Shown here piece by piece: positions 1 through 64,000 of a stretch of 64,000 bases of DNA. The number at the start of each line of letters is the position of its first letter. Within the stretch, counting starts at the first letter, position 1. Source of the stretch: Skermanella pratensis (lineage in GTDB: Bacteria; Pseudomonadota; Alphaproteobacteria; Azospirillales; Azospirillaceae); NCBI RefSeq assembly GCF_008843145.1, contig NZ_CP030265.1:2156001-2220000 (forward strand), read 5' to 3'. A program made the translations under genes and the position numbers. Under the pieces are notes generated by a model. That model did no database searches and was not told the DNA's origin. It saw nothing but the letters and a program-made list of their open reading frames with translations.

Positions 1-943
1 AGCCGCCCGACCCCGGCTTCTCCGGATCGACACCCCCCGCATCCCCCTCGCCATCGGGCGCCAGGGTGGTGAACTCCGGCTTCGCCAGCGTCTCGGTGAT
101 CGTCTGAGTGACTGTGTCGAACGAGAACTCGGCGTCCGGCAGGCGCCGATGCCGGTGGACGCGGCCCAGCAGTTCGGCGGTCAGGAATATGTAGTCCTGG
201 GTCGAATGGGTGCCGCGGTTGAACAGGGTCGAGGGCGCCCGCTTGACCTCGGCCTTCAGGATCTCCGGATCGAAGCGGATCCGGTTCCGGTACAGCAGGC
301 CGGAGAACTGGCTTCCCAGATCCTTCAGCGTCTGCTGGTCGCGGCGGGTCCCCTCGAACAGCGATACCAGGATGCCGTTGACCACGAGACCGGGGCTGAG
401 GCCGCCGCGAAGCGCGTTCACGGTCTCCACCGTCCGCTGCACGCCCTGGATCGAGAAGGCGCCCGACGTGGTCGGGATCAGCACGCTGTCGGCGGCGATC
501 AGCGCGCTGAGCGACAGCAGGCCCATGGCCGGCGGACAGTCGATCACGACGAAATCGAAGCGGTCCTCCGAGAACGTCAGGTAGCGCTTGAGCCCGTGGT
601 TGGGCCTGACCCGGTCGTCCAGCCCGGTTTCCAGCAAGGTCAGCGCCCGGGTGGAAGGGATGATCCACAGGTTCTGAACCACGGTCTCGTGCAGCGCATC
701 CTCGATCACCGCCTGCTTGCGGATGACGTCCACCAGATTGGGCGACGCACCCGTGCGCGACAGAACGGTCGTGCTGCTCTGCTGCGGGTCGATGTCGACC
801 AGCAGGCAACGGTATCCCGCCGCCGCGAGGCACACGGACAGGTTCAGCGAAACCGTCGTCTTTCCGACGCCGCCCTTGTGGTTGTAGATGGCGATCGTAT
901 GGGCCGGCGAGGTTCGGGGCGAGGCGTTCGGGCTCGATGTCAT
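1..943 (-). CDS. ParA-family partitioning ATPase (3' end beyond window)
   Basis: The reading frame is open from an ATG at 943 to the window edge, giving at least 314 codons with no stop, so the C-terminus is missing here. A deviant Walker A motif, KGGVGKTT, sits at residues 23-30. The switch region DIDPQQSS and a Walker B-like VVIDCPPA follow. This is the ParA/Soj deviant Walker family, which acts as a DNA- or nucleoid-bound ATPase positioning chromosomes, plasmids or large protein cargo. No parB lies beside it in the visible part, so it may be an orphan ParA, or its partner may lie beyond the edge. The last visible residues are rich in Gly, Asp and Pro and look like a disordered tail. The family call is firm; the cargo is unknown. 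Confidence 0.9.
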   Translation of the reverse strand, partial: MTSSPNASPRTSPAHTIAIYNHKGGVGKTTVSLNLSVCLAAAGYRCLLVDIDPQQSSTTVLSRTGASPNLVDVIRKQAVIEDALHETVVQNLWIIPSTRALTLLETGLDDRVRPNHGLKRYLTFSEDRFDFVVIDCPPAMGLLSLSALIAADSVLIPTTSGAFSIQGVQRTVETVNALRGGLSPGLVVNGILVSLFEGTRRDQQTLKDLGSQFSGLLYRNRIRFDPEILKAEVKRAPSTLFNRGTHSTQDYIFLTAELLGRVHRHRRLPDAEFSFDTVTQTITETLAKPEFTTLAPDGEGDAGGVDPEKPGSGG

Positions 944-1081
944 CAACAGGGTTCCGGAAGAGCGCCTTCAGGCAACACGGGCGGCTGCGGTTTCGTACCG
1001 AAGGTTTAACCCGCGCCGCCGGATTGGGCAACATCCCGCCGAACGATTTACCCATAAAGTCACGGCTGCGTGCCGTGACCG

Positions 1082-1299
1082 TCAGTTTCCGCCGAGCACG
1101 AAGGTGAAGGAGTTGTCCTTCATCCGCTGGTCGAGCGTCAGCATGTCACCCAGGGGAGAGGTCTTTACGGTTTCGACGATGCTGCTGAGGATCGGGCCGA
1201 CAAGATCGGGTTTAATGGCAGCAAGAGCGGTATCGAGCTCTTTGAACAGGCCGTCGAGGGCCGCGCCCTGGGTCTCGAACTGCCCCTGCAGCTGGGTTG
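1082..1299 (-). pseudogene. probable 3' remnant of an unidentified gene
   Basis: A minus-strand frame of about 72 codons ends at TGA (1084-1082) and reads like real protein, with segments such as FETQGAALDGLFKELDTAL and MLTLDQRMKDNSFTFVLGG. It is closed upstream by an in-frame TAA near 1302-1300. It has no plausible ATG except close to its end. It therefore looks like the C-terminal piece of a longer gene whose 5' part was lost. I do not recognise the family. It could also be chance coding-like sequence. Confidence 0.25.
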
Positions 1300-1716
1300 G
1301 TTATGACGGCCCGGTACCTTTATACCACCTGCCCGAACCGCTCGGCAGCGGGCCGCAGTCCACACCGGCGCACGATTGAAGCGCGTTAGCCGGTGCCTCA
1401 TGGAGAGCCGACCCTTCGCTCCTAAATCTTGTCCTTCGGGGGGGGGAGCGGGTTGCTACGTCGGCGTGGAAAGATATGCAGGCAGAGCGGAGTACAGCAG
1501 TTCATAATCGATTTCGGCGTGAAGCCGGGGAATTCACGTAGATTCGATGGGCGGTAGTCGACTGGAGCCACCTGGAATGCAAATGAGGGCCAACCGACGG
1601 CCCTTTCTGATTCCGCGCCATGGAGCGCACGATGATCGACACAAGCCTTGATGGCGTGCCGAACTTCCCATCGAAGCGTCCCGCCCCCGACCGGCGGGCC
1701 GGATGCTTCGGAATTC
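1300..1716. other. intergenic stretch without a supported gene
   Basis: About 415 bases between the remnant and the end of the ABC permease gene. It contains a run of nine G near 1439-1447 and short open frames on both strands, but none has a convincing start, ribosome binding site or recognisable protein. Nothing identifiable as an insertion sequence or RNA gene was seen. Confidence 0.4.
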
Positions 1717-2520
1717 TCAATCCGCCTGGGCCTTCCGCGGCATGAAGCCGCGGGCCGGGTTGTAGCCATAGATGGCGGCGGCCAGGAACACGGCGAGCGC
1801 CAGCGCGGTCCAGCCCAGCGACTCCCAGTTGATCTGGACGTAGAGGGCGAACCGGATCAGTTCGACCGCGTGGGTGAACGGGTTGGCGGCGCAGATCTGG
1901 TAGAGCAGCACGCTGGATTCCTGCATCTTCCAGAGCGGATAGAGCGCCGAGGACAGGAAGAAGGTCGGGAAGATCACGAAGTTCATGACTCCCGCGAAGT
2001 TCTCCAGCTGCTTGATGGTGGAGGACAGCAGCATGCCGACCGCGCCCAGCATCAGCCCGCTGACGACCAGGGCCGGCAGCACCGTCAGGTAGCCCAGGGG
2101 CGGCAGGATGATGTCGAAGGCGGCGGCGATCGCCAGGAAGGCATAGACCTGGAGGATCGACACGGCGGTTCCGGCCAGCAGCTTGGCGGTCAGCAGGAAC
2201 CAGCGGGGCAGGGGGCTGACCAGCAGCGTCCGCATGCTGCCCATCTCCCTGTCGTAGACCATGGACAGCGAGCTCTGCATCCCGTTGAACAGCTGGATCA
2301 TCCCGACCAGCCCGGGGATGATGTAGGTCTCGTAGGTGATGTAGGTCTCGTAGGGCGGGATGATCGACAGGCCGAGCGCCGCCCGGAAACCGGCCGCGAA
2401 CACAATCAGCCAGACCAGCGGGCGGACCAGGGCCGCCAGGAAGCGTTCGCGCTGGTGAAGGAACCGCAAAACCTCGCGGGTCACGATGCCGTTGAGGGCG
2501 CGCCAGTAATGCAGGTTCAT
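1717..2520 (-). CDS. ABC-2 type export permease of the PQQ island
   Basis: The 267-residue product has about six hydrophobic segments and the family-typical internal sequence MQSSLSMVYDREMGSMRTLL followed by SPLPRWFLLTAKLLAG, marking an ABC-2 (DrrB/NodJ-like) inner-membrane export subunit. The start at 2520 overlaps the stop of the upstream ATPase gene by four bases (ATGA), so the two are translationally coupled. Permeases of this subgroup are known to accompany PQQ-dependent alcohol oxidation genes; the exported substrate is not established. A longer in-frame extension upstream is antisense-like overlap of the ATPase gene and was not used. Confidence 0.88.
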   Translation of the reverse strand: MNLHYWRALNGIVTREVLRFLHQRERFLAALVRPLVWLIVFAAGFRAALGLSIIPPYETYITYETYIIPGLVGMIQLFNGMQSSLSMVYDREMGSMRTLLVSPLPRWFLLTAKLLAGTAVSILQVYAFLAIAAAFDIILPPLGYLTVLPALVVSGLMLGAVGMLLSSTIKQLENFAGVMNFVIFPTFFLSSALYPLWKMQESSVLLYQICAANPFTHAVELIRFALYVQINWESLGWTALALAVFLAAAIYGYNPARGFMPRKAQAD

Positions 2521-3254
2521 GCGGCCACCTGGTTGATCAGCCGGTGGAAGGTCTGGGTCAGGTTCGCCGAGGCGTTCGTCCGGTTCACCTCGCTGACGCT
2601 GCCGTCGGCCAGGATGCGGCCCTTGTGGATCACGACCACCCGGTCGTCGGCATGAACCTCGTCGATCAGGTGGGTCGCCCACAGCACCGCCATGCCCTGG
2701 GTCCGGCACAGCGCGTGGACATGCTCGACGATGCCGCGGCGGGCCGGGACGTCCAGTCCCACTGTCGGCTCGTCCAGAACCAGCAGGTCCGGTCGGTGGA
2801 GCAGTGCCCGAGCCAGCTCGACCCGGCGGCGGTGGCCGCCGTTCAGCTGGCGCACCTTCTCGCCGTCGCGCTCGGCCATGTCGAGACGCTCCAGCGCCTC
2901 GTCGATGCGGTTGGCGGCATCGCGCCGACCGATGCCGTGCAGGGCCGCGAAGTAATGAAGGTTCTGGCGGACGGTCAGGTCGAGGTCCAGCGTGGGCTGC
3001 TGGAACACCACGCCCATCCGGGCCAGCGCGCGGGTCGGCTGGTCGCGCAGCGCGATGCCGCAGACGCGGATGGACCCGCGCGGCGCCTCGAACAGGCGGG
3101 TGATCAGCGAGAACAGCGTCGTCTTGCCCGCGCCGTTCGGCCCCAGCAGGGCGGTGAACTCGCCCTCGTTCACACGGAAGGACACGTCGTCCAGGGCGAA
3201 GCCTCGGCCATAACCGTAGCTGAGCCCTTCGATCTCCAATGCGGGTGCGGTCAT
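2517..3254 (-). CDS. ABC transporter ATP-binding protein of the PQQ island
   Basis: A 245-residue ABC ATPase. Walker A GPNGAGKTT is at residues 38-46, the Q-loop glutamines at 85-86, Walker B LLVLDEP at 157-163 and the switch His in ATH at 195. The signature segment is LNGGHRRRVE (137-146) instead of LSGGQ; the Ser-to-Asn and Gln-to-His changes are noteworthy but leave the core Gly-Gly. It pairs with the overlapping ABC-2 permease and follows the beta-propeller gene by 57 bases, forming a three-gene minus-strand operon. It should energise export across the inner membrane. The substrate is unknown. Confidence 0.92.
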   Translation of the reverse strand: MTAPALEIEGLSYGYGRGFALDDVSFRVNEGEFTALLGPNGAGKTTLFSLITRLFEAPRGSIRVCGIALRDQPTRALARMGVVFQQPTLDLDLTVRQNLHYFAALHGIGRRDAANRIDEALERLDMAERDGEKVRQLNGGHRRRVELARALLHRPDLLVLDEPTVGLDVPARRGIVEHVHALCRTQGMAVLWATHLIDEVHADDRVVVIHKGRILADGSVSEVNRTNASANLTQTFHRLINQVAA

Positions 3255-3311
3255 CTATCCCTTGCGTTTCCTCCGGGCCCTATTCCGGACCCGCCACGTT
3301 CTTGCATACAT

Positions 3312-4283
3312 CTATCCCTTGATCGCCAATCCCCAAGGATAGCGGCCGACCGGGATCGACTTTAACACGCTCATGGTGCCCACATCGATCACCGACACGT
3401 CGTTGCTGACTCCGTTCGACGTGAAAAGCCGCTTCTGGTCCGGGGTGAACTCCAGGTGCCAGACGCGGCGGCCGACCAGCAGGTACTTCTCCACCTCGAA
3501 GGTCGTGGCGTTGACCACGGCCACGTGGTTGGCCGGGCCGAGCGCCACGAAGGCGTAGCGCCCGTCGTCGGTCAGCTTGACGCCGACCGGCTGGATATTG
3601 TCCTTGGCGACGCCCTTGATCGCGAACTGGACGGTGTGCTCCACCTTCCTGGTCGCCGTGTCGATCACCGACACCGTGCCGCCGATCTCCGCCGACACCC
3701 ACAGCTTCGACCCGTCCCTGGAGAATTCGGCGTGGCGCGGCCGCGCGTCCACCAGGGTGTTGTCGACCAGGGACCGCTTGGCCGTGTCGATCCAGTGGAC
3801 CATATTGGTCGTTTCCGACGTATTGACCGCCCAGTTGCCGTCCGGGCTGACCGCCATGCCTTCCGGTTCCACGCCGACTTCGATCTGGTAGGCCACCTTC
3901 CGCTGCGGAATGTCCACGACCGTCACGACATTGTCGTCCTCGTTGGAGACGAAAAGATGGTTGCCGTCGGGGTGGAGCGCGAACTGTTCCGGATCCTCGC
4001 CGGAGGGAAGGTCGTGCAGGATCTTGCCCGTCGCGACGTCGAGAACCTGGACGGTATCGTCGTCGCTGGCGCAGATGTAAAGAAGGCTGCCGTCGGCGTT
4101 CAGCGTGATCCCGCGCGGGCGCTTGCCGACCTTGATGGTCTTCGTCACCTGAAGGGTGCCGGCATCGATCACGCTCAGCGTATTGTCCTTCTCGTTCGAA
4201 ACGAAAACCGTCTGCCCAAGCGCCGGCCCGGCCAGAACCGCCGTCACGACTGCCGCCGCCGACGCAACCTTCGCGATCTTCAT
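3312..4283 (-). CDS. periplasmic YVTN-repeat beta-propeller protein (PQQ catabolism-associated)
   Basis: The 323-residue product begins with a Sec signal peptide (MKIAKV, hydrophobic stretch, cleavage near PALGQ). The mature part is a chain of YVTN-type repeats (for example VFVSNEKDNTLSVID and LFVSNEDDNVVTVVD), so a seven-bladed propeller is expected. Proteins of this subgroup sit beside quinoprotein alcohol dehydrogenases. A biochemical role is not established; binding of a cofactor, metal or partner protein in the periplasm is possible. The start at 4283 was chosen because the signal peptide begins there; a longer frame to 4409 lacks that feature. It is first in the minus-strand arm, with a 244-base divergent promoter region shared with the cytochrome gene. 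Confidence 0.88.
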   Translation of the reverse strand: MKIAKVASAAAVVTAVLAGPALGQTVFVSNEKDNTLSVIDAGTLQVTKTIKVGKRPRGITLNADGSLLYICASDDDTVQVLDVATGKILHDLPSGEDPEQFALHPDGNHLFVSNEDDNVVTVVDIPQRKVAYQIEVGVEPEGMAVSPDGNWAVNTSETTNMVHWIDTAKRSLVDNTLVDARPRHAEFSRDGSKLWVSAEIGGTVSVIDTATRKVEHTVQFAIKGVAKDNIQPVGVKLTDDGRYAFVALGPANHVAVVNATTFEVEKYLLVGRRVWHLEFTPDQKRLFTSNGVSNDVSVIDVGTMSVLKSIPVGRYPWGLAIKG

Positions 4284-4527
4284 AATGCCTCTTCCCCTAG
4301 AGCTGACGAACGCAGCCAAGGTATCGGCATCGGCGGTGTGCGGCGCATTAGACTTTGGAACCATGCCGGACTGATCCAGTACTTTGGGCAAAAAGCCTTG
4401 TCCACTCAATACTTGGGTAATCTCAGCAGCGGCCGGCTCCTACCATAGTCCAATTAGTCTTCAGGCCCGTCCTGGATATGATCCGCCGCAACGAAGCGAT
4501 CACCGCTGTTTGCGAAAGGACCTGATA

Positions 4528-4959
4528 ATGAACGCTCGGTTTGTCCGGCTCTCCGCCGCCGCCCTTCTGCTGGGCGGCCTCGTTGCCGCCTCGACCGGCG
4601 CCTTCGCCCATGGCGACGTCACTCCCCAGGCGGTCGACACCACCGGTCTGGAGCCGCTGGGCGCGGAATGGCGGGAGAGCAATCCCTACCGCGGCAACGA
4701 GCGGGCCATCGAGATCGGCAAATCGGCGTTCAACCAGAACTGCGCCCGCTGCCACGGCCTCGGCGCCGTCTCGGGCGGCATCGCGCCGGACCTGCGCTTC
4801 CTGGAGCCGGGCGACAGCGGCGACGAGTGGTTCAAGGAGCGGGTGGTCAACGGCGCGATCCGCAACGGCGTGACCTATATGCCCAAGTTCGACGAAGCCC
4901 TGGGACAGGAAGCCCTCTGGACGATTCGCGCCTGGCTCGAAACCGTCGCCGAGCAGTGA
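4528..4959 (+). CDS. pedF: cytochrome c, PedF/c550 type, electron acceptor of the PQQ dehydrogenase
   Basis: A 143-residue exported c-type cytochrome. The signal peptide ends near residue 27 (GAFAHG), the heme-attachment motif CARCH spans residues 72-76, and the likely axial Met is M118 in YMPKF. An AAAGGA-type ribosome binding site (4515-4520) lies seven bases before the ATG. Family members named PedF accompany PQQ-dependent ethanol or 2-phenylethanol oxidation and take electrons from the quinoprotein in the periplasm. It heads the plus-strand arm and is followed eight bases later by the solute-binding-like gene. Confidence 0.88.
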   Translation: MNARFVRLSAAALLLGGLVAASTGAFAHGDVTPQAVDTTGLEPLGAEWRESNPYRGNERAIEIGKSAFNQNCARCHGLGAVSGGIAPDLRFLEPGDSGDEWFKERVVNGAIRNGVTYMPKFDEALGQEALWTIRAWLETVAEQ

Positions 4960-4967
4960 GCGTGTCC

Positions 4968-5825
4968 ATGTCGGGGATGATCGCTTCCTGGTGCCGCGCC
5001 CTGGCCGCCGCCGTCGTCCTCACGGCTGCGGCATCCGCTCCGGCCCTGGCCGTGCCGCTGGACGACGTGGTGGCGCGCGGGATGGTGCGGATCGCCGTCT
5101 ACCGGGATTTTCCGCCTTTCTCCTACCGTGAGGATGGCGTCCTGAAAGGCGCCGACGTCGATCTGGGCAAGGCGATCGGCGAGAAGCTCGGGCTGCGGGT
5201 CGACTTCATGGAGCTGACGGCCGACGAGACCATGGACGACGACCTGCGCAACGCCGTCTGGAAGGGTCCGATCCTGGGCGGCGGCGTGGCCGACATCATG
5301 ATGCATGTGCCGGTCAACCGGTCGTTCGCGCAGCGAAACGATCTGGTCGTCATCTTCGGGCCATACCAGCGGGAAACCTACGCCGTCGCCCGCGATCCCG
5401 GGCGCATTTCGGAAACCGCCGGGTTCCCGGTGTTCCAGACCGAGAAGATCGGGGTCGAACTGGATACCGTTCCCGATTTCTACCTGAGCGGCGCCTTCGG
5501 CGGCCGGCTCGCGGCGAATGTCGTTCACTACACCACCGTCGGGCAGGCGGTCGCCGGCCTGCGCACCGGTGCCGTGGCGGCGGTCTTCGCCCCGTTGAGC
5601 GAGCTGGAGGGAGCGCTGGGTCCCGACCGGGCCAAGTTCCCGATCGGATCGATGCCGGCCCCGAACCTCTCCCCTGCGGAGTGGCCGATCGGCTTGGCGG
5701 TGAAGCACGACGCCCGCGACCTCGGCTACCGGGTCGGGGACATCGTGACCGAACTTCTCGAAAGTGGTAAGGTGACGGAAATCTACCGGAGTCACGGGCT
5801 GACGCACAACCGGCCGGCGCCCTAG
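4968..5825 (+). CDS. quinoprotein-associated periplasmic solute-binding-like protein (MoxJ/XoxJ type)
   Basis: A 285-residue protein with a signal peptide (cleavage near APALA) and a type II periplasmic-binding fold typical of amino-acid ABC receptors (GMVRIAVYRDFPPFSYRED, then YEVDLG-like GADVDLGKAIGEKLG). In this subgroup the protein accompanies PQQ alcohol dehydrogenases and is thought to help activate or load the enzyme rather than feed a transporter; no amino-acid permease lies nearby. The ATG at 4968 was chosen; a GTG six bases earlier (4962) and an ATG at 4977 are alternatives. Confidence 0.85.
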   Translation: MSGMIASWCRALAAAVVLTAAASAPALAVPLDDVVARGMVRIAVYRDFPPFSYREDGVLKGADVDLGKAIGEKLGLRVDFMELTADETMDDDLRNAVWKGPILGGGVADIMMHVPVNRSFAQRNDLVVIFGPYQRETYAVARDPGRISETAGFPVFQTEKIGVELDTVPDFYLSGAFGGRLAANVVHYTTVGQAVAGLRTGAVAAVFAPLSELEGALGPDRAKFPIGSMPAPNLSPAEWPIGLAVKHDARDLGYRVGDIVTELLESGKVTEIYRSHGLTHNRPAP

Positions 5826-5899
5826 ACCGGAATAGAACGGAAGACCCGAAGCGGACGCCCCCACGAAGCATAGGGGCGCATAAGATAGGGAGAGCGCGC

Positions 5900-6715
5900 G
5901 TGCTGAACACCCTTGGGGCAGGCTTGACCGCGGTGGTGCTGGCGACCTCGGCTGCGACCGCCGTCGGCGCCGAGCCCGATCCCCTCCGCTCCGTGATGTG
6001 GGACGACATGCATGCCGTGATCCTGGGCGGCGGGCCGGTCCGGTTCGACGACCGCGTCCTTGTATCCGCCCCGGCGAGTGCCGAGGATGCGCTGAACGTG
6101 CCCGTATCGGTCGATGCGACGGCCCTGGGCACGGTGGAGGAGATCGTCGTCTTCGCCGACATGAACCCGATCCCGCGCATCCTCAACTATCGCCCGGTCG
6201 CAGCCCGCCCGACCATAGCGCTGCGTCTCAAGCTTCAGCAGGCGACCCCGATCCGGGCGGCGGCGCGGACGCCCGACGGTGTCTGGCATGTGGGCGGGGT
6301 GTTCGTCGACGCGGCGGGCGGCGGCTGCACCTCGCCCGCGCTGGCCCACGGCGATCCGACCTGGGAGCGGCATCTCGGCGAGGTGCAGGCCCGCGCCTGG
6401 GCGGGGTCGGGGGCCGGGAGCGACTCCACCCGGCTGCGCCTTCGGGTGCGGCACCCGATGGATACCGGACTGGCGCCGGGCATCCCGGCCTTCTACCTGG
6501 AGGATCTGGCGATCCGGGACGCCGACGGGCGCGAGCTGGCGCGGATCGACAGCTTCGAGCCGGTCGCCGAGAACCCGGTCTTCACCGTCGAGGTGTCGCC
6601 GTCGCCCGGCAGCCGCTCCCTCGGCATCGAGGGCCGTGACAACAACGGCACGGAGATCGAGGCCGAGGTTCCCCTGCCGTGGCGGCAGAGCGCGTTGGCC
6701 CCCGTCCTGCGATGA
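5900..6715 (+). CDS. quinoprotein dehydrogenase-associated SoxYZ-like carrier protein
   Basis: A 271-residue exported protein starting at GTG 5900, with GGGAGA upstream. After the signal peptide (to about residue 24) comes a SoxY-like domain whose conserved cysteine is C143 in GGGCTSP. This resembles the sulfur-carrying Gly-Gly-Cys arm of SoxY but is internal rather than C-terminal. A SoxZ-like beta-sandwich fills the C-terminal half (VRHPMDTG near residue 195). This fused SoxYZ form is known next to PQQ dehydrogenases. It presumably carries a covalent intermediate on Cys143, but no substrate has been established. It overlaps the next gene by four bases. Confidence 0.85.
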   Translation: MLNTLGAGLTAVVLATSAATAVGAEPDPLRSVMWDDMHAVILGGGPVRFDDRVLVSAPASAEDALNVPVSVDATALGTVEEIVVFADMNPIPRILNYRPVAARPTIALRLKLQQATPIRAAARTPDGVWHVGGVFVDAAGGGCTSPALAHGDPTWERHLGEVQARAWAGSGAGSDSTRLRLRVRHPMDTGLAPGIPAFYLEDLAIRDADGRELARIDSFEPVAENPVFTVEVSPSPGSRSLGIEGRDNNGTEIEAEVPLPWRQSALAPVLR

Positions 6716-7656
6716 GAGGCGCGCTCAAGGGTGCCGTCGGGCTGCTGTGCCTGATCCTGATGCCGGCGGATAGCGTCCTGGCCGCCGGGCGGGAGTACGG
6801 GTTGGAGGCGCGCCGGATCGCGGCCGACACCTACGTCTTCGAGGGGGCCGCGGAGCACTTCACCGCCTCTAACGGCGGAAACATCCTCAACTCGGGCTTC
6901 ATCGTCACCGACGACGGGGTCATCGTCATCCAGACCGGCCCCAGCCGCCGCTACGGCGAGGAGATGAGGGCCGCGATCGGCCGGGTGACCTCGCGGCCGA
7001 TCGCCAAGGTCTTCGTCAGCAACCTTCATCCTGACTATTTCCTCGGCTCCCAGGCCTTCGCCGACGTGCCTATCGCCGCCCTTCCCGGCACCATCGACGG
7101 CATCCGCAGCGACGGGCCGGCGGTCACCGAGAACATGTACCGGCTGATCGGCGACTGGATGCGGGGAACCGAAGCGGTCGTCCCGACCGAACCCGTGCTG
7201 GGCGCCACCGTCGTCTATGGCGGGCACAGGCTTCGCCTGATGCCGCTGGACGGGCACACTGCGGCCGATCTCGCGCTGTTCGACGAGACCACCGGCGTCC
7301 TCTTCGCGGGCGGGCTCGTGTTTTCCGACCGGACGCCGACCACGCCGCACGCCGACATCGCGCGATGGCTCCGATCGCTCGACGAACTGGAGTCGCTGGA
7401 TATCGCCGTGCTGGTGCCCAACCACGGCACCGTCCGGTCCGACGAAGCCGCGATCGGCCAGACCCGGGATTACCTGACCTGGCTCGACGCGACCCTGCGC
7501 GGGGCGGCCGAGGCAGGCCTGGACATGAACGAAGTCATGGCGACCGAGATTCCGGCACGATTCGCTGCTCTCAACGTCCTTCGGGAGGAATTCACGCGCT
7601 CGGTGGCGCATCTGTATCCAAAAATAGAACAATCTGTATTGCCGCGCGTGAACTAA
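6712..7656 (+). CDS. quinoprotein relay metallo-beta-lactamase-fold hydrolase, degenerate metal site
   Basis: A 314-residue protein with a signal peptide and a metallo-beta-lactamase fold related to SoxH. It starts at ATG 6712, overlapping the carrier stop (ATGA). The usual HxHxDH metal motif reads SNLHPDY (residues 103-109), so the first His is Asn and the last His is Tyr. The usual bridging Asp in AGDLVF is Gly (AGGLVF, G201), and the Asp expected in VIDTGPS is Gln (VIQTGPS). His182 (GHT) and His238 (PNHG) remain. Relatives are called quinoprotein relay zinc metallohydrolases. Given the lost ligands, this one may be a binding protein or an altered enzyme rather than a normal di-zinc hydrolase. 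Confidence 0.8.
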   Translation: MRGALKGAVGLLCLILMPADSVLAAGREYGLEARRIAADTYVFEGAAEHFTASNGGNILNSGFIVTDDGVIVIQTGPSRRYGEEMRAAIGRVTSRPIAKVFVSNLHPDYFLGSQAFADVPIAALPGTIDGIRSDGPAVTENMYRLIGDWMRGTEAVVPTEPVLGATVVYGGHRLRLMPLDGHTAADLALFDETTGVLFAGGLVFSDRTPTTPHADIARWLRSLDELESLDIAVLVPNHGTVRSDEAAIGQTRDYLTWLDATLRGAAEAGLDMNEVMATEIPARFAALNVLREEFTRSVAHLYPKIEQSVLPRVN

Positions 7657-7674
7657 ACAGGGTCCGAACTGGCT

Positions 7675-7710
7675 CATCCCGCTTCCTTACGGACGCGGGA
7701 TGATTTGCGT
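7675..7710 (+). terminator. stem-loop terminator after the hydrolase gene
   Basis: An 8-bp stem, CATCCCGC/GCGGGATG (7675-7682 with 7695-7702), continues with TCC/GGA around a TTAC loop after one mismatch and is followed by a T-rich tail. It separates the relay genes from the dehydrogenase gene. The rest of the gap to 7919 presumably holds the dehydrogenase promoter, but I see no convincing motif. Confidence 0.5.
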
Positions 7711-7919
7711 TTCATTTATTTTGTACCTCTAAACCTATTGTACTTTTTGCCAATTGCTTGGGACCGGCATGAGGTTAAGCTCCCCGACCAAGGACAAACA
7801 GGCCTGCGGGGCCGGGAAGATGTGGCAAGGCCGGGGCTTGGCTGTCGGGGCGGGGTTGCTCCGGCGGCCGCCCGGTGGCCCGGCGCCGGCGTCGTGTGCT
7901 CTTGAGGGAGGCTGACTTT

Positions 7920-9692
7920 ATGAAGCGAATGAAGACGTCTTATGCCGTGGCGGGCGCCGTTGCCGGCGGGCTCGCCTTCGGTCTGGCGACGGGTGCCGCG
8001 CAGGCCGCCGGCCCGACCAACGAGGACATCCTGAAGGATGCCCAGACTCCCGGCGACGTGCTGACCTATGGCATGGGCCACCAGGGCCAGCGCCACAGCC
8101 CGCTGAAGGCGCTGAACCCCGACACGGTCAAGAAGCTGACCCCGGTCTGGGCCTTCTCGTTCGGTGGCGAGAAGCAGCGCGGCCAGGAGTCGCAGCCGAT
8201 CGTCCATGACGGCACGATCTACGTGACCGGTTCCTACTCCCGCCTGTTCGCGCTGGACGCGCGCACCGGCGAGAAGAAGTGGCAGTACGAGGCGCGCCTG
8301 CCGGAGGGCATCATGCCGTGCTGCGACGTGGTCAACCGCGGCGCCGCCATCCTGGGCGACAAGGTCTATTTCGGCACGCTCGACGCCCGTCTGGTCGCCC
8401 TCAACAAGGACACCGGCAAGGTCGTCTGGAACAAGAAGGTCGCCGACTACCAGGCGGGCTACTCGATGACCGCGGCGCCGCTGATCGTCGACGGCAAGAT
8501 CATCACCGGCAATTCCGGCGGCGAGTTCGGCGTGCTGGGCGCGGTCGAGGCCCGTGACGCCGAGACCGGCGAGGTGATCTGGACCCGGCCGACCATCGAG
8601 GGGAACATGGGGACCCTCAACGGCAAGGAAAGCACCATGACCGGCGTCAAGAACGCCACATGGACGGGCGACCTGTGGCAGACCGGCGGCGGCGCCACCT
8701 GGCTGGGCGGCACCTACGACCCCGAGACCAAGCAGCTTTTCTTCGGCACCGGCAACCCGGCGCCCTGGAACTCGCACCTGCGGCCGGGCGACAACCTGTA
8801 CACCTCGTCCACGCTGGCGATCAACCCGGACAATGGCGAGATCAAGTGGCACTTCCAGACCACGCCCCATGACGGCTGGGACTTCGACGGCGTCAACGAG
8901 TTCATCTCGTTCGACCTGAAGAAGGACGGCAAGACCATCAAGGCCGGCGCCAAGGCCGACCGCAACGGCTACTTCTTCGTGATCGACCGGACCAACGGCA
9001 AGCTGCTGAGCGCCACGCCGTTCGTCACCCAGACCTCCTGGGCGAAGGGCTTCGACCTCGACACGGGCCGTCCGATCTACAACGAGGAGAACCGTCCGCC
9101 GAACCCGATGGACGGCGGCGGCGCCTCGGCCGGGCAGGGCAAGCCGATCTTCGCGGCCCCAAGCTTCCTGGGCGGCAAGAACTGGATGCCGATGGCCTAC
9201 AGCCCGGAAACCGACCTGTTCTACGTCCCGGCCAACGAGTGGGGCATGGATATCTGGAACGAGCCGATCACCTACAAGAAGGGTGCGGCCTATCTGGGCG
9301 CCGGCTTCACCATCAAGCCCCTGTTCGACGACTATATCGGCGCGCTCCGCGCGGTCGACCCGAAGACCGGCAAGATCGTGTGGGAATACAAGAACCCCGC
9401 TCCGCTGTGGGGCGGCGTCCTGACCACGGCCGGCAACCTGGTCTTCACCGGCACGCCGGAAGGCTTCCTGAAGGCCTTCGACGCCAAGACCGGCACGGAG
9501 CTGTGGAAGTTCAACACCGGGTCGGGCATCGTCGGCAGCCCGGTCACCTGGGAGATGGACGGCGAGCAGTATGTCTCGGTCGTGTCTGGCTGGGGCGGCG
9601 CCGTCCCGCTGTGGGGTGGCGAGGTCGCCAAGAAGGTCAAGGACATCAACCAGGGCGGCATGCTCTGGGTGTTCAAGCTGCCGAAGGCCTGA
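7920..9692 (+). CDS. PQQ-dependent alcohol dehydrogenase, methanol/ethanol family, lanthanide-type signature
   Basis: A 590-residue periplasmic quinoprotein with signal peptide (cleavage near AAQAA) and the eight-bladed propeller of the XoxF/ExaA family. Visible landmarks are the vicinal disulfide Cys134-Cys135 (PCCDVVNRG), metal ligand Glu202 (SGGEFG), metal ligand Asn279 (GTGNPAPW), and catalytic Asp321. Asp323, two residues on (WDFDGVNE), is the extra acidic ligand that marks lanthanide-dependent members; calcium enzymes carry Ala or Ser there. It lacks a fused cytochrome domain, so electrons should pass to the separate cytochrome at 4528. GAGGGAGG (7904-7911) is a strong ribosome binding site. 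The natural alcohol cannot be read from sequence. Confidence 0.93.
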
Positions 9693-9732
9693 CGCCCGTC
9701 CAGGATACGGGAAGCAGGTCGGGATGGTTGCG

Positions 9733-9756
9733 GGGGCCGGTGCGAACCGGCCCCTT
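9733..9756 (+). terminator. stem-loop terminator after the PQQ dehydrogenase
   Basis: A perfect 9-bp stem GGGGCCGGT/ACCGGCCCC (9733-9741 with 9746-9754) closes on a GCGA tetraloop. The T tail is short, so termination strength is uncertain. Confidence 0.55.
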
Positions 9757-9863
9757 CCCTGAAGAGCCATGCTTTTGTGACGAGTTCCATCTTGCATCGT
9801 GCCGTAACCCGAAGCACACTCGGCTCCCAGGAAACGCCGCTACAACGAGCGCTATAAGCAGCC

Positions 9864-10529
9864 ATGTGCAAGGTTCTGATCGCGGATGACCATCCGCTGT
9901 TTCGAGACGCCCTGAAGACTGCGCTCTCGCTTTCGGTCGAGGGCAGCCTTCCTACGGAAGCCTCCAACCTTGAGGAGGCGATCGAGGCCATCCGCGCGCA
10001 GGGTGATTTCGACTTGGCGCTGCTCGATCTTTCCATGCCGGGGGTGAACGGCTTCAGCGGGCTGCTCGCGCTCCGCGCCCAGTTTCCGGCCCTCCCCGTC
10101 GTGATCGTCTCCGCGCACGAGGATGCCAAGCTGGTCTACCAGGCGATCGATTACGGCGCCGTCGGCTTCATCCCCAAATCGACCCCACGCGAGCAGATGG
10201 CTGAAGCCCTGCGCACCGTCATCAAGGGCAACGTCTATGTCCCCCCGCACATCCAGCGCGAGGAGCGTACGACGGAGTGCAACGGCCGGGACGACGACGC
10301 GGAGATCGCCCGCCGGATCGCGACCCTGACGGCCCAGCAACTCCGCGTGCTGGAAATGCTCGGCACCGGCAAGCTGAACAAGGAGATCGCGTTCGAGTTG
10401 AACATCGCCGAGACGACGGTCAAGGCCCATGTCTCCGCGATCCTCCAGAAGCTCAAGGTCTACAGCCGCACCCAGGCGGTGGTCTTCGCTTCCAAGCTCC
10501 ATTTCGACAGCTTCCAGGGCGCCCGGTAA
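9864..10529 (+). CDS. LuxR/NarL-family response regulator, probable regulator of alcohol oxidation
   Basis: A 221-residue two-domain regulator. The receiver domain has the acidic pocket DDH (residues 8-10) and phosphoacceptor Asp55 (LLDLSMPG). A GerE-type helix-turn-helix follows (LTAQQLRVLEMLGTGKLNKEIA then ETTVKAHVSAIL). AgmR/ExaE/PedR-type regulators of this architecture control PQQ alcohol oxidation genes in pseudomonads. Its position right after the dehydrogenase makes the same role likely. The cognate sensor kinase is not in the window. Confidence 0.88.
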   Translation: MCKVLIADDHPLFRDALKTALSLSVEGSLPTEASNLEEAIEAIRAQGDFDLALLDLSMPGVNGFSGLLALRAQFPALPVVIVSAHEDAKLVYQAIDYGAVGFIPKSTPREQMAEALRTVIKGNVYVPPHIQREERTTECNGRDDDAEIARRIATLTAQQLRVLEMLGTGKLNKEIAFELNIAETTVKAHVSAILQKLKVYSRTQAVVFASKLHFDSFQGAR

Positions 10530-10563
10530 TCAGCTTCCGAAACTGGTATCAAGTTAACTTTTA

Positions 10564-10628
10564 CACAGATGCGCGCAGATGGACACACATAAAGGTGAAA
10601 TATCTGTGTCCATCTGCGCGCATCTGTG
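10564..10628. repeat. 24-bp perfect inverted repeat forming a long hairpin
   Basis: Arms 10564-10587 and 10605-10628 are exact reverse complements (CACAGATGCGCGCAGATGG... on the left). After one mismatch three more pairs form, leaving a 9-base loop (10592-10600). No T run follows, so a simple terminator is doubtful. The arms themselves contain repeated CAGATG blocks, resembling dispersed extragenic palindromes found in several bacteria. It lies between the response regulator and a truncated restriction gene. Confidence 0.8.
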
Positions 10629-10720
10629 GAAGATAAAATCAGTCAACGCCGCCTCTTTGTAGAATGAAGTATTCTCATCTGCGGACGATTGGCGCCATCA
10701 TGGGGTGACAACTCTATCCG

Positions 10721-11431
10721 TCAGAACCCCTGTGCGGGAACAACGGCCGTGATGTGCCGGGACGCCGTCATCCGGTCCGCGGCGCGTCGGGGCAGCATCA
10801 TCCTGCTCCGGGAAGGATCCAGGTCGAGGGGCGCCGTCCAGACCTTGGCGAGGCGGTTGCGGATTTCCGGCCGGGTGAGATCGTCGAGCAGGATGCGGTG
10901 GCTTCCGGCGTCGGGAAAGTGGCCGTAATGAATGCCGGTGCGGCTGAAATCCGCGAACAGTTCGATCGAATGTCCGACATCGACGACGATGACGAAGGGA
11001 GGCCAGCCTTCCGAAGAGGGCAGGGCGCGGGCGTAGGTGAGTGCCTGGAGGCGGGCGTCGTTCATCGTGCGCTCCCAGTGCTTGCCGCCCCGGACCGCCG
11101 TGCCGCGCCGGGACTTCAAGGACTGGTTCTTCTGATCGCTGCCCTGCTTCGCCTCCAGCACGAAGCAGCCCCGCTTGTACAGATCGATCCTGCCCGTGCT
11201 GACCGCGCCGTAGGCACGAGGGAACGCCACTTTCCGCTCGAATACATAATGATTGTAGCGGTCGTCGTCGCGCGTGGGATTGGGTCTGGGAACCTGGATC
11301 AAGTCACACAGTTCCGACAGGAACAGTTGGCAGTTCGCGCGCTCTCCCGCGCCGGATGCTTTCCAGCGGATGATGAAGGCTTGGACGGGGTCGGCGATCA
11401 CCGCGGATGCGAACTTCATGAGGGAACCCAT
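10721..11431 (-). pseudogene. N-terminal fragment of a type IIG restriction-methylation enzyme (class I DNA methyltransferase)
   Basis: A 236-residue frame matches the N-terminal nuclease region of large fused restriction-methyltransferases, with the motif GRIDLYKRGCFVLEAKQ giving a D-ExK nuclease site (Asp83, Glu93, Lys95) and the family-typical WPPFVIVVDVGHSIELFADF. Full-length relatives run to roughly 900 or more residues with a methyltransferase and target-recognition domain. Here the match ends at about DLDPSRSR and an unrelated tail runs to a stop at 10721. The gene is therefore a remnant, cut near the hairpin at 10564-10628. The start at 11431 is a guess; ATG 11419 or 11476 are alternatives. 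The upstream 11432-11633 segment is unusually AT-rich and holds no gene. Confidence 0.75.
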
Positions 11432-11633
11432 GGTGGATGTTCCCGCCAGAATATATTCGTACTCACACGAAGGCAATTTTAGGCATTCGGGTGCGACAGT
11501 ATTGTTTAATTAGAAAGAAATTTAAGTATACCTGAATACTTATCGTGAAACAATAAATTTAGCCAAACAGGCAGGTCGGTGAATAAGGGTTGAAGAAAAT
11601 AACCCAGTAACCGGCTTGTCCATCAGTGCGGGC

Positions 11634-12809
11634 TCACTGGTCGATATGGACGCTGATGCGGACTAGATTTCTGGTCCAGCCGGTCTTGCATCCATCCATG
11701 GTGATTCGGGTCATGTAGATATAGGCGTCGTCGTCCGTATCCTCGAAATTGCGCGATGGGGTATCCGGATCGACCAGCGATGGATAGACCACCGGCCGGG
11801 TGTCGCAGCCTTTGTTCAGGGTGACCGGCGTCGGAAACAGCAACCGGGGCGGCGACCATGCAAGCAGGTCGGGACTCGTTCTGTAGAAGATACCGTCGAC
11901 CGTTGCACCGTCCGCTCCCGTAGGCTGACGGTGGGTGAACAGGCCGATATAGAGGCCGGAAGGACGGTGCAGGCTGAGGCTGGTCATCAGTCGTGTCAGG
12001 CCGGGAACCGGCGTGCAGGTGGCCGGCGGGCCTGCCGGGCCGGGTTCTTCCCGGTAGGGGTCGATGAAGCGGACGGTGAAACCGCTGCCGTCCCAGGCCC
12101 GCCAGGACGCCGGGTCGTCCAGGCGGTCGGTCCGCATCAGGCAGATGCCGAAGGCCTGATCGCCCTGCGGGGCGGCGCTCATCATCGTATAGAAATGGTC
12201 GCCGCGACGGATGATGTTGGCCGGGTTGAACAGGCCGCTGCGTTTGCCGCGGTTGGGGTCGTAGCGGTACGGCACGCCCGCGACCAGCCGGCGGCCCGCT
12301 GGCGCCTTGAAGGTCCGGCCGCCGTCGGTCGAGACGGCGTAGGTGATGGTGTTGTACCAGCATTCCATGTATCCCCCGGACGGGCAGAGGGCCGGGCGCC
12401 GGTGACCGTGGAACTCGTTGTGGACCAGCGCATGGACGGTCCTGCCGTCGAGGGTATAGGTGCTGGTGATCCAGCTCCGGTCGTCGAAGGCCGAAGGGTC
12501 GTCGTTCTTGCCGCCCTCGTACAGGATGTCGCAGGAGTGCCGGAGATGGTCGAGGTCGTGACCGGCCATGCCCCGGTTGGTCCAGTGGCTGGCGATCAGG
12601 CGGATCGTGCCGTCGTGGGCTCGGAACACGCTGGCCGGAACGTCGGGCACGTCGAACTTCTCGCAGGCGTCCCGGTCATGGTCGAAGACGATCTCCGGCG
12701 CCGCTCCCGGCGGGATGGTCAGGGTCAGGGCGGATGCTCCAGGCGTCTGGAGCATCGGAAAAAGCAACGCCGCCAGCACGCGGAACGGCGCGGAGCGCTT
12801 CGGCATCAT
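11634..12809 (-). CDS. secreted hypothetical protein, probable five-bladed propeller/glycosidase-like fold
   Basis: A 391-residue protein with an N-terminal signal peptide (cleavage near GASA). The body has repeated blade-like strands with Asp-box-like features (YAVSTDGGRTFKAP, FYRTSPDLLAWSPPRL) that recall sialidase or glycoside hydrolase family 43-type propellers. Several cysteines suggest disulfides in the periplasm or outside the cell. No catalytic set could be assigned. It stands alone, with a gap on either side and no obvious operon partner. The function is unknown. Confidence 0.7.
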   Translation of the reverse strand: MMPKRSAPFRVLAALLFPMLQTPGASALTLTIPPGAAPEIVFDHDRDACEKFDVPDVPASVFRAHDGTIRLIASHWTNRGMAGHDLDHLRHSCDILYEGGKNDDPSAFDDRSWITSTYTLDGRTVHALVHNEFHGHRRPALCPSGGYMECWYNTITYAVSTDGGRTFKAPAGRRLVAGVPYRYDPNRGKRSGLFNPANIIRRGDHFYTMMSAAPQGDQAFGICLMRTDRLDDPASWRAWDGSGFTVRFIDPYREEPGPAGPPATCTPVPGLTRLMTSLSLHRPSGLYIGLFTHRQPTGADGATVDGIFYRTSPDLLAWSPPRLLFPTPVTLNKGCDTRPVVYPSLVDPDTPSRNFEDTDDDAYIYMTRITMDGCKTGWTRNLVRISVHIDQ

Positions 12810-12867
12810 TCATCTCCGGTTGCTTGCATGACCTTTCCCTTGCACCGGAGATTTTAAGTGTTGATGG

Positions 12868-13800
12868 TTAACGGATAGCTGACACCTCATCCAGGCCGAC
12901 ATCCCAGGGCGGAACTCCGCGGAAATGCGCGGCCAGGAAATCGACGAAACTCCTGACTTTGGGCGACAGGTTGCGCGCGTGGGGATAGACCGCATAGGCG
13001 CTCGGCTGCGGCAGGCCGTGGTTCGGCAGGACCGTGACCAGGCTCCCGTTTCGGAGCGCGTCCCCGACGATGAAGGTGGGCTGCCGCACGATGCCTTGTC
13101 CAGCCACCGCCGCGGCCACCAGCGCGTCGCCGTTGTTGGCCGACAGGCTTCCGGTCACGCGGATGGTGGTCTCGCCGCCGTCGGGACCGATCAGCGTCCA
13201 GTCGAGCGGAGTGGGGGAATAAGTATAGAGCAGGCAGTTGTGCCCGGCGAGGTCGGCCGGCGTGAGCGGCGTTCCATGACGCCGCAGGTATTCGGGCGCC
13301 GCGCACAGGGCGAGCCGGATCGGGGCGAGGCGTCGGGCGATCAGGCTGGAGTCGGTCATGCGGGCGATCCTGATGGCTACGTCGTAGCCTTCCTCCACCA
13401 GATCGACCTGCCGGTCGTTGAGCACAAGGTCGATCCTGACTTGCGGGTGGCGCTCGCAATAGGCCGCCAGGGCGGAGGCCAGATGGGTGCTGCCGAAGCT
13501 CATCGGGCCATTGACCCGCAGGGTGCCTCGCGGTTCCGCCTGCAACTCGCTGGCGACCCGCTCGGCTTCGCTGAGCTGGTCCAGGATGCCGGAGCATTTC
13601 TCGAAAAAGGCCAGCCCGGCTTCGGTCAGGCTCTGCTTGCGGGTCGTGCGGTTGAGCAGGCGGACGCCCAGCCGATCCTCGAGCTGGTGGATGTGGCGTC
13701 CGATCATCGCCCGGGAGATGCCGAGATCCTCCGACGCCGCGGCCTGGCTGCCCAGTTCCACGGTGCGGACGAAGGCGGCAAGGGCGGTGATCCGATCCAT
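12868..13800 (-). CDS. LysR-family transcriptional regulator
   Basis: A 310-residue regulator with the N-terminal winged helix-turn-helix (MDRITALAAFVRTVELGS, then ISRAMIGRHIHQLEDRLG, residues about 3-60) and a C-terminal type II periplasmic-binding-like effector domain. It is divergent from the doxX gene across a 169-base AT-rich gap, so control of doxX is the natural expectation for this family. The effector is unknown. Confidence 0.9.
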   Translation of the reverse strand: MDRITALAAFVRTVELGSQAAASEDLGISRAMIGRHIHQLEDRLGVRLLNRTTRKQSLTEAGLAFFEKCSGILDQLSEAERVASELQAEPRGTLRVNGPMSFGSTHLASALAAYCERHPQVRIDLVLNDRQVDLVEEGYDVAIRIARMTDSSLIARRLAPIRLALCAAPEYLRRHGTPLTPADLAGHNCLLYTYSPTPLDWTLIGPDGGETTIRVTGSLSANNGDALVAAAVAGQGIVRQPTFIVGDALRNGSLVTVLPNHGLPQPSAYAVYPHARNLSPKVRSFVDFLAAHFRGVPPWDVGLDEVSAIR

Positions 13801-13969
13801 GGGACGGCCTTATGGATTATATATGGAGCGTAGCTTATTTATGCATGAAAGGGCGGATTAACCGCCAGCGGTTTTCAATGCACAGTCCTGTCCATCGGGG
13901 GGCCGGACAATCCGCCCCTTCCACCAAACCGGGCCCACGGATCGGGCCCCAGATCGGGACGGACGGACA

Positions 13970-14422
13970 ATGAACGCTTCTCACTCGACTCATTCGCAGG
14001 CCGATTACGCCGCTCTTCTGCTGCGGGTCAGCCTCGGCATCCTCTTCCTCGCCCATGCCGGGCTCAAGATCTTCACCTTCACGATTCCGGGCACGGTGCA
14101 GTTCTTCGAAACCATCGGTTATCCCGGTTTCTTCGCCTATCTGGTCATCCTGGGCGAACTCGGCGGCGGGCTCGCCCTGATCCTCGGCGCCTGGACCCGC
14201 GCGGTCTCCATCGCCCTGCTGCCCATCATGATCGGGGCCACGCTCCAGCACCTGCCGAACGGCTGGATGTTCGGCAATACCGGTGGGGGCTGGGAGTTCC
14301 CCGTGTTCTGGACGGTGACCCTGGTCGTCCAGGCCCTGCTCGGCGCCGGCGCCTATGCGCTGAAGCCGGAGAAGCTGCTGGGCTTCGGCGGCGCCGGGCG
14401 GACCGCGCAGGCTGCCCGCTGA
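13970..14422 (+). CDS. DoxX-family integral membrane protein
   Basis: A 150-residue membrane protein with four predicted hydrophobic helices and the DoxX-like opening ALLLRVSLGILFLAHAGLKI. Family members are linked to redox stress and quinone or thiol metabolism, but a reaction is generally not known. The gene is divergent from a LysR regulator and is closed by a strong bidirectional stem-loop shared with gap. Confidence 0.88.
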   Translation: MNASHSTHSQADYAALLLRVSLGILFLAHAGLKIFTFTIPGTVQFFETIGYPGFFAYLVILGELGGGLALILGAWTRAVSIALLPIMIGATLQHLPNGWMFGNTGGGWEFPVFWTVTLVVQALLGAGAYALKPEKLLGFGGAGRTAQAAR

Positions 14423-14444
14423 CCCCAGCGGCGTCTCCAACGAA

Positions 14445-14484
14445 AAAGTGCCCGGGGGCATCGGCCGATGCCCCCGGGCACTTT
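14445..14484. terminator. bidirectional terminator between doxX and gap
   Basis: A perfect 40-base palindrome: AAAGTGCCCGGGGGCATCGG (14445-14464) is followed directly by its reverse complement (14465-14484). A-runs and T-runs flank it on both sides, so it can end transcription from both convergent genes. Confidence 0.88.
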
Positions 14485-14513
14485 CAGTCACGTCAGGACT
14501 TCGGACAGGCTGC

Positions 14514-15521
<1,008 letters not shown>

Positions 15522-15566
15522 CGATTCCTCCTATCCCAATACGTTCGCGGGCTTTGAAGCGCCCGT

Positions 15567-17582
15567 TTACAACTTGGCCTTGGCGGCCGTCACCACGGCA
15601 TCGGCGGTAATGCCGAAATGCTTGTAGAGATCCTGGTAGGGCGCCGATTCGCCGAAGCTCTTCATGCCGACGAAGGTCCCCTTGCGGCCGATATAGCGGT
15701 CCCAGCCCTGGCGGACCTGGGCCTCGACGGCGATGCGCACAGTGTTCTCGCCGATCACCTCGTCCTGGTAGGCCTCGTCCTGCTCCTCGAACAGCTCCAT
15801 GCTGGGCATGGAGACCACGGCGGTGCCGATTCCGTCGGCCTGCAGCGTCGCGCGGGCCTGCAGGGCGATCTCGACTTCCGACCCGGTGGCGAAGACCGTG
15901 ACCTTCCGCTCGCCATCGGCCGGGGCCAGGATATAGGCGCCCCTGGCGGACAGGTTCTCGGTCGTGTGCTCGGTCCGGACCGTCGGCAGGTTCTGGCGGG
16001 TCAGCGCCATCAGCGACGGGCGATGGACGCTCTTCATGGCGATCGCCCAGCATTCCGCCGTCTCGACCGCGTCGGCCGGGCGGAAGACCAGCAGGTTCGG
16101 AATGGTGCGCAGGGCGGGAACGTGCTCGACCGGCTGGTGGGTCGGGCCGTCCTCGCCCAGGCCGATGCTGTCATGGGTCATGATGAAGATCGTGCGGGAC
16201 TTCATCAGGGCGGCGAGGCGGATCGCCGGGCGGCAATAGTCGCTGAAGGTCAGGAAGGTGCCGCCGTAGGGAATGATGCCGCCGTGCAGCGCCATGCCGT
16301 TCATCGCCGCCGCCATGCCGTGCTCGCGCACGCCGAAATGGACGTAGCGGCCGTGGAAGTCGCCGCGCTGGACGGCGCCGGTGTTCTTGACGCGGGTGTT
16401 GTTGCTGGGCGTCAGGTCGGCGGAGCCGCCGATCAGCTCGGGCACCGCGGGGACCAGGACGTCGAGAACGTTGCCGGAGGCGACGCGGGTCGCCAGCTTC
16501 GGCCGCTCGGCCGAGACCTTGCTCTTGAAGCCGTCGATCACGGCGTCGAAATCGGCGGGCAGCTCGCCGGAGACGGCGTGCCCGAAGCTCTTGCGCAGGC
16601 TGTCGTCGGAGCCGTCCAGGCGGGCCTGCCAGTTCTCCCGCTCGGCCACGCCGCGCTGGCCGAAGCCGCGCCAGACCTGGGTGATCTCTTCCGGGACGAT
16701 GAAGTGCTCGTGGGTCCAGGCCAGCTTCTCGCGCGCGGCCTTGATCTCGTCGGCGCCCAGCGGCGAGCCGTGGCAATGGTGGGTGCCGCCCTTGGTCGGG
16801 GCGCCGTAGCCGATGATGGTCTTGCACGCGATCAGCGACGGCGCGTCGGTGGTGCGGGCGTACTCGATCGCCGTGGTGATCTGCTGGGGATTGTGGCCGT
16901 CGATCTCGCGCACGTCCCAGCCATAGGCGCGGAAGCGGTTCAGCGTGTCGTCGGTGAAGCTGAGGCTGGTCGGGCCGTCGATCGAGATCTGGTTGTCGTC
17001 CCACAGGACGATCAGCTTGGACAGGCCCAGGTGGCCGGCGAAGGACGCCGCCTCGTGGCTGATGCCTTCCATCAGGTCGCCGTCGCTGGCGATCACGTAG
17101 GTGTAGTGGTCGACCAGGTCGTCGCCGAACCGCGCGTTCAGGATTCGCTCGGCCAGCGCCATGCCGACCGCGGTGGAGATGCCCTGGCCGAGCGGGCCGG
17201 TGGTCGTCTCGATCCCGCCGGACTGGAGCACTTCCGGGTGGCCGGGGGTCTTGCTGTGGAGTTGGCGGAAGCGCTTCAGCTCGTCGATCGTCATCTCCTC
17301 GTAGCCGGTGAGATGAAGCAGGCTGTACAGCAGCATCGAGCCATGGCCGGCCGACAGCACGAAGCGGTCGCGGTCGGGCCATTGCGGCGTCTTGGGATCG
17401 AACTTGAGGAACTTGCCGAAAAGCACCGTCGCCACGTCGGCCATGCCCATCGGCATGCCGGGATGGCCGGATTTCGCGGCCTCGACCGCGTCCATGGCGA
17501 GTACGCGAATCGCATTGGCCAGCTGCTCGTGCGGAACGCCGGCAGGGCTTGCGGGGGTCGCGGAGGTGGGCGGCGTCGGCAT
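15567..17582 (-). CDS. tkt: transketolase
   Basis: A 671-residue thiamine-diphosphate enzyme of the pentose phosphate pathway that moves two-carbon ketol units between sugar phosphates. The cofactor motif is visible as [13 protein letters not shown]...DDNQIS, and the pyrimidine domain carries [14 protein letters not shown]. The start at 17582 gives the normal family length and the usual [20 protein letters not shown] opening; an in-frame extension to 17729 is Arg-rich and non-homologous in look, so it was rejected. Followed by gap. Confidence 0.97.
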
Positions 17583-17847
17583 GGTGACGGTTATCCTGGC
17601 TAGGTTCTGAACGCGCCGTATCCGGTCGGCCCCGCCGGTCGGGAGGGGCGGCAACCGGGGTGTGCGCGGCGTTGCGACATGGCTTCGAGATTCTGAAACG
17701 CGGGCACCATGCCGCCGCCGGTTGCCCACGTCAACACGCGAGATGCCTGGATGTGGCGTCTGCGAACCGAGGTTGACGGCGGCGCGGGCGCGCCTCTAAG
17801 GTCGGGGCCGACTGGTTTCACTTCTGCGCAGGATCGGCTTCGCCCCG

Positions 17848-18072
17848 ATGGACCGACTTAAAGCCGCTTTGGAAAGCCTCGACATGGCGATCGACCAGCT
17901 CGACGCGGTCCTGGACCGACGGGATGCCCGTCACGTCGCCGAGCGCGACGAACTGGCGCGCGCCCTCGCCGCCGCCAAGGCGGCCGAGGCGGAGGCCAAG
18001 GGCGTGGCGGACACCGTCTCGGCGCGCCTGGACACGGCGATAGACCGGCTGCAGACCGTTTTGGAGGATTAG
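17848..18072 (+). CDS. small coiled-coil protein (DUF4164-like) upstream of zapA
   Basis: A 74-residue, almost wholly helical and Ala/Glu/Asp-rich protein with a heptad-like pattern (MDRLKAALESLDMAIDQLDAV and a closing RLDTAIDRLQTVLED). It lies six bases before zapA, the position of DUF4164-like coiled coils in alphaproteobacteria. A role alongside ZapA at the division ring is plausible from the context only. Confidence 0.75.
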   Translation: MDRLKAALESLDMAIDQLDAVLDRRDARHVAERDELARALAAAKAAEAEAKGVADTVSARLDTAIDRLQTVLED

Positions 18073-18078
18073 GAGCGG

Positions 18079-18432
18079 ATGCCGCGTGTCGACGTTACGC
18101 TGAACGGGCGCAGTTATCTGATCGGCTGCGAGGAGGGGCAGGAAGCCCGCCTGCGCCAGCTCGCCAACTATCTGGACGGGCAGCTGCGCGCCATCGCCGG
18201 CCGCGCGCCGACGGCCGGGGAAGCTCAGGCCCTGGCCATGGGCGCCCTGCTGGTGACCGACCAGCTGTTCGACCTGAAGGCCGAGTACGACGCCCTGGCC
18301 GCCGGTGCCCGCGACGCCGCCTCCGGAGAGACGAACGGAATCTCTCCGGCCGACGAGGACGTGATGGTCGCCGCGGTCGATCATCTGGCAAAACGCATCG
18401 GGGATATTGCAGCCAAGCTCGATCGTGCCTAG
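18079..18432 (+). CDS. zapA: cell division protein ZapA
   Basis: A 117-residue protein with the ZapA opening VDVTLNGRSYLIGCEEGQE and the following helical region (LRQLANYLDGQL...ALMGALLVTDQL-like) that forms the FtsZ-bundling dimer. It is cytoplasmic. Genes downstream are 6S RNA and the 5-formyltetrahydrofolate cyclo-ligase, matching the zapA-ssrS-ygfA order of E. coli. Confidence 0.92.
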   Translation: MPRVDVTLNGRSYLIGCEEGQEARLRQLANYLDGQLRAIAGRAPTAGEAQALAMGALLVTDQLFDLKAEYDALAAGARDAASGETNGISPADEDVMVAAVDHLAKRIGDIAAKLDRA

Positions 18433-18449
18433 GTTAAGGATCGGAAGGT

Positions 18450-18605
18450 TGCTGCGCGGTTCGTCAGGCTGCTTTATCCCTGGGGCCGATAACCTATTAC
18501 TCTCGGGAGCTGTCCCTGCCGGAACCGTGGTTTCGGTACATGGCACCCACCTGCTTAGGCAGGCCGCAGAGGATAGCAATCACGCCAACGGCCAAGCGGC
18601 TCCTT
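18450..18605 (+). ncRNA. ssrS: 6S RNA
   Basis: The gap between zapA and the cyclo-ligase gene has 6S RNA features: a central segment with CTCGGGAGCTGTCCCTGCC (about 18502-18520) followed by an ACATGGCACCCACCTGC block (about 18538-18554) typical of the 3' side of 6S RNA. The genomic position is the canonical one. 6S RNA binds housekeeping RNA polymerase holoenzyme in stationary phase. The ends given are approximate. Confidence 0.72.
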
Positions 18606-18627
18606 CCACTTCCCTTTATCCGCTGCG

Positions 18628-19221
18628 ATGACAGACCCCGCCGATCTCCGGGAGCACAAGAACGCGGCGCGGGCGTCGGCCAAGCTCCGGCGCGCCGAAG
18701 CCTTTGCCTGCGCCGGCATCGGATCCGCCGAGGCCGTGAGCGGCCGGGTGGCCGACCTGCTGGCCGGAATGTCCAAGCCTGCCGTGGTCGCCGGCTACTG
18801 GCCCATCGGCAGCGAGCTTGACGTCAGGCCGGCCCTGTCCCATCTCGACCTGAACGGTTTCACCTGCGCCTTGCCGGTCGTGGCGGCGCGTGGCGAACCG
18901 TTGCTGTTCCGCCGCTGGACGCCGCAGACCCCGATGGAGCGAAGCGGCCTCGGCATCCTGGCGCCGGCCGCCGGGGAACCGGAGGTCGAGCCGGACGTGC
19001 TGCTGGTGCCCTTGCTGTCGTTCGACCGGGCAGGGTTCAGGCTGGGCTACGGCGCGGGTTTCTACGACCGTACGTTGGAGCGGCTGCGGCTGATCAAGCC
19101 GGTGACGGCGATCGGGATCGGATTTTCGGCACAGGAGGTCGAGGCCGTGCCCCGCGACCGGCATGACCAGCCGCTGGACTGGATCGTGACGGAGACATCG
19201 GCGCTCCGCATTTCAGAATAG
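18628..19221 (+). CDS. 5-formyltetrahydrofolate cyclo-ligase
   Basis: A 197-residue ATP-dependent enzyme converting 5-formyl-THF to 5,10-methenyl-THF in one-carbon metabolism. The C-terminal family motif LGYGAGFYDRTLERL is clear, as is the basic N-terminal ATP-binding region (LRRAEAF). It follows the 6S RNA gene, often co-transcribed with it in proteobacteria. Confidence 0.93.
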   Translation: MTDPADLREHKNAARASAKLRRAEAFACAGIGSAEAVSGRVADLLAGMSKPAVVAGYWPIGSELDVRPALSHLDLNGFTCALPVVAARGEPLLFRRWTPQTPMERSGLGILAPAAGEPEVEPDVLLVPLLSFDRAGFRLGYGAGFYDRTLERLRLIKPVTAIGIGFSAQEVEAVPRDRHDQPLDWIVTETSALRISE

Positions 19222-19244
19222 TTTCAGAATAGATAGAAGGCGAC

Positions 19245-20063
19245 ATGAGACTCTTGTTCCTGGGCGACGTGGTCGGACGCAGCGGCCGCGAGGCGGCGCT
19301 GAAGCATATTCCCGAGCTGCGCGCCGCGCTGAAAGTCGATTTCCTGGTGCTGAACGGCGAGAACGCCGCCGGCGGCTTCGGGATCAACGACAAGATCGCC
19401 CGGGAGTTCTTCGAGGCCGGCGTCGACTGCATCACCACCGGCAACCATGTCTGGGACCAGAAGGAACTGGTCGGGTCGATCGACCGCGAGCCGCGCATCC
19501 TGCGCCCGCTGAACTATCCCGACGGCACGCCGGGCCGGGGAGCCTCGATCTTCCAGCTCCAGGGCGGGCGCAAGGTGCTGGTCATGAACGTCATGGCGCG
19601 GCTGTTCATGGACGCGCTGGACGACCCCTTCGCCGCGGTCGAGAAGGTGGTCCGCCAGCACAGGCTGGGCGGCGGCATCACCGCCGCGGTACTGGACTTC
19701 CATGGCGAGGCGACCAGCGAGAAGATGGCGATGGGCCACTATCTGGACGGCCGCGTCTCCCTGGTGGTCGGCACCCATTCCCACATCCCGACCGCCGACC
19801 TCCAGATCCTCAACGGCGGGACGGCCTTCCAGTCCGACGCCGGCATGTGCGGCGACTACGACAGCGTGATCGGGATGAAGAAGGAGGTCTCGGTCGCCCG
19901 CTTCGTCCGCAAGCTGCCGACGGAGAAGATGACTCCCGCCGAGAGCGAGGCCACCGTCTGCGGCGTCTTCGTGGAGACCGACGACCGTACGGGGCTGGCC
20001 CTGCGGGCGGAAGCGGTAAGGGTCGGGCCGAGGCTGGCGAACCACCTGCCGGTGGTCGAGTAG
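19245..20063 (+). CDS. YmdB-like metallophosphoesterase (TIGR00282 family)
   Basis: A 272-residue calcineurin-like phosphoesterase. Metal-binding motifs are visible in order: LGDVVGRSGR, LNGENAAGGFG, TTGNHVWDQKE, and VGTHSHIPTAD. Relatives hydrolyse 2',3'-cyclic nucleotides in vitro. It starts 23 bases after the cyclo-ligase gene, so co-expression is likely. The in-vivo substrate is not known. Confidence 0.92.
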   Translation: MRLLFLGDVVGRSGREAALKHIPELRAALKVDFLVLNGENAAGGFGINDKIAREFFEAGVDCITTGNHVWDQKELVGSIDREPRILRPLNYPDGTPGRGASIFQLQGGRKVLVMNVMARLFMDALDDPFAAVEKVVRQHRLGGGITAAVLDFHGEATSEKMAMGHYLDGRVSLVVGTHSHIPTADLQILNGGTAFQSDAGMCGDYDSVIGMKKEVSVARFVRKLPTEKMTPAESEATVCGVFVETDDRTGLALRAEAVRVGPRLANHLPVVE

Positions 20064-20406
20064 AAGCGGCGGGGAGACACTCTTGCACGAGATTATGAGA
20101 ATGTGTGACCAGCAACTGCATGTCGGCTGCCGCTTCGCTCTGGCCGACCTACGGCCTAAATCATATACCCTCCCGAATCCGGCCTGAACGGGTCACCCTT
20201 CGGACCGAACGGGTTAGCGGCGCCTCAATATCGCCTCATTGGATAATCAATCTGCGACTCGTGACCGGCGCTGGCTTGGCTGGCGCCGGCTTGCCGCCCC
20301 CGCTGCCGTTCTGTCGCGTGCGGCCCTGCGCCGGGTGTGGTAGACAGCTGCCATAATCATCCCTATCGACACTCAGAAAAGCCTCTCGAAGGGCAGGTTC
20401 AAGCGC
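20064..20406. other. gene-free gap with a weak stem-loop
   Basis: A gap of 343 bases before yebC. It contains a half copy of the REP-like element (20123-20153) and a 7-bp stem CCGGCGC/GCGCCGG (20265-20271 with 20283-20289) that might end transcription of the phosphoesterase gene. The yebC promoter should lie near its end, but no clear motif was found. No protein-coding frame was supported. Confidence 0.5.
20123..20153. repeat. degenerate half copy of the REP-like element
   Basis: The segment begins GTCGGCTGCCGCTTCGCTC and ends GGCCGACCTAC. It matches the right-hand half units at 45109-45144 and 56526-56559, including the identical GGCCGACCTAC end, with several substitutions within. Confidence 0.5.
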
Positions 20407-21156
20407 ATGGCAGGTCATTCACAGTTCAAGAACATCATGCACCGCAAGGGCGCGCAGGACGTCAAGCGCGCCAAGATGTTCAACAAGCTCGCCCGGGAAA
20501 TCAGCGTCGCGGCCAAGTCGGGGCTGCCGGATCCCGCCGCCAACCCGCGGCTGCGCGCCGCGATCATCGCGGCCCGGACGCAGAACATGCCGAAGGACCG
20601 GATCGACAGGGCGATCAAGAGCGGCAGCCCGGGCGGCGACGACGCCAACTACGAAGAGGTCCGGTACGAGGGCTACGGTCCCGGCGGCATCGCGCTGATC
20701 GTCGAGGCGCTGACCGACAACCGCAACCGGACCGCCGCCGAGGTTCGCTCGGCCTTCACCAAGCATGGCGGGTCGCTGGGCGAGACCGGGTCGGTCGCCT
20801 TCATGTTCAGCCGAATCGGCCTGATCGTGTACCCCGCAAAGGCCGCCGAGGCCGAGGCCATGTTCGAGGCGGCGCTGGAGGCCGGGGCCGAGAACGTGGA
20901 ATCGACCGACGACCTCCACGAGGTCACGACCTCGATGGAGGACCTGTCCGGCGTGCGTGACGCGCTGGAGGAGAAGTTCGGGCCGGCGGAGAGCGCCGCG
21001 CTGACCTGGAAGCCGGTCAACACGGTGGCGCCCGACGAGGATACCGCCGCCAGCCTGCTGAAGCTGATCGATGTGCTGGACGACAGCGACGACGTCCAGA
21101 GCGTGTCGGGCAACTTCGACATCCCCAACGAGCTGCTGGAGCGGCTGACCGCCTGA
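20407..21156 (+). CDS. yebC: YebC/TACO1-family protein
   Basis: A 249-residue protein with the invariant opening [18 protein letters not shown] and [15 protein letters not shown]. Members have been described as transcription regulators and, more recently, as translation factors easing ribosome stalling. Its stop overlaps the ruvC start (TGATG), consistent with the common yebC-ruvCAB operon. Confidence 0.95.
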
Positions 21157-21698
21157 TGGGAGCACCGGGACCGTTCAGGCTGGTCGGGCTCGATCCCGGC
21201 CTGCGGCATACCGGCTGGGGCATCATCGATGTCTGCGGCAACCGGATGACCCATGTCGCCAACGGCGCCATCCATTCCGACGGCGACCTCAGCCTGGCCG
21301 AGCGGCTGGTGCAGCTCCATGACGGTCTCAGCGCCGTGATCGAGCGCTGGAAGCCCGACGAGGCGGCGGTCGAGGAGACTTTCGTCAACAAGAACCCGGC
21401 CTCCACCCTGAAGCTGGGCATGGCGCGCGGCGTCGTGCTTCTGGTCCCGGCCAAGGCGGGGCTGCCGGTCGCGGAATATCCGACGAACCTCGTCAAGAAA
21501 TCGGTGGTCGGCGCCGGGCATGCGGACAAGAACCAGGTGCAGGTGATGGTCGGGATGATCCTTCCGGGCGTCGAGATGAAGTCGGCCGACGCCGCCGACG
21601 CGCTGGCCGTGGCGATCTGCCATGCCCACCACGCGGCGACGCGCAACGTGATCGCGGGCGCCCTGGCGTTCCCGGGAGTGCGGGGAGGGCGCGCATGA
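21156..21698 (+). CDS. ruvC: crossover junction endodeoxyribonuclease RuvC
   Basis: A 180-residue Holliday junction resolvase. The first catalytic Asp is at 13 in [14 protein letters not shown], the second acidic position is in [12 protein letters not shown], and the C-terminal acidic pair is in [14 protein letters not shown]. It acts with RuvAB in recombinational repair. It overlaps both neighbours (TGATG with yebC, ATGA with ruvA). Confidence 0.97.
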
Positions 21699-22306
21699 TC
21701 GCCAAGCTGTCCGGCCTGCTCGACAGCGTCGGCACCGACCACTGCATCGTCGATTGCGGCGGCGTCGGATACCTCGTCTACTGCTCGGCGCGCACGCTGC
21801 GGCGGGTCGGCGACACCGGGACGGCCGTGTCTCTCCGCACCGAGATGCAGGTGCGCGAGGACGCCATAACCCTTTTCGGCTTCATCGACGCGGCGGAGCG
21901 CGACTGGTTCCGCCGCCTGACGACCGTCCAGGGCGTGGGATCGCGGGTGGCGCTAGCACTGCTGTCCGTGCTGGAGCCGGACAAGCTGGGGCAGGCGATC
22001 GCGGCGCAGGACCGCACCGCGCTGGCCCAGGCCGACGGCGTCGGACCCAAGCTGGCGAACCGCCTGATCAGCGAGCTGAAGGACAAGGTCGCCGACCTGC
22101 AGTTCGGCGCCGGCCCGGCGGCAACCGCGTCCGGCGGCGCGCCGGCCGGGGCGGGGGTCACCGGCGACGCGGTCTCGGCGCTGGTCAATCTTGGCTACCG
22201 GCGGGCCGAAGCCTTCGCGGCGGTGGCCCACGCCGCCCAGAAGGCCGGCCCCGACGCGAAGGTCGAACAGTTGATCATGATGGGACTGAAGGAGCTTAGC
22301 GCGTGA
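21695..22306 (+). CDS. ruvA: Holliday junction DNA helicase subunit RuvA
   Basis: A 203-residue junction-binding protein. The N-terminal OB-fold begins [13 protein letters not shown], helix-hairpin-helix segments include [13 protein letters not shown] and [13 protein letters not shown], and a flexible Gly/Ala-rich linker precedes the RuvB-binding C-terminal domain ([18 protein letters not shown]). Confidence 0.97.
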
Positions 22307-23379
22307 TGGCGGCAGCCGAGCAGCAGGATCGCATGGTGCAGCCCGAGCCGATGCAGGGGGAGGCCAAGGGAGATCAGGCGGAAAGCACGATCCGGCCGCT
22401 GTCCCTGGCGGAGTTCGTCGGGCAGCGCCAAGTGCGCGAGAACCTGTCGATCTTCATCCAGGCGGCCCGCGGCCGGAGCGAGGCGCTGGACCACGTCCTG
22501 TTCTTCGGACCGCCGGGCCTGGGCAAGACCACGCTGGCCCAGATCGTCAGCCGCGAGCTGGGCGTGGGGTTCCGGTCCACCTCCGGCCCGGTGATCGCCC
22601 GGGCGGGGGACCTGGCGGCGCTGCTGACCAACCTTCAGCCGCACGACGTGCTGTTCATCGACGAGATCCACCGGCTGTCGCCCGCGGTCGAGGAGATCCT
22701 CTATCCGGCAATGGAGGATTTCCAGCTCGACCTGATCATTGGCGAGGGGCCGGCGGCGCGGTCGATCAAGATCGACCTGCCGCCCTTCACGCTGATCGGC
22801 GCCACCACCCGGTCGGGCCTGATCACCCGGCCGCTGCGCGAGCGCTTCGGCATTCCCCTGCGGCTTCAGTTCTACGAGCCGGACGAGCTGGAGCTGATCG
22901 TCAGCCGGGCCGCCCGCGTGCTGGGCCTGGACCTGACCCCGGACGGCGCCTCGGAGATCGCGCTGAGGTCCCGCGGCACGCCGCGGGTGGCCGGGCGCCT
23001 GCTGCGACGGGTGCGGGACTTCGCGGCGGTCGCGGGTGATGGTGCCGTCGATGCCGCCGCCGCCGACGCGGCGCTGAACCGGCTGGAGGTCGACCGGCTG
23101 GGCCTGGACGGGATGGACCGGCGCTATCTCGGCTGCATCGCCGGCAACTATGCCGGCGGCCCCGTGGGCGTGGAGACGCTGGCCGCCGCCCTGGGCGAGC
23201 AGCGCGACGTGCTGGAGGAGGTGGTCGAACCCTACCTGATCCAGCAGGGAATGCTCCAGCGGACCCCGCGCGGCCGCATGCTGACCGACGGCGGCTTCCG
23301 GTACCTGGGCCTCAGCGTACCGCAGATCCCGGCGCGCCAGCTCGACCTACTTGTGCCGGAGGGCGATCCCGATGAATGA
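22306..23379 (+). CDS. ruvB: Holliday junction branch migration ATPase RuvB
   Basis: A 357-residue AAA+ motor. Visible motifs are Walker [10 protein letters not shown], Walker [10 protein letters not shown], sensor 1 GATTRSG and the winged-helix C-terminal domain. A GTG at 22303 directly before the ATG is an alternative start; both overlap the ruvA stop. It drives branch migration with RuvA. Confidence 0.97.
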
Positions 23380-23848
23380 CCGTCTCGGCGGAGGAATGGA
23401 CGGCGCGGTCCACCGCCTGCCTGTCCGCGTCTATTACGAGGATACGGACGCCGGCGGCCTCGTGTTCCACGCCAACTACCTGCGCTACGCCGAGCGCGGA
23501 CGCACCGAGATGCTGCGGGCGCTGGGGAGCCGGCATGCGGAGATCGCGGGCGACACGGGTGTGGCGTTTGCGGTACGCAGGTGCGAGATCGACTTCCGGG
23601 CCCCGGCGCGGCTCGACGACCTGCTTGAAGTCGAGACGCGGATCGTCGATATCCGCGGCGCCTCCATGGAGTTCGAGCAGACCGTCTTCATGGCCGGCGG
23701 GCCGGAGCGCCGGCTCCTTGTTCGTATTTTGTTAACCGTGTTCTGCATCAATCCGCAGGGCCGGCCCGTCCGGCTGCCGGAGCCGGTGCGGGTCACGCTG
23801 GACGCGCTTCGGACCCGCGGCGAGACCGATCAAGGCCCAAACAGCTGA
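23372..23848 (+). CDS. ybgC: YbgC-type acyl-CoA thioesterase (Tol-Pal associated)
   Basis: A 158-residue hot-dog fold thioesterase with the family motif [22 protein letters not shown], in which the DTD aspartate is catalytic. The start at 23372 overlaps the ruvB stop; ATG 23396 is possible. YbgC is the usual first gene of tol-pal clusters and works at the inner membrane face in acyl or phospholipid metabolism. Confidence 0.93.
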
Positions 23849-23866
23849 AAGGCGAGACCGACTACC

Positions 23867-24586
<720 letters not shown>

Positions 24587-24589
24587 TCC

Positions 24590-25042
24590 ATGGGAGCCCA
24601 GCTCGCCGGGAAATCCGAGGGTCGCGGCCGACGCCGCGCCTACAAGCAGCTCGCGGAGATCAACGTGACGCCGTTCGTCGACGTCATGCTCGTGCTGCTG
24701 ATCGTCTTCATGGTCTCGGCGCCGCTGATGACCGTCGGCGTGCCGGTCGACCTACCCAAGACGGCGGCGCCGGCGCTGCCGACCGACAGCAAGCCGCTGT
24801 TCATCACGGTGGACACCCAGAACCGCATCTATGTCCAGGAGACCGCCGTCGAACTGGACAACCTCGTCCCGCTGCTGCGCGCGATCACCGAGAACAATCC
24901 GGAAGCCCGGGTCCTGGTGCGCGGCGACAACAGGATCGCCTACGGCACCATGCTCCAGGTGATGGGCACGATCAGCGCCGGCGGCTTCACCAAGGTCGGA
25001 CTGGTCGCCGAGCTGCCGCAACCCAAAGCCGCGGCGCGCTAG
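24590..25042 (+). CDS. tolR: Tol-Pal system protein TolR
   Basis: A 150-residue ExbD-family protein with one N-terminal transmembrane helix containing the proton-relay Asp (INVTPFVDVMLVLLIVFMV) and a periplasmic domain. It is packed between tolQ and tolA with three-base gaps, so all are translated from one message. Confidence 0.96.
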   Translation: MGAQLAGKSEGRGRRRAYKQLAEINVTPFVDVMLVLLIVFMVSAPLMTVGVPVDLPKTAAPALPTDSKPLFITVDTQNRIYVQETAVELDNLVPLLRAITENNPEARVLVRGDNRIAYGTMLQVMGTISAGGFTKVGLVAELPQPKAAAR

Positions 25043-25045
25043 ATC

Positions 25046-26202
25046 ATGCGCAATGGCATCATCTTTTCGGTGGTGGTCCACGTGGCGGTCATCGCGATCG
25101 CCGTGATGGGTCTGCCAATGATGCAGAAGCCTATCGAGATCCCGGAGTCCATTCCGATCGACATCGTCGATGTCGGCGAACTGACCAACACCCGCATCGA
25201 CGATTCGCCTCCGGCGCCGCCGCGGCCGCCCCAGGCGAAGCCCGAGCCGGCGCCCCAGCCGCCCCAGCCGCCCCAGCAGCAGCTTGCCCAGGCGGCCCCG
25301 CCGGAACCTGTCCCGGTGCCGCCGCGTCCGCCCGAACCACCCAAGGTCGCGGAACCGCCGCCGGCTCCGCGCGAGCCGGCGCCGCCCCAGCGGCAGCCCG
25401 AACCTCCGCCGCCACCCCGGCCGGCCCGCCTCCTCCGGCTCCCGCCCCGCCCCCTCCCAAGGCGCCGGAGCCCGAACCCGCGCCGAAGCCGGAGCCGGCG
25501 CCCAAGGTGGAGCCGAAGAAGCCCGAGCCGCCGAAGCCGGAACCTCCGAAACCCGAGCCCCCCAGGCCCGATCCGCCCAAGCAGGAACCGAAGAAACCGG
25601 AACCGCCGAAGCCGGAGCCTCCCAAGGAGGTCAAGAAGCCCGAGCCTCCCAAGCAGGAGGCGAAGAAGCCTGAGCCCGCCAAGCCCGAGGCGCCGAAGAA
25701 GGCCGAGCCGGAGAAGAAGCAGCCCGATGCCAAGCAGGATTTCGCGAGCGTCCTGAAGAACCTTCAGAACCTCAAGCCGGAGCCGTCGAACGCCCCGGCC
25801 CAGCCGCAGCGCCAGCAGCCGGCACCGTCCCCGTCGGCCCAGTCGCAGCAGCCGGCCGCCAGCAACGCGCCGAAGCTCTCGGACCGCCTGACGGCGAGCC
25901 AGGAGGACGCGGTGCGGCGGACGGTGGAAGCCTGCTGGAACGTCGATCCCGGTCTCATGGGGATCAACGAGATCACGGTCGAGATCCGCCTGGAGATCGG
26001 CCGGGACGGGCAGGTCATGCGGGCGGAGGTCGTGGACAAGGCACGGATGGCGCGCGACCGCGCGTTCCGTACCGTCGCCGAATCGGCGCAACGCGCCGTG
26101 ATGAACCCGCGATGCCGCACGCTGCCGCTTCCGCCCGACGGTTACGACTTCTGGAAGAACGCCGTCTTCGTCTTCAGCCCGCGCGACATGCTCCGGGGAT
26201 AG
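25046..26202 (+). CDS. tolA: TolA, split by a one-base deletion in a C run
   Basis: The frame from 25046 encodes the N-terminal membrane anchor (IIFSVVVHVAVIAIAVMGL) and a Pro-rich linker. The frame from about 25400 to 26202 encodes the rest of the Pro/Lys/Glu-rich linker (repeated PKPEPPK) and a TolA C-terminal domain (ASQEDAVRRTVEACWNVDPG). The two join cleanly if the CCCC at 25415-25418 is read as CCCCC. The total of 1157 bases is one short of 386 codons. The restored product has 385 residues, normal for alphaproteobacterial TolA. A sequencing or assembly error is the simplest explanation; a true pseudogene or programmed frameshift is less likely. Confidence 0.88.
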
Positions 26203-26322
26203 CGGACCTTTGGGTACCTTGATTATGCCACGATCAAGGTGCCCATTCGGTGCATCCGCAGAGTGCTCCAGGGGACGCCCGTTCCCGCAAGAACAACGAT
26301 CATAGTAAGGCATGATCCGATC

Positions 26323-27675
26323 ATGATTGCATTCCCATACCATCTGGTCCTGCTTGCCCGCCGCCTGATGCTGGCCGTCCTGGTCATCACGCTGGCCGGA
26401 GCCGCGGGTGCCCGGGCCGAGTTGCGCCTCGACATCACGCGCGGCAAGGTCGAGCCGATGCCGATCGCGATCTCGACCTTCCATGGCCAAGCCGGTTCCG
26501 AAGTCCAGGTCGGCCGAGACATCGCCCAGGTGGTGTCGGCCAACCTGGAGCGGTCCGGCCTGTTCCGGCCGATCGATCCCAGGGCGCTCATCCAGGATCC
26601 GGCCTCCCTGCACAGCCAGCCGCGATTCGCCGACCTCAAGGTCATCAATGCCCAGGCGCTGGTCAGCGGCACGGTCCAGGGCCAGCCGGACGGCCGGCTG
26701 CGGGTCGAGTTCCGCCTGTGGGACGTGCTCGCCGAACAGCAGATGACCGGCCTGGCCTATTTCACCGTGCCGGAGAACTGGCGCCGGGTCGCCCACATCA
26801 TCTCCGACGCGATCTACAAGCGCATCACCGGCGAGGAGGGCTATTTCGATACCCGCATCGTCTACATCTCGGAGACGGGGCCGGCCGACAGGCGTATCAA
26901 GCGGCTGGCGATCATGGACCAGGACGGCGAGAACCACCGGTTCCTGACCGACGGCAGGACGCTGGTGCTGACCCCGCGCTTCTCCCCCAGTGCGCCAGAA
27001 ATCACCTACCTGTCCTATTTCAACAACAAGCCGCGGGTCTACCTCTTCAACATCGACACCGGCCGCCAGGAAGTCCTGGGCGATTTCCCCGGCATGACGT
27101 TCGCGCCGCGTTTCTCGCCGGACGGCAACAAGGTGATCATGAGCCTGGCCACCTCGGGCAACTCCGACATCTATTCGATGGATCTGAGGACACGCCGGGT
27201 CGACCAGCTGACCAGCAGCCCGGCGATCGACACCTCGCCGTCCTACTCGCCCGACGGCCAGCGGATCGTCTTCGAGTCGGACCGCGGGGGCACCCAGCAG
27301 CTCTACGTCATGGACGCGAACGGCGGAAATCCGCAGCGGATCACCTTCGGGCAGGGCCGCTATGCGAGCCCGGTATGGTCGCCGCGCGGAGACCTGATCG
27401 CCTTCACCAAGATCGCCAACGGGCGGTTCCATATCGGGGTGATTCGGCCCGACGGCACCGGTGAACGGCTGCTGAACGAGGCTTTTCACGTCGAAGGGCC
27501 GACCTGGGCCCCGAATGGACGTGTTCTGATGTTTTTCCGCGAACGTCCGAGCGGTGAGGGAAATCGCAGCAGGACTGCGCGTTTGTACAGCGTCGACTTG
27601 ACCGGCTTCAATGAACGCGAGGTTGTCACACCCCTCGACGCTTCCGATCCCGCTTGGTCGCCCTTGATTCCTTAG
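26323..27675 (+). CDS. tolB: Tol-Pal system beta-propeller protein TolB
   Basis: A 450-residue periplasmic protein with a signal peptide ending near ARAE, an N-terminal TolB domain and six C-terminal propeller blades (repeats such as [16 protein letters not shown] and [17 protein letters not shown]). It binds Pal and is displaced in concert with TolA. The start at 26323 was chosen as the first Met with a good signal peptide; ATG 26368 also fits. The 120-base gap after tolA may hold its own promoter. Confidence 0.95.
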
Positions 27676-27838
27676 CGGTAACCATTTATTTTCGCGCTGC
27701 ACGATCGACGCTAAGGTTAGACATTCGGGAGATCGGAAACTTTCGGTGGACTGGGTTCGATGGACTGGGCGTAGATTAGCGTCGGCCCGTTCGCTCTTCC
27801 GTGTTTAGTATCGTGTGTCGCTGTAGGGGGTTTTTCAG

Positions 27839-28333
27839 ATGCGTTTGAAGGTTCTGAGCCTGTTGGCTGCGGTTGTGCTGGTCGCCGGGTGCGAATCCAC
27901 TCCGCAAGATGCCGGCTCGGCCGGTGCCGGCGGTGGGGCTACCGCCGGTGCGGCTCCGGTCCGGACTGGTCCGGCTCCGGGCACCCAGGAGGACCTGGTC
28001 GTCAATGTCGGCGACCGTGTGTTCTTCGGTTATGACAAGTTCGACCTGACTCCGGAGGCCCGGGCAACCCTGGACCGTCAGGCCGCTTGGCTGAACCAGT
28101 ATCCGCGCGTCACCGTGACCGTCGAAGGTCACGCCGACGAGCGCGGCACCCGCGAGTACAACATCGCGTTGGGCGAGCGTCGCGCCAACTCGGTGAGGAA
28201 CTACTTGCTGGCGCGTGGCGTCGATGCCAACCGCATCGTCACCACCAGCTACGGCAAGGAGCGTCCGGCCGTCCTCGGTTCCAACGAGGCCGCCTGGGCG
28301 CAGAACCGCCGCGGCGTGACCACCGTCAACTAA
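27839..28333 (+). CDS. pal: peptidoglycan-associated lipoprotein Pal
   Basis: A 164-residue outer-membrane lipoprotein. The lipobox is LVAGC with Cys18 as the lipidated residue. The OmpA-like domain binds peptidoglycan through the motif VEGHADERGTREYNIALGER. It ends in a strong terminator before cpoB. The 163-base gap upstream suggests an extra promoter. Confidence 0.96.
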   Translation: MRLKVLSLLAAVVLVAGCESTPQDAGSAGAGGGATAGAAPVRTGPAPGTQEDLVVNVGDRVFFGYDKFDLTPEARATLDRQAAWLNQYPRVTVTVEGHADERGTREYNIALGERRANSVRNYLLARGVDANRIVTTSYGKERPAVLGSNEAAWAQNRRGVTTVN

Positions 28334-28382
28334 TCGGACGGCGGGTCGCGACAGCAGCGGATGCAAACCCGCTGATGAATGG

Positions 28383-28437
28383 GGCGCCACACCAAGCGGT
28401 TCCTGAACGGGCCGCCCGGTGTGGCGCCTTATTTTTG
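28383..28437 (+). terminator. Rho-independent terminator after pal
   Basis: An 11-bp perfect stem GGCGCCACACC/GGTGTGGCGCC (28383-28393 with 28418-28428) is followed by TTATTTTTG. It should end or attenuate the tol-pal transcript before cpoB. Confidence 0.85.
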
Positions 28438-28573
28438 CCTTCCGTTTCAGGTATCGCGCAGAAAACCGCCCGGCACGCGGGACGGAGCATCGCCCTCACC
28501 GGCAGGCAGTGAAGCAGGCATTATCGACGCAGCGGCAGGGACGGCCGGGTCCGATCTGGTTCGGGGAACAACG

Positions 28574-29545
28574 ATGGCGGTAGAGGCAATGGTTCGAGCG
28601 ACAGGTAAACGGTTGACTGAAGGGTGCGGCGGAGCGGCGCTGCTCGCCGGCGCCGGGCCGGCCGGTTTCATGCTGACGGGCCTTCTGCTGACGGGGCTGA
28701 TGCTGTGGTCCGGGCCGGCGGCGGCACAGGCCGACATCAACCTCCAGAACCGGCTGAACCGGCTGGAGAACGAGATCCAGACGCTCAACAGGCAGGTCTA
28801 TCGCGGCGGCACTCCGCCCGCCGGCTCCTCGGCACCGGGCGGCGCGGGCGTCCCGCCCAGCCTGGCGGCGGATTTCGAGATCCGGCTGTCGCGCCTGGAA
28901 AGCGAATTGCAGACCCTGACCGGCAAGTACGAGGAGGCCACGTTCGGCATCACCCAGGCGCGGGAGCGGCTGGACAAGCTGGCGTCCGACCTGGAGTACC
29001 GGCTGAGCGAGATCGAGAGCAAGCTGAGCGCCGAGCCGGCCGAGGCGCAGGCGGCAGCGCCGGCGGCTAGGTCGCAGACCCAGGCTGCCGCCGCACCGGC
29101 GAAGCCGGCCCCCCAGCAATCCCAGCAGCAGGTGACCGCCGCGGCGCGCCTGCCTTCCGGTTCCGCGCAGGATCAGTACAATTACGCCTTCGGCCTGCTC
29201 CGCGCCGCCGACTACGCCAACGCGGAGGCGGCCCTGGGGCAGTTCGTCAAGAACCATCCCGACAGCCCGCTGACCGGCAACGCCCAGTACTGGCTGGCCG
29301 AGACCTACTACGTCCGGGGCAAGTACAGCGATGCCGCCGTGGCTTTTGCCGAGGGCTACCAGAAGTACCCGAAGGGCTCCAAGGCGGCCGACAACCTTCT
29401 GAAGCTGGGCATGTCGCTGGGGCAGTTGAACCAGAAGAAGGAAGCTTGCGTCACCTTCCAGCAGCTCAACGCGGAGTTCCCCGACGCTCCCGCGACGATC
29501 AAGCGTCGGGCCGACCAGGAACGGGGCCGTCTGAACTGCTCGTGA
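28574..29545 (+). CDS. cpoB: cell division coordinator CpoB (YbgF)
   Basis: A 323-residue periplasmic protein with a long signal region, an N-terminal coiled coil that trimerises (INLQNRLNRLENEIQTLNRQ), a low-complexity Ala/Gln/Pro linker, and C-terminal TPR repeats (YNYAFGLLRAADYANAEAAL). It links peptidoglycan synthesis to Tol-Pal constriction. The start at 28574 avoids a 65-codon upstream extension that overlaps the pal terminator. Confidence 0.92.
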   Translation: MAVEAMVRATGKRLTEGCGGAALLAGAGPAGFMLTGLLLTGLMLWSGPAAAQADINLQNRLNRLENEIQTLNRQVYRGGTPPAGSSAPGGAGVPPSLAADFEIRLSRLESELQTLTGKYEEATFGITQARERLDKLASDLEYRLSEIESKLSAEPAEAQAAAPAARSQTQAAAAPAKPAPQQSQQQVTAAARLPSGSAQDQYNYAFGLLRAADYANAEAALGQFVKNHPDSPLTGNAQYWLAETYYVRGKYSDAAVAFAEGYQKYPKGSKAADNLLKLGMSLGQLNQKKEACVTFQQLNAEFPDAPATIKRRADQERGRLNCS

Positions 29546-29552
29546 ACGCGGG

Positions 29553-30862
29553 ATGACCCATGACGTCTCCGGCGAGTTCCCCGGCCTGATGGACCGCCTG
29601 GGGCCGTTCGAGCCTCGGCCCCGAGTCGCGGTCGGGGTTTCCGGAGGACCGGACAGTCTGGCGCTCTGCCTCCTGCTGAAGGCATGGGCGGACCGGTCCG
29701 GCGGGTCCCTCCTGGCCCTGACGGTGGATCATGGCCTGCGGCATAATGCCGCAGAAGAGGCCGTCCAGGTCGGTTCCTGGCTCGCGGCCCGCGGCATCGC
29801 CCATGACGTGCTCCGGTGGGAAGGGAGCAAGCCGGCCTCCGGCATCCAGGCTGCCGCGCGCGATGCCCGCCAACGGCTCCTCGCGGACCGTTGCCGCTCG
29901 GAAGGCATTCTTCACCTGGTCCTGGCGCACCATCTGGAGGACCAGGCCGAAACCACCCTGCTGCGCTTCGCCAAGGGGAGCGGTCCCGACGGCCTCGCCG
30001 GGATGTCGCCGCTGCGGGAGACCGGGGCCGTGCGGATCCTGCGCCCGCTGCTCGGAATGCCGCGGGCGCGCCTCAAGGCGGTCCTGGAAGCGGCGGGCCA
30101 GCCCTGGGTCGAGGACCCTTCCAACCGGTCCGCCGCCTTTGCGCGGGTGCGGCTTCGCGCCATGGCCGATACCCTCGCGGGGAGGGCTGGACGCCGGCCC
30201 ATGCCGCGGACACGGCCCGCCGCGCCGGGCGGTCCCGCTCGGCGCTGGAAGTCGCGACCGCGAAGCTGCTCGCACGGGCGGCCGAGGTGTGGCCGGAGGG
30301 ATGCGTCCTGCTGCGCCCCGAGCTGGTCCGGGCGGCCCCCGACGATCTGGCGCTGCGCGCCCTGGGCCGCTGCCTCGCTTCGGTTGGAGGCGCCCGGTAC
30401 CAACCCCGCGGCGAGGCGGTCGAACGGTTCCACCGGTCCTTTTCGGACGGTGCTCCGCCGCGCGGGGCGACCTTGGGCGGATGCCGGATCATGCCGCGCC
30501 GGGACGGCAGGCTCCTGGTCGCGCGGGAGCCGCGGGCCGCGGTCGAGCGCATCGCCGTCCGCGGCGGAACGACCCTTCGCTGGGACGGACGGTTCCTGGT
30601 GACGGTGCCGTTCGGGCCGGGCGGAGTCATCGCTCCCCTCGGCGCCCGTGCCGGAGCGCTGCCGAAGCACCTGGGAAGACTTCCGGCGGTTGTGCGGGAG
30701 ACCTTGCCCGTCCTGCTGCGCGAGGATGGCGCCGAGGACTTTCCCCGTTTCGATTTCGCGAACCAATTCAACACCGAGGAAGAAACGGGGACGGGCATGG
30801 CGATCAGGGCTGTATTCGCCCCTCCGGAACCTGTGAGCGCATCCGCATTCGTAGTTGTTTAA
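29553..30862 (+). CDS. tilS: tRNA(Ile)-lysidine synthetase TilS, split by a one-base deletion in a G run
   Basis: The first frame carries the PP-loop ATPase motif SGGPDS (residues 30-35) and the family signatures VDHGLRH and LAHHLEDQAETTLLR. It then drifts into nonsense after MADTLA. A second frame continues GEGWTPAHAADTARR... to a stop at 30862. Reading GGGG at 30179-30182 as five G joins them. The 1310-base span is one short of 437 codons. TilS modifies the AUA-reading tRNA and is normally essential, so a real break is unlikely and an error in a homopolymer is favoured. Confidence 0.88.
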
Positions 30863-30979
30863 AACCGGGGCTGCATTATCTAATCTGATGGACTTCCCAT
30901 GTATCGGGATCAAGTGTCGAGGGCTGGCGCCCGGCGTGCATCGAAAGGCGCCGAGGTTGTCCGACGAAAGGCGTGAACC

Positions 30980-32914
<1,935 letters not shown>

Positions 32915-32980
32915 GGCCGGGGACGCAAAGGGCGATATTTGGTGGACATGATGGCTCCCATGGGAATGGAGCCGGCAACG

Positions 32981-33006
32981 AGCCCCGGGTCACTCCGGGG
33001 CTTTTG
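32981..33006 (+). terminator. Rho-independent terminator after ftsH
   Basis: A perfect 8-bp stem AGCCCCGG/CCGGGGCT (32981-32988 with 32995-33002), a GTCACT loop and a T run (33002-33005). It ends ftsH and argues that folP starts downstream of it rather than at the ATG codons near 32948. Confidence 0.85.
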
Positions 33007-33034
33007 CTTGTCGGCGGAACGGTCTGGCGCTTCC

Positions 33035-34090
33035 GTGTACCTGCGGCCGCTGGGCATCCTCGGGCACGAGGCGGCGGGCAGGGCGGTGGAAGCCGGCACG
33101 GCGCTCCCCCTGGCGGGAGGGCCGCTGGCCTTCGGCACGGTCGAGGTGATCGCCAGGGCGGACGGGGCAGGGACTGGCGGCATCGAGCGCGCGATCGGCC
33201 CTATCGGCGAACTGGCCGGCCTGGCTCCCGCCGCGGACCTGCTGGATGCCCTGTCCCGGCCCCGCGCCCCGTTCGCCGGGCTGGTGTTCGACCGGCCCGC
33301 CGTCATGGGCATCGTCAACGTCACTCCCGACAGTTTCAGCGATGGCGGCGACTTCCTGGACCATGACCGCGCCGTCGCGCAGGGAACGGCGCTTCTGGAA
33401 GCCGGGGCCGACATCCTGGACGTGGGCGGCGAGTCGACGAGGCCGGGGGCCGACCCGGTTCCCGTGGAAGAGGAGGTCCGGCGGGTCGTGCCGGTCATCC
33501 GGCACTTCGCGGAGCGGGGGGCAATCGTGTCGATCGACACCCGCCACGCCTCCGTCATGGCGGCGGCGCTGGAGGCGGGAGCCGCGATCATCAACGACGT
33601 CACGGCCCTGACCGGCGATCCCGGCAGCCTCGACGTCGCGGCCGGGGCGGGAGCGCCCGTCGTCCTGATGCATATGCGCGGCGAGCCCCGGACCATGCAG
33701 CAGGCGCCGGAGTATGCGGACGCGCCGACGGACGTTTACGCCTATCTCGCCGAGCGGGTCGCCGCCTGCCTCGAAGCCGGGATGTCCGCCGGCAATCTCT
33801 GCGTCGATCCGGGCATCGGCTTCGGCAAGACCGTCGAGCACAATCTGCAGATCCTGCGCCACACCGCGCTGTTCCACGGCCTGGGCGTGCCGCTGCTGAT
33901 CGGTCTGTCCCGCAAGCGCTTCATCGCGTCGCTCAGCCGGGGCGAGGCACCGAAGGAGCGGCTGGCCGGCTCGCTGGCCGGGGCGCTGGCCGGCTTCGAC
34001 CAGGGGGCGCAGATCCTCCGCGTCCACGACGTCGCGGAGACCTGCCAGGCCCGTGCGCTCTGGGCGGGTCTGCACCTTCGGCGGATTTGA
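33035..34090 (+). CDS. folP: dihydropteroate synthase with N-terminal extension
   Basis: A folate-pathway enzyme condensing p-aminobenzoate with dihydropterin pyrophosphate. The core starts about residue 90 with MGIVNVTPDSFSDGG, then DVGGESTRPGA, SIDTRHASV, and the SRKRFI segment near the end. About 90 residues precede the core, beginning VYLRPLGILGHEAAG; such an extension is seen in related alphaproteobacteria as far as I recall, and its role is not known. The GTG at 33035 was chosen because the ftsH terminator lies between it and the upstream in-frame ATG codons. The product has 351 residues. Confidence 0.9.
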   Translation: MYLRPLGILGHEAAGRAVEAGTALPLAGGPLAFGTVEVIARADGAGTGGIERAIGPIGELAGLAPAADLLDALSRPRAPFAGLVFDRPAVMGIVNVTPDSFSDGGDFLDHDRAVAQGTALLEAGADILDVGGESTRPGADPVPVEEEVRRVVPVIRHFAERGAIVSIDTRHASVMAAALEAGAAIINDVTALTGDPGSLDVAAGAGAPVVLMHMRGEPRTMQQAPEYADAPTDVYAYLAERVAACLEAGMSAGNLCVDPGIGFGKTVEHNLQILRHTALFHGLGVPLLIGLSRKRFIASLSRGEAPKERLAGSLAGALAGFDQGAQILRVHDVAETCQARALWAGLHLRRI

Positions 34091-34154
34091 AGCCCAAGGC
34101 TTGGCTATCGCCAGGTTTTTCGGTTAAGAACGGCATGACTGTTCGAGAGGAATG

Positions 34155-35525
34155 ATGACCCGTAAACTGTTCGGCACCGATGGCATCCGCGGTACGGCCA
34201 ACATAGAGCCGATGACCGCCGAAACCGCCCTCAAGGTCGCCATGGCGACGGCGGTCCAGTTCCATCGCGGCGATCACCGGCATCTGGCGGTGATCGGCAA
34301 GGACACCCGCCTGTCCGGTTACATGCTGGAGCCGGCGCTGACCGCGGGGCTGATCGCCATGGGCATGGACGTCGTGCTGGTCGGGCCGATGCCCACGCCG
34401 GCGGTCGCGATGCTGACCCGGAGCCTGCGCGCCGATCTCGGCATCATGATCTCGGCATCCCACAATCCGTTCCAGGACAACGGCATCAAGCTGTTCGGCC
34501 CCGACGGCTACAAGCTTTCCGACGAGGTCGAGGCGGAGATCGAGAGCCGCCTGGCCGATCCCCTGGGCTCGTCGCTGGTCAAGCCGGCGGCGCTGGGCCG
34601 GGCGAGCCGCCTGGAGGACGCCAGCGGCCGATACATCGAGTTCGTCAAGAACACCTTCCCGCGCGGGCTTCGGCTGGACGGGCTCAAGATCGTGGTCGAT
34701 TGCGCCAACGGCGCGGCCTACAAGGTCGCGCCCAAGGTCCTGTGGGAGCTCGGGGCGGAGGTCGTCTCGGTCGGCGTCAAGCCGGACGGCATCAACATCA
34801 ACCGCCAGTGCGGGGCCATCGAGCCCCAGATGCTCCAGAGCGAGGTGGTCGCCAACGGCGCGGACCTCGGCATCGCGCTGGACGGCGACGCGGATCGGCT
34901 GATCCTGGTGGACGAGAAGGGCCGTCAGATCGACGGCGACCAGGTGATGGGTCTGGTCGGGCGGTCGTGGTGCGAGTCCGGCAAGCTGAAGGGCAACGGC
35001 GTGGTCGCCACCGTGATGTCCAACCTGGGCCTGGAGCGATCCCTGAAGGGGCTCGGGCTCGACCTCGTGCGGACACCGGTCGGCGACCGCTACGTCGTCG
35101 AGCACATGCGCGAGCACGGCTTCAATGTCGGCGGCGAACAGTCGGGCCACATCGTGCTGAGCGACTACGGCACCACCGGCGACGGGCTGATCGCCGCGCT
35201 CCAGGTCCTGGCCGTGATCCAGGAAAGCGGCCGGCGCGTCAGCGACGTCTGCCGGGTGTTCGAGCCGGTGCCCCAGCTTCTGAAGAACGTCCGGTTCGAG
35301 GGCGGCGCGGCACCGCTGGAAGACGGGCAGGTCAAGGCGGCGATCCGGGACGGGGAGGCGCGGCTGAGCGGCTCCGGCCGGCTGCTGATCCGCAAGTCCG
35401 GGACCGAGCCGGTTATTCGCGTAATGGCCGAAGGCGACGATGAAGCCTTGGTTAATGCCGTCGTGGGGGATATCGTTCAGCGGATCCAGGAAGCGGCGGT
35501 GCGGCAACAGGAAGCGGCTGAATGA
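34155..35525 (+). CDS. glmM: phosphoglucosamine mutase
   Basis: A 456-residue enzyme converting glucosamine-6-phosphate to glucosamine-1-phosphate for peptidoglycan and lipopolysaccharide precursors. The opening [14 protein letters not shown], the phosphoserine loop ISASHNP (Ser102), the metal site DGDADRL and the phosphate-binding [12 protein letters not shown] are all present. ATG 34152 just upstream is an alternative start. It overlaps thiD by four bases. Confidence 0.97.
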
Positions 35526-36322
35526 GGGGAAGGGTCTTGATCGTCGCCGGCTCCGACAGCGGAGGCGGCGCCGGTATCCAGGGCGACATCAAGACGGTGA
35601 CGGCGCTGACCGGCTATGCCGCGACCGCCATCACCGCGCTGACGGCGCAGAACACCCTGGGCGTGTTCGGCATCCATCCGGTGCCGGTGGAGTTCATCGC
35701 CCAGCAGATGCGGCTGGTCCTGGAGGATATCGGGGCCGACGCGATCAAGACCGGCATGCTCCATAGCGGGGAGGTGATCGACACGGTCGCCGACGTGCTG
35801 GACGAGCTCGGCGGCGACATCCCGCTGGTGGTCGATCCGGTGATGGTCGCCAAGGGCGGGGCCATGCTGCTCGATCCGGACGCCAGCCACGCGCTTCAAC
35901 GCCGGTTGCTGCCCCGTGCCGACGTGATCACGCCCAACATCCCGGAAGCCCAGGTGCTGAGCGGCCTGGAGATCCTGGACCTGGACGACATGCGCCACGC
36001 GGCCAACCTGATGCTCAGCTACGGTCCCAAGGCCGTGCTCCTGAAGGGCGGCCACATGGAGGGCGAGACGGTCACCGACCTGCTGGTGACCAACGACGGT
36101 GAGGAGGTCTTCACCTCGCGCCGGATCGACACCCGCCATACCCACGGCACCGGCTGCACGCTGGCATCCGCGATCGCGACCGGCCTCGCCCAGCGGCTGA
36201 CCCTGCCGGAGGCGGTGACCCGCGCCCGGAACTATGTGGACCAGGCGATCCGTCAGGCCCCGGGGTATGGCGGCGGCCACGGCCCGCTGAACCATGCCTG
36301 GACGGTCGCGGACGGGTTCTGA
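35522..36322 (+). CDS. thiD: hydroxymethylpyrimidine/phosphomethylpyrimidine kinase
   Basis: A 266-residue ribokinase-fold kinase of thiamine synthesis and salvage. Motifs include [16 protein letters not shown] at the N-terminus, DPVMVAKGG in the middle, and the anion-hole [17 protein letters not shown] near the C-terminus. The ATG overlaps the glmM stop. It is convergent with the MocR gene, only ten bases apart. Confidence 0.96.
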
Positions 36323-36332
36323 CAAGGCCCGA

Positions 36333-37739
36333 TCACACCATCGAAACCGTCGCCCCGACCGGGCTGCACAGCAGGTCGGCGATCACCTCCAGCCCGTGGC
36401 GCACGTCCTCGCGGCGGGCCGGCATCGACAAGCCGACGCGAACCGCGTGGGGGGCGGCGCCCCGGCCGACCATGAAAACGTCGGCGCCGGTCACGATGAT
36501 GCCCCGGCTGCGGGTTTCGGCCACGAAATCCTCCCGCCGCCAGGGTTCGGGAAGCTTCAGCCAGAGATGCTGCCCGACCGAGGGTACCGCGACGGCGGGG
36601 CCGTCGCGCAGGATCTCCGCCGCCATGGCGTGGCGCGCGCGGCATTCCCGGCACTGGGTCTCGGCGAAACGGTCGGCGCTGCCGTCCTCGATCCAGCGGG
36701 TCGCCAGTTCGCCCATCAGCGGCGGCACCGCGTAGTTCAGCGCCCGCATCGTGGCTTCCAGGCGCGGCATCAGCCGGGCCGGCGCCACCAGGTAGCCGAT
36801 CCGGAGGCCCGGCGCGATGCTCTTGGACAGGCTGCTGATGTGCAGCGTGATATCGGGCGCCAGCACCTGGAACGGCGGAGGCCCGTCGGGCACCAGGAAG
36901 CCGAAGACGTCGTCCTCCACGATGGTGACGCCGTACCGGCGCGCGATCTCGATGATCCGCAGGCGCCGCTCCCGCGGCATGATCGCCGTCGTCGGATTGT
37001 GCAGGGTCGGCACGGTGTAGAGCGCTTTCGGCGCCGACTGCCGGCAGGCCGATTCGAACGCGTCGGGCAGCAGCCCGTCGTCGTCCATGGCAAGCCCCTC
37101 CAGCCGCAGCCCCAGGGTGGCGGTCAGCGCCTTCATCCCGAAATAGGTCAGCCGCTCGGTCAGGATCAGGTCGCCCGGCCGGGTGACCGTCGTGAAGGCG
37201 ATGGCCATGCCGTTCTGCGCGCCGCTGGTGACCAGCACGTTCTCCGGCCCGACCGAAATCTGGTGCCGGGCCAGCCACCGCGATCCCGCCTCCCGGTGGG
37301 CGGGCAGCCCGCCATGGGGCGGGTATTCGAGCATGTCGGCGAAGCCGGCCGGATCGGTCATGCCGGCGAACAGGACCGCCAAGCCTTCCGCCACGCCGGC
37401 GGCGCTGGGCGTGCAAAGCGACATGTCGACCACCGCCGGCGTGTCGCCGGGCGGGGGCGGCAGTTGCGGCCACTCGTCCCCGGCGCTCCGTACCGTCCCC
37501 GCCTTCACGTAGGTGCCCCGGCCGACCTCACCCCCGACCAAGCCGCGCCTCTCCGCTTCGGCATAGGCGCGCGTGACCGTGCCGACCGTGACTTTCAAGT
37601 GGTAGGCCAAGTCGCGGTGAGTCGGAAGGCGGGTGCCGACGGAAAGCCGGCCCGCGGCGATGTCCGCCGCCAGCGCGTCGGCGATGGCCCGGTAACGCGG
37701 ACCGGGATATCTGCCGAGATCGGGAAGCCAAGTTGTCAT
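36333..37739 (-). CDS. MocR-family regulator: GntR helix-turn-helix fused to an aminotransferase-like domain
   Basis: A 468-residue fusion. The N-terminal GntR winged helix covers about residues 12-80 (GTRLPTHRDLAYHLKVTVGTVTRAY). The large fold-type I aminotransferase domain keeps the PLP lysine in SLSKSIAPGLRIGYL. MocR proteins sense PLP-bound ligands and usually control adjacent genes. It is divergent from the DUF1127-GNAT-PhzF group, and two palindromes lie in the shared region, one across its own start codon. Start 37739 fits the palindrome and domain edge; an extension to 37775 is possible. Confidence 0.9.
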   Translation of the reverse strand: MTTWLPDLGRYPGPRYRAIADALAADIAAGRLSVGTRLPTHRDLAYHLKVTVGTVTRAYAEAERRGLVGGEVGRGTYVKAGTVRSAGDEWPQLPPPPGDTPAVVDMSLCTPSAAGVAEGLAVLFAGMTDPAGFADMLEYPPHGGLPAHREAGSRWLARHQISVGPENVLVTSGAQNGMAIAFTTVTRPGDLILTERLTYFGMKALTATLGLRLEGLAMDDDGLLPDAFESACRQSAPKALYTVPTLHNPTTAIMPRERRLRIIEIARRYGVTIVEDDVFGFLVPDGPPPFQVLAPDITLHISSLSKSIAPGLRIGYLVAPARLMPRLEATMRALNYAVPPLMGELATRWIEDGSADRFAETQCRECRARHAMAAEILRDGPAVAVPSVGQHLWLKLPEPWRREDFVAETRSRGIIVTGADVFMVGRGAAPHAVRVGLSMPARREDVRHGLEVIADLLCSPVGATVSMV

Positions 37740-37747
37740 GGTGACAA
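37733..37747. promoter_or_regulatory. inverted repeat over the mocR start codon
   Basis: TTGTCA and TGACAA are separated by TGG, and the mocR start codon lies inside. This is a candidate autoregulatory site for the GntR domain. The assignment is an inference. Confidence 0.45.
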
Positions 37748-37829
37748 TGTAATCATTGACCCCTATTCCAAGCAAGCAATAATCGCATTGTCTCGAATTC
37801 AGCGAGGCAGAACGCTACAGGAATGGGGG

Positions 37830-37845
37830 ATTGTATGCATACAAT
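37830..37845. promoter_or_regulatory. 16-bp perfect palindrome upstream of the DUF1127 gene
   Basis: ATTGTATGCATACAAT is a perfect palindrome located 38 bases before the chosen DUF1127 start. It shares the TTGT...ACAA outline of the site at the mocR start, so it is a candidate MocR operator. Confidence 0.5.
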
Positions 37846-37882
37846 TGACGCCGCCACACCTCCCCGGAAGGGGACGCCGGCA

Positions 37883-38095
37883 ATGACCGCAACGTCTCTC
37901 CGCATCGTCGGCGGCATCGCCGTCCGCCAGATCCTGGCCGTCCTGTCCGCCCTCTTCGAGATCCTCATGACGTGGCGCGAGAACGCTGTCCAGAGACGGC
38001 AGCTGCTTGCGCTCAGCGACGACATGCTGAAGGATATCGGTGTCAGCCGGTCTGAGGCGAATCATGAGGGGAGCAAGCCGTTTTGGCGGACCTGA
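37883..38095 (+). CDS. DUF1127 small protein
   Basis: A 70-residue protein with the DUF1127 signature near the C-terminus (RRQLLALSDDMLKDIGVSR) after a hydrophobic N-terminal helix. DUF1127 proteins in alphaproteobacteria are small basic regulators linked to RNA, phosphate or carbon metabolism in some species; the role here is unknown. The start at 37883 gives a typical length; upstream ATGs at 37823 and 37835 would place the palindrome inside the gene. Confidence 0.8.
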   Translation: MTATSLRIVGGIAVRQILAVLSALFEILMTWRENAVQRRQLLALSDDMLKDIGVSRSEANHEGSKPFWRT

Positions 38096-38529
38096 AGCCG
38101 TTCACCGACAGGAGCGGTGCCGAGATCCGGTTCCGGTGCGAACCGGATCTCACTCCGGCCGAGTTCATCGACGTCCTGCGCCGATCCGGCCTTGCCGAGC
38201 GCCGCCCGGTCGATCAGCCCGAGCGGATTTCCGGGATGCTGGCCCAGGCGGACCTGATCGTCACCGCGCGGGACGGAGACAATCTGGTCGGCGTCGCCCG
38301 GTCGGTCACCGACTTCAGCTATTGCTGCTACCTGTCCGACCTGGCGGTCGACCGGCAGTGGCAGGGGCGGGGCATCGGCCGGGCATTGATGACCCGGACG
38401 CGGACCGCCGCGGGTGGAGATGCCGTGCGCTGCATCCTGCTGTCGGCCCCCGCAGCGATCGAATTCTACGAAAAGGTGGGGCTGGAACGGCATCCGAACT
38501 GTTTCGACTTCACCAACCTGCCCGATTGA
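38083..38529 (+). CDS. GNAT-family N-acetyltransferase
   Basis: A 148-residue acetyltransferase starting at TTG 38083, overlapping the DUF1127 stop. The acetyl-CoA pyrophosphate loop is QWQGRGIGRALM, and the C-terminal FYEKVGLERH is typical. The TTG start has a GGGGAGC ribosome binding site upstream. The substrate is unknown. It is part of a compact four-gene group with PhzF and a second GNAT enzyme. Confidence 0.87.
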   Translation: MADLKPFTDRSGAEIRFRCEPDLTPAEFIDVLRRSGLAERRPVDQPERISGMLAQADLIVTARDGDNLVGVARSVTDFSYCCYLSDLAVDRQWQGRGIGRALMTRTRTAAGGDAVRCILLSAPAAIEFYEKVGLERHPNCFDFTNLPD

Positions 38530-38548
38530 GACCCGAACGAGAGACGCC

Positions 38549-39349
38549 ATGAGCCAACGGATTTATCAGGTCGATGCCTTCACCGACACGGTCTTCGCCG
38601 GCAATCCGGCGGCGGTGATGCCGCTGGACATCTGGCTGCCGGACGCGACGCTGCAGGACCTCGCGGCGGAGAACAACCTGGCCGAAACCGCCTTCTTCGT
38701 CCCGGAAGGGCAGGAGGGCTACCGGCTGCGCTGGTTCACGCCAACCACGGAGGTCGATCTGTGCGGCCATGCGACCCTGGCTTCCGCCTATGTCATCATG
38801 TCGATCCTGCGCCCCGGCACCGAGCGGGTCGATTTCGCCACCCAGGACGCGGGAAACCTGACGGTAACCCGGCGCGGCGACCTCTATACCCTCGACTTCC
38901 CGGTCCGCCCGCCCGAGCGGCCGGCGGAGGACCAGGAGGCCATCCTCGCCGATCTCGCCGCGGCGCTCGGCGGCCCGGCTCCGTCCGACCTGCTGACCGC
39001 CCGCGACTACATGGTCGTCTATGACGACGCGGCGTCCATCGCGTCCCTGAGGCCCGACATGGGGGTGCTTTCCCGGCTCGACCGCGGCGTGCTGGTGACG
39101 GCGCCGGGCGGGGACGTCGATTTCGTGTCCCGCTACTTCGCTCCCCACCATGGCATCCCGGAGGACCCGGTCACCGGCTCGACCCATTGCACGCTGGTGC
39201 CCTACTGGTCGGAACGGCTGGGCAAGACCGAATTGTCCGCACGCCAGCTCTCCGCGCGCGGGGGCCAATTGTGGTGCGAGCTGCGCGGCGACCGGGTGAT
39301 GATCTCCGGCAAGGCCATGCTGTACATGGAAGGCACCGTATACCTGTGA
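38549..39349 (+). CDS. PhzF-family isomerase/epimerase-like protein
   Basis: A 266-residue protein of the diaminopimelate-epimerase fold. The opening YQVDAFTDTVFAGNPAAV, the catalytic Glu in NNLAETAFF, the CGHATLASA loop and the EDPVTGSTHC loop are all present. PhzF relatives isomerise diverse small molecules; no phenazine genes are nearby, so the substrate is unknown. Its stop overlaps the next GTG start. Confidence 0.92.
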   Translation: MSQRIYQVDAFTDTVFAGNPAAVMPLDIWLPDATLQDLAAENNLAETAFFVPEGQEGYRLRWFTPTTEVDLCGHATLASAYVIMSILRPGTERVDFATQDAGNLTVTRRGDLYTLDFPVRPPERPAEDQEAILADLAAALGGPAPSDLLTARDYMVVYDDAASIASLRPDMGVLSRLDRGVLVTAPGGDVDFVSRYFAPHHGIPEDPVTGSTHCTLVPYWSERLGKTELSARQLSARGGQLWCELRGDRVMISGKAMLYMEGTVYL

Positions 39350-39792
39350 CCGGCGTCTTTATCACCGAAGCGGCCGGGGAAGACGACATCACCGCCGTCC
39401 GCGGCCTGCTGATGGACTATGGCAGGGCGATGGACTTCGCGATCTGCTTCAAGGGCTACGAGCGCGAGGTCGCCGCACTTCCCGGCCTGTGGCTGCTGGC
39501 CCGGCAGGACGGTGAAGCCGTTGGGGTGGTCGGCCTCGCGCCGTCTGCCGGCGGCTGCGAGATGCGGCGGCTCTATGTCCGCGACGACAGGCGCGGAGAC
39601 GGGCTGGGGCGCCGCCTGTGCGAGGCGGCGCTGGATGAAGCGCGCCGGCGCGGCTATACCGGTATGCATCTGGAAACGTTGCCGTCCATGGCCGCCGCCC
39701 AGGCGCTCTACCGGTCGCTGGGCTTCGAGCCCGTTCCGGCCGGGCCTGCCGGTGCATCGGACGGCATCATCCATCTGACGAAGAGGCTGTGA
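39346..39792 (+). CDS. GNAT-family N-acetyltransferase
   Basis: A 148-residue acetyltransferase starting at GTG 39346 in a GTGA overlap with the PhzF stop. The CoA loop reads DRRGDGLGRRLCEAAL and the C-terminal segment ALYRSLGFEPV fits the family. Its substrate is unknown; translational coupling suggests a shared pathway with the PhzF protein. Confidence 0.9.
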   Translation: MTGVFITEAAGEDDITAVRGLLMDYGRAMDFAICFKGYEREVAALPGLWLLARQDGEAVGVVGLAPSAGGCEMRRLYVRDDRRGDGLGRRLCEAALDEARRRGYTGMHLETLPSMAAAQALYRSLGFEPVPAGPAGASDGIIHLTKRL

Positions 39793-39797
39793 CCACG

Positions 39798-39836
39798 GCC
39801 CGCCACTGGGGCCCGCCATTGGGGCCCGCCACGGGG
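39798..39836. repeat. three 13-bp tandem repeats
   Basis: Three copies of a GCCCGCCAYTGGG unit (the third ends CGGGG) lie between the GNAT and MaoC genes. They are short and may reflect slippage; the region also carries the MaoC ribosome binding site just after it. Confidence 0.7.
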
Positions 39837-39850
39837 GAGAGACCAAGCGC

Positions 39851-40315
39851 ATGAAGTCGATGTTTTTCGAGGATTTTCGCGTGGGCGACCGGTTCGGGAC
39901 GGCGGGGATCACCCTGACCGAGGCCCAGATCATCGATTTCGCGCTGATGTACGACCCGCAGCCGTTCCATGTGGATGCGGTCGCCGCCGCCAATGGTCCC
40001 TATGGCGGCCTGATCGCCAGCGGGTTCCAGACCCTGGCGCTGACCTTCCGGCTGCTGCGCGACACCGGCATCATCCATGACAGCAGCATGGGCGGCAGCG
40101 GCGGCGACCAGCTCCGCTGGCTTCGTCCGGTCCGCCCCGGCGACACGCTTAAGGTAGTTGTCGAAGTAACCGAAGTCCAGCCATCCCGGAGTCGGGATGA
40201 CCGGGGAAAGGTCAGGCTTCAGTACAATACTTATAATCAACGGGACGAACAAGTACTTAGCATTCTATTGGATCATATCGTTGCGCGGAGAACTCCCGAA
40301 ACGATCTCCGTGTAA
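39851..40315 (+). CDS. MaoC-like dehydratase
   Basis: A 154-residue hot-dog fold protein of the (R)-specific enoyl-CoA hydratase type. It has the region ALMYDPQPFHVDAVAAANGPYGG, which includes the hydratase Asp/His pair, and SGFQTLALTFRL. It may act in fatty-acid or polyhydroxyalkanoate metabolism. It stands alone after the PhzF group. Confidence 0.88.
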   Translation: MKSMFFEDFRVGDRFGTAGITLTEAQIIDFALMYDPQPFHVDAVAAANGPYGGLIASGFQTLALTFRLLRDTGIIHDSSMGGSGGDQLRWLRPVRPGDTLKVVVEVTEVQPSRSRDDRGKVRLQYNTYNQRDEQVLSILLDHIVARRTPETISV

Positions 40316-40380
40316 CATCTATTCTTTTTCTGGTCCCATGGTGTATAAATGACTTCCTCTGTAGTGGGGGTGGCGCTTAC

Positions 40381-42102
40381 ATGCCCGACCGCACGTCCGT
40401 CGAAGTCAGTGCCGAATACGAGATGCACATGCTCCAGGACGGGGCGTGGCAGCCTGCGGTCGAGTCTCCGTCCGCCGCGACGCTGCTGAAGGCGGCGGAG
40501 AAGGTGCTGGCGCTGCGCGGACTGGATGGGGTCCGGGTGGTGCGCGCCACCCGCTTCGCCGGGTTCGACCATTCCGACCGCACGATCCTGCTGAAATGGG
40601 TGGCGCCCGGCCGGACCGACCCCGATCCCGTCGGCATGCCGACGTTGGGCGGTCGCACGCCCTGCCGCACCCGGCAGGACTTCCATCGGGAGCAGACCCG
40701 CGACGATATCCGCGTCCTGCTCGCCCGCTTCCTGGAACCGCGCCGGCTGACCCCGCTGGAGCTGATCCATTCCGTCAGGAACACCACCGAGCTGGCTTCC
40801 GGCAAGGGCATGGTGGAGGGGGCGATCCAGCGCGCGGCAATGGCCCAGGTCCAGGGTGCGAAGGACGCGTCCAAGGCCGGCAAGGCGCGCTACATCGAAC
40901 TGATCGACGCGGTCCACAAGGCGATCGAGGCGTTGCACGCCGACGACCGCAAGCACTCGATCCCCCAGATCGAGGCGGGCAAGTTCCTCGCGGTGGTCTG
41001 GGAGATCGAGAGCCGCTATCCCGACGGCGAGGACTTCTCCTACCATTGCCTGCGCGCCCTGACCCGTTACCTGACTGGGGCGGGGAGCTGGGGGGAGAAG
41101 CTGTCGCGCTTGGCCCAGCTGGTCCAGCCCGGCCTGGAGGTCCGGCACTACAAGCTGATCGACATGCTGGCGGCTGAGATCCTCGATGCGCCGCCCAGCC
41201 TGCGCGAACTGCGCGGCGGGCGGCTGCGGCCGGACCAGACGGTGATCCTGCTGGCCGAACTGGATGCCGGCACCTTCGCCTATCCGGACGGCGGACCGCT
41301 GATCGGGCTCGCCCGGCTCAATACCCTGATGATGGCGAACCTGCTGCCCCGCTGCCGCTCGGTGCTGCGCCGGCGGCTTCTGGTCGAGTTGTCCGGACGG
41401 TCGGCCCTGCGGCCCGAGGAAGGCCTGTTCCAGGAGATCGAGGCGGTCAGCGCGCTCGGCCGCTGGCTGTCCGAGGTCAACGCCCGGTTCGGCGCCGACG
41501 AGGAGATCCGGGCGACCCTTGAGCAGCGGATCGGCTCCGTCCTTACGGAGGCGCGGGTCGCCACGGAGCTGGAGGGGCTGCGCACCCAGTCCGAGCGGAT
41601 CGACCGGCTCAGCCGCCTGATCCGGATGGTTCCCGGCGAACCGGACAAGGCGAGGCTGCGGCGGCATCTCACCGGCCTGATCGCTGCCGAGCCGCTGCTC
41701 CGCGAGGCGACCGGCGGTCGCAGGACCGCGATCGCGACGGTGGAGGTCCTGGTCGAACTCCAGTCCTCGATCCGTCTGGCCGGCCTGGCGGACGACGTGA
41801 CGGCGCCGATCCTGCGCGACCTGGACGGCGCCGCGTTCGACGCCCTCCGCAACGGCGTGATGGGATTGAAGAAGCCGCTGGCGGAGCGGATCGCCGTGCT
41901 CCTGAAGGTCTGCGGGCAGGTCAGCTTTCCCGAGGGGCGCGCCCGCACCTTCGTCGCCGAAACGCTGGATCGCGCCATAAAGAGCCCCGACTTCCAGATG
42001 ACCTGGGCCAAGCGCTTCGGCAGCGAAGCGGAACGGAAGCAGGGCATGGCCAGGCTCCAGTCGGCGCTCTGGTCGGTCGGGTTCCCCGGCGCCGCGGCCT
42101 GA
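40381..42102 (+). CDS. large hypothetical protein, mostly helical
   Basis: A 573-residue protein without a signal peptide or transmembrane segment. The first about 110 residues are a mixed domain with SVEVSAEYEMHMLQDGAWQP and end near a Pro-rich link; the rest is predicted helical with many Leu/Arg/Glu-rich helices. I recognise no domain or catalytic motif. It stands alone between maoC and serC. The reading frame is robust, with high third-position GC throughout. Confidence 0.8.
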   Translation: MPDRTSVEVSAEYEMHMLQDGAWQPAVESPSAATLLKAAEKVLALRGLDGVRVVRATRFAGFDHSDRTILLKWVAPGRTDPDPVGMPTLGGRTPCRTRQDFHREQTRDDIRVLLARFLEPRRLTPLELIHSVRNTTELASGKGMVEGAIQRAAMAQVQGAKDASKAGKARYIELIDAVHKAIEALHADDRKHSIPQIEAGKFLAVVWEIESRYPDGEDFSYHCLRALTRYLTGAGSWGEKLSRLAQLVQPGLEVRHYKLIDMLAAEILDAPPSLRELRGGRLRPDQTVILLAELDAGTFAYPDGGPLIGLARLNTLMMANLLPRCRSVLRRRLLVELSGRSALRPEEGLFQEIEAVSALGRWLSEVNARFGADEEIRATLEQRIGSVLTEARVATELEGLRTQSERIDRLSRLIRMVPGEPDKARLRRHLTGLIAAEPLLREATGGRRTAIATVEVLVELQSSIRLAGLADDVTAPILRDLDGAAFDALRNGVMGLKKPLAERIAVLLKVCGQVSFPEGRARTFVAETLDRAIKSPDFQMTWAKRFGSEAERKQGMARLQSALWSVGFPGAAA

Positions 42103-42268
42103 GCCGCCGCGATCCGGAAGGGATGCTTCCTTGCTAATTATCTTGTGCCGTCATGCCGCGGACGCGGAACGGAATTGCGCCGTTGATTTGGCAAAGGTCG
42201 GTAACTAGTATCCGCGCCGGGCCACAACCCCCCAACGGGTTGCAACTATTCTGCAAGGAATAGCCTCC

Positions 42269-43432
42269 ATGAAGCCGACTGCGCGGCCAAAGAATACCCA
42301 TTTTTCCTCCGGTCCCTGTGCGAAGCGTCCGGGCTGGACGCTGGAGGCGCTCTCCGACGCGCTGCTCGGCCGGTCCCACCGCTCCAAGCCCGGCAAGGCC
42401 AAGCTCGCGGAGGTGATCGAGCTCAGCCGGTCGATCCTCGGCATTCCCGCCGACTATCGCATCGGCATCGTCCCGGCCTCCGACACCGGCGCCGTCGAGA
42501 TGGCGATGTGGTCGCTGCTGGGCGCCCGTCCGGTGGACATGCTGGCGTGGGAAAGCTTCGGCAAGGACTGGGTGACCGACGTGGTCAAACAGCTGAAGCT
42601 TGCCGATACCCGGACGCTCCAGGCCGATTACGGGTCGCTGCCCGACCTGTCCCAGGTCGATTTCAGCCATGACGTGGTGTTCACCTGGAACGGTACCACG
42701 TCAGGCGTGCGCGTCCCCGGCGGCGACTGGATCCCGGCCGACCGCGAGGGTTTGGCGATCTGCGACGCGACCTCGGCCTCCTTCGCGATGGACCTGCCCT
42801 GGGACAAGCTGGACGTGGTCACCTGGTCCTGGCAGAAGGTGCTGGGCGGCGAGGCGCAGCACGGCATGCTGGTGCTGAGCCCGCGCGCCGTGGCCCGGCT
42901 GGAGAGCTACAAGCCGTCCTGGCCGATGCCCAAGATCTTCCGCATGACCAAGGACGGCAAGCTCAACGAAGGCATCTTCAAGGGCGAGACGATCAACACG
43001 CCGTCCATGCTGGCGGTGGAGGACGCGATCGACGGCCTGAAATGGGCCCGGTCGGTCGGCGGCCTTCCCGGATTGATCGAACGTTCCGAAGGCAACCTGC
43101 GGGCGCTGGCCGACTGGGTCGCCCGGACGCCCTGGATCGATTTCCTGGCGGTCGATCCGTCGATCCGCTCCTGCACCTCGATCTGCCTGAAGATCGTCGA
43201 TCCGGAGATCACCGCCCTGGATGCCGCCGCCCAGGCGGACGTCGCCAAGAAGGTGGCGGCCCTGCTGGAGAAGGAGGGCGTCGCCCTGGATGCCGCCTCA
43301 TACCGCGACGCGCCTCCCGGCCTGCGGATCTGGGGCGGCGCCACGATCGACCGGAGCGACATCGAAGCCCTGATCCCCTGGATCGAGTGGGCTTACGAGA
43401 CCGTGAAGTCGGAAACCGTCAAGGCCGGCTGA
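42269..43432 (+). CDS. serC: phosphoserine aminotransferase
   Basis: A 387-residue PLP enzyme converting 3-phosphohydroxypyruvate to phosphoserine. It is of the long alphaproteobacterial type, with [17 protein letters not shown] at the start and the PLP lysine in [15 protein letters not shown]. It precedes serA by 20 bases in a serine synthesis operon. Confidence 0.96.
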
Positions 43433-43452
43433 CCCGGAAGGAAGATACCAGA

Positions 43453-45030
43453 ATGCCCAAGGTCCTTATTTCGGACAGCCTGAGCCCGCGCGCGGTCGAT
43501 ATCTTCCGCGAGCGCGGCGTCGAGGTAGACGTCAAGACCGGCCTGAAGCCCGACGAGCTGAAGGAGATCATCGGCGGCTACGACGGCCTCGCGATCCGCT
43601 CCGCCACCAAGGTGACCAAGGACATCCTGTCCGCCGCGGCCAGCCTGAAGGTGGTCGGCCGAGCGGGCATCGGGGTGGACAACGTGGACATCCCGGCCGC
43701 GACGGCGCGCGGCGTCGTCGTGATGAACACGCCGTTCGGCAACTCGATCACCACGGCCGAGCACGCCGTCGCCATGATGTTCGCGCTCGCCCGTGAAATA
43801 CCGGCGGCCAATACCTCGACCCACGCCGGCAAGTGGGAGAAGAACCGCTTCATGGGCGTCGAGCTGACGGCCAAGGTGCTGGGCGTGGTCGGCTGCGGCA
43901 ACATCGGTTCGATCGTCGCCGACCGGGCGCTGGGGCTGAAGATGCGCGTCGTCGCCTACGACCCGTTCCTCAGCCACGAGCGGGCGGTCGACCTGGGCGT
44001 GGAGAAGGTCGAGCTGGACGATCTGCTGGCCCGGGCCGACTTCATCACCCTGCACACGCCACTGACCGACGGCACCCGCAACCTGCTCAACGCCGAGTCG
44101 CTGGCCAAGTGCCGGAAGGGCGTCCGGATCATCAACTGCGCGCGCGGCGGCCTGATCGTCGAGGAGGACCTGAAGGCGGCGATCGAGAGCGGCCACGTGG
44201 CGGGCGCCGCCCTCGACGTGTTCGCGGCGGAGCCGGCGAAGGAGAACCCGCTGTTCGGCATGGAGCGGGTGATCTGCACGCCGCACCTTGGCGCCAGCAC
44301 CACCGAGGCGCAGGAGAACGTGGCGCTCCAGGTGGCGGAGCAGATGGCGGACTATCTCGTCTCCGGCGCCGTGGTCAACGCGCTGAACATGCCGTCCGTC
44401 TCGGCGGAGGACGCGCCCAAGCTGCGGCCCTACATGCAGCTCGCCGAACAGCTCGGCAGCTTCGCCGGGCAGATCACCGAGAGCGGCCTGAAGGGCGTCA
44501 CGGTCGAGTACGAGGGGCACGTCGCCGAGCTGAACACCCGGCCGCTGACCGCCCTCGTCCTGATGGGCCTGCTGAAGCCGCTGCTGGACAGCGTCAACAT
44601 GGTCAACGCCCCGGTGATCGCGCGCGAACGCGACATCGAGATCGCGGAGACCAAACGCGAGCGGGCCAGCGACTACCAGACCCTGATGCGCGTGATCGTC
44701 CATACCGAGCAGCGCAGCCGGTCCCTGACCGGCACCCTGTTCGGCGGCGAGAAGCCCCGGATCGTCGGAATCGAGGAAGTGCCGATCGAGGCCGAGGTGT
44801 CCAGCCACATGCTGTTCATCCGCAACGAGGACAAGCCCGGCTTCATCGGCCATCTCGGTACGACGCTGGGGAGCGCCGGAGTGAACGTCGCGACCTTCCA
44901 CTTGGGCCGGACGGCACCCGGGGAGAACGCGATCGCCCTGGTGTCGGTCGACCAGCAGATCAGCGACGAGCTTCTGCACAGGATCGGCACCCTGCCGAGC
45001 GTGGTCAGGGCCAAGGCGCTGAGCTTCTGA
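43453..45030 (+). CDS. serA: D-3-phosphoglycerate dehydrogenase
   Basis: A 525-residue long-form enzyme with a catalytic domain, a Rossmann NAD site (VLGVVGCGNIGSIVADRA), the catalytic Arg in NCARGGLI and His in TPHLGAST, an intervening domain, and a C-terminal ACT domain (HMLFIRNEDKPGFIGHLGTT) for serine feedback. It catalyses the first step of serine synthesis. It is followed by a REP-like element. Confidence 0.97.
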   Translation: MPKVLISDSLSPRAVDIFRERGVEVDVKTGLKPDELKEIIGGYDGLAIRSATKVTKDILSAAASLKVVGRAGIGVDNVDIPAATARGVVVMNTPFGNSITTAEHAVAMMFALAREIPAANTSTHAGKWEKNRFMGVELTAKVLGVVGCGNIGSIVADRALGLKMRVVAYDPFLSHERAVDLGVEKVELDDLLARADFITLHTPLTDGTRNLLNAESLAKCRKGVRIINCARGGLIVEEDLKAAIESGHVAGAALDVFAAEPAKENPLFGMERVICTPHLGASTTEAQENVALQVAEQMADYLVSGAVVNALNMPSVSAEDAPKLRPYMQLAEQLGSFAGQITESGLKGVTVEYEGHVAELNTRPLTALVLMGLLKPLLDSVNMVNAPVIARERDIEIAETKRERASDYQTLMRVIVHTEQRSRSLTGTLFGGEKPRIVGIEEVPIEAEVSSHMLFIRNEDKPGFIGHLGTTLGSAGVNVATFHLGRTAPGENAIALVSVDQQISDELLHRIGTLPSVVRAKALSF

Positions 45031-45046
45031 GGTCGGTACATGCAAT

Positions 45047-45144
45047 CGTAGGTCGGCCTTCGCCGTCAGGCGAACGCCGACACCATGCGCCGACGCTCCC
45101 TCCGTGATGTCGGCGTCGGCCCTGCGGGCCAAGGCCGACCTACG
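45047..45144. repeat. REP-like doublet element, copy 1
   Basis: Two half units face each other: 45047-45081 (CGTAGGTCGGCCTTCGCC... a hairpin) and 45109-45144 (ending AAGGCCGACCTACG). The outer 14 bp are perfect inverted repeats. The left unit is identical to 56438-56473 except in the small loop. It sits between serA and the alcohol dehydrogenase gene and could form paired hairpins. Confidence 0.85.
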
Positions 45145-45165
45145 AAATTCCGGCGTACTGGACCA

Positions 45166-46293
45166 TCAGAACATCACGAGCTGGCGCACTGCGGCGCCGT
45201 CCGCCAGCTTGTCGAACGCCTCGTTGATCTCGTCCAGCCCGATGCGCTCGCTCATCAGGGCGTCCACCGGCAGCTTGCCCTTCTTGAACATCCGGATGTA
45301 GCGGGGAATGTCGCGCTTGGGCACGCCGCCGCCCAGGTAGCTGCCCTTCAGCGTCCGCTCCTCCGCGACCAGGGAGACCGCCGGGATCGACATCATCTTG
45401 GCGGGGTTGGCGAGGCCGGAGGACACCGTGGTGCCGCCGCGGCGGGTGATCCGGTAAGCCATCTCCAGAGCCGGGGCGGAACCCGCCATCTCGAACGCGT
45501 AGTCCACCCCGCCGCCGGTCGCCTGTTTGATCCGGGCCTCCACGTCGGGCGTCCCGGCGTTGAAGACGTCGGTCGCACCCAATGGCCGGGCAAGGTCCAG
45601 CTTGCGGTCGATCATGTCGATGGCGATGATCCGGTCGGCGCCGGCCATGATGCAGCCCAGCATGGCGTTCAGCCCGACGCCGCCCAGCCCGATCACCGCG
45701 ACGCTGGCGCCGGCAAAGACCTTGGCCGTATTGACCACCGCGCCGACGCCGGTCAGCACGGCGCAGCCGAACAGCGCCGCCTCGTCGAACGGGATGGTGT
45801 CGTCGATCTTCACGGCGGACCGGGCGGAGACCACGGCGAACTCGGCGAAGGCCGAAACTCCGACATGGTGGTGGACCGGCTGGCCCTGCGGACCGGTGAT
45901 CCGCATGCCGCCGCCCAGCAGCGTGCCGGCGCCGTTGGCCGCGGCGCCCGGCTCGCACAGGGCGGGCCGCCCCTCGGAGCAGGGACCGCACAGCCCGCAG
46001 CTGGGCACGAAGACCAGGGCGACATGGTCGCCCGGCTGGAACTCCGTCACCCCGTCGCCGATCTCCTCGACGATGCCGGCCGCCTCGTGCCCCAGCGCCA
46101 TGGGCATCGGCCGGGGCCGGTCGCCGTTGATGACGGAAAGGTCGGAATGGCACAGGCCGGCGGCCTTGATCCGGACCAGCATCTCGCCGCGGCCGGGAGG
46201 CGCCAGCTCGATCTCCTCGATGTGCAGCGGCTTGCTGTCCGCATAGGGCCTGGGAAGCCCGATCTCGTGCAGTACGGCGGCTTTCGCCTTCAT
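45166..46293 (-). CDS. zinc-dependent alcohol dehydrogenase (MDR family)
   Basis: A 375-residue cytosolic enzyme. The catalytic zinc region is GLCHSDL with GHEAAG following; the structural zinc cysteines are in CGLCGPCSEGRPALC; the NAD site is VAVIGLGGVGLNAML. It resembles class III-like long-chain alcohol dehydrogenases acting on alcohols or aldehydes. The start at 46293 has GGGGGAAG just upstream; a 20-codon extension was rejected. It follows a hydrolase gene on the same strand. Confidence 0.92.
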   Translation of the reverse strand: MKAKAAVLHEIGLPRPYADSKPLHIEEIELAPPGRGEMLVRIKAAGLCHSDLSVINGDRPRPMPMALGHEAAGIVEEIGDGVTEFQPGDHVALVFVPSCGLCGPCSEGRPALCEPGAAANGAGTLLGGGMRITGPQGQPVHHHVGVSAFAEFAVVSARSAVKIDDTIPFDEAALFGCAVLTGVGAVVNTAKVFAGASVAVIGLGGVGLNAMLGCIMAGADRIIAIDMIDRKLDLARPLGATDVFNAGTPDVEARIKQATGGGVDYAFEMAGSAPALEMAYRITRRGGTTVSSGLANPAKMMSIPAVSLVAEERTLKGSYLGGGVPKRDIPRYIRMFKKGKLPVDALMSERIGLDEINEAFDKLADGAAVRQLVMF

Positions 46294-46364
46294 CGCTTCC
46301 CCCTCGGGTATTGGTCTCCCTCCGTCATGAATAGCGCATTCCGCCGGCCGCACGGGCTGATAAT

Positions 46365-47567
46365 TCAGGGCATCCGGCGAAGCACCGTGTCCAGGGTGGC
46401 GCTGCCGTCCCTGGCCTGCCAGGACCCCGCCAGGGCGCCGTCGGGGCGCAGCCGGAAGCGGAGCTGGTTGAGCGCCGGTTCGTCGAACACCAGTTCGCCG
46501 CCGGCGAAGGACCCCTCCCTGCGCGACGATTCCGCCCGCTCCTGAGCCATCAGGCCGGAGCCCAGCAGGTAGCTGGCGACGACGCGGTCGCCTTCGACCT
46601 GCTCGATGTTCAGCATCACTTCGCGGCCGTTCCGGTAGAACCCGTACCAGGAACCCGTCAGGTCGGTCGCGACCGCCGGCTTCACCGAGGCCAGCGTCGA
46701 CCCGAACCTGGGGGTGCCTCCGGTACTGCCCAGGTCGGCGCTCGGGCGGCGTCCCCAGGAGGTCTCGCAGGTGGTCTCGTCCGCGGGCGTGCGGATCTCT
46801 CCCGCGACGAAGCGGCCGATGCAGCCGGCGAACCGGCGGGCGAACAGCCCGCTCGCGGCGGCGGAATGGCCGATCAGGTCGGCCGGCTGGTCGATGATCA
46901 GGTCGCGCACGGGGCGTTCGCCGCGGATCACCCGCGTCATGTCCCCGCGACCGCCGGGGTCGTAGCCGTCACCGTGGAAGAAGACCATCATCAGCGGCGT
47001 CGTCCCGACCTGGCGCAGCAGGCGGTAAAGCTCCGTCGCGTTGGCCCGCCAGGTGCCGAACGAATCGGTGAAGCTGCCGTAGGCGGCGGGGGCGGTGGCG
47101 ACCACCGCGTCGGCGACGCCGTCCTCGGCGACCGCCGCCAGGGCGGCGAAGGCCCCGAAGCTCTGGCCGGCCAGCCCGATTCGCGCATAGCCCTGGGCGC
47201 GCAGGTCGCGGGCGGCCTTGGCCAGCCGGGCTCCCGTTCCGTTCAGGCTGTCGGCCTGACGCAGCCGGTTGAGCCTGAAGGTGTCCCAGCCCTGTTCGGC
47301 CAGGGCGCGGATATAGGGCGGCGTCGGTGCGCGTGAATCCTCCTCGTGAAGCGACAGGCCATGAGCCCACACGATGGCACCCGCGGCCCGCCCGGGTCCC
47401 AGCGGAGCCTGCTCCGGAACGGCCGGTTCCACCCACATGGCCGGCTTCGCCGCCGGTGCAGCGGCAGCCGCATGCGCGGGCGCCGCCAGCACGGCCGCCA
47501 ACCCGATCGCCAGCCCCGCCAAAACGCCCGTCGAAGCCCGCCCCAGCCGGTCCCGAACCCAATCCAT
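46365..47567 (-). CDS. exported alpha/beta hydrolase
   Basis: A 400-residue protein with signal peptide (cleavage near AHAAA). The nucleophile elbow is GLAGQSFGAFAAL, and an oxyanion-type segment IVWAHGLSLHEED precedes it, similar to dienelactone hydrolases. A C-terminal beta-rich domain (LTGSWYGFYRNGREVMLNIE) may bind a ligand or polymer. The substrate is unknown. It lies 71 bases upstream of the alcohol dehydrogenase gene. Confidence 0.8.
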   Translation of the reverse strand: MDWVRDRLGRASTGVLAGLAIGLAAVLAAPAHAAAAAPAAKPAMWVEPAVPEQAPLGPGRAAGAIVWAHGLSLHEEDSRAPTPPYIRALAEQGWDTFRLNRLRQADSLNGTGARLAKAARDLRAQGYARIGLAGQSFGAFAALAAVAEDGVADAVVATAPAAYGSFTDSFGTWRANATELYRLLRQVGTTPLMMVFFHGDGYDPGGRGDMTRVIRGERPVRDLIIDQPADLIGHSAAASGLFARRFAGCIGRFVAGEIRTPADETTCETSWGRRPSADLGSTGGTPRFGSTLASVKPAVATDLTGSWYGFYRNGREVMLNIEQVEGDRVVASYLLGSGLMAQERAESSRREGSFAGGELVFDEPALNQLRFRLRPDGALAGSWQARDGSATLDTVLRRMP

Positions 47568-47767
47568 CGCCGCAACCCGATTCCCATGGTTAATGCTCGG
47601 ACCCAGGGTCGGGCAGGCGTGGTGAAAAAACGGTTAGTGCCGCAATCGATCGGCGGCCCGAAGCGTCGGCCGGCATCCCGCCGGTTTGTGTTGTCCCGCG
47701 ACCGGCCGGGGCGCTAGGGTCGCTGCCTCAGTTCCAGCCTCTCACCCGCCCCGTCTTCGGAGGCACC

Positions 47768-49987
47768 ATGTCCGAGCCTGCCGCGACAGAAGAAGCTGCC
47801 CGGTCCCGCATGGCCGAGGGACGCCCGTCGGAGGCCGCCGGGATCTACCGCCGCGCCATCGCCGACCGGCCGGACGACTTCACGCTGTACAACAACATGG
47901 CTGCGGCGCTCCGGCGGGCGGGCGACCGGTCAGCGGCGCTGGCGGCGCTGGGACGGGCCGACCGGCTGCTGCCGGGCCACCCGGCCGTGGCGCTCAATCG
48001 CGCGGCGCTCCTCGCTGACCTGCGGCGTCCGGCGGAAGCCCGCGACGTGATCGCCCCCGTGGTCGCCTCCCGCCCCGGCGATGCCCACGCGGCGCTTGTG
48101 CTGGCTGGCGCTTTGGGGGATCTGGGCGACTTTCCCGCCGCCATGGCTACGTACCGGCGCGCGCTCGACCATTCCCCCGACCATGCCGGCCTGCGCCTGA
48201 ACCTGGGCAACCTGCTGAAGCGGACCGGCGACAGGGCGAGCGCGGCGGACTGCTACGGCGCTGTTCTCCGCCGCTGGCCCGATCATACCGGCGCGATGCT
48301 GGCGGCGTCCGCCCTGCTTCGGGAGGACGGGTCGGCGGAGGATGCCGCCGGCCTCTGCCGTGCCGCCCTCGCCCTCTACCCGAACCTGACGGAGGCGCAT
48401 CTGCTGCTCGGCAACCAGGCGCTTTCCGCCGGCCGCGCCGCCGAGGCGGCCTCCCGCTACCGAAGCGCCCTGGCGACCGATCCGGCCCATGGCGGCGCGC
48501 AACTCACCCTCGGCACGGCACTCCAGGAACTGGGCCGCCACGACGAGGCCCGGAAATGCTTCGGCCGCGCCCTGGCGGTCGACCGCCTCGATGCATCCTC
48601 CCGGTTCCGCCGCTGCTTCGCCGAACTGCCGATCATCTACCGCGACATGGGCGAGGTAGACCGCGCCCGGGAAGCCTATGCCAGCCGCCTGGAGGAGCTG
48701 GCCGATCATTACGCCGCCGCCCCGGCGGCCGAACGCGCGGCTGCCGCGGCGGCGGTGGGCGGCAGCCAACCCTTCTACCTGGCCTACCAGGGGCGCTGCG
48801 ACCTGATGCTCCAGACCGTCTACGGCGACCTGGTTTCCGTCCTGATGGCCGCTGGCTACCCGGAGTTCTCCCAGCCGCTGGCTCCCCGGCGCCGGAATGG
48901 CGGACCCCTCAGGATCGGGTTCGTCGCCGGCCATATCGGCCGGCATTCGGCGGTGAACGTCTCGCTGCGCGGCTGGGCGGACGCGTTCGACCCCGCGCGG
49001 GTCGCCCTGTTCTGCTATCACACCGGCCCCGCGTCGGACGACGAGACCACCCGGTTCGAATCGCTTTCGCAGGTTTTCCGCCGAGGACCGGGCAGGGTGG
49101 AGGACTGGGCCGAAGCCATCCGGCGCGACGACCTGGACGCCCTGGTCTTCGGCGATGTCGGCATGGACCCGATGGCGGCACGCCTCGCCGCCCTCCGCCT
49201 GGCACCCGTCCAGGCCATGTCCACCGGCCACCCCGTGACGACGGGCCTGCCGACCATGGACCTGTATCTCAGCTCGGCCCTGATGGAGCCGGCGGGCGCG
49301 CAGGCCCATTATCGCGAGACGCTGGTGCCCCTGCCGAACCTGGGCTACGCGTACCGCCCGCTCGACCCGCCGGCGGTGCCGCTGACCCGGAGCGAACTTG
49401 GATTGCCCGACGGCGCGCCGGTCTTCTGGTGCTGCCAGTCGCTCTTCAAATACCTGCCGTGCGACGACGACCTGTTCGCCCGGATCGCGGCGCGCCTGCC
49501 GGACGCGCTGTTCCTCTTCATCGACTACATGCCGGCGCCGCGCGTCGCGCTCATTTTCCGCCGGCGCCTCGCGGCCGCCTTCGCGCGGGCCGGGCTGGAC
49601 GCCGACCGCCATTGCCGCTTCCTGCCCCAGATGGACCATGCCCGCTTCCACGCCGTGGCAGGGCTGACCGACGTGTTCCTCGACAACCCGTCCTGGTCCG
49701 GACACAACACGGCGCTGGAGGCCTTGCCCCACGGCCTGCCCATCGTCACGCTCCCCGGCGTGCTGATGCGCCAGCGCCATTCCGCGGCGATCCTGGAGAT
49801 GATCGGCATCCGGGAGACGATCGCCTCGTGCCGCGACGGCTATGTCGAGATCGCGGTCCGCCTGGGAAGCGACCGGCGCCTTCGCGCCGACCTGCGCCAC
49901 GCGGTGCGCCGCGCCGCGCCCAAGGCGTTCCACGACTCCGGCGCCGTGCGCGCGCTGGAGTCGGTGCTGGAACGGGGTTCAGCGTAG
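47768..49987 (+). CDS. TPR protein with O-GlcNAc transferase-like (SPY/OGT) C-terminal domain
   Basis: A 739-residue cytosolic protein. About nine TPR repeats fill roughly residues 1-300 (units like SEAAGIYRRAIADRPDDFTLYNNMAAAL and RASAADCYGAVLRRWPDHTGAM). The C-terminal half has the GT41-type glycosyltransferase fold with IGFVAGHIGRHSAVN, MSTGHPVTTGL, FLPQMDHARFHAVAG and DNPSWSGHNTALEALPHGLP. Relatives glycosylate proteins; flagellin or other bacterial targets are possible. Its 3' end overlaps the tonB 3' end by nine bases in convergent orientation. Confidence 0.88.
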   Translation: MSEPAATEEAARSRMAEGRPSEAAGIYRRAIADRPDDFTLYNNMAAALRRAGDRSAALAALGRADRLLPGHPAVALNRAALLADLRRPAEARDVIAPVVASRPGDAHAALVLAGALGDLGDFPAAMATYRRALDHSPDHAGLRLNLGNLLKRTGDRASAADCYGAVLRRWPDHTGAMLAASALLREDGSAEDAAGLCRAALALYPNLTEAHLLLGNQALSAGRAAEAASRYRSALATDPAHGGAQLTLGTALQELGRHDEARKCFGRALAVDRLDASSRFRRCFAELPIIYRDMGEVDRAREAYASRLEELADHYAAAPAAERAAAAAAVGGSQPFYLAYQGRCDLMLQTVYGDLVSVLMAAGYPEFSQPLAPRRRNGGPLRIGFVAGHIGRHSAVNVSLRGWADAFDPARVALFCYHTGPASDDETTRFESLSQVFRRGPGRVEDWAEAIRRDDLDALVFGDVGMDPMAARLAALRLAPVQAMSTGHPVTTGLPTMDLYLSSALMEPAGAQAHYRETLVPLPNLGYAYRPLDPPAVPLTRSELGLPDGAPVFWCCQSLFKYLPCDDDLFARIAARLPDALFLFIDYMPAPRVALIFRRRLAAAFARAGLDADRHCRFLPQMDHARFHAVAGLTDVFLDNPSWSGHNTALEALPHGLPIVTLPGVLMRQRHSAAILEMIGIRETIASCRDGYVEIAVRLGSDRRLRADLRHAVRRAAPKAFHDSGAVRALESVLERGSA

Positions 49988-50805
49988 CGCGAACTGCACC
50001 GGGACGACGAGTTCCAGGCTGCTCCGGTCCAGATCGGCCGGGATCTTGGGCAGGGGCTGGGCGCGCCGGATCATTTCCAGCACCTCCTCGTCCAAGGCGT
50101 CGTGGCCGGAGCTTTTCTCCAGCCGGTACGACAGCACGGTCCCGTCTGCGTCCATGGTGAACCGCAGCAGCGCCGTTCCCTGCTGGCGCATCCGCTGCGA
50201 GGATTGCGGATAGCGCTTGTGCCGGTTCAGGTGCTGGAGCAGCCGCTGCTGGAAGCTCGGCATCACCGAAGACTGCGCCACGGCCCGCGGCCTCGCCGGT
50301 GCGGGCTCGGCTTCCGCGGCCGGCGCGGGAGCGGGCGGCGGAGGTGCTGGGGCCGGCGGCGCCGGCTCGGGCGGACGCGGCTGCTCGACCGGCCTGGGGC
50401 GCGGCGGCGGCGGCTTCTGCCGGGGCGGCTTGGGCGGCGTGACTTCCGGCAGCGCCACTTCCGGCTCGACCTGCGGCGGGGGCTCCTCCTCGGGGGCGGC
50501 TCCGGCGGCGGAGGCTCCGGGATCGGCTCCGGCTCCGGCGGGGGCGGCTCCGGCGGGGGCGGCTCGGGAGGAGGGGGCTCCGGCGGCGGCGGTTCCGGGG
50601 GCGGCGGTTCCGGGGGCGGCGGCGCCGGCTCCTCGACCGCCGGTTCCGGCGGGGGCGGTTCGGGCGGCAGGTCGATCAGGATGGGGCCGGCGACCTCCGC
50701 CGGGGGAGGCGGGGTGTCCAGGGCGAGCACGCTGGCCAGTATGCCGGCGTGGACCGCCAGCACGAAACCGGCGCTCAGGCCCCAGCGCAGGGTATCGGAA
50801 CTCAT
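49979..50805 (-). CDS. tonB: TonB, split by a one-base deletion in a homopolymer
   Basis: The N-terminal frame (from 50805) has the membrane anchor FVLAVHAGILASVLAL and a long Pro-Glu linker with about eight PPPPEP units. It then goes out of frame at PPPRRSPRRR. The second frame restores a normal linker and the TonB C-terminal domain (FQQRLLQHLNRHKRYPQSS, LLRFTMDADGTVLSYRLEKS). Reading the G5 at plus-strand 50492-50496 as G6 joins them; 827 bases is one short of 276 codons. It transduces proton-motive force from ExbBD to the outer-membrane receptor. The break is probably a sequence error. Confidence 0.88.
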
Positions 50806-51248
50806 GGCCGGGCGGCGGCGGGGACGGCCGGGGCCATGCCTTCGAGGCCGACGAGAGCGATCTTGAGGTACCCGGCGGCGCGCAGGTCGTTCATGACGGA
50901 CATCAGGTCGCCATAGTCCACCGTCCTGTCGGCGCGCAGGAAGATGCGCTGTTCGCGGTCGCTCCCGGTCGCCCGGTCCAGCGCCGGCGCCAGCGGCGCC
51001 TCGCCCAGCGCCTCGTCCCCGACGACCAGGGACAGGTCGGCCTGGACGGTCAGGTAGAGCGGCTTGTCCGGCTTGGGCTGGGGCTTGGCGGTGGAGGAGG
51101 GCAGGTCCACCGGGACGTCGACCGTCGCCAGCGGTGCCGCGACCATGAAGATGATCAGCAGCACGAGGATCACGTCGATGAATGGGGTGACGTTGATCTC
51201 GTGGGTTTCGTCCAGGTCGTCGTCGCCCTGGTCCAGCTTGGCGGCCAT
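50802..51248 (-). CDS. exbD: biopolymer transport protein ExbD
   Basis: A 148-residue protein with one transmembrane helix bearing the proton-relay Asp (INVTPFIDVILVLLIIFMV) and a periplasmic TolR-like domain. It starts at 51248, four bases after the exbB stop region, and overlaps tonB by four bases. It energises TonB with ExbB. Confidence 0.95.
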   Translation of the reverse strand: MAAKLDQGDDDLDETHEINVTPFIDVILVLLIIFMVAAPLATVDVPVDLPSSTAKPQPKPDKPLYLTVQADLSLVVGDEALGEAPLAPALDRATGSDREQRIFLRADRTVDYGDLMSVMNDLRAAGYLKIALVGLEGMAPAVPAAARP

Positions 51249-51252
51249 GGTG

Positions 51253-52224
51253 CTACTCCGCCGCCTTGCGCAGGGAAACCATCGCGCGGTCGACATCGCG
51301 CGAGGCGAGGCGCTGAAGCTCCGCCGCCGCGTCCATCAGCAGGGCCTTGTAGCCGGCGATGCCGCGGGCGAACGCATTGTAGATCACGACGGCCGGGATG
51401 GCGGCGACGAGGCCCATGGCGGTGGCGAGCAGCGCCTCGGCGATCCCGGGCGCCACGACCGCCAGGTTGGTCGTCTGCGCCTCGGAAATCCCGATGAAGC
51501 TGTTCATGATGCCCCAGACGGTGCCGAAGAGCCCGACGAACGGAGCCGTCGATCCGATGGTGGCGAGGATGCCGGTGCCCTTCGTCATGCGGCGGCTGGA
51601 GGAGGCGACGAGGCGGTCCAGGCGCGATGCGATGCGGTCTCGCAACCCTGCCTTGTCCATTCCGGCGAACCACAGGTCGTGCTCCGCGACCGCGGCCCTG
51701 ACGAAACCGTGGACCGGGCCGTAGGCCGGGCGGCTGTGCTCGGCGGCCTCGGCCAGCGAACGGGCCGACCCGATCGCGCCGAGCGCCCGGGCGACCCGCC
51801 GCTTGGCGGCGCCAAGTTCGACCGCCTTGGCGACCAGCACGGTCCAGGTCAGCACCGAGGCCAGCGCAAGCCCGATCATGACCGACTTCACGACGATGTC
51901 GGCCGCCATGAACATGCCCCACGGCGACAGGTCGTGGGCTGCCGGACCCGGCGCGGCTTCTTCCATTCCGGCGGCTTCCGCCGCAGCGGGATCCGCCGCG
52001 CCAGGGTCGGTCGCTGCAGGGTCGGCCGCGGCAGGCTCTTCCGCCCCGTCGGGTGCGGGGACGTCCGGGACTTCCTGCGCCGGCTGTTCCTGCGCCTGTA
52101 CCTGCTGTTCCTGTGCGGCCTGCGGCGCCATGGGATTCGGGACCTGGCCCGGCGCGGCCGTGGAAAGGCACATCAGCGATATGATCGTGAGGGGCAGCCA
52201 GCGTAAGGCGCGGGGTGTCGTCAT
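51253..52224 (-). CDS. exbB: biopolymer transport protein ExbB
   Basis: A 323-residue protein. A signal peptide and a Pro/Ala/Glu-rich periplasmic N-terminal extension (to about residue 90) precede three transmembrane helices with the conserved ATIGSTAPFVGLFGTVWGIM. Extended ExbB forms are common in proteobacterial iron systems. The start at 52224 has the best signal peptide; a frame to 52368 exists. It is first in the exbB-exbD-tonB operon. Confidence 0.94.
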   Translation of the reverse strand: MTTPRALRWLPLTIISLMCLSTAAPGQVPNPMAPQAAQEQQVQAQEQPAQEVPDVPAPDGAEEPAAADPAATDPGAADPAAAEAAGMEEAAPGPAAHDLSPWGMFMAADIVVKSVMIGLALASVLTWTVLVAKAVELGAAKRRVARALGAIGSARSLAEAAEHSRPAYGPVHGFVRAAVAEHDLWFAGMDKAGLRDRIASRLDRLVASSSRRMTKGTGILATIGSTAPFVGLFGTVWGIMNSFIGISEAQTTNLAVVAPGIAEALLATAMGLVAAIPAVVIYNAFARGIAGYKALLMDAAAELQRLASRDVDRAMVSLRKAAE

Positions 52225-52294
52225 GCTTCGTTCCCCGGTTGGGGTCCCGGACAGTTGGATCGGTGATTCATCCATAGGCGACGCAGTCCAGTCA

Positions 52295-52321
52295 TGCAAA
52301 TGATTTTGCGAGTCATTTGCA
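52295..52321. promoter_or_regulatory. Fur-like palindrome between exbB and the siderophore receptor
   Basis: Nine-base arms TGCAAATGA and TCATTTGCA surround a nine-base centre (TTTTGCGAG). The pattern resembles two overlapping alphaproteobacterial Fur boxes (GCAAAT...ATTTGC). It lies mid-way in the 166-base divergent region and could repress both transcription units under iron sufficiency. Confidence 0.65.
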
Positions 52322-52390
52322 GAAAGGGATTGCGGCAGTTTGACGTCGATAATAAGACTTAGTAGCACTTATTGGAGAAAGTTGTATTTC

Positions 52391-54520
52391 ATGTCTATCA
52401 GGCATACCGGACTTTGCCGTTTCGCACCTTCGCTCGCACTGACGACGGCGCTGACGGTTTCAGCATCGGCCGCCCTGGCTCCCGCCGCCGCCCAGGAGCC
52501 CTCCGCGGAGTCCGAAAGCCAGGTGGAGACCTTGGCGCCGATCACCGTGACCGGCCCGGAAACCCGCAACACGATGGAGCGCCAGCCGTCGCTCGACCGG
52601 CTGCCCACCTCGGTCCAGGACACGCCGCAGGGGATCAGCGTCGTGCCGCGGGAACTGATCGAGGAGAGGAACATCACCAGCCTGCGCGAGGCCGTCCGCA
52701 ACGTCCCCGGCATCTCGATCAACGCCGGCGAGGGCGGCGCCCAGGGCGACACCCTGACCATCCGCGGCTTCTCCGCACGCGGCGACCTGTTCGTGGACGG
52801 CGCGCGCGATCCGGGCCAGTACAACCGGGACACCTTCAACCTGCAATCCGTCGAGGTGCTGAAGGGGCCGTCGTCCCTGCTGTTCGGCCGTGGCTCAACC
52901 GGCGGCGTGATCAACCTTGTCACCAAGACGCCGACGATGGAACGCTCCAACAATGCGGAGATCAGCCTGGGCAACGGTCCGTTCTTCCGCGGGACGGCCG
53001 ACCTGAACATGCCGGTCGGGCCGACCGCCGCCGTCCGGCTGAACGTGATGGGACAGGATTCGGACACGGTCGGGCGCGACCTGGTCGAGCAGAAGCGCTG
53101 GGGCATCGCGCCCTCGATCGGGCTCGGCCTCGGCACCGATACCCGGTTCACCCTGTCCTACCTCCACCAGGAGGAGGACAACATCCCCGACTACGGCCTC
53201 CCCTATGTGTTCGGCCGGCCGGCGCCGGTCGACATCGATACCTTCTATGGCTTGCGCGACGATTTCGAGGACGTGCAGGTCGACCTGGTGACCGCCAAGC
53301 TCGACCATGTCGCGACCGACTGGCTGAAGCTGTCGAACACGCTGCGCGCCGGCTACTACAGCCGCGACGCCACGACCACCGCGCCGCGCGTCAATGCCGC
53401 AGCCGGCACGCCGATCCCTGCCATCCGGGTCGTCCGCAGCCGCCCGAGCCTGGAGAGCGACACCTGGACGGTCAACAACAACGCCACGGCGACCGCCACC
53501 TTCGACACCGGCCCGATCGGCCACACGCTGGTCGCGGGTGTCGAACTGGGCTACGAGGACGTCGAGACCCGGCGCTTCGGCTTCACCGGGCTGCCGACCG
53601 CCGCCCTCTTCGATCCGGACCCGAACGCCGGCGTCGGCACGCCGCGCAACCTGACCTCCGACACCAGCGCCAATGCTTCCACCTTCGGCGTGTATGCCGC
53701 CGACCGGATCGCGCTGACCGACCAGTGGTCGATCATCGCCGGTCTGCGCTGGGACCGTTTCAGCGCGGAGAGCGACGAGAGCGTGGCCGGCGTCTCCCTC
53801 GACCGCACCGACACCATGTGGAGCACGCGGGCCGCCGTCGTGTACGAGCCGACCGACGCGCAGACCTACTATTTCTCCTATGGCACCAGCTTCAACCCCT
53901 CCGCCGAGTTCGCCAGCCTGAGCGCCGCCCAGGTCGGGCTGGAGCCGGAGGAGAACCGCACTTTCGAGGTCGGGGCCAAGTTCTCGCTGCTGGGCGGCAA
54001 TCTGGGGCTGGGCGGATCGCTGTTCCGCATCGAGAAGACCAACGCGCGGACGGTCGATCCGATCGACGCCTCGGTCACCGTGCTCCAGGGCGAGCAGCGG
54101 GTCGACGGCTTCGAACTGGAAGCCAACGGCCGCCTGACCGATCGCTGGACGGTGCTGGCAGGCTACACCTACCTGGACGGCGAGATCACCAAGGCCAACG
54201 ACGCGACCCTCGGCAAGGCACTGCAGAACACGCCCGAACATTCCGGCTTCGCCTGGACGACCTACGAGGTGCTGGAGGGGCTTGAGATCGGGGCCGGGGC
54301 CTACTACACCGGCGACCGCTATGCGAACAACACCAACACGGTCGAGGTGCCGGACCACTGGCGGTTCGACGCGCTGATGTCCTACACGATCAACGACGTC
54401 CGCCTGGCGCTCAACGCCTACAACCTTTTCGACGAGGAGATCTATGACGGGATCTACCAGGGGCACGTGATCCCCGCCGCCGGCCGTACCCTGGTGCTGA
54501 GCGCCGGCGCGCGCTTCTGA
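52391..54520 (+). CDS. TonB-dependent siderophore receptor (catecholate, Fiu/FhuE-like)
   Basis: A 709-residue outer-membrane protein with signal peptide (cleavage near AAAQE). A plug domain contains [16 protein letters not shown] (residues about 73-88) and FARGSTGG-like [14 protein letters not shown], followed by a 22-strand barrel ending in the C-terminal Phe of SAGARF. It should import ferric siderophores. GGAGAAAG (52375-52382) is the ribosome binding site. It is divergent from exbB and followed by a PiuC-type gene. Confidence 0.94.
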
Positions 54521-54566
54521 CCATAAGGGCCATCGATCCGGCAACCGATCTGGAGGAGGCTTCACC

Positions 54567-55247
54567 GTGCAGATCCATATTTCCGACGTGCTGACCGCCG
54601 ATCAGGTGGCGCATTGCCGCGCCGTCCTGGAATCAGCCGCCTGGGTCGATGGCCGCGTCACCGCCGGCCACCAGTCGGCCAGGACCAAGAAGAACCTTCA
54701 GGTTCCGGAGAGCGCCCCGGAGCTGCCGGGCCTGCGGGACATGATCCTGCGGGCCCTGGATGCCAACCCGGTGTTCATGTCGGCCACCTTGCCCGAGCGC
54801 GTGTTTCCGCCGCTGTTCAACCGCTACGACGCCGGCATGACGTTCGGCGCCCATGTGGACAACGCGATCCGGCCGCTTCCGGGAGGGGGCGGCCGGATCA
54901 GGACCGACATCTCGGCGACGCTGTTCCTCAGCGGGCCGGACGAGTACGACGGCGGTGAGCTGATGATCGAGGACACCTACGGCGCCCATTCGGTCAAGCT
55001 GCCGGCCGGCCACATGGTGGTCTATCCCGCGTCCAGCCTGCACCGGGTCACGCCGATCACCCGCGGCAGCCGCTGGGCCTCCTTCTTCTGGATACAGAGC
55101 ATCATCCGGGACGACGCGGCGCGGACGACCCTGTTCGATCTGGACATGGCGATCAACGGCGTCGCGGCGGACATGCCCGACCATCCCTCGGTCGTGTCGC
55201 TGACCAACTGCTACCACAACCTGATCCGGCGCTGGGCGGAGGTGTGA
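54567..55247 (+). CDS. PKHD-type Fe(II)/2-oxoglutarate hydroxylase (PiuC/YbiX family)
   Basis: A 226-residue dioxygenase starting at GTG 54567 with GGAGGAGG upstream. The facial triad is His96, Asp98 (FGAHVD) and His159, with Arg169 for 2-oxoglutarate. Genes of this family (PiuC/YbiX) regularly follow iron-regulated siderophore receptors. The natural substrate is not established. Confidence 0.94.
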
Positions 55248-55369
55248 AAACAAGCCCTCGGGCCGCAATCCGAGTCAGCGGATCGAAACCATATCGACAA
55301 GTATGGGTTGGAACCCGATGATGGGCGTGACGATTCCGTTACCGGCCCGCATGGGGAAAGAGACTGTAG

Positions 55370-55846
55370 ATGAAGGGCGATCCCGGCGTTATCCGCCACC
55401 TGAACAAGATCCTGACGGGCAAACTGACGGCGGTGAACCAGTATTTCCTCCACGCCCGAATGCTGAAGGACTGGGGCCTGGAGCGCCTGGCCGACCACAG
55501 CTACCAGGAATCCATCTCCAAGATGAAGCATGCCGACCGGCTGATCGAGCGCATCCTGTTCCTGGAAGGAATGCCCAACCTTCAGGACCTGAACAAGATC
55601 AAGACCGGCAACGACGTCCCCGAGATGGTCGAGCTGGAGATGGAAACCGAGCGGAACGGCCGGGAATCCCTGCTGGAAGCGATCGAAGTCACGGAGCAGA
55701 TCCGGGATTTCATCACCCGCGAGCTGTTCACCGACATCCTCACGGATACCGAGGAGCATATCGACTGGCTGACCCACCAGCTCCGCCTGATCGACGGGGT
55801 CGGCCGGGAGAACTACAAGCAGGAACAGATGTTCAAGGGGTCGTGA
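55370..55846 (+). CDS. bfr: bacterioferritin subunit, heme-binding, ferroxidase ligands lost
   Basis: A 158-residue four-helix subunit with clear family pattern (NQYFLHARMLKDWGLERLAD, IERILFLEGMPNLQDL). The heme-ligating Met52 (KMKHAD) is kept. By position against E. coli Bfr, Glu18 is Lys, Glu51 is Lys and Glu127 is Thr, while His54, Glu94 and His130 remain. A di-iron ferroxidase centre cannot form normally. Such subunits occur in heteropolymeric bacterioferritins in which a second subunit supplies ferroxidase activity. No partner subunit is in the window. It sits after iron uptake genes, which fits a role in iron storage or release. Confidence 0.93.
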   Translation: MKGDPGVIRHLNKILTGKLTAVNQYFLHARMLKDWGLERLADHSYQESISKMKHADRLIERILFLEGMPNLQDLNKIKTGNDVPEMVELEMETERNGRESLLEAIEVTEQIRDFITRELFTDILTDTEEHIDWLTHQLRLIDGVGRENYKQEQMFKGS

Positions 55847-55942
55847 TCCGCTACCCCTTTTGATTTGACTCCGGTGGTCCGCGAACCTACCGTGCATAGG
55901 TTTTCTGATTGGACGGTCGCCGTATCACTGCGGGGGGTGCGC

Positions 55943-56425
55943 ATGGTGCAAGAGACGATAGGAGAGCAGCTCGACGATGCCCTCGCGAAACTTGCGACCA
56001 AGCAGGATCTGGTGGATCTGCGCTCGGAGTTGAAGCAGGACATGTCTGAGTTGCCGTTCGCGACCAAGCAGGATCACGTCGAACTCCGCAATGAGCTTCG
56101 CGGTTTCGCGACCAAGCAGGATCACGTCGAACTCCGCAATGAGCTTCGCGGTTTCGCGACCAAGCAGGATCACGTCGAACTCCGCAATGAGCTTCGCGGT
56201 TTCGCGACCAAGCAGGATCACGTCGAACTCCGCAATGAGCTTCGCGGTTTCGCGACCAAGCAGGATCACGTCGAACTCCGCAACGAGCTCCATGTGATTG
56301 TCAAGGCTGCGGTCCAGGAACTGGTTCAGGTCATCAATCAGAACACAGATGATTTGTGCAAGGAACTCAACCGCGTCGGTATTCCGGTAAGGACGCGGAC
56401 TCGGCACACGTCATCGGCGGAATGA
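55943..56425 (+). CDS. coiled-coil protein with 16-residue tandem repeats
   Basis: A 160-residue protein, mainly helical. Five copies of the unit FATKQDHVELRNELRG occur at about residues 39-118, preceded by a divergent unit (LATKQDLVDLRSELKQ) and followed by a helix VIVKAAVQELVQVINQN. Coiled-coil proteins with ATKQDL-type repeats occur in several bacteria, some with a C-terminal membrane helix; this one lacks such a helix. The function is unknown. The start at 55943 was chosen for its length and GGGGGG upstream; an upstream extension to 55865 reaches into the bfr end. Confidence 0.7.
   Translation: MVQETIGEQLDDALAKLATKQDLVDLRSELKQDMSELPFATKQDHVELRNELRGFATKQDHVELRNELRGFATKQDHVELRNELRGFATKQDHVELRNELRGFATKQDHVELRNELHVIVKAAVQELVQVINQNTDDLCKELNRVGIPVRTRTRHTSSAE
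56057..56296 (+). repeat. 48-bp tandem repeat, five units
   Basis: Units start at 56057, 56105, 56153, 56201 and 56249. The first four appear identical in DNA sequence; the fifth diverges near its end (CAACGAGCTCC). Each encodes 16 residues in frame, so copy number changes keep the protein open. Identical DNA implies recent expansion or active homogenisation. Confidence 0.92.
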
Positions 56426-56437
56426 CTTCGACGAGTT

Positions 56438-56559
56438 CGTAGGTCGGCCTTCGCCCGAAGGGCGAACGCCGACATCCAATCAGGACTATCGGCGGATCGG
56501 CATCGACGCCCTCGTCGAACGGGGCGTCGGCGTTCGCCTTGCGGCGAAGGCCGACCTAC
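56438..56559. repeat. REP-like doublet element, copy 2
   Basis: A 122-base element between the repeat gene and eda. Outer 17-bp arms GTAGGTCGGCCTTCGCC (56439-56455) and their reverse complement (56543-56559) are perfect. Inner arms GGCGAACGCCGAC (56461-56473) and GTCGGCGTTCGCC (56526-56538) are also perfect, so either two local hairpins or one long stem can form. Confidence 0.88.
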
Positions 56560-56563
56560 TGTT

Positions 56564-57193
56564 TCACTTCCGCAAAGCCGCCGCTGCGCGGGCCAGTTCC
56601 TCGATCCTGCCCCAGTCGCGCGCCTTGACCGCATCGGCGGGGGCCACCCAGGAACCGCCGACGCAGGCGACGTTCGGCAGGGCCAGGTAGTCCGGCGCGT
56701 TCTCCAGGGTGACGCCTCCGGTCGGGCAGAAGCGGACGGCGGGCAGGGGGGCCGCCAATGCCGCCAGCATCTTGACGCCGCCGGCGGGTCCCGCCGGGAA
56801 GAACTTCATGTGCGTGAAGTTGGCGCCCATCAGCGACATGACCTCCGAAGCGGTCGCGGCCCCCGGCAGGAACGGCACTTCCGAGTCGGTCGCGGCCCGG
56901 ACCAAGTCCGGCGTGCAGCCCGGGCTGACGATGAAGCGCGCGCCGGCATCGACCGCCGCCTCGTAGTGCTTCGGGGTCAGGATCGTGCCGGCGCCGACGA
57001 CGGCCTCGGGGACCTCCGCGGCGATGGCCCTGATCGCGTCGGGCGACGCCGCCGTGCGCAGGGTCACCTCGATCGCGGGCAGGCCGCCTTTCGCCAGGGC
57101 GCGGGCGAGGGGGACCGCGGTCTCCACGTCGTCGATGGTCAGTACGGGGACGACGGGGCCGAGCGCCAGGATGGCGGAGATCGTCTGCATCAT
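56564..57193 (-). CDS. eda: 2-keto-3-deoxy-6-phosphogluconate aldolase
   Basis: A 209-residue class I aldolase of the Entner-Doudoroff pathway yielding pyruvate and glyceraldehyde-3-phosphate. Catalytic Glu42 is in IEVTLRT, and Schiff-base Lys130 is in [13 protein letters not shown]. It follows edd by eight bases. Confidence 0.96.
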
Positions 57194-57201
57194 TCAGTTC
57201 C

Positions 57202-59028
57202 TCATGCTGCGGTAGTGAAGACCGACGCGCCGTCCTCGGCGCCGCCGACCAGCGCGCGGAAGGCGCCGAACAGGTCGCGGCCGGTGCCGAAGCGGTTGCC
57301 GGTCAGGTCGGGCGACGCGGGCTCGCGGGCGGCGAACTCCTCGGCGTCCAACAGGATTTCCAGGGTACCGTTCTCCGCGTCGAGCCGCACCATGTCGCCG
57401 TCGCGGATCCGGGCGATCATGCCGCCCGAGGCAGCCTCCGGGGTGACATGGATGGCGGCCGGCACCTTGCCCGACGCGCCCGACATCCGGCCGTCGGTCA
57501 CCAGCGCCACCTTGAAGCCCAGGTCCTGGAGCACGCCCAGGGGCGGCGTCAGCTTGTGGAGCTCCGGCATCCCGTTGGCCTTGGGGCCCTGGAAGGTCAC
57601 GACGGCGACGAAGTCGCGGTGAAGCTCGCCGCGCTTGAAGGCGGCCTGGAGCTCGGCCTGCCCGGTGAAGACCCGGGCGGGGGCCTCGACGAAACGGTGC
57701 TCGCGCTTCACCGCCGAGGTCTTGATCACCGCCCGGCCGAAATTGCCGTCCAGCACCTTGATGCCGCCGTCCTTGGCGAACGGAGCCTCCACCGTGCCCA
57801 GCACCTTGGCGTCGAGCGACACGGCGGTTCCCGGCCGCCAAGCCAGCTTCTCGCCTTCGAACACGGGTTCCTCGGCGTAGCGGCGCATGCCGCCGTCGCC
57901 CGCGACGGTCCGCACCTCCTCGTGCAGCAGGCCGGCATCCAGCAGTTCGCGGATCACGAAGGCCATGCCGCCGGCGGCGTGGAAATGGTTCACGTCGGCG
58001 TTGCCGTTGGGATAGACCTTGGCGAGCATGGGCACCACGCCCGACAAGTCGGCGAAATCCTGCCAGCTCAGAGAGATGCCGGCAGCGTGGGCCATGGCGA
58101 TCAGGTGGATCGTGTGATTGGTCGAGCCGCCCGTGGCGAGCAGCCCGATCACGCCGTTCACCACCGCCCGCTCGTCGACCACCTCGCCGGCCGGGGTGTA
58201 CTGGTTGCCCAGCGCCGTGATTTCCAGCACGCGCTTGCCGGCGGCGGCGGTCAGCGCATCGCGCAGCGGAGTGCCGGGATTGATGAAGGCGGCGCCGGGC
58301 AGGTGGAGACCCATGATCTCCATCAGCATCTGGTTGCTGTTGGCGGTGCCGTAGAAGGTGCAGGTGCCCGGGCCGTGATAGGACTTCGACTCCGCGTCCA
58401 GCAGGGCGTCGCGGCCGACCTTGCCCTCGGCGTAAAGCTGGCGGATGCGCGACTTTTCGGCGTTGGGAAGGCCCGAGGTCATGGGGCCGGCCGGCACCAT
58501 GATGGTCGGAAGGTGGCCGAACGACAATGCTCCGATCACCAGGCCCGGCACGATCTTGTCGCACACGCCCAGCATCAGCGCGCCGTCGAACATGTCGTGG
58601 GACAGGGCTACCGCGGTCGCCATGGCGATCACGTCTCGGCTGAACAGGGACAGCTCCATCCCGGCGTTGCCCTGGGTCACCCCGTCGCACATGGCCGGAA
58701 CGCCGCCGGCGAACTGGGCGACTCCGCCGTTCTCGTGGACCGCGCGCTTGATGATGGCGGGGAAGGTCTCCAGCGGCTGGTGCGCCGACAGCATGTCGTT
58801 GTAGGCGGAAACGATGGCGATGTCGGGCTTCGCCGTCTCCGCCAGGTCCTGCTTCTCGGACGGGGCGCAGGCGGCGAAGCCGTGCGCCAGGTTGCTGCAC
58901 GACAGCCGCGACCGGGTCGGTCCCTTGTCTGCCGCCGCGCGGATCCGGGCGAGATAGGCGGAGCGCTGGTCGGCGCTGCGCTCGATCAGGCGGTCGGTGA
59001 CGCGGGCGATGGTCTGGTTCAGCTCCAT
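57202..59028 (-). CDS. edd: phosphogluconate dehydratase
   Basis: A 608-residue IlvD/Edd-family iron-sulfur dehydratase converting 6-phosphogluconate to KDPG. Typical segments are [40 protein letters not shown] and [19 protein letters not shown]. The start at 59028 gives the normal family length; a much longer in-frame opening overlaps zwf and is an artefact. It follows zwf by 17 bases. Confidence 0.97.
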
Positions 59029-59045
59029 CTCGTCTCTCCTTCGGG

Positions 59046-60541
<1,496 letters not shown>

Positions 60542-60545
<4 letters not shown>

Positions 60546-61531
60546 CCTTCAGCCTCCTTGCTTGTCATTCCAGTCCCGGCCGGGCCTTTGCCGACCAGCG
60601 CCGTCACGTCCGCCCGATACGGCAGCCCGGGAATGCCACCTCGCTGCGTCGTCGCCAGGGCGCCCGCAGCATTCGCGAAAAGGCACATGGCATGAAGCAG
60701 GTCGGATGTCAGGGGTGCAATCGGGTGTTCGAGCAGTCCCGTCAAAAGACCGGCCATGAAAGCATCGCCCGCACCGGTGGTATCCACGGGACCGACCTTG
60801 AAGCTTGGAGCTTTGCCGGCAACCTCCCGCGTCACGAAGGTACAGCCGTGGCGGCCGTGCGTCACCACCATCAGGGCCGTCCCGGCATGCATCAGGGCCC
60901 GCGCACCCTCGACCGGGTCCTTCGCCCCGGTCAGGAAGTCCAGCTCGTCGTCGCTGAGCTTGACGATCGTAGCCCGCTCGATCCCCTCGCGGATCGCCTC
61001 CCGGGCGCTGTCCGCGGTCGGCCACAGGTCGAGCCGCAGGTTGGCGTCGAACGAGACATGAAGTCCCTGGCAGCGGGCCGCGTCCACCGCCTGGAGCGTG
61101 GCGGCGCAGGAAGCTTCCGGGATCAGTCCGATCGAGCCGAAATGGACCAGCTTCGACTTCGCGATGGCATCGAAATCGACATCCTCTGGGCTGAAGCCGG
61201 CGCTGGGATCGCCGTAGAACAGGAACTCGCGCTCGGCATCCTCCGCCAGGGACACGAAGGCCAGCGGGGTGCGGGTGCGGCGCGAACGGCGCATCAGGCT
61301 GACGTCGACGCCGGAATCCTCCAGCGTCTTGATCAGGAAGCGGCCGAAGCCGTCCTCGCCGGCCCGCCCCATCAGCGCGCTGCTGGTTCCCAGCCGGGAG
61401 AGGCCCACCGCGACGTTGGCGGGGGCGCCGCCGGGAGCCTTCTGGAACGCGGTGGCCGTCAGCAGATCGGTGCCCGTGGTCACGGGGACGAAATCGATCA
61501 ACAGCTCGCCCATGCAGATCGCGTCTGCCAT
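60542..61531 (-). CDS. PfkB-family sugar kinase (probable fructokinase)
   Basis: A 329-residue ribokinase-fold kinase. The N-terminal [10 protein letters not shown], the glycine pair region [18 protein letters not shown] and the anion hole with catalytic Asp, [14 protein letters not shown], are present. The link with zwf-edd-eda suggests it feeds a hexose into the Entner-Doudoroff pathway; fructose is the best guess, ketodeoxygluconate is an alternative. The start at 61531 was chosen for the family opening [11 protein letters not shown]. Confidence 0.88.
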
Positions 61532-61580
61532 GTGGACCTCTTCGACTGGACGTTGACGATAAGTAAGGTGATGGTGAGAG

Positions 61581-61622
61581 AAAAGCCCGCGCCGCACGAG
61601 GGAGGAAAGCGGACGGCGCGGG
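61581..61622 (-). terminator. terminator after the sugar-binding protein gene
   Basis: On the minus strand, CCCGCGCCG and CGGCGCGGG (plus-strand 61614-61622 and 61586-61594) form a 9-bp stem with a 19-base loop, followed by CTTTTCTC. It may reduce transcription from the transporter genes into the kinase-zwf-edd-eda run. Confidence 0.6.
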
Positions 61623-61653
61623 GAGAGTTTTCCGGCGGGTCTTTGCTACCCGC

Positions 61654-62601
61654 TCAATTCGATGTCCAGCCCTTGTACTGGCCGACATTCTCGCGGGTGA
61701 TCAGCTCCGCCGGGATCAGGGTGGTGGCCTGCGCCGGCTGCTTGCCCTGCAGGATCTCGTTGCCGACCTCGACCGCCTTCTGGGCCATCGCGTAGGGGTC
61801 CTGGGCGGACGACGCCTGGATCAGGCTGCCTTCCTGCTTCAGGGCGCCCTCGATGTCCGGCGCGCCGTCGACCGAGGTGATGATCAGGTCGGTGAGGTTC
61901 AGCTGCTTGGCCGCCAGGTCGGCGCCGATCGCCTGCGGGTCGTTGATCGCGAAGACCGCGTCGATGTCGGGGAAGGCGGTCAGCAGGCCGATCATGACTT
62001 CCAACCCGCCCTCGCGGGAGCCCTTGCCGTTCTGGTTGTCCGACAGGATCTTGATGTCGGGAGACTTGGCCAGGGCCTCCTTGCAGCCGTTGACCCGGTC
62101 GATCACGGCGGAGACCGGCGGGCCGTTCATGATCACCATGTTGCCCTTGCCGTTCAGCTTCTGCGCGATGTACTCGCAGGCCTTCACGCCGGCCTCGACG
62201 TTGTCGGTGGTGACCGTGGCGGCGGCGCCCTTGGCGCTGACGTCCACCGCGACCGCGACGATGCCGGCCGCCTTCAGGCGGACCATGGCCGGCTCGATCG
62301 CGACGGGGTCGGCGGCGTTGACCAGGACCATGTCGACGCCCGACGCGATGAAATTGTCGATCTGGGTCGACTGCTTGTTCAGGTCGTAGTCGGACGAGAC
62401 GACCGTCACGTTGGTGTCCGGGCCGCCGATCTCCTTGGCTTTCGCCTCGGCGCCCTTGGCGATCTGCACGAAGAAGGGATTGCCCAGGCTGCCGACGGTG
62501 ATGCCCACCGACTTCAGTTCCGCGGCCGAGGCCGGCGCCGCCGCGGCGGCGGTCAGGGCGAACAGGGCGGTGGCGGCGAGCAGGGCTGACTTCTTGATCA
62601 T
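61654..62601 (-). CDS. ribose-type (CUT2) sugar ABC transporter substrate-binding protein
   Basis: A 315-residue periplasmic receptor with signal peptide (cleavage near ASAAE) and the RbsB-like fold: SVGITVGSLGNPFFVQIAKG, then IDNFIASGVDMVLVNAADP and FAINDPQAIGADLAAKQ. It delivers a sugar to the RbsC-like permease. The exact sugar is not readable; ribose, fructose or another hexose are candidates. Confidence 0.93.
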   Translation of the reverse strand: MIKKSALLAATALFALTAAAAAPASAAELKSVGITVGSLGNPFFVQIAKGAEAKAKEIGGPDTNVTVVSSDYDLNKQSTQIDNFIASGVDMVLVNAADPVAIEPAMVRLKAAGIVAVAVDVSAKGAAATVTTDNVEAGVKACEYIAQKLNGKGNMVIMNGPPVSAVIDRVNGCKEALAKSPDIKILSDNQNGKGSREGGLEVMIGLLTAFPDIDAVFAINDPQAIGADLAAKQLNLTDLIITSVDGAPDIEGALKQEGSLIQASSAQDPYAMAQKAVEVGNEILQGKQPAQATTLIPAELITRENVGQYKGWTSN

Positions 62602-62665
62602 GTTGTTTCCTCCGGTTCGGGATTGGTGTGGTTGCGATTGGGGGGAACTGGGGTTCGAGCGGGTG

Positions 62666-63682
62666 TCAGGTGCGGGCGCTCCCCTTGTTGCGGTACCGGT
62701 CCAGCGCGACCGCGCCGACGATGACCAGTCCCTTGATGATGAGCTGCCAGACCTCGCTGACATTCATCAGGATCAGGCCGTTGGACAGCACCGCGATGAT
62801 CAGCGCCCCCACCAGGGTGCCGAAGATCGAGCCGATGCCGCCGACGAAGCTCGTGCCGCCCAGGATCACCGCGGCGATGGCGTCCAGTTCGTAGCCCATG
62901 CCGAGCTGCGCGCCGTTGGCCGACAGGGTGCGGGCGGCGGACATGACGCCGGCGAGGCCCGCCAGCATTCCCGACATGGCGTAGACGAACAGCAGCACCG
63001 CCCAGACCTTGATGCCCGACAGCCGGGCCGCGTCCGGGTTGCCGCCGACGCCGTAGATCCAGACGCCCAGCACGGTGCGGCGCAGGATGAACCAGCTGAT
63101 CGCGACCACCGCCAGGGCGATGACGACCATCCAGGGGATGCCGAACAGCTGGCTGTTGCCGATCCAGGCGAAGGGCAGGTTGGCGTTGAAGACTGTGGTG
63201 TCGTTGGCCGTCAGCCGCGACAGTCCGCGCACCGCGGTCATGGCGCCCAGCGTCACGATGAACGCCGGCAGGCGGAAGAAGGCGATCAGGCAGCCGTTGA
63301 CCGCGCCCAGCGACAGGCCGACCAGAAGCGCCAGCGGGATCGCCAGGTCGGGCATGCCGGTCAGCGTCATGGAGACGGCGGTGACGGCGGAAACCGCGAG
63401 CACCGCGCCGACCGCCAGGTCGATGCCGCCGGTCAGGATGACGAAGGTCAGGCCGGTCGCCAGCACGATGTTGATCGACGCCTGCTGCATCACGATCGAG
63501 ATGTTCCGGGCGTTCAGGAACTTGCCCGTGGCGAACTCGAACCCGATGCAGATCAGGATCAGCACCGGAAGCATGCCGACGACCTGGATGATGGTGTTCA
63601 GGTTCTGCTTGCGGGCTGCCGCCGCGGCCGACTTCTGCTCGGCGACCTGCGTATCGGCGCCCATCGTCTTCATCGAACACAT
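62666..63682 (-). CDS. ribose-type (CUT2) sugar ABC transporter permease
   Basis: A 338-residue inner-membrane permease with about ten hydrophobic segments and the RbsC signatures GLTFVILTGGIDLAVGAVLA and AAVILGGTSFVGGIGSIFGT. It lies between the ATPase and binding-protein genes in the order ATPase-permease-receptor on the minus strand. Confidence 0.95.
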   Translation of the reverse strand: MCSMKTMGADTQVAEQKSAAAAARKQNLNTIIQVVGMLPVLILICIGFEFATGKFLNARNISIVMQQASINIVLATGLTFVILTGGIDLAVGAVLAVSAVTAVSMTLTGMPDLAIPLALLVGLSLGAVNGCLIAFFRLPAFIVTLGAMTAVRGLSRLTANDTTVFNANLPFAWIGNSQLFGIPWMVVIALAVVAISWFILRRTVLGVWIYGVGGNPDAARLSGIKVWAVLLFVYAMSGMLAGLAGVMSAARTLSANGAQLGMGYELDAIAAVILGGTSFVGGIGSIFGTLVGALIIAVLSNGLILMNVSEVWQLIIKGLVIVGAVALDRYRNKGSART

Positions 63683-63734
63683 GGGAAGACTTCCTCCTGG
63701 ATTTTCTCTCGGCCGGCGTTCGTTGCCCGAGCGC

Positions 63735-64000
63735 TCAGAGCTGGACGCCGGTGGCCAGCGCCATGATGGCTTCCTGGGTGACGGGAGGGCCGTCGGCGCC
63801 GCCGACCTGCCCCTCGATATGTCCTTCGCGCATCACCAGGATCCGGTCGCAGATGCCCATGATCTCCGGCAGTTCGCTGGAGATCACCAGGACCGCGACG
63901 CCACTCTGGGCGAGCTGGTCGATGATGCGGTAGATCTCGGCCTTGGCGCCGATGTCGACGCCGCGCGTGGGCTCGTCGAGGATCATCACGCGCGGCTTGG
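63735..64000 (-). CDS. ribose-type sugar ABC transporter ATP-binding protein (C-terminal part)
   Basis: The last 87 codons of an RbsA-like ATPase, open to the window edge, with Walker B and D-loop [20 protein letters not shown] and the H-loop region [21 protein letters not shown]. The N-terminal part lies outside. It is the first visible gene of the sugar transport operon. Confidence 0.93.

Follow-up and report, generated by a model that had tools for sequence, protein, structure and literature searches.

The window analysed here, a stretch of 64,000 nucleotides from Skermanella pratensis, carries at positions 1717-10529 what is almost certainly a cluster of the ped/exaF type, built around a lanthanide-type PQQ dehydrogenase that oxidises alcohols in the periplasm and including a cytochrome c550, a PedG-like protein, PedA2BC and a regulator. 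Within this island, a fused SoxYZ-like carrier and an MBL-fold protein form a pair, which the genome counts tie to the lanthanide-type enzyme and not to PQQ dehydrogenases or vicinal disulfides generally. Tentatively, and with somewhat less than even confidence, we propose that the two proteins assist this enzyme as an accessory system handling thiol adducts, where the confidence refers to the mechanism (a sulfur adduct) and not to the identity of the island. Lanthanide-dependent alcohol dehydrogenases are widespread. What, then, could such a pair do beside them? This question has been posed in a review that treats ped/exaF-type clusters with a lanthanide-type PQQ alcohol dehydrogenase (PMC12997753). 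The cluster type is thus already known, NCBIfam has names for the carrier and MBL families, and published work has dealt with both. A preliminary description of the island, in which an oxidation product is bound to Cys143 of the carrier and released by hydrolysis, is partly supported. Its suggestion that the substrate and chemistry were undescribed is not supported, because both the cluster and this carrier/hydrolase pair are taken up in PMC12997753 and PMC11237559.

All nine genes named in that description are present within 1717-10529, and seven of them exceed curated NCBIfam cut-offs in the profile search, while the other two (the solute-binding-like and LuxR genes) match general families only. 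Three genes are on the minus strand, encoding a PedC-like ABC-2 permease of the lanthanide ABC system (1717..2520; TIGR03861, 430.7 bits, cut-off 241.35), a PedB-like ABC ATPase (2517..3254; TIGR03864, 362.7 bits, cut-off 302.25) and a PedA2-like YVTN beta-propeller protein (3312..4283; TIGR03866, 524.4 bits, cut-off 287.3). The plus strand begins with a PedF-like cytochrome c550, the probable electron acceptor of the dehydrogenase (4528..4959; TIGR04494, 203.6 bits, cut-off 122), and a PedG-like periplasmic binding protein with an uncertain start codon (4956..5825; SBP_bac_3 PF00497, 1.8e-11; TIGR01096 below cut-off). For this PedG/XoxJ-like protein SBP_bac_3 is the sole family match, and its position and its homologues in other clusters agree with the assignment; the homologues occur in 10 carrier loci, which are identical to the 10 loci with PedF. 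They are followed by the fused SoxY-SoxZ-like thiol carrier, with its single Cys143 in a GGC arm between the domains (5900..6715; TIGR04557, 214.1 bits, cut-off 140), the SoxH-related MBL-fold partner with an altered metal site (6712..7656; TIGR04558, 427.6 bits, cut-off 300), a PQQ alcohol dehydrogenase of the PedH/ExaF type with WDFDGVN and a vicinal Cys-Cys (7920..9692; TIGR03075, 811.4 bits, cut-off 480.05), and a LuxR-type response regulator (9864..10529; PF00072 and PF00196; best NCBIfam model ErdR, 209.8 bits, cut-off 390). The last is a candidate AgmR/ErbR-like regulator of the cluster, its position suggesting the link to AgmR.

At the aligned site of the island dehydrogenase, WDFDGVN supplies the lanthanide-coordinating Asp two residues past the catalytic Asp, and by this aspartate motif the enzyme is predicted to be of the lanthanide type. 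Its closest PDB matches are 6zcv (4.9e-273, 911 bits) and 6zcw (8.1e-273, 910 bits), which we take to be PedH structures. The genome contains a complete PedA1A2BC set: PedA2, B and C are in the island, and PedA1 (TIGR03863, 480.7 bits, cut-off 413.6) is encoded at G000:C1:17616-18662, approximately 2.1 Mb away. In P. putida, according to PMC6839425, growth at low lanthanide levels needs PedA1A2BC, and the PedABC relatives are not required for growth on the oxidation products of the alcohol. Consequently, the ABC pair, previously placed in the product pathway as an exporter, is better assigned to a lanthanide system, to which both the protein family and the P. putida genetics point. The ABC-2 fold (PF01061) of the pair is exporter-like, yet import has been proposed in the same source (PMC6839425), which is puzzling.

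As described in PMC12997753, the ped cluster of P. putida KT2440 (PP_2662-PP_2683) shares with the island pedA2BC, pedF, pedG, the SoxYZ-like carrier (PP_2677), the SoxH-like MBL (PP_2678), the lanthanide-type PedH and a LuxR-type regulator. However, pedA1 is unlinked in the Skermanella genome, the calcium-type SGNN motif of ExaA/PedE is in none of its four best dehydrogenases, and its MBL metal site is altered, the last point being stated without a comparison to the PP_2678 sequence.

The association of the carrier with PQQ dehydrogenases, as the preliminary description had supposed, holds in two class samples, and it is an association with one metal type. In the alpha class sample, 20 of 24 carrier genomes have the strict lanthanide signature, against 7 of 265 others; in the second class sample the figures are 27 of 37 and 7 of 303. 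All these are lower bounds, because no more than four dehydrogenase candidates were scored in any one genome and some of them were unread. Carriers in the second sample were counted at E 1e-30 or better, so that weak or cut carriers would be missed, and the fused-carrier counts exclude matches that pass the cut-off only with internal stops; these represent SoxY and SoxZ encoded by separate genes, in 2 genomes of the alpha sample and 14 of the second. Among carrier loci with a readable dehydrogenase motif, 24 of 26 show the strict signature. There are also exceptions: no dehydrogenase match whatsoever was obtained in 4/24 and 4/37 carrier genomes, and in the second sample 6 of the 33 carrier genomes with a dehydrogenase show no strict signature among the dehydrogenases read. 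Some carrier genes, e.g., in L047, L048, L062 and L065, have no dehydrogenase in the fetched stretch, and other clients are therefore possible.

The match of the carrier to TIGR04557 is full-length (positions 1-226 of 226). Read from the GTG start at 5900, the protein has exactly one cysteine, residue 143, which is kept in all 75 distinct carriers aligned and is the sole cysteine from window residue 27 onward in 69 of them (L055, with separate SoxY and SoxZ genes, and L058, the window's second copy, were left out of the alignment). Residues 32-143 of the carrier model superpose on SoxY residues 1-110, and Cys143 falls on SoxY Cys110. The structure comparison listed SoxY chains and no SoxZ chain, with the region outside residues 51-140 barely covered; the lack of a SoxZ chain in this list does not argue against a SoxZ part, and the sequence profile of the carrier does match SoxZ. 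Conservation and superposition on the sulfur-carrying cysteine of SoxY make a covalent role of Cys143 plausible, and to this extent the earlier claim stands. The carrier is not a true SoxYZ of thiosulfate oxidation, since it is a single chain scoring below both curated cut-offs (SoxY_true, 52.5 bits against 125; SoxZ_true, 21.9 against 76). The two systems have the SoxY and SoxZ domains in common, but here the arm with the cysteine is anchored on either side, whereas in SoxYZ it ends the SoxY chain, and the nine genes of the island include no other Sox gene. Moreover, 16 of 24 carrier genomes lack any further SoxY/SoxZ match at E 0.001, and the carrier therefore seems not to depend on a Sox system for thiosulfate oxidation. 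The window's genome does also have a separate SoxY-SoxZ pair (L055), and a sulfur-oxidation link of the carrier may therefore exist.

The reading frames of the carrier and the MBL-fold protein share four bases (ATGA, 6712-6715). In the 37 carrier loci, among which are the locus of the window itself and some near-copies, and in which gene starts from the gene caller are approximate, the two genes are on the same strand in 29 and no more than 200 bases apart in 23, in either order. A rhodanese-like cluster is represented in 11 of the 37 loci, and the two members scanned both match TIGR03865 (CXXCW); one locus, L067, has a thioredoxin and a DsbD-like protein. These neighbours favour a sulfur adduct, but the rhodanese-like gene is in under a third of the loci, a frequency that counts against it. 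The window's genome has two rhodanese-like copies, both outside the island, one at the xox locus and the other at a third site.

The metal site of the window MBL is N104-H106-D108-Y109-H182-G201-H238 (model pLDDT 93.8), in which three of the seven canonical residues are replaced (H116N, H121Y and D221G). It does not have HxHxDH with H196, D/C221 and H263, as expected of a canonical dinuclear zinc hydrolase, but N-x-H-x-D-Y, H, G and H. The mono-zinc subclass B2 is characterised by Asn116 with Asp120, Cys221 and His263; Asn116, Asp120 and His263 are present in the window MBL but residue 221 is Gly, and so this assignment was rejected as well. Compared with the B2 enzymes CphA and Sfh-I, which have Cys at 221, it also differs by Tyr at 121. 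Ordinary zinc hydrolysis by this protein is doubtful because three of the seven residues are lost, and the proposed release of the product by such hydrolysis is not supported here. All seven residues are kept in 53 of the 66 MBL sequences examined, and the three replacements occur together in eight, from Skermanella, genome G051, Ralstonia and genome G401, with identity as low as 42%; no description of this altered site was found in the literature searched. In the tree on all columns, from which L058 and one unrelated MBL (L048:14103) were left out, the eight form one clade (98/91). Removing the ligand segments splits them in two, a smaller tree that omits the three ligand columns gives a split as well, and the AU test on a single origin (p 0.296) does not decide between one clade and a split. 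It is conceivable, though we consider it unlikely, that the lineage of the window MBL is a distinct subtype with a metal centre rebuilt as a unit, which would operate with a single metal, or with a metal harder than zinc, or bind the carrier as a partner without hydrolytic activity, in processing the Cys143 adduct for the lanthanide enzyme.

In the accessory system favoured here, the fused carrier and the MBL-fold protein would act as a single unit serving the lanthanide dehydrogenase. The carrier would offer one thiol, Cys143, on its arm and take up a small adduct, and the loaded carrier would pass it to the MBL partner, by which it would be removed. The adduct would most likely be not the oxidised alcohol but a reactive sulfur species, which would otherwise attack the PQQ/lanthanide site. 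What we infer here is the covalent loading of the carrier, the nature of the loading agent and the action of the MBL-fold protein. The idea of sulfur protection is drawn from PMC12997753 and PMC11237559, in which thiosulfate is reported to inhibit methanol growth in Hyphomicrobium. Against an accessory role, PMC12997753 reports RB-TnSeq data from P. putida in which these genes had minimal effects on short-chain alcohols, although the experiments were done without lanthanides. Cys143 and the three-residue change of the metal site are the testable targets singled out.

Could the adduct be the product itself? The aldehyde formed by the dehydrogenase would then be caught on Cys143 as a thiohemiacetal, oxidised further to a thioester that the MBL-fold protein would hydrolyse, in a protein-bound analogue of the glutathione route for formaldehyde. 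The close linkage of the carrier to alcohol dehydrogenases, its conserved single thiol and the canonical site of most MBLs fit this relay; thioesters are cleaved by some members of the MBL fold, for example glyoxalase II, and the MBL at the second locus matches GSH_gloB weakly (29.1 bits, well under the cut-off). However, the MBL adjoining the island dehydrogenase is the altered one, and the carrier follows the metal type of the enzyme, yet calcium-type enzymes produce the same aldehydes. Furthermore, no fused carrier was detected in fourteen genomes with a lanthanide-type dehydrogenase; one of these, G175 (completeness 100), has a ped cluster that matches in all other respects. Some genomes thus manage without the pair, an obligatory product relay is unlikely, and the relay as such appears improbable.

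An equally improbable role is maturation, as suggested in PMC12997753, in which the pair would help to make or mend the dehydrogenase's vicinal disulfide, or would load PQQ or the lanthanide. The pair accompanies lanthanide-type enzymes, the window dehydrogenase has the Cys-Cys, and thiol-redox genes adjoin the carrier in some loci, such as L067 with a thioredoxin and a DsbD-like protein. Nevertheless, Cys-Cys is present in 50 of 51 strict lanthanide-type dehydrogenases (the 51st being unreadable), in 53/53 quinohaemoprotein and in 8/8 calcium-type enzymes, and 51 of the 53 quinohaemoprotein dehydrogenases are from genomes without a fused carrier. The disulfide was consequently rejected as the cause of the carrier distribution, a test that bears on the disulfide and not on cofactor loading; nor is an MBL-fold protein obviously required for disulfide formation. 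It is very improbable that the pair consists of remnant sulfur-oxidation parts held by operon inertia, with no part in alcohol oxidation: the SoxY/SoxZ ancestry of the carrier and the separate SoxY-SoxZ pair in the same genome would agree with this, but the cysteine is conserved across all distinct carriers, the pairing with the MBL occurs in both gene orders, and carriers are retained in small assemblies of 0.8-1.8 Mb (e.g., G023, G241, G142 and G232, 71-92% complete).

Related arrangements have been described elsewhere. PedF- and PedG-like genes flank exaF in Methylorubrum extorquens AM1, according to PMC12997753, and in the soxYZ-S2 and soxYZ-S4 islands, as presented in PMC11237559, a fused SoxYZ lies near soxH and beside a PQQ alcohol dehydrogenase (S2) or xoxF (S4). 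The Skermanella genome has one locus resembling each kind, the present island and L059, likened by appearance and not by clade.

The nine genes of the island (1717-10529) named in the preliminary description are all real, and seven of them exceed a curated family cut-off, while the binding protein and the regulator have only general-family matches in profile scans. The genome, G000, is 5.87 Mb in one contig. The carrier, a fused SoxY-SoxZ-like protein (TIGR04557; 5900-6715, plus strand), has a single cysteine, at residue 143, and its stop codon is overlapped at ATGA (6712-6715) by the start of the gene for its MBL-fold partner (6712-7656, plus strand). Among the eight loci found, the carrier's nearest named relatives are those of Skermanella stibiiresistens and S. 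aerolata, where the same nine genes occur in identical order.

The PQQ alcohol dehydrogenase of the island (7920-9692, plus strand) contains the motif WDFDGVN, with Asp where ExaA-type calcium enzymes have Ser and MxaF-type ones Ala, a position whose significance is established for XoxF, MxaF and ExaA. The closest solved structures are 6zcv (911 bits) and 6zcw (910 bits). The quinoprotein ethanol dehydrogenase 1flg ranks below them at 743 bits, and XoxF entries score only 375 and 369 bits. Given this motif and these relatives, and the presence of PedF, PedA2BC and a PedG-like protein, the island is a ped/exaF-type cluster, of the kind treated in the review PMC12997753. PedA1 lies about 2.1 Mb away. 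According to PMC6839425, P. putida that has lost pedA1A2BC needs about 100 times as much lanthanum for PedH-dependent growth, and growth on the oxidation products is still possible. Therefore, given its PedA2BC identity, the proposed exporter is best assigned to the lanthanide system.

The strict lanthanide-type signature, WD[FY]DG[VI]N, was counted in 289 genomes of the class of the window's genome (alpha sample) and in 340 of the class of the Ralstonia genome G289 (second sample), with the fused carrier in 24 (26 over the cut-off minus 2 with internal stops) and 37 (51 minus 14), respectively. In the alpha sample, where 71 genomes have a dehydrogenase at an E value of 1e-100 or below, the signature occurs in 20/24 carrier genomes versus 7/265 others (Fisher p 2e-21, ignoring shared ancestry), and in the second sample in 27/37 versus 7/303 (p 2e-25, with the same proviso). 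All 20 alpha carrier genomes with a dehydrogenase match have the signature, and G130, G155, G181 and G191 gave no match in the dehydrogenase search. For the second sample, a match is present in 33 of the 37 carrier genomes, of which 27 showed the signature; G364 has an MxaF-like AGV motif, G413 an SGNN motif (one of four matches read), and G454, G458, G492 and G529 other motifs. A dehydrogenase could be read in 26 carrier loci (the window's own included), and 24 of them also have the signature, the two exceptions (L061 and L064) being near-duplicates of one another. The groups are not distinguished by vicinal cysteines. Two more PQQ dehydrogenases in G000, at C1:2423133-2424662 and C1:2603628-2605238 (L003 and L004), show the atypical metal motifs WDWDEVA and YDYDGVS, and the L003 enzyme is without vicinal cysteines.

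There are 37 carrier loci, counting the window's own and some near-copies. In 29 of them a same-strand MBL of the carrier-partner kind is found, within 200 bases of the carrier in 23 and in both gene orders; among the other eight, several stretches end at a contig end. The fused carrier is present in 21 of the 22 alpha genomes with a TIGR04558 match of at least 150 bits, and in the 22nd, G229, the carrier match is below the cut-off and at a contig end. In the second sample it is present in all 11 genomes whose MBL exceeds the family cut-off; many lower-scoring MBLs, partly from other branches of the MBL tree, occur in genomes without the carrier. Three loci (Ralstonia L044:10711-12604, also L045 and L046) have two MBL genes in tandem 3' of the carrier, both non-canonical, each differently: the first has the altered metal site N-H-D-Y-H-G-H, and in the second D120 is replaced by Glu and D221 by Gly, and H263 is missing. 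No PQQ dehydrogenase lies in the fetched stretches of the carrier loci L047, L048, L062 and L065, whose carriers may have a different client; an MBL gene adjoins the carrier in three of the four, and in L062 the pair is followed by an ABC ATPase-like gene and two membrane-protein-like genes.

G000 has a second carrier and MBL (L059) near a xoxF-xoxG-xoxJ-like gene set, so named from motif, position and clusters in common with other carrier loci. Here, the MBL belongs to the second relay family TIGR04559 (363.3 bits, cut-off 280) with canonical metal ligands, and a rhodanese-like CXXCW protein is present (TIGR03865, 187.0 bits, cut-off 128.05). Another TIGR03865 gene (197.1 bits) at C1:2366059-2366529 (L179, L182) lies apart from the two carrier loci and near an ABC ATPase-like gene.

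The island is a known cluster type, soundly read; the two-sample counts, the vicinal-cysteine comparison and the altered metal site of the MBL partner are added here. The carrier is a thiol carrier, probably periplasmic, and is paired with an MBL. It is apparently independent of a Sox system, since 16 of the 24 alpha carrier genomes gave no further match to SoxY or SoxZ in a profile search. The anatomy says that the pair is tied to lanthanide-type PQQ enzymes, though it is not found with all of them. No fused carrier was detected in 14 genomes with a strict lanthanide-type dehydrogenase, seven in the alpha sample (G027, G028, G071, G131, G140, G175 and G252) and seven, without stated completeness, in the second (G322, G439, G456, G468, G484, G535 and G569). 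For example, G175, of the window's family and with completeness 100, has PedA2BC, PedF, PedG, a LuxR regulator, a PedH-like enzyme with 79% identity and an enzyme of SGNN type in its cluster, but its genome yielded no carrier and no MBL. An obligatory relay, in which an oxidation product is bound to Cys143 and released hydrolytically, consequently fits poorly. Alternatively, the pair would shield the PQQ site from sulfur nucleophiles, an idea put forward in PMC12997753 and PMC11237559. We infer that such protection fits better, because it accounts for the ancestry in SoxY, for the absences and for the neighbouring thiol and rhodanese-like genes at part of the loci, as well as for the minimal effects in RB-TnSeq without lanthanides reported in PMC12997753. 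No adduct or activity reports for the pair were found in the literature consulted.

Elsewhere in the window, a 232-aa protein (10724-11419, minus strand; PF20464) matches MmeI-like type IIG restriction enzyme-methyltransferases in their N-terminal part only (PADLOC model positions 4-215 of 1136), and is thus a remnant or else an N-terminal domain that stands alone. A 6S RNA (RF00013, 74.3 bits, cut-off 46.4) is located at 18446-18606 (plus strand), and a serC leader motif (RF00517, 45 bits, cut-off 35) at 42215-42268 (plus strand), directly upstream of a 387-aa gene beginning at 42269. In addition, translations suggest a second ExbB/ExbD/TonB set at 49982-55843, where its neighbours are a TonB-dependent receptor (52523-54517) and a hydroxylase of the PKHD-type 2OG-Fe(II) kind (54567-55244). 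This region is a possible metal-uptake locus, and the genome that carries it has two loci for lanthanide-type enzymes.
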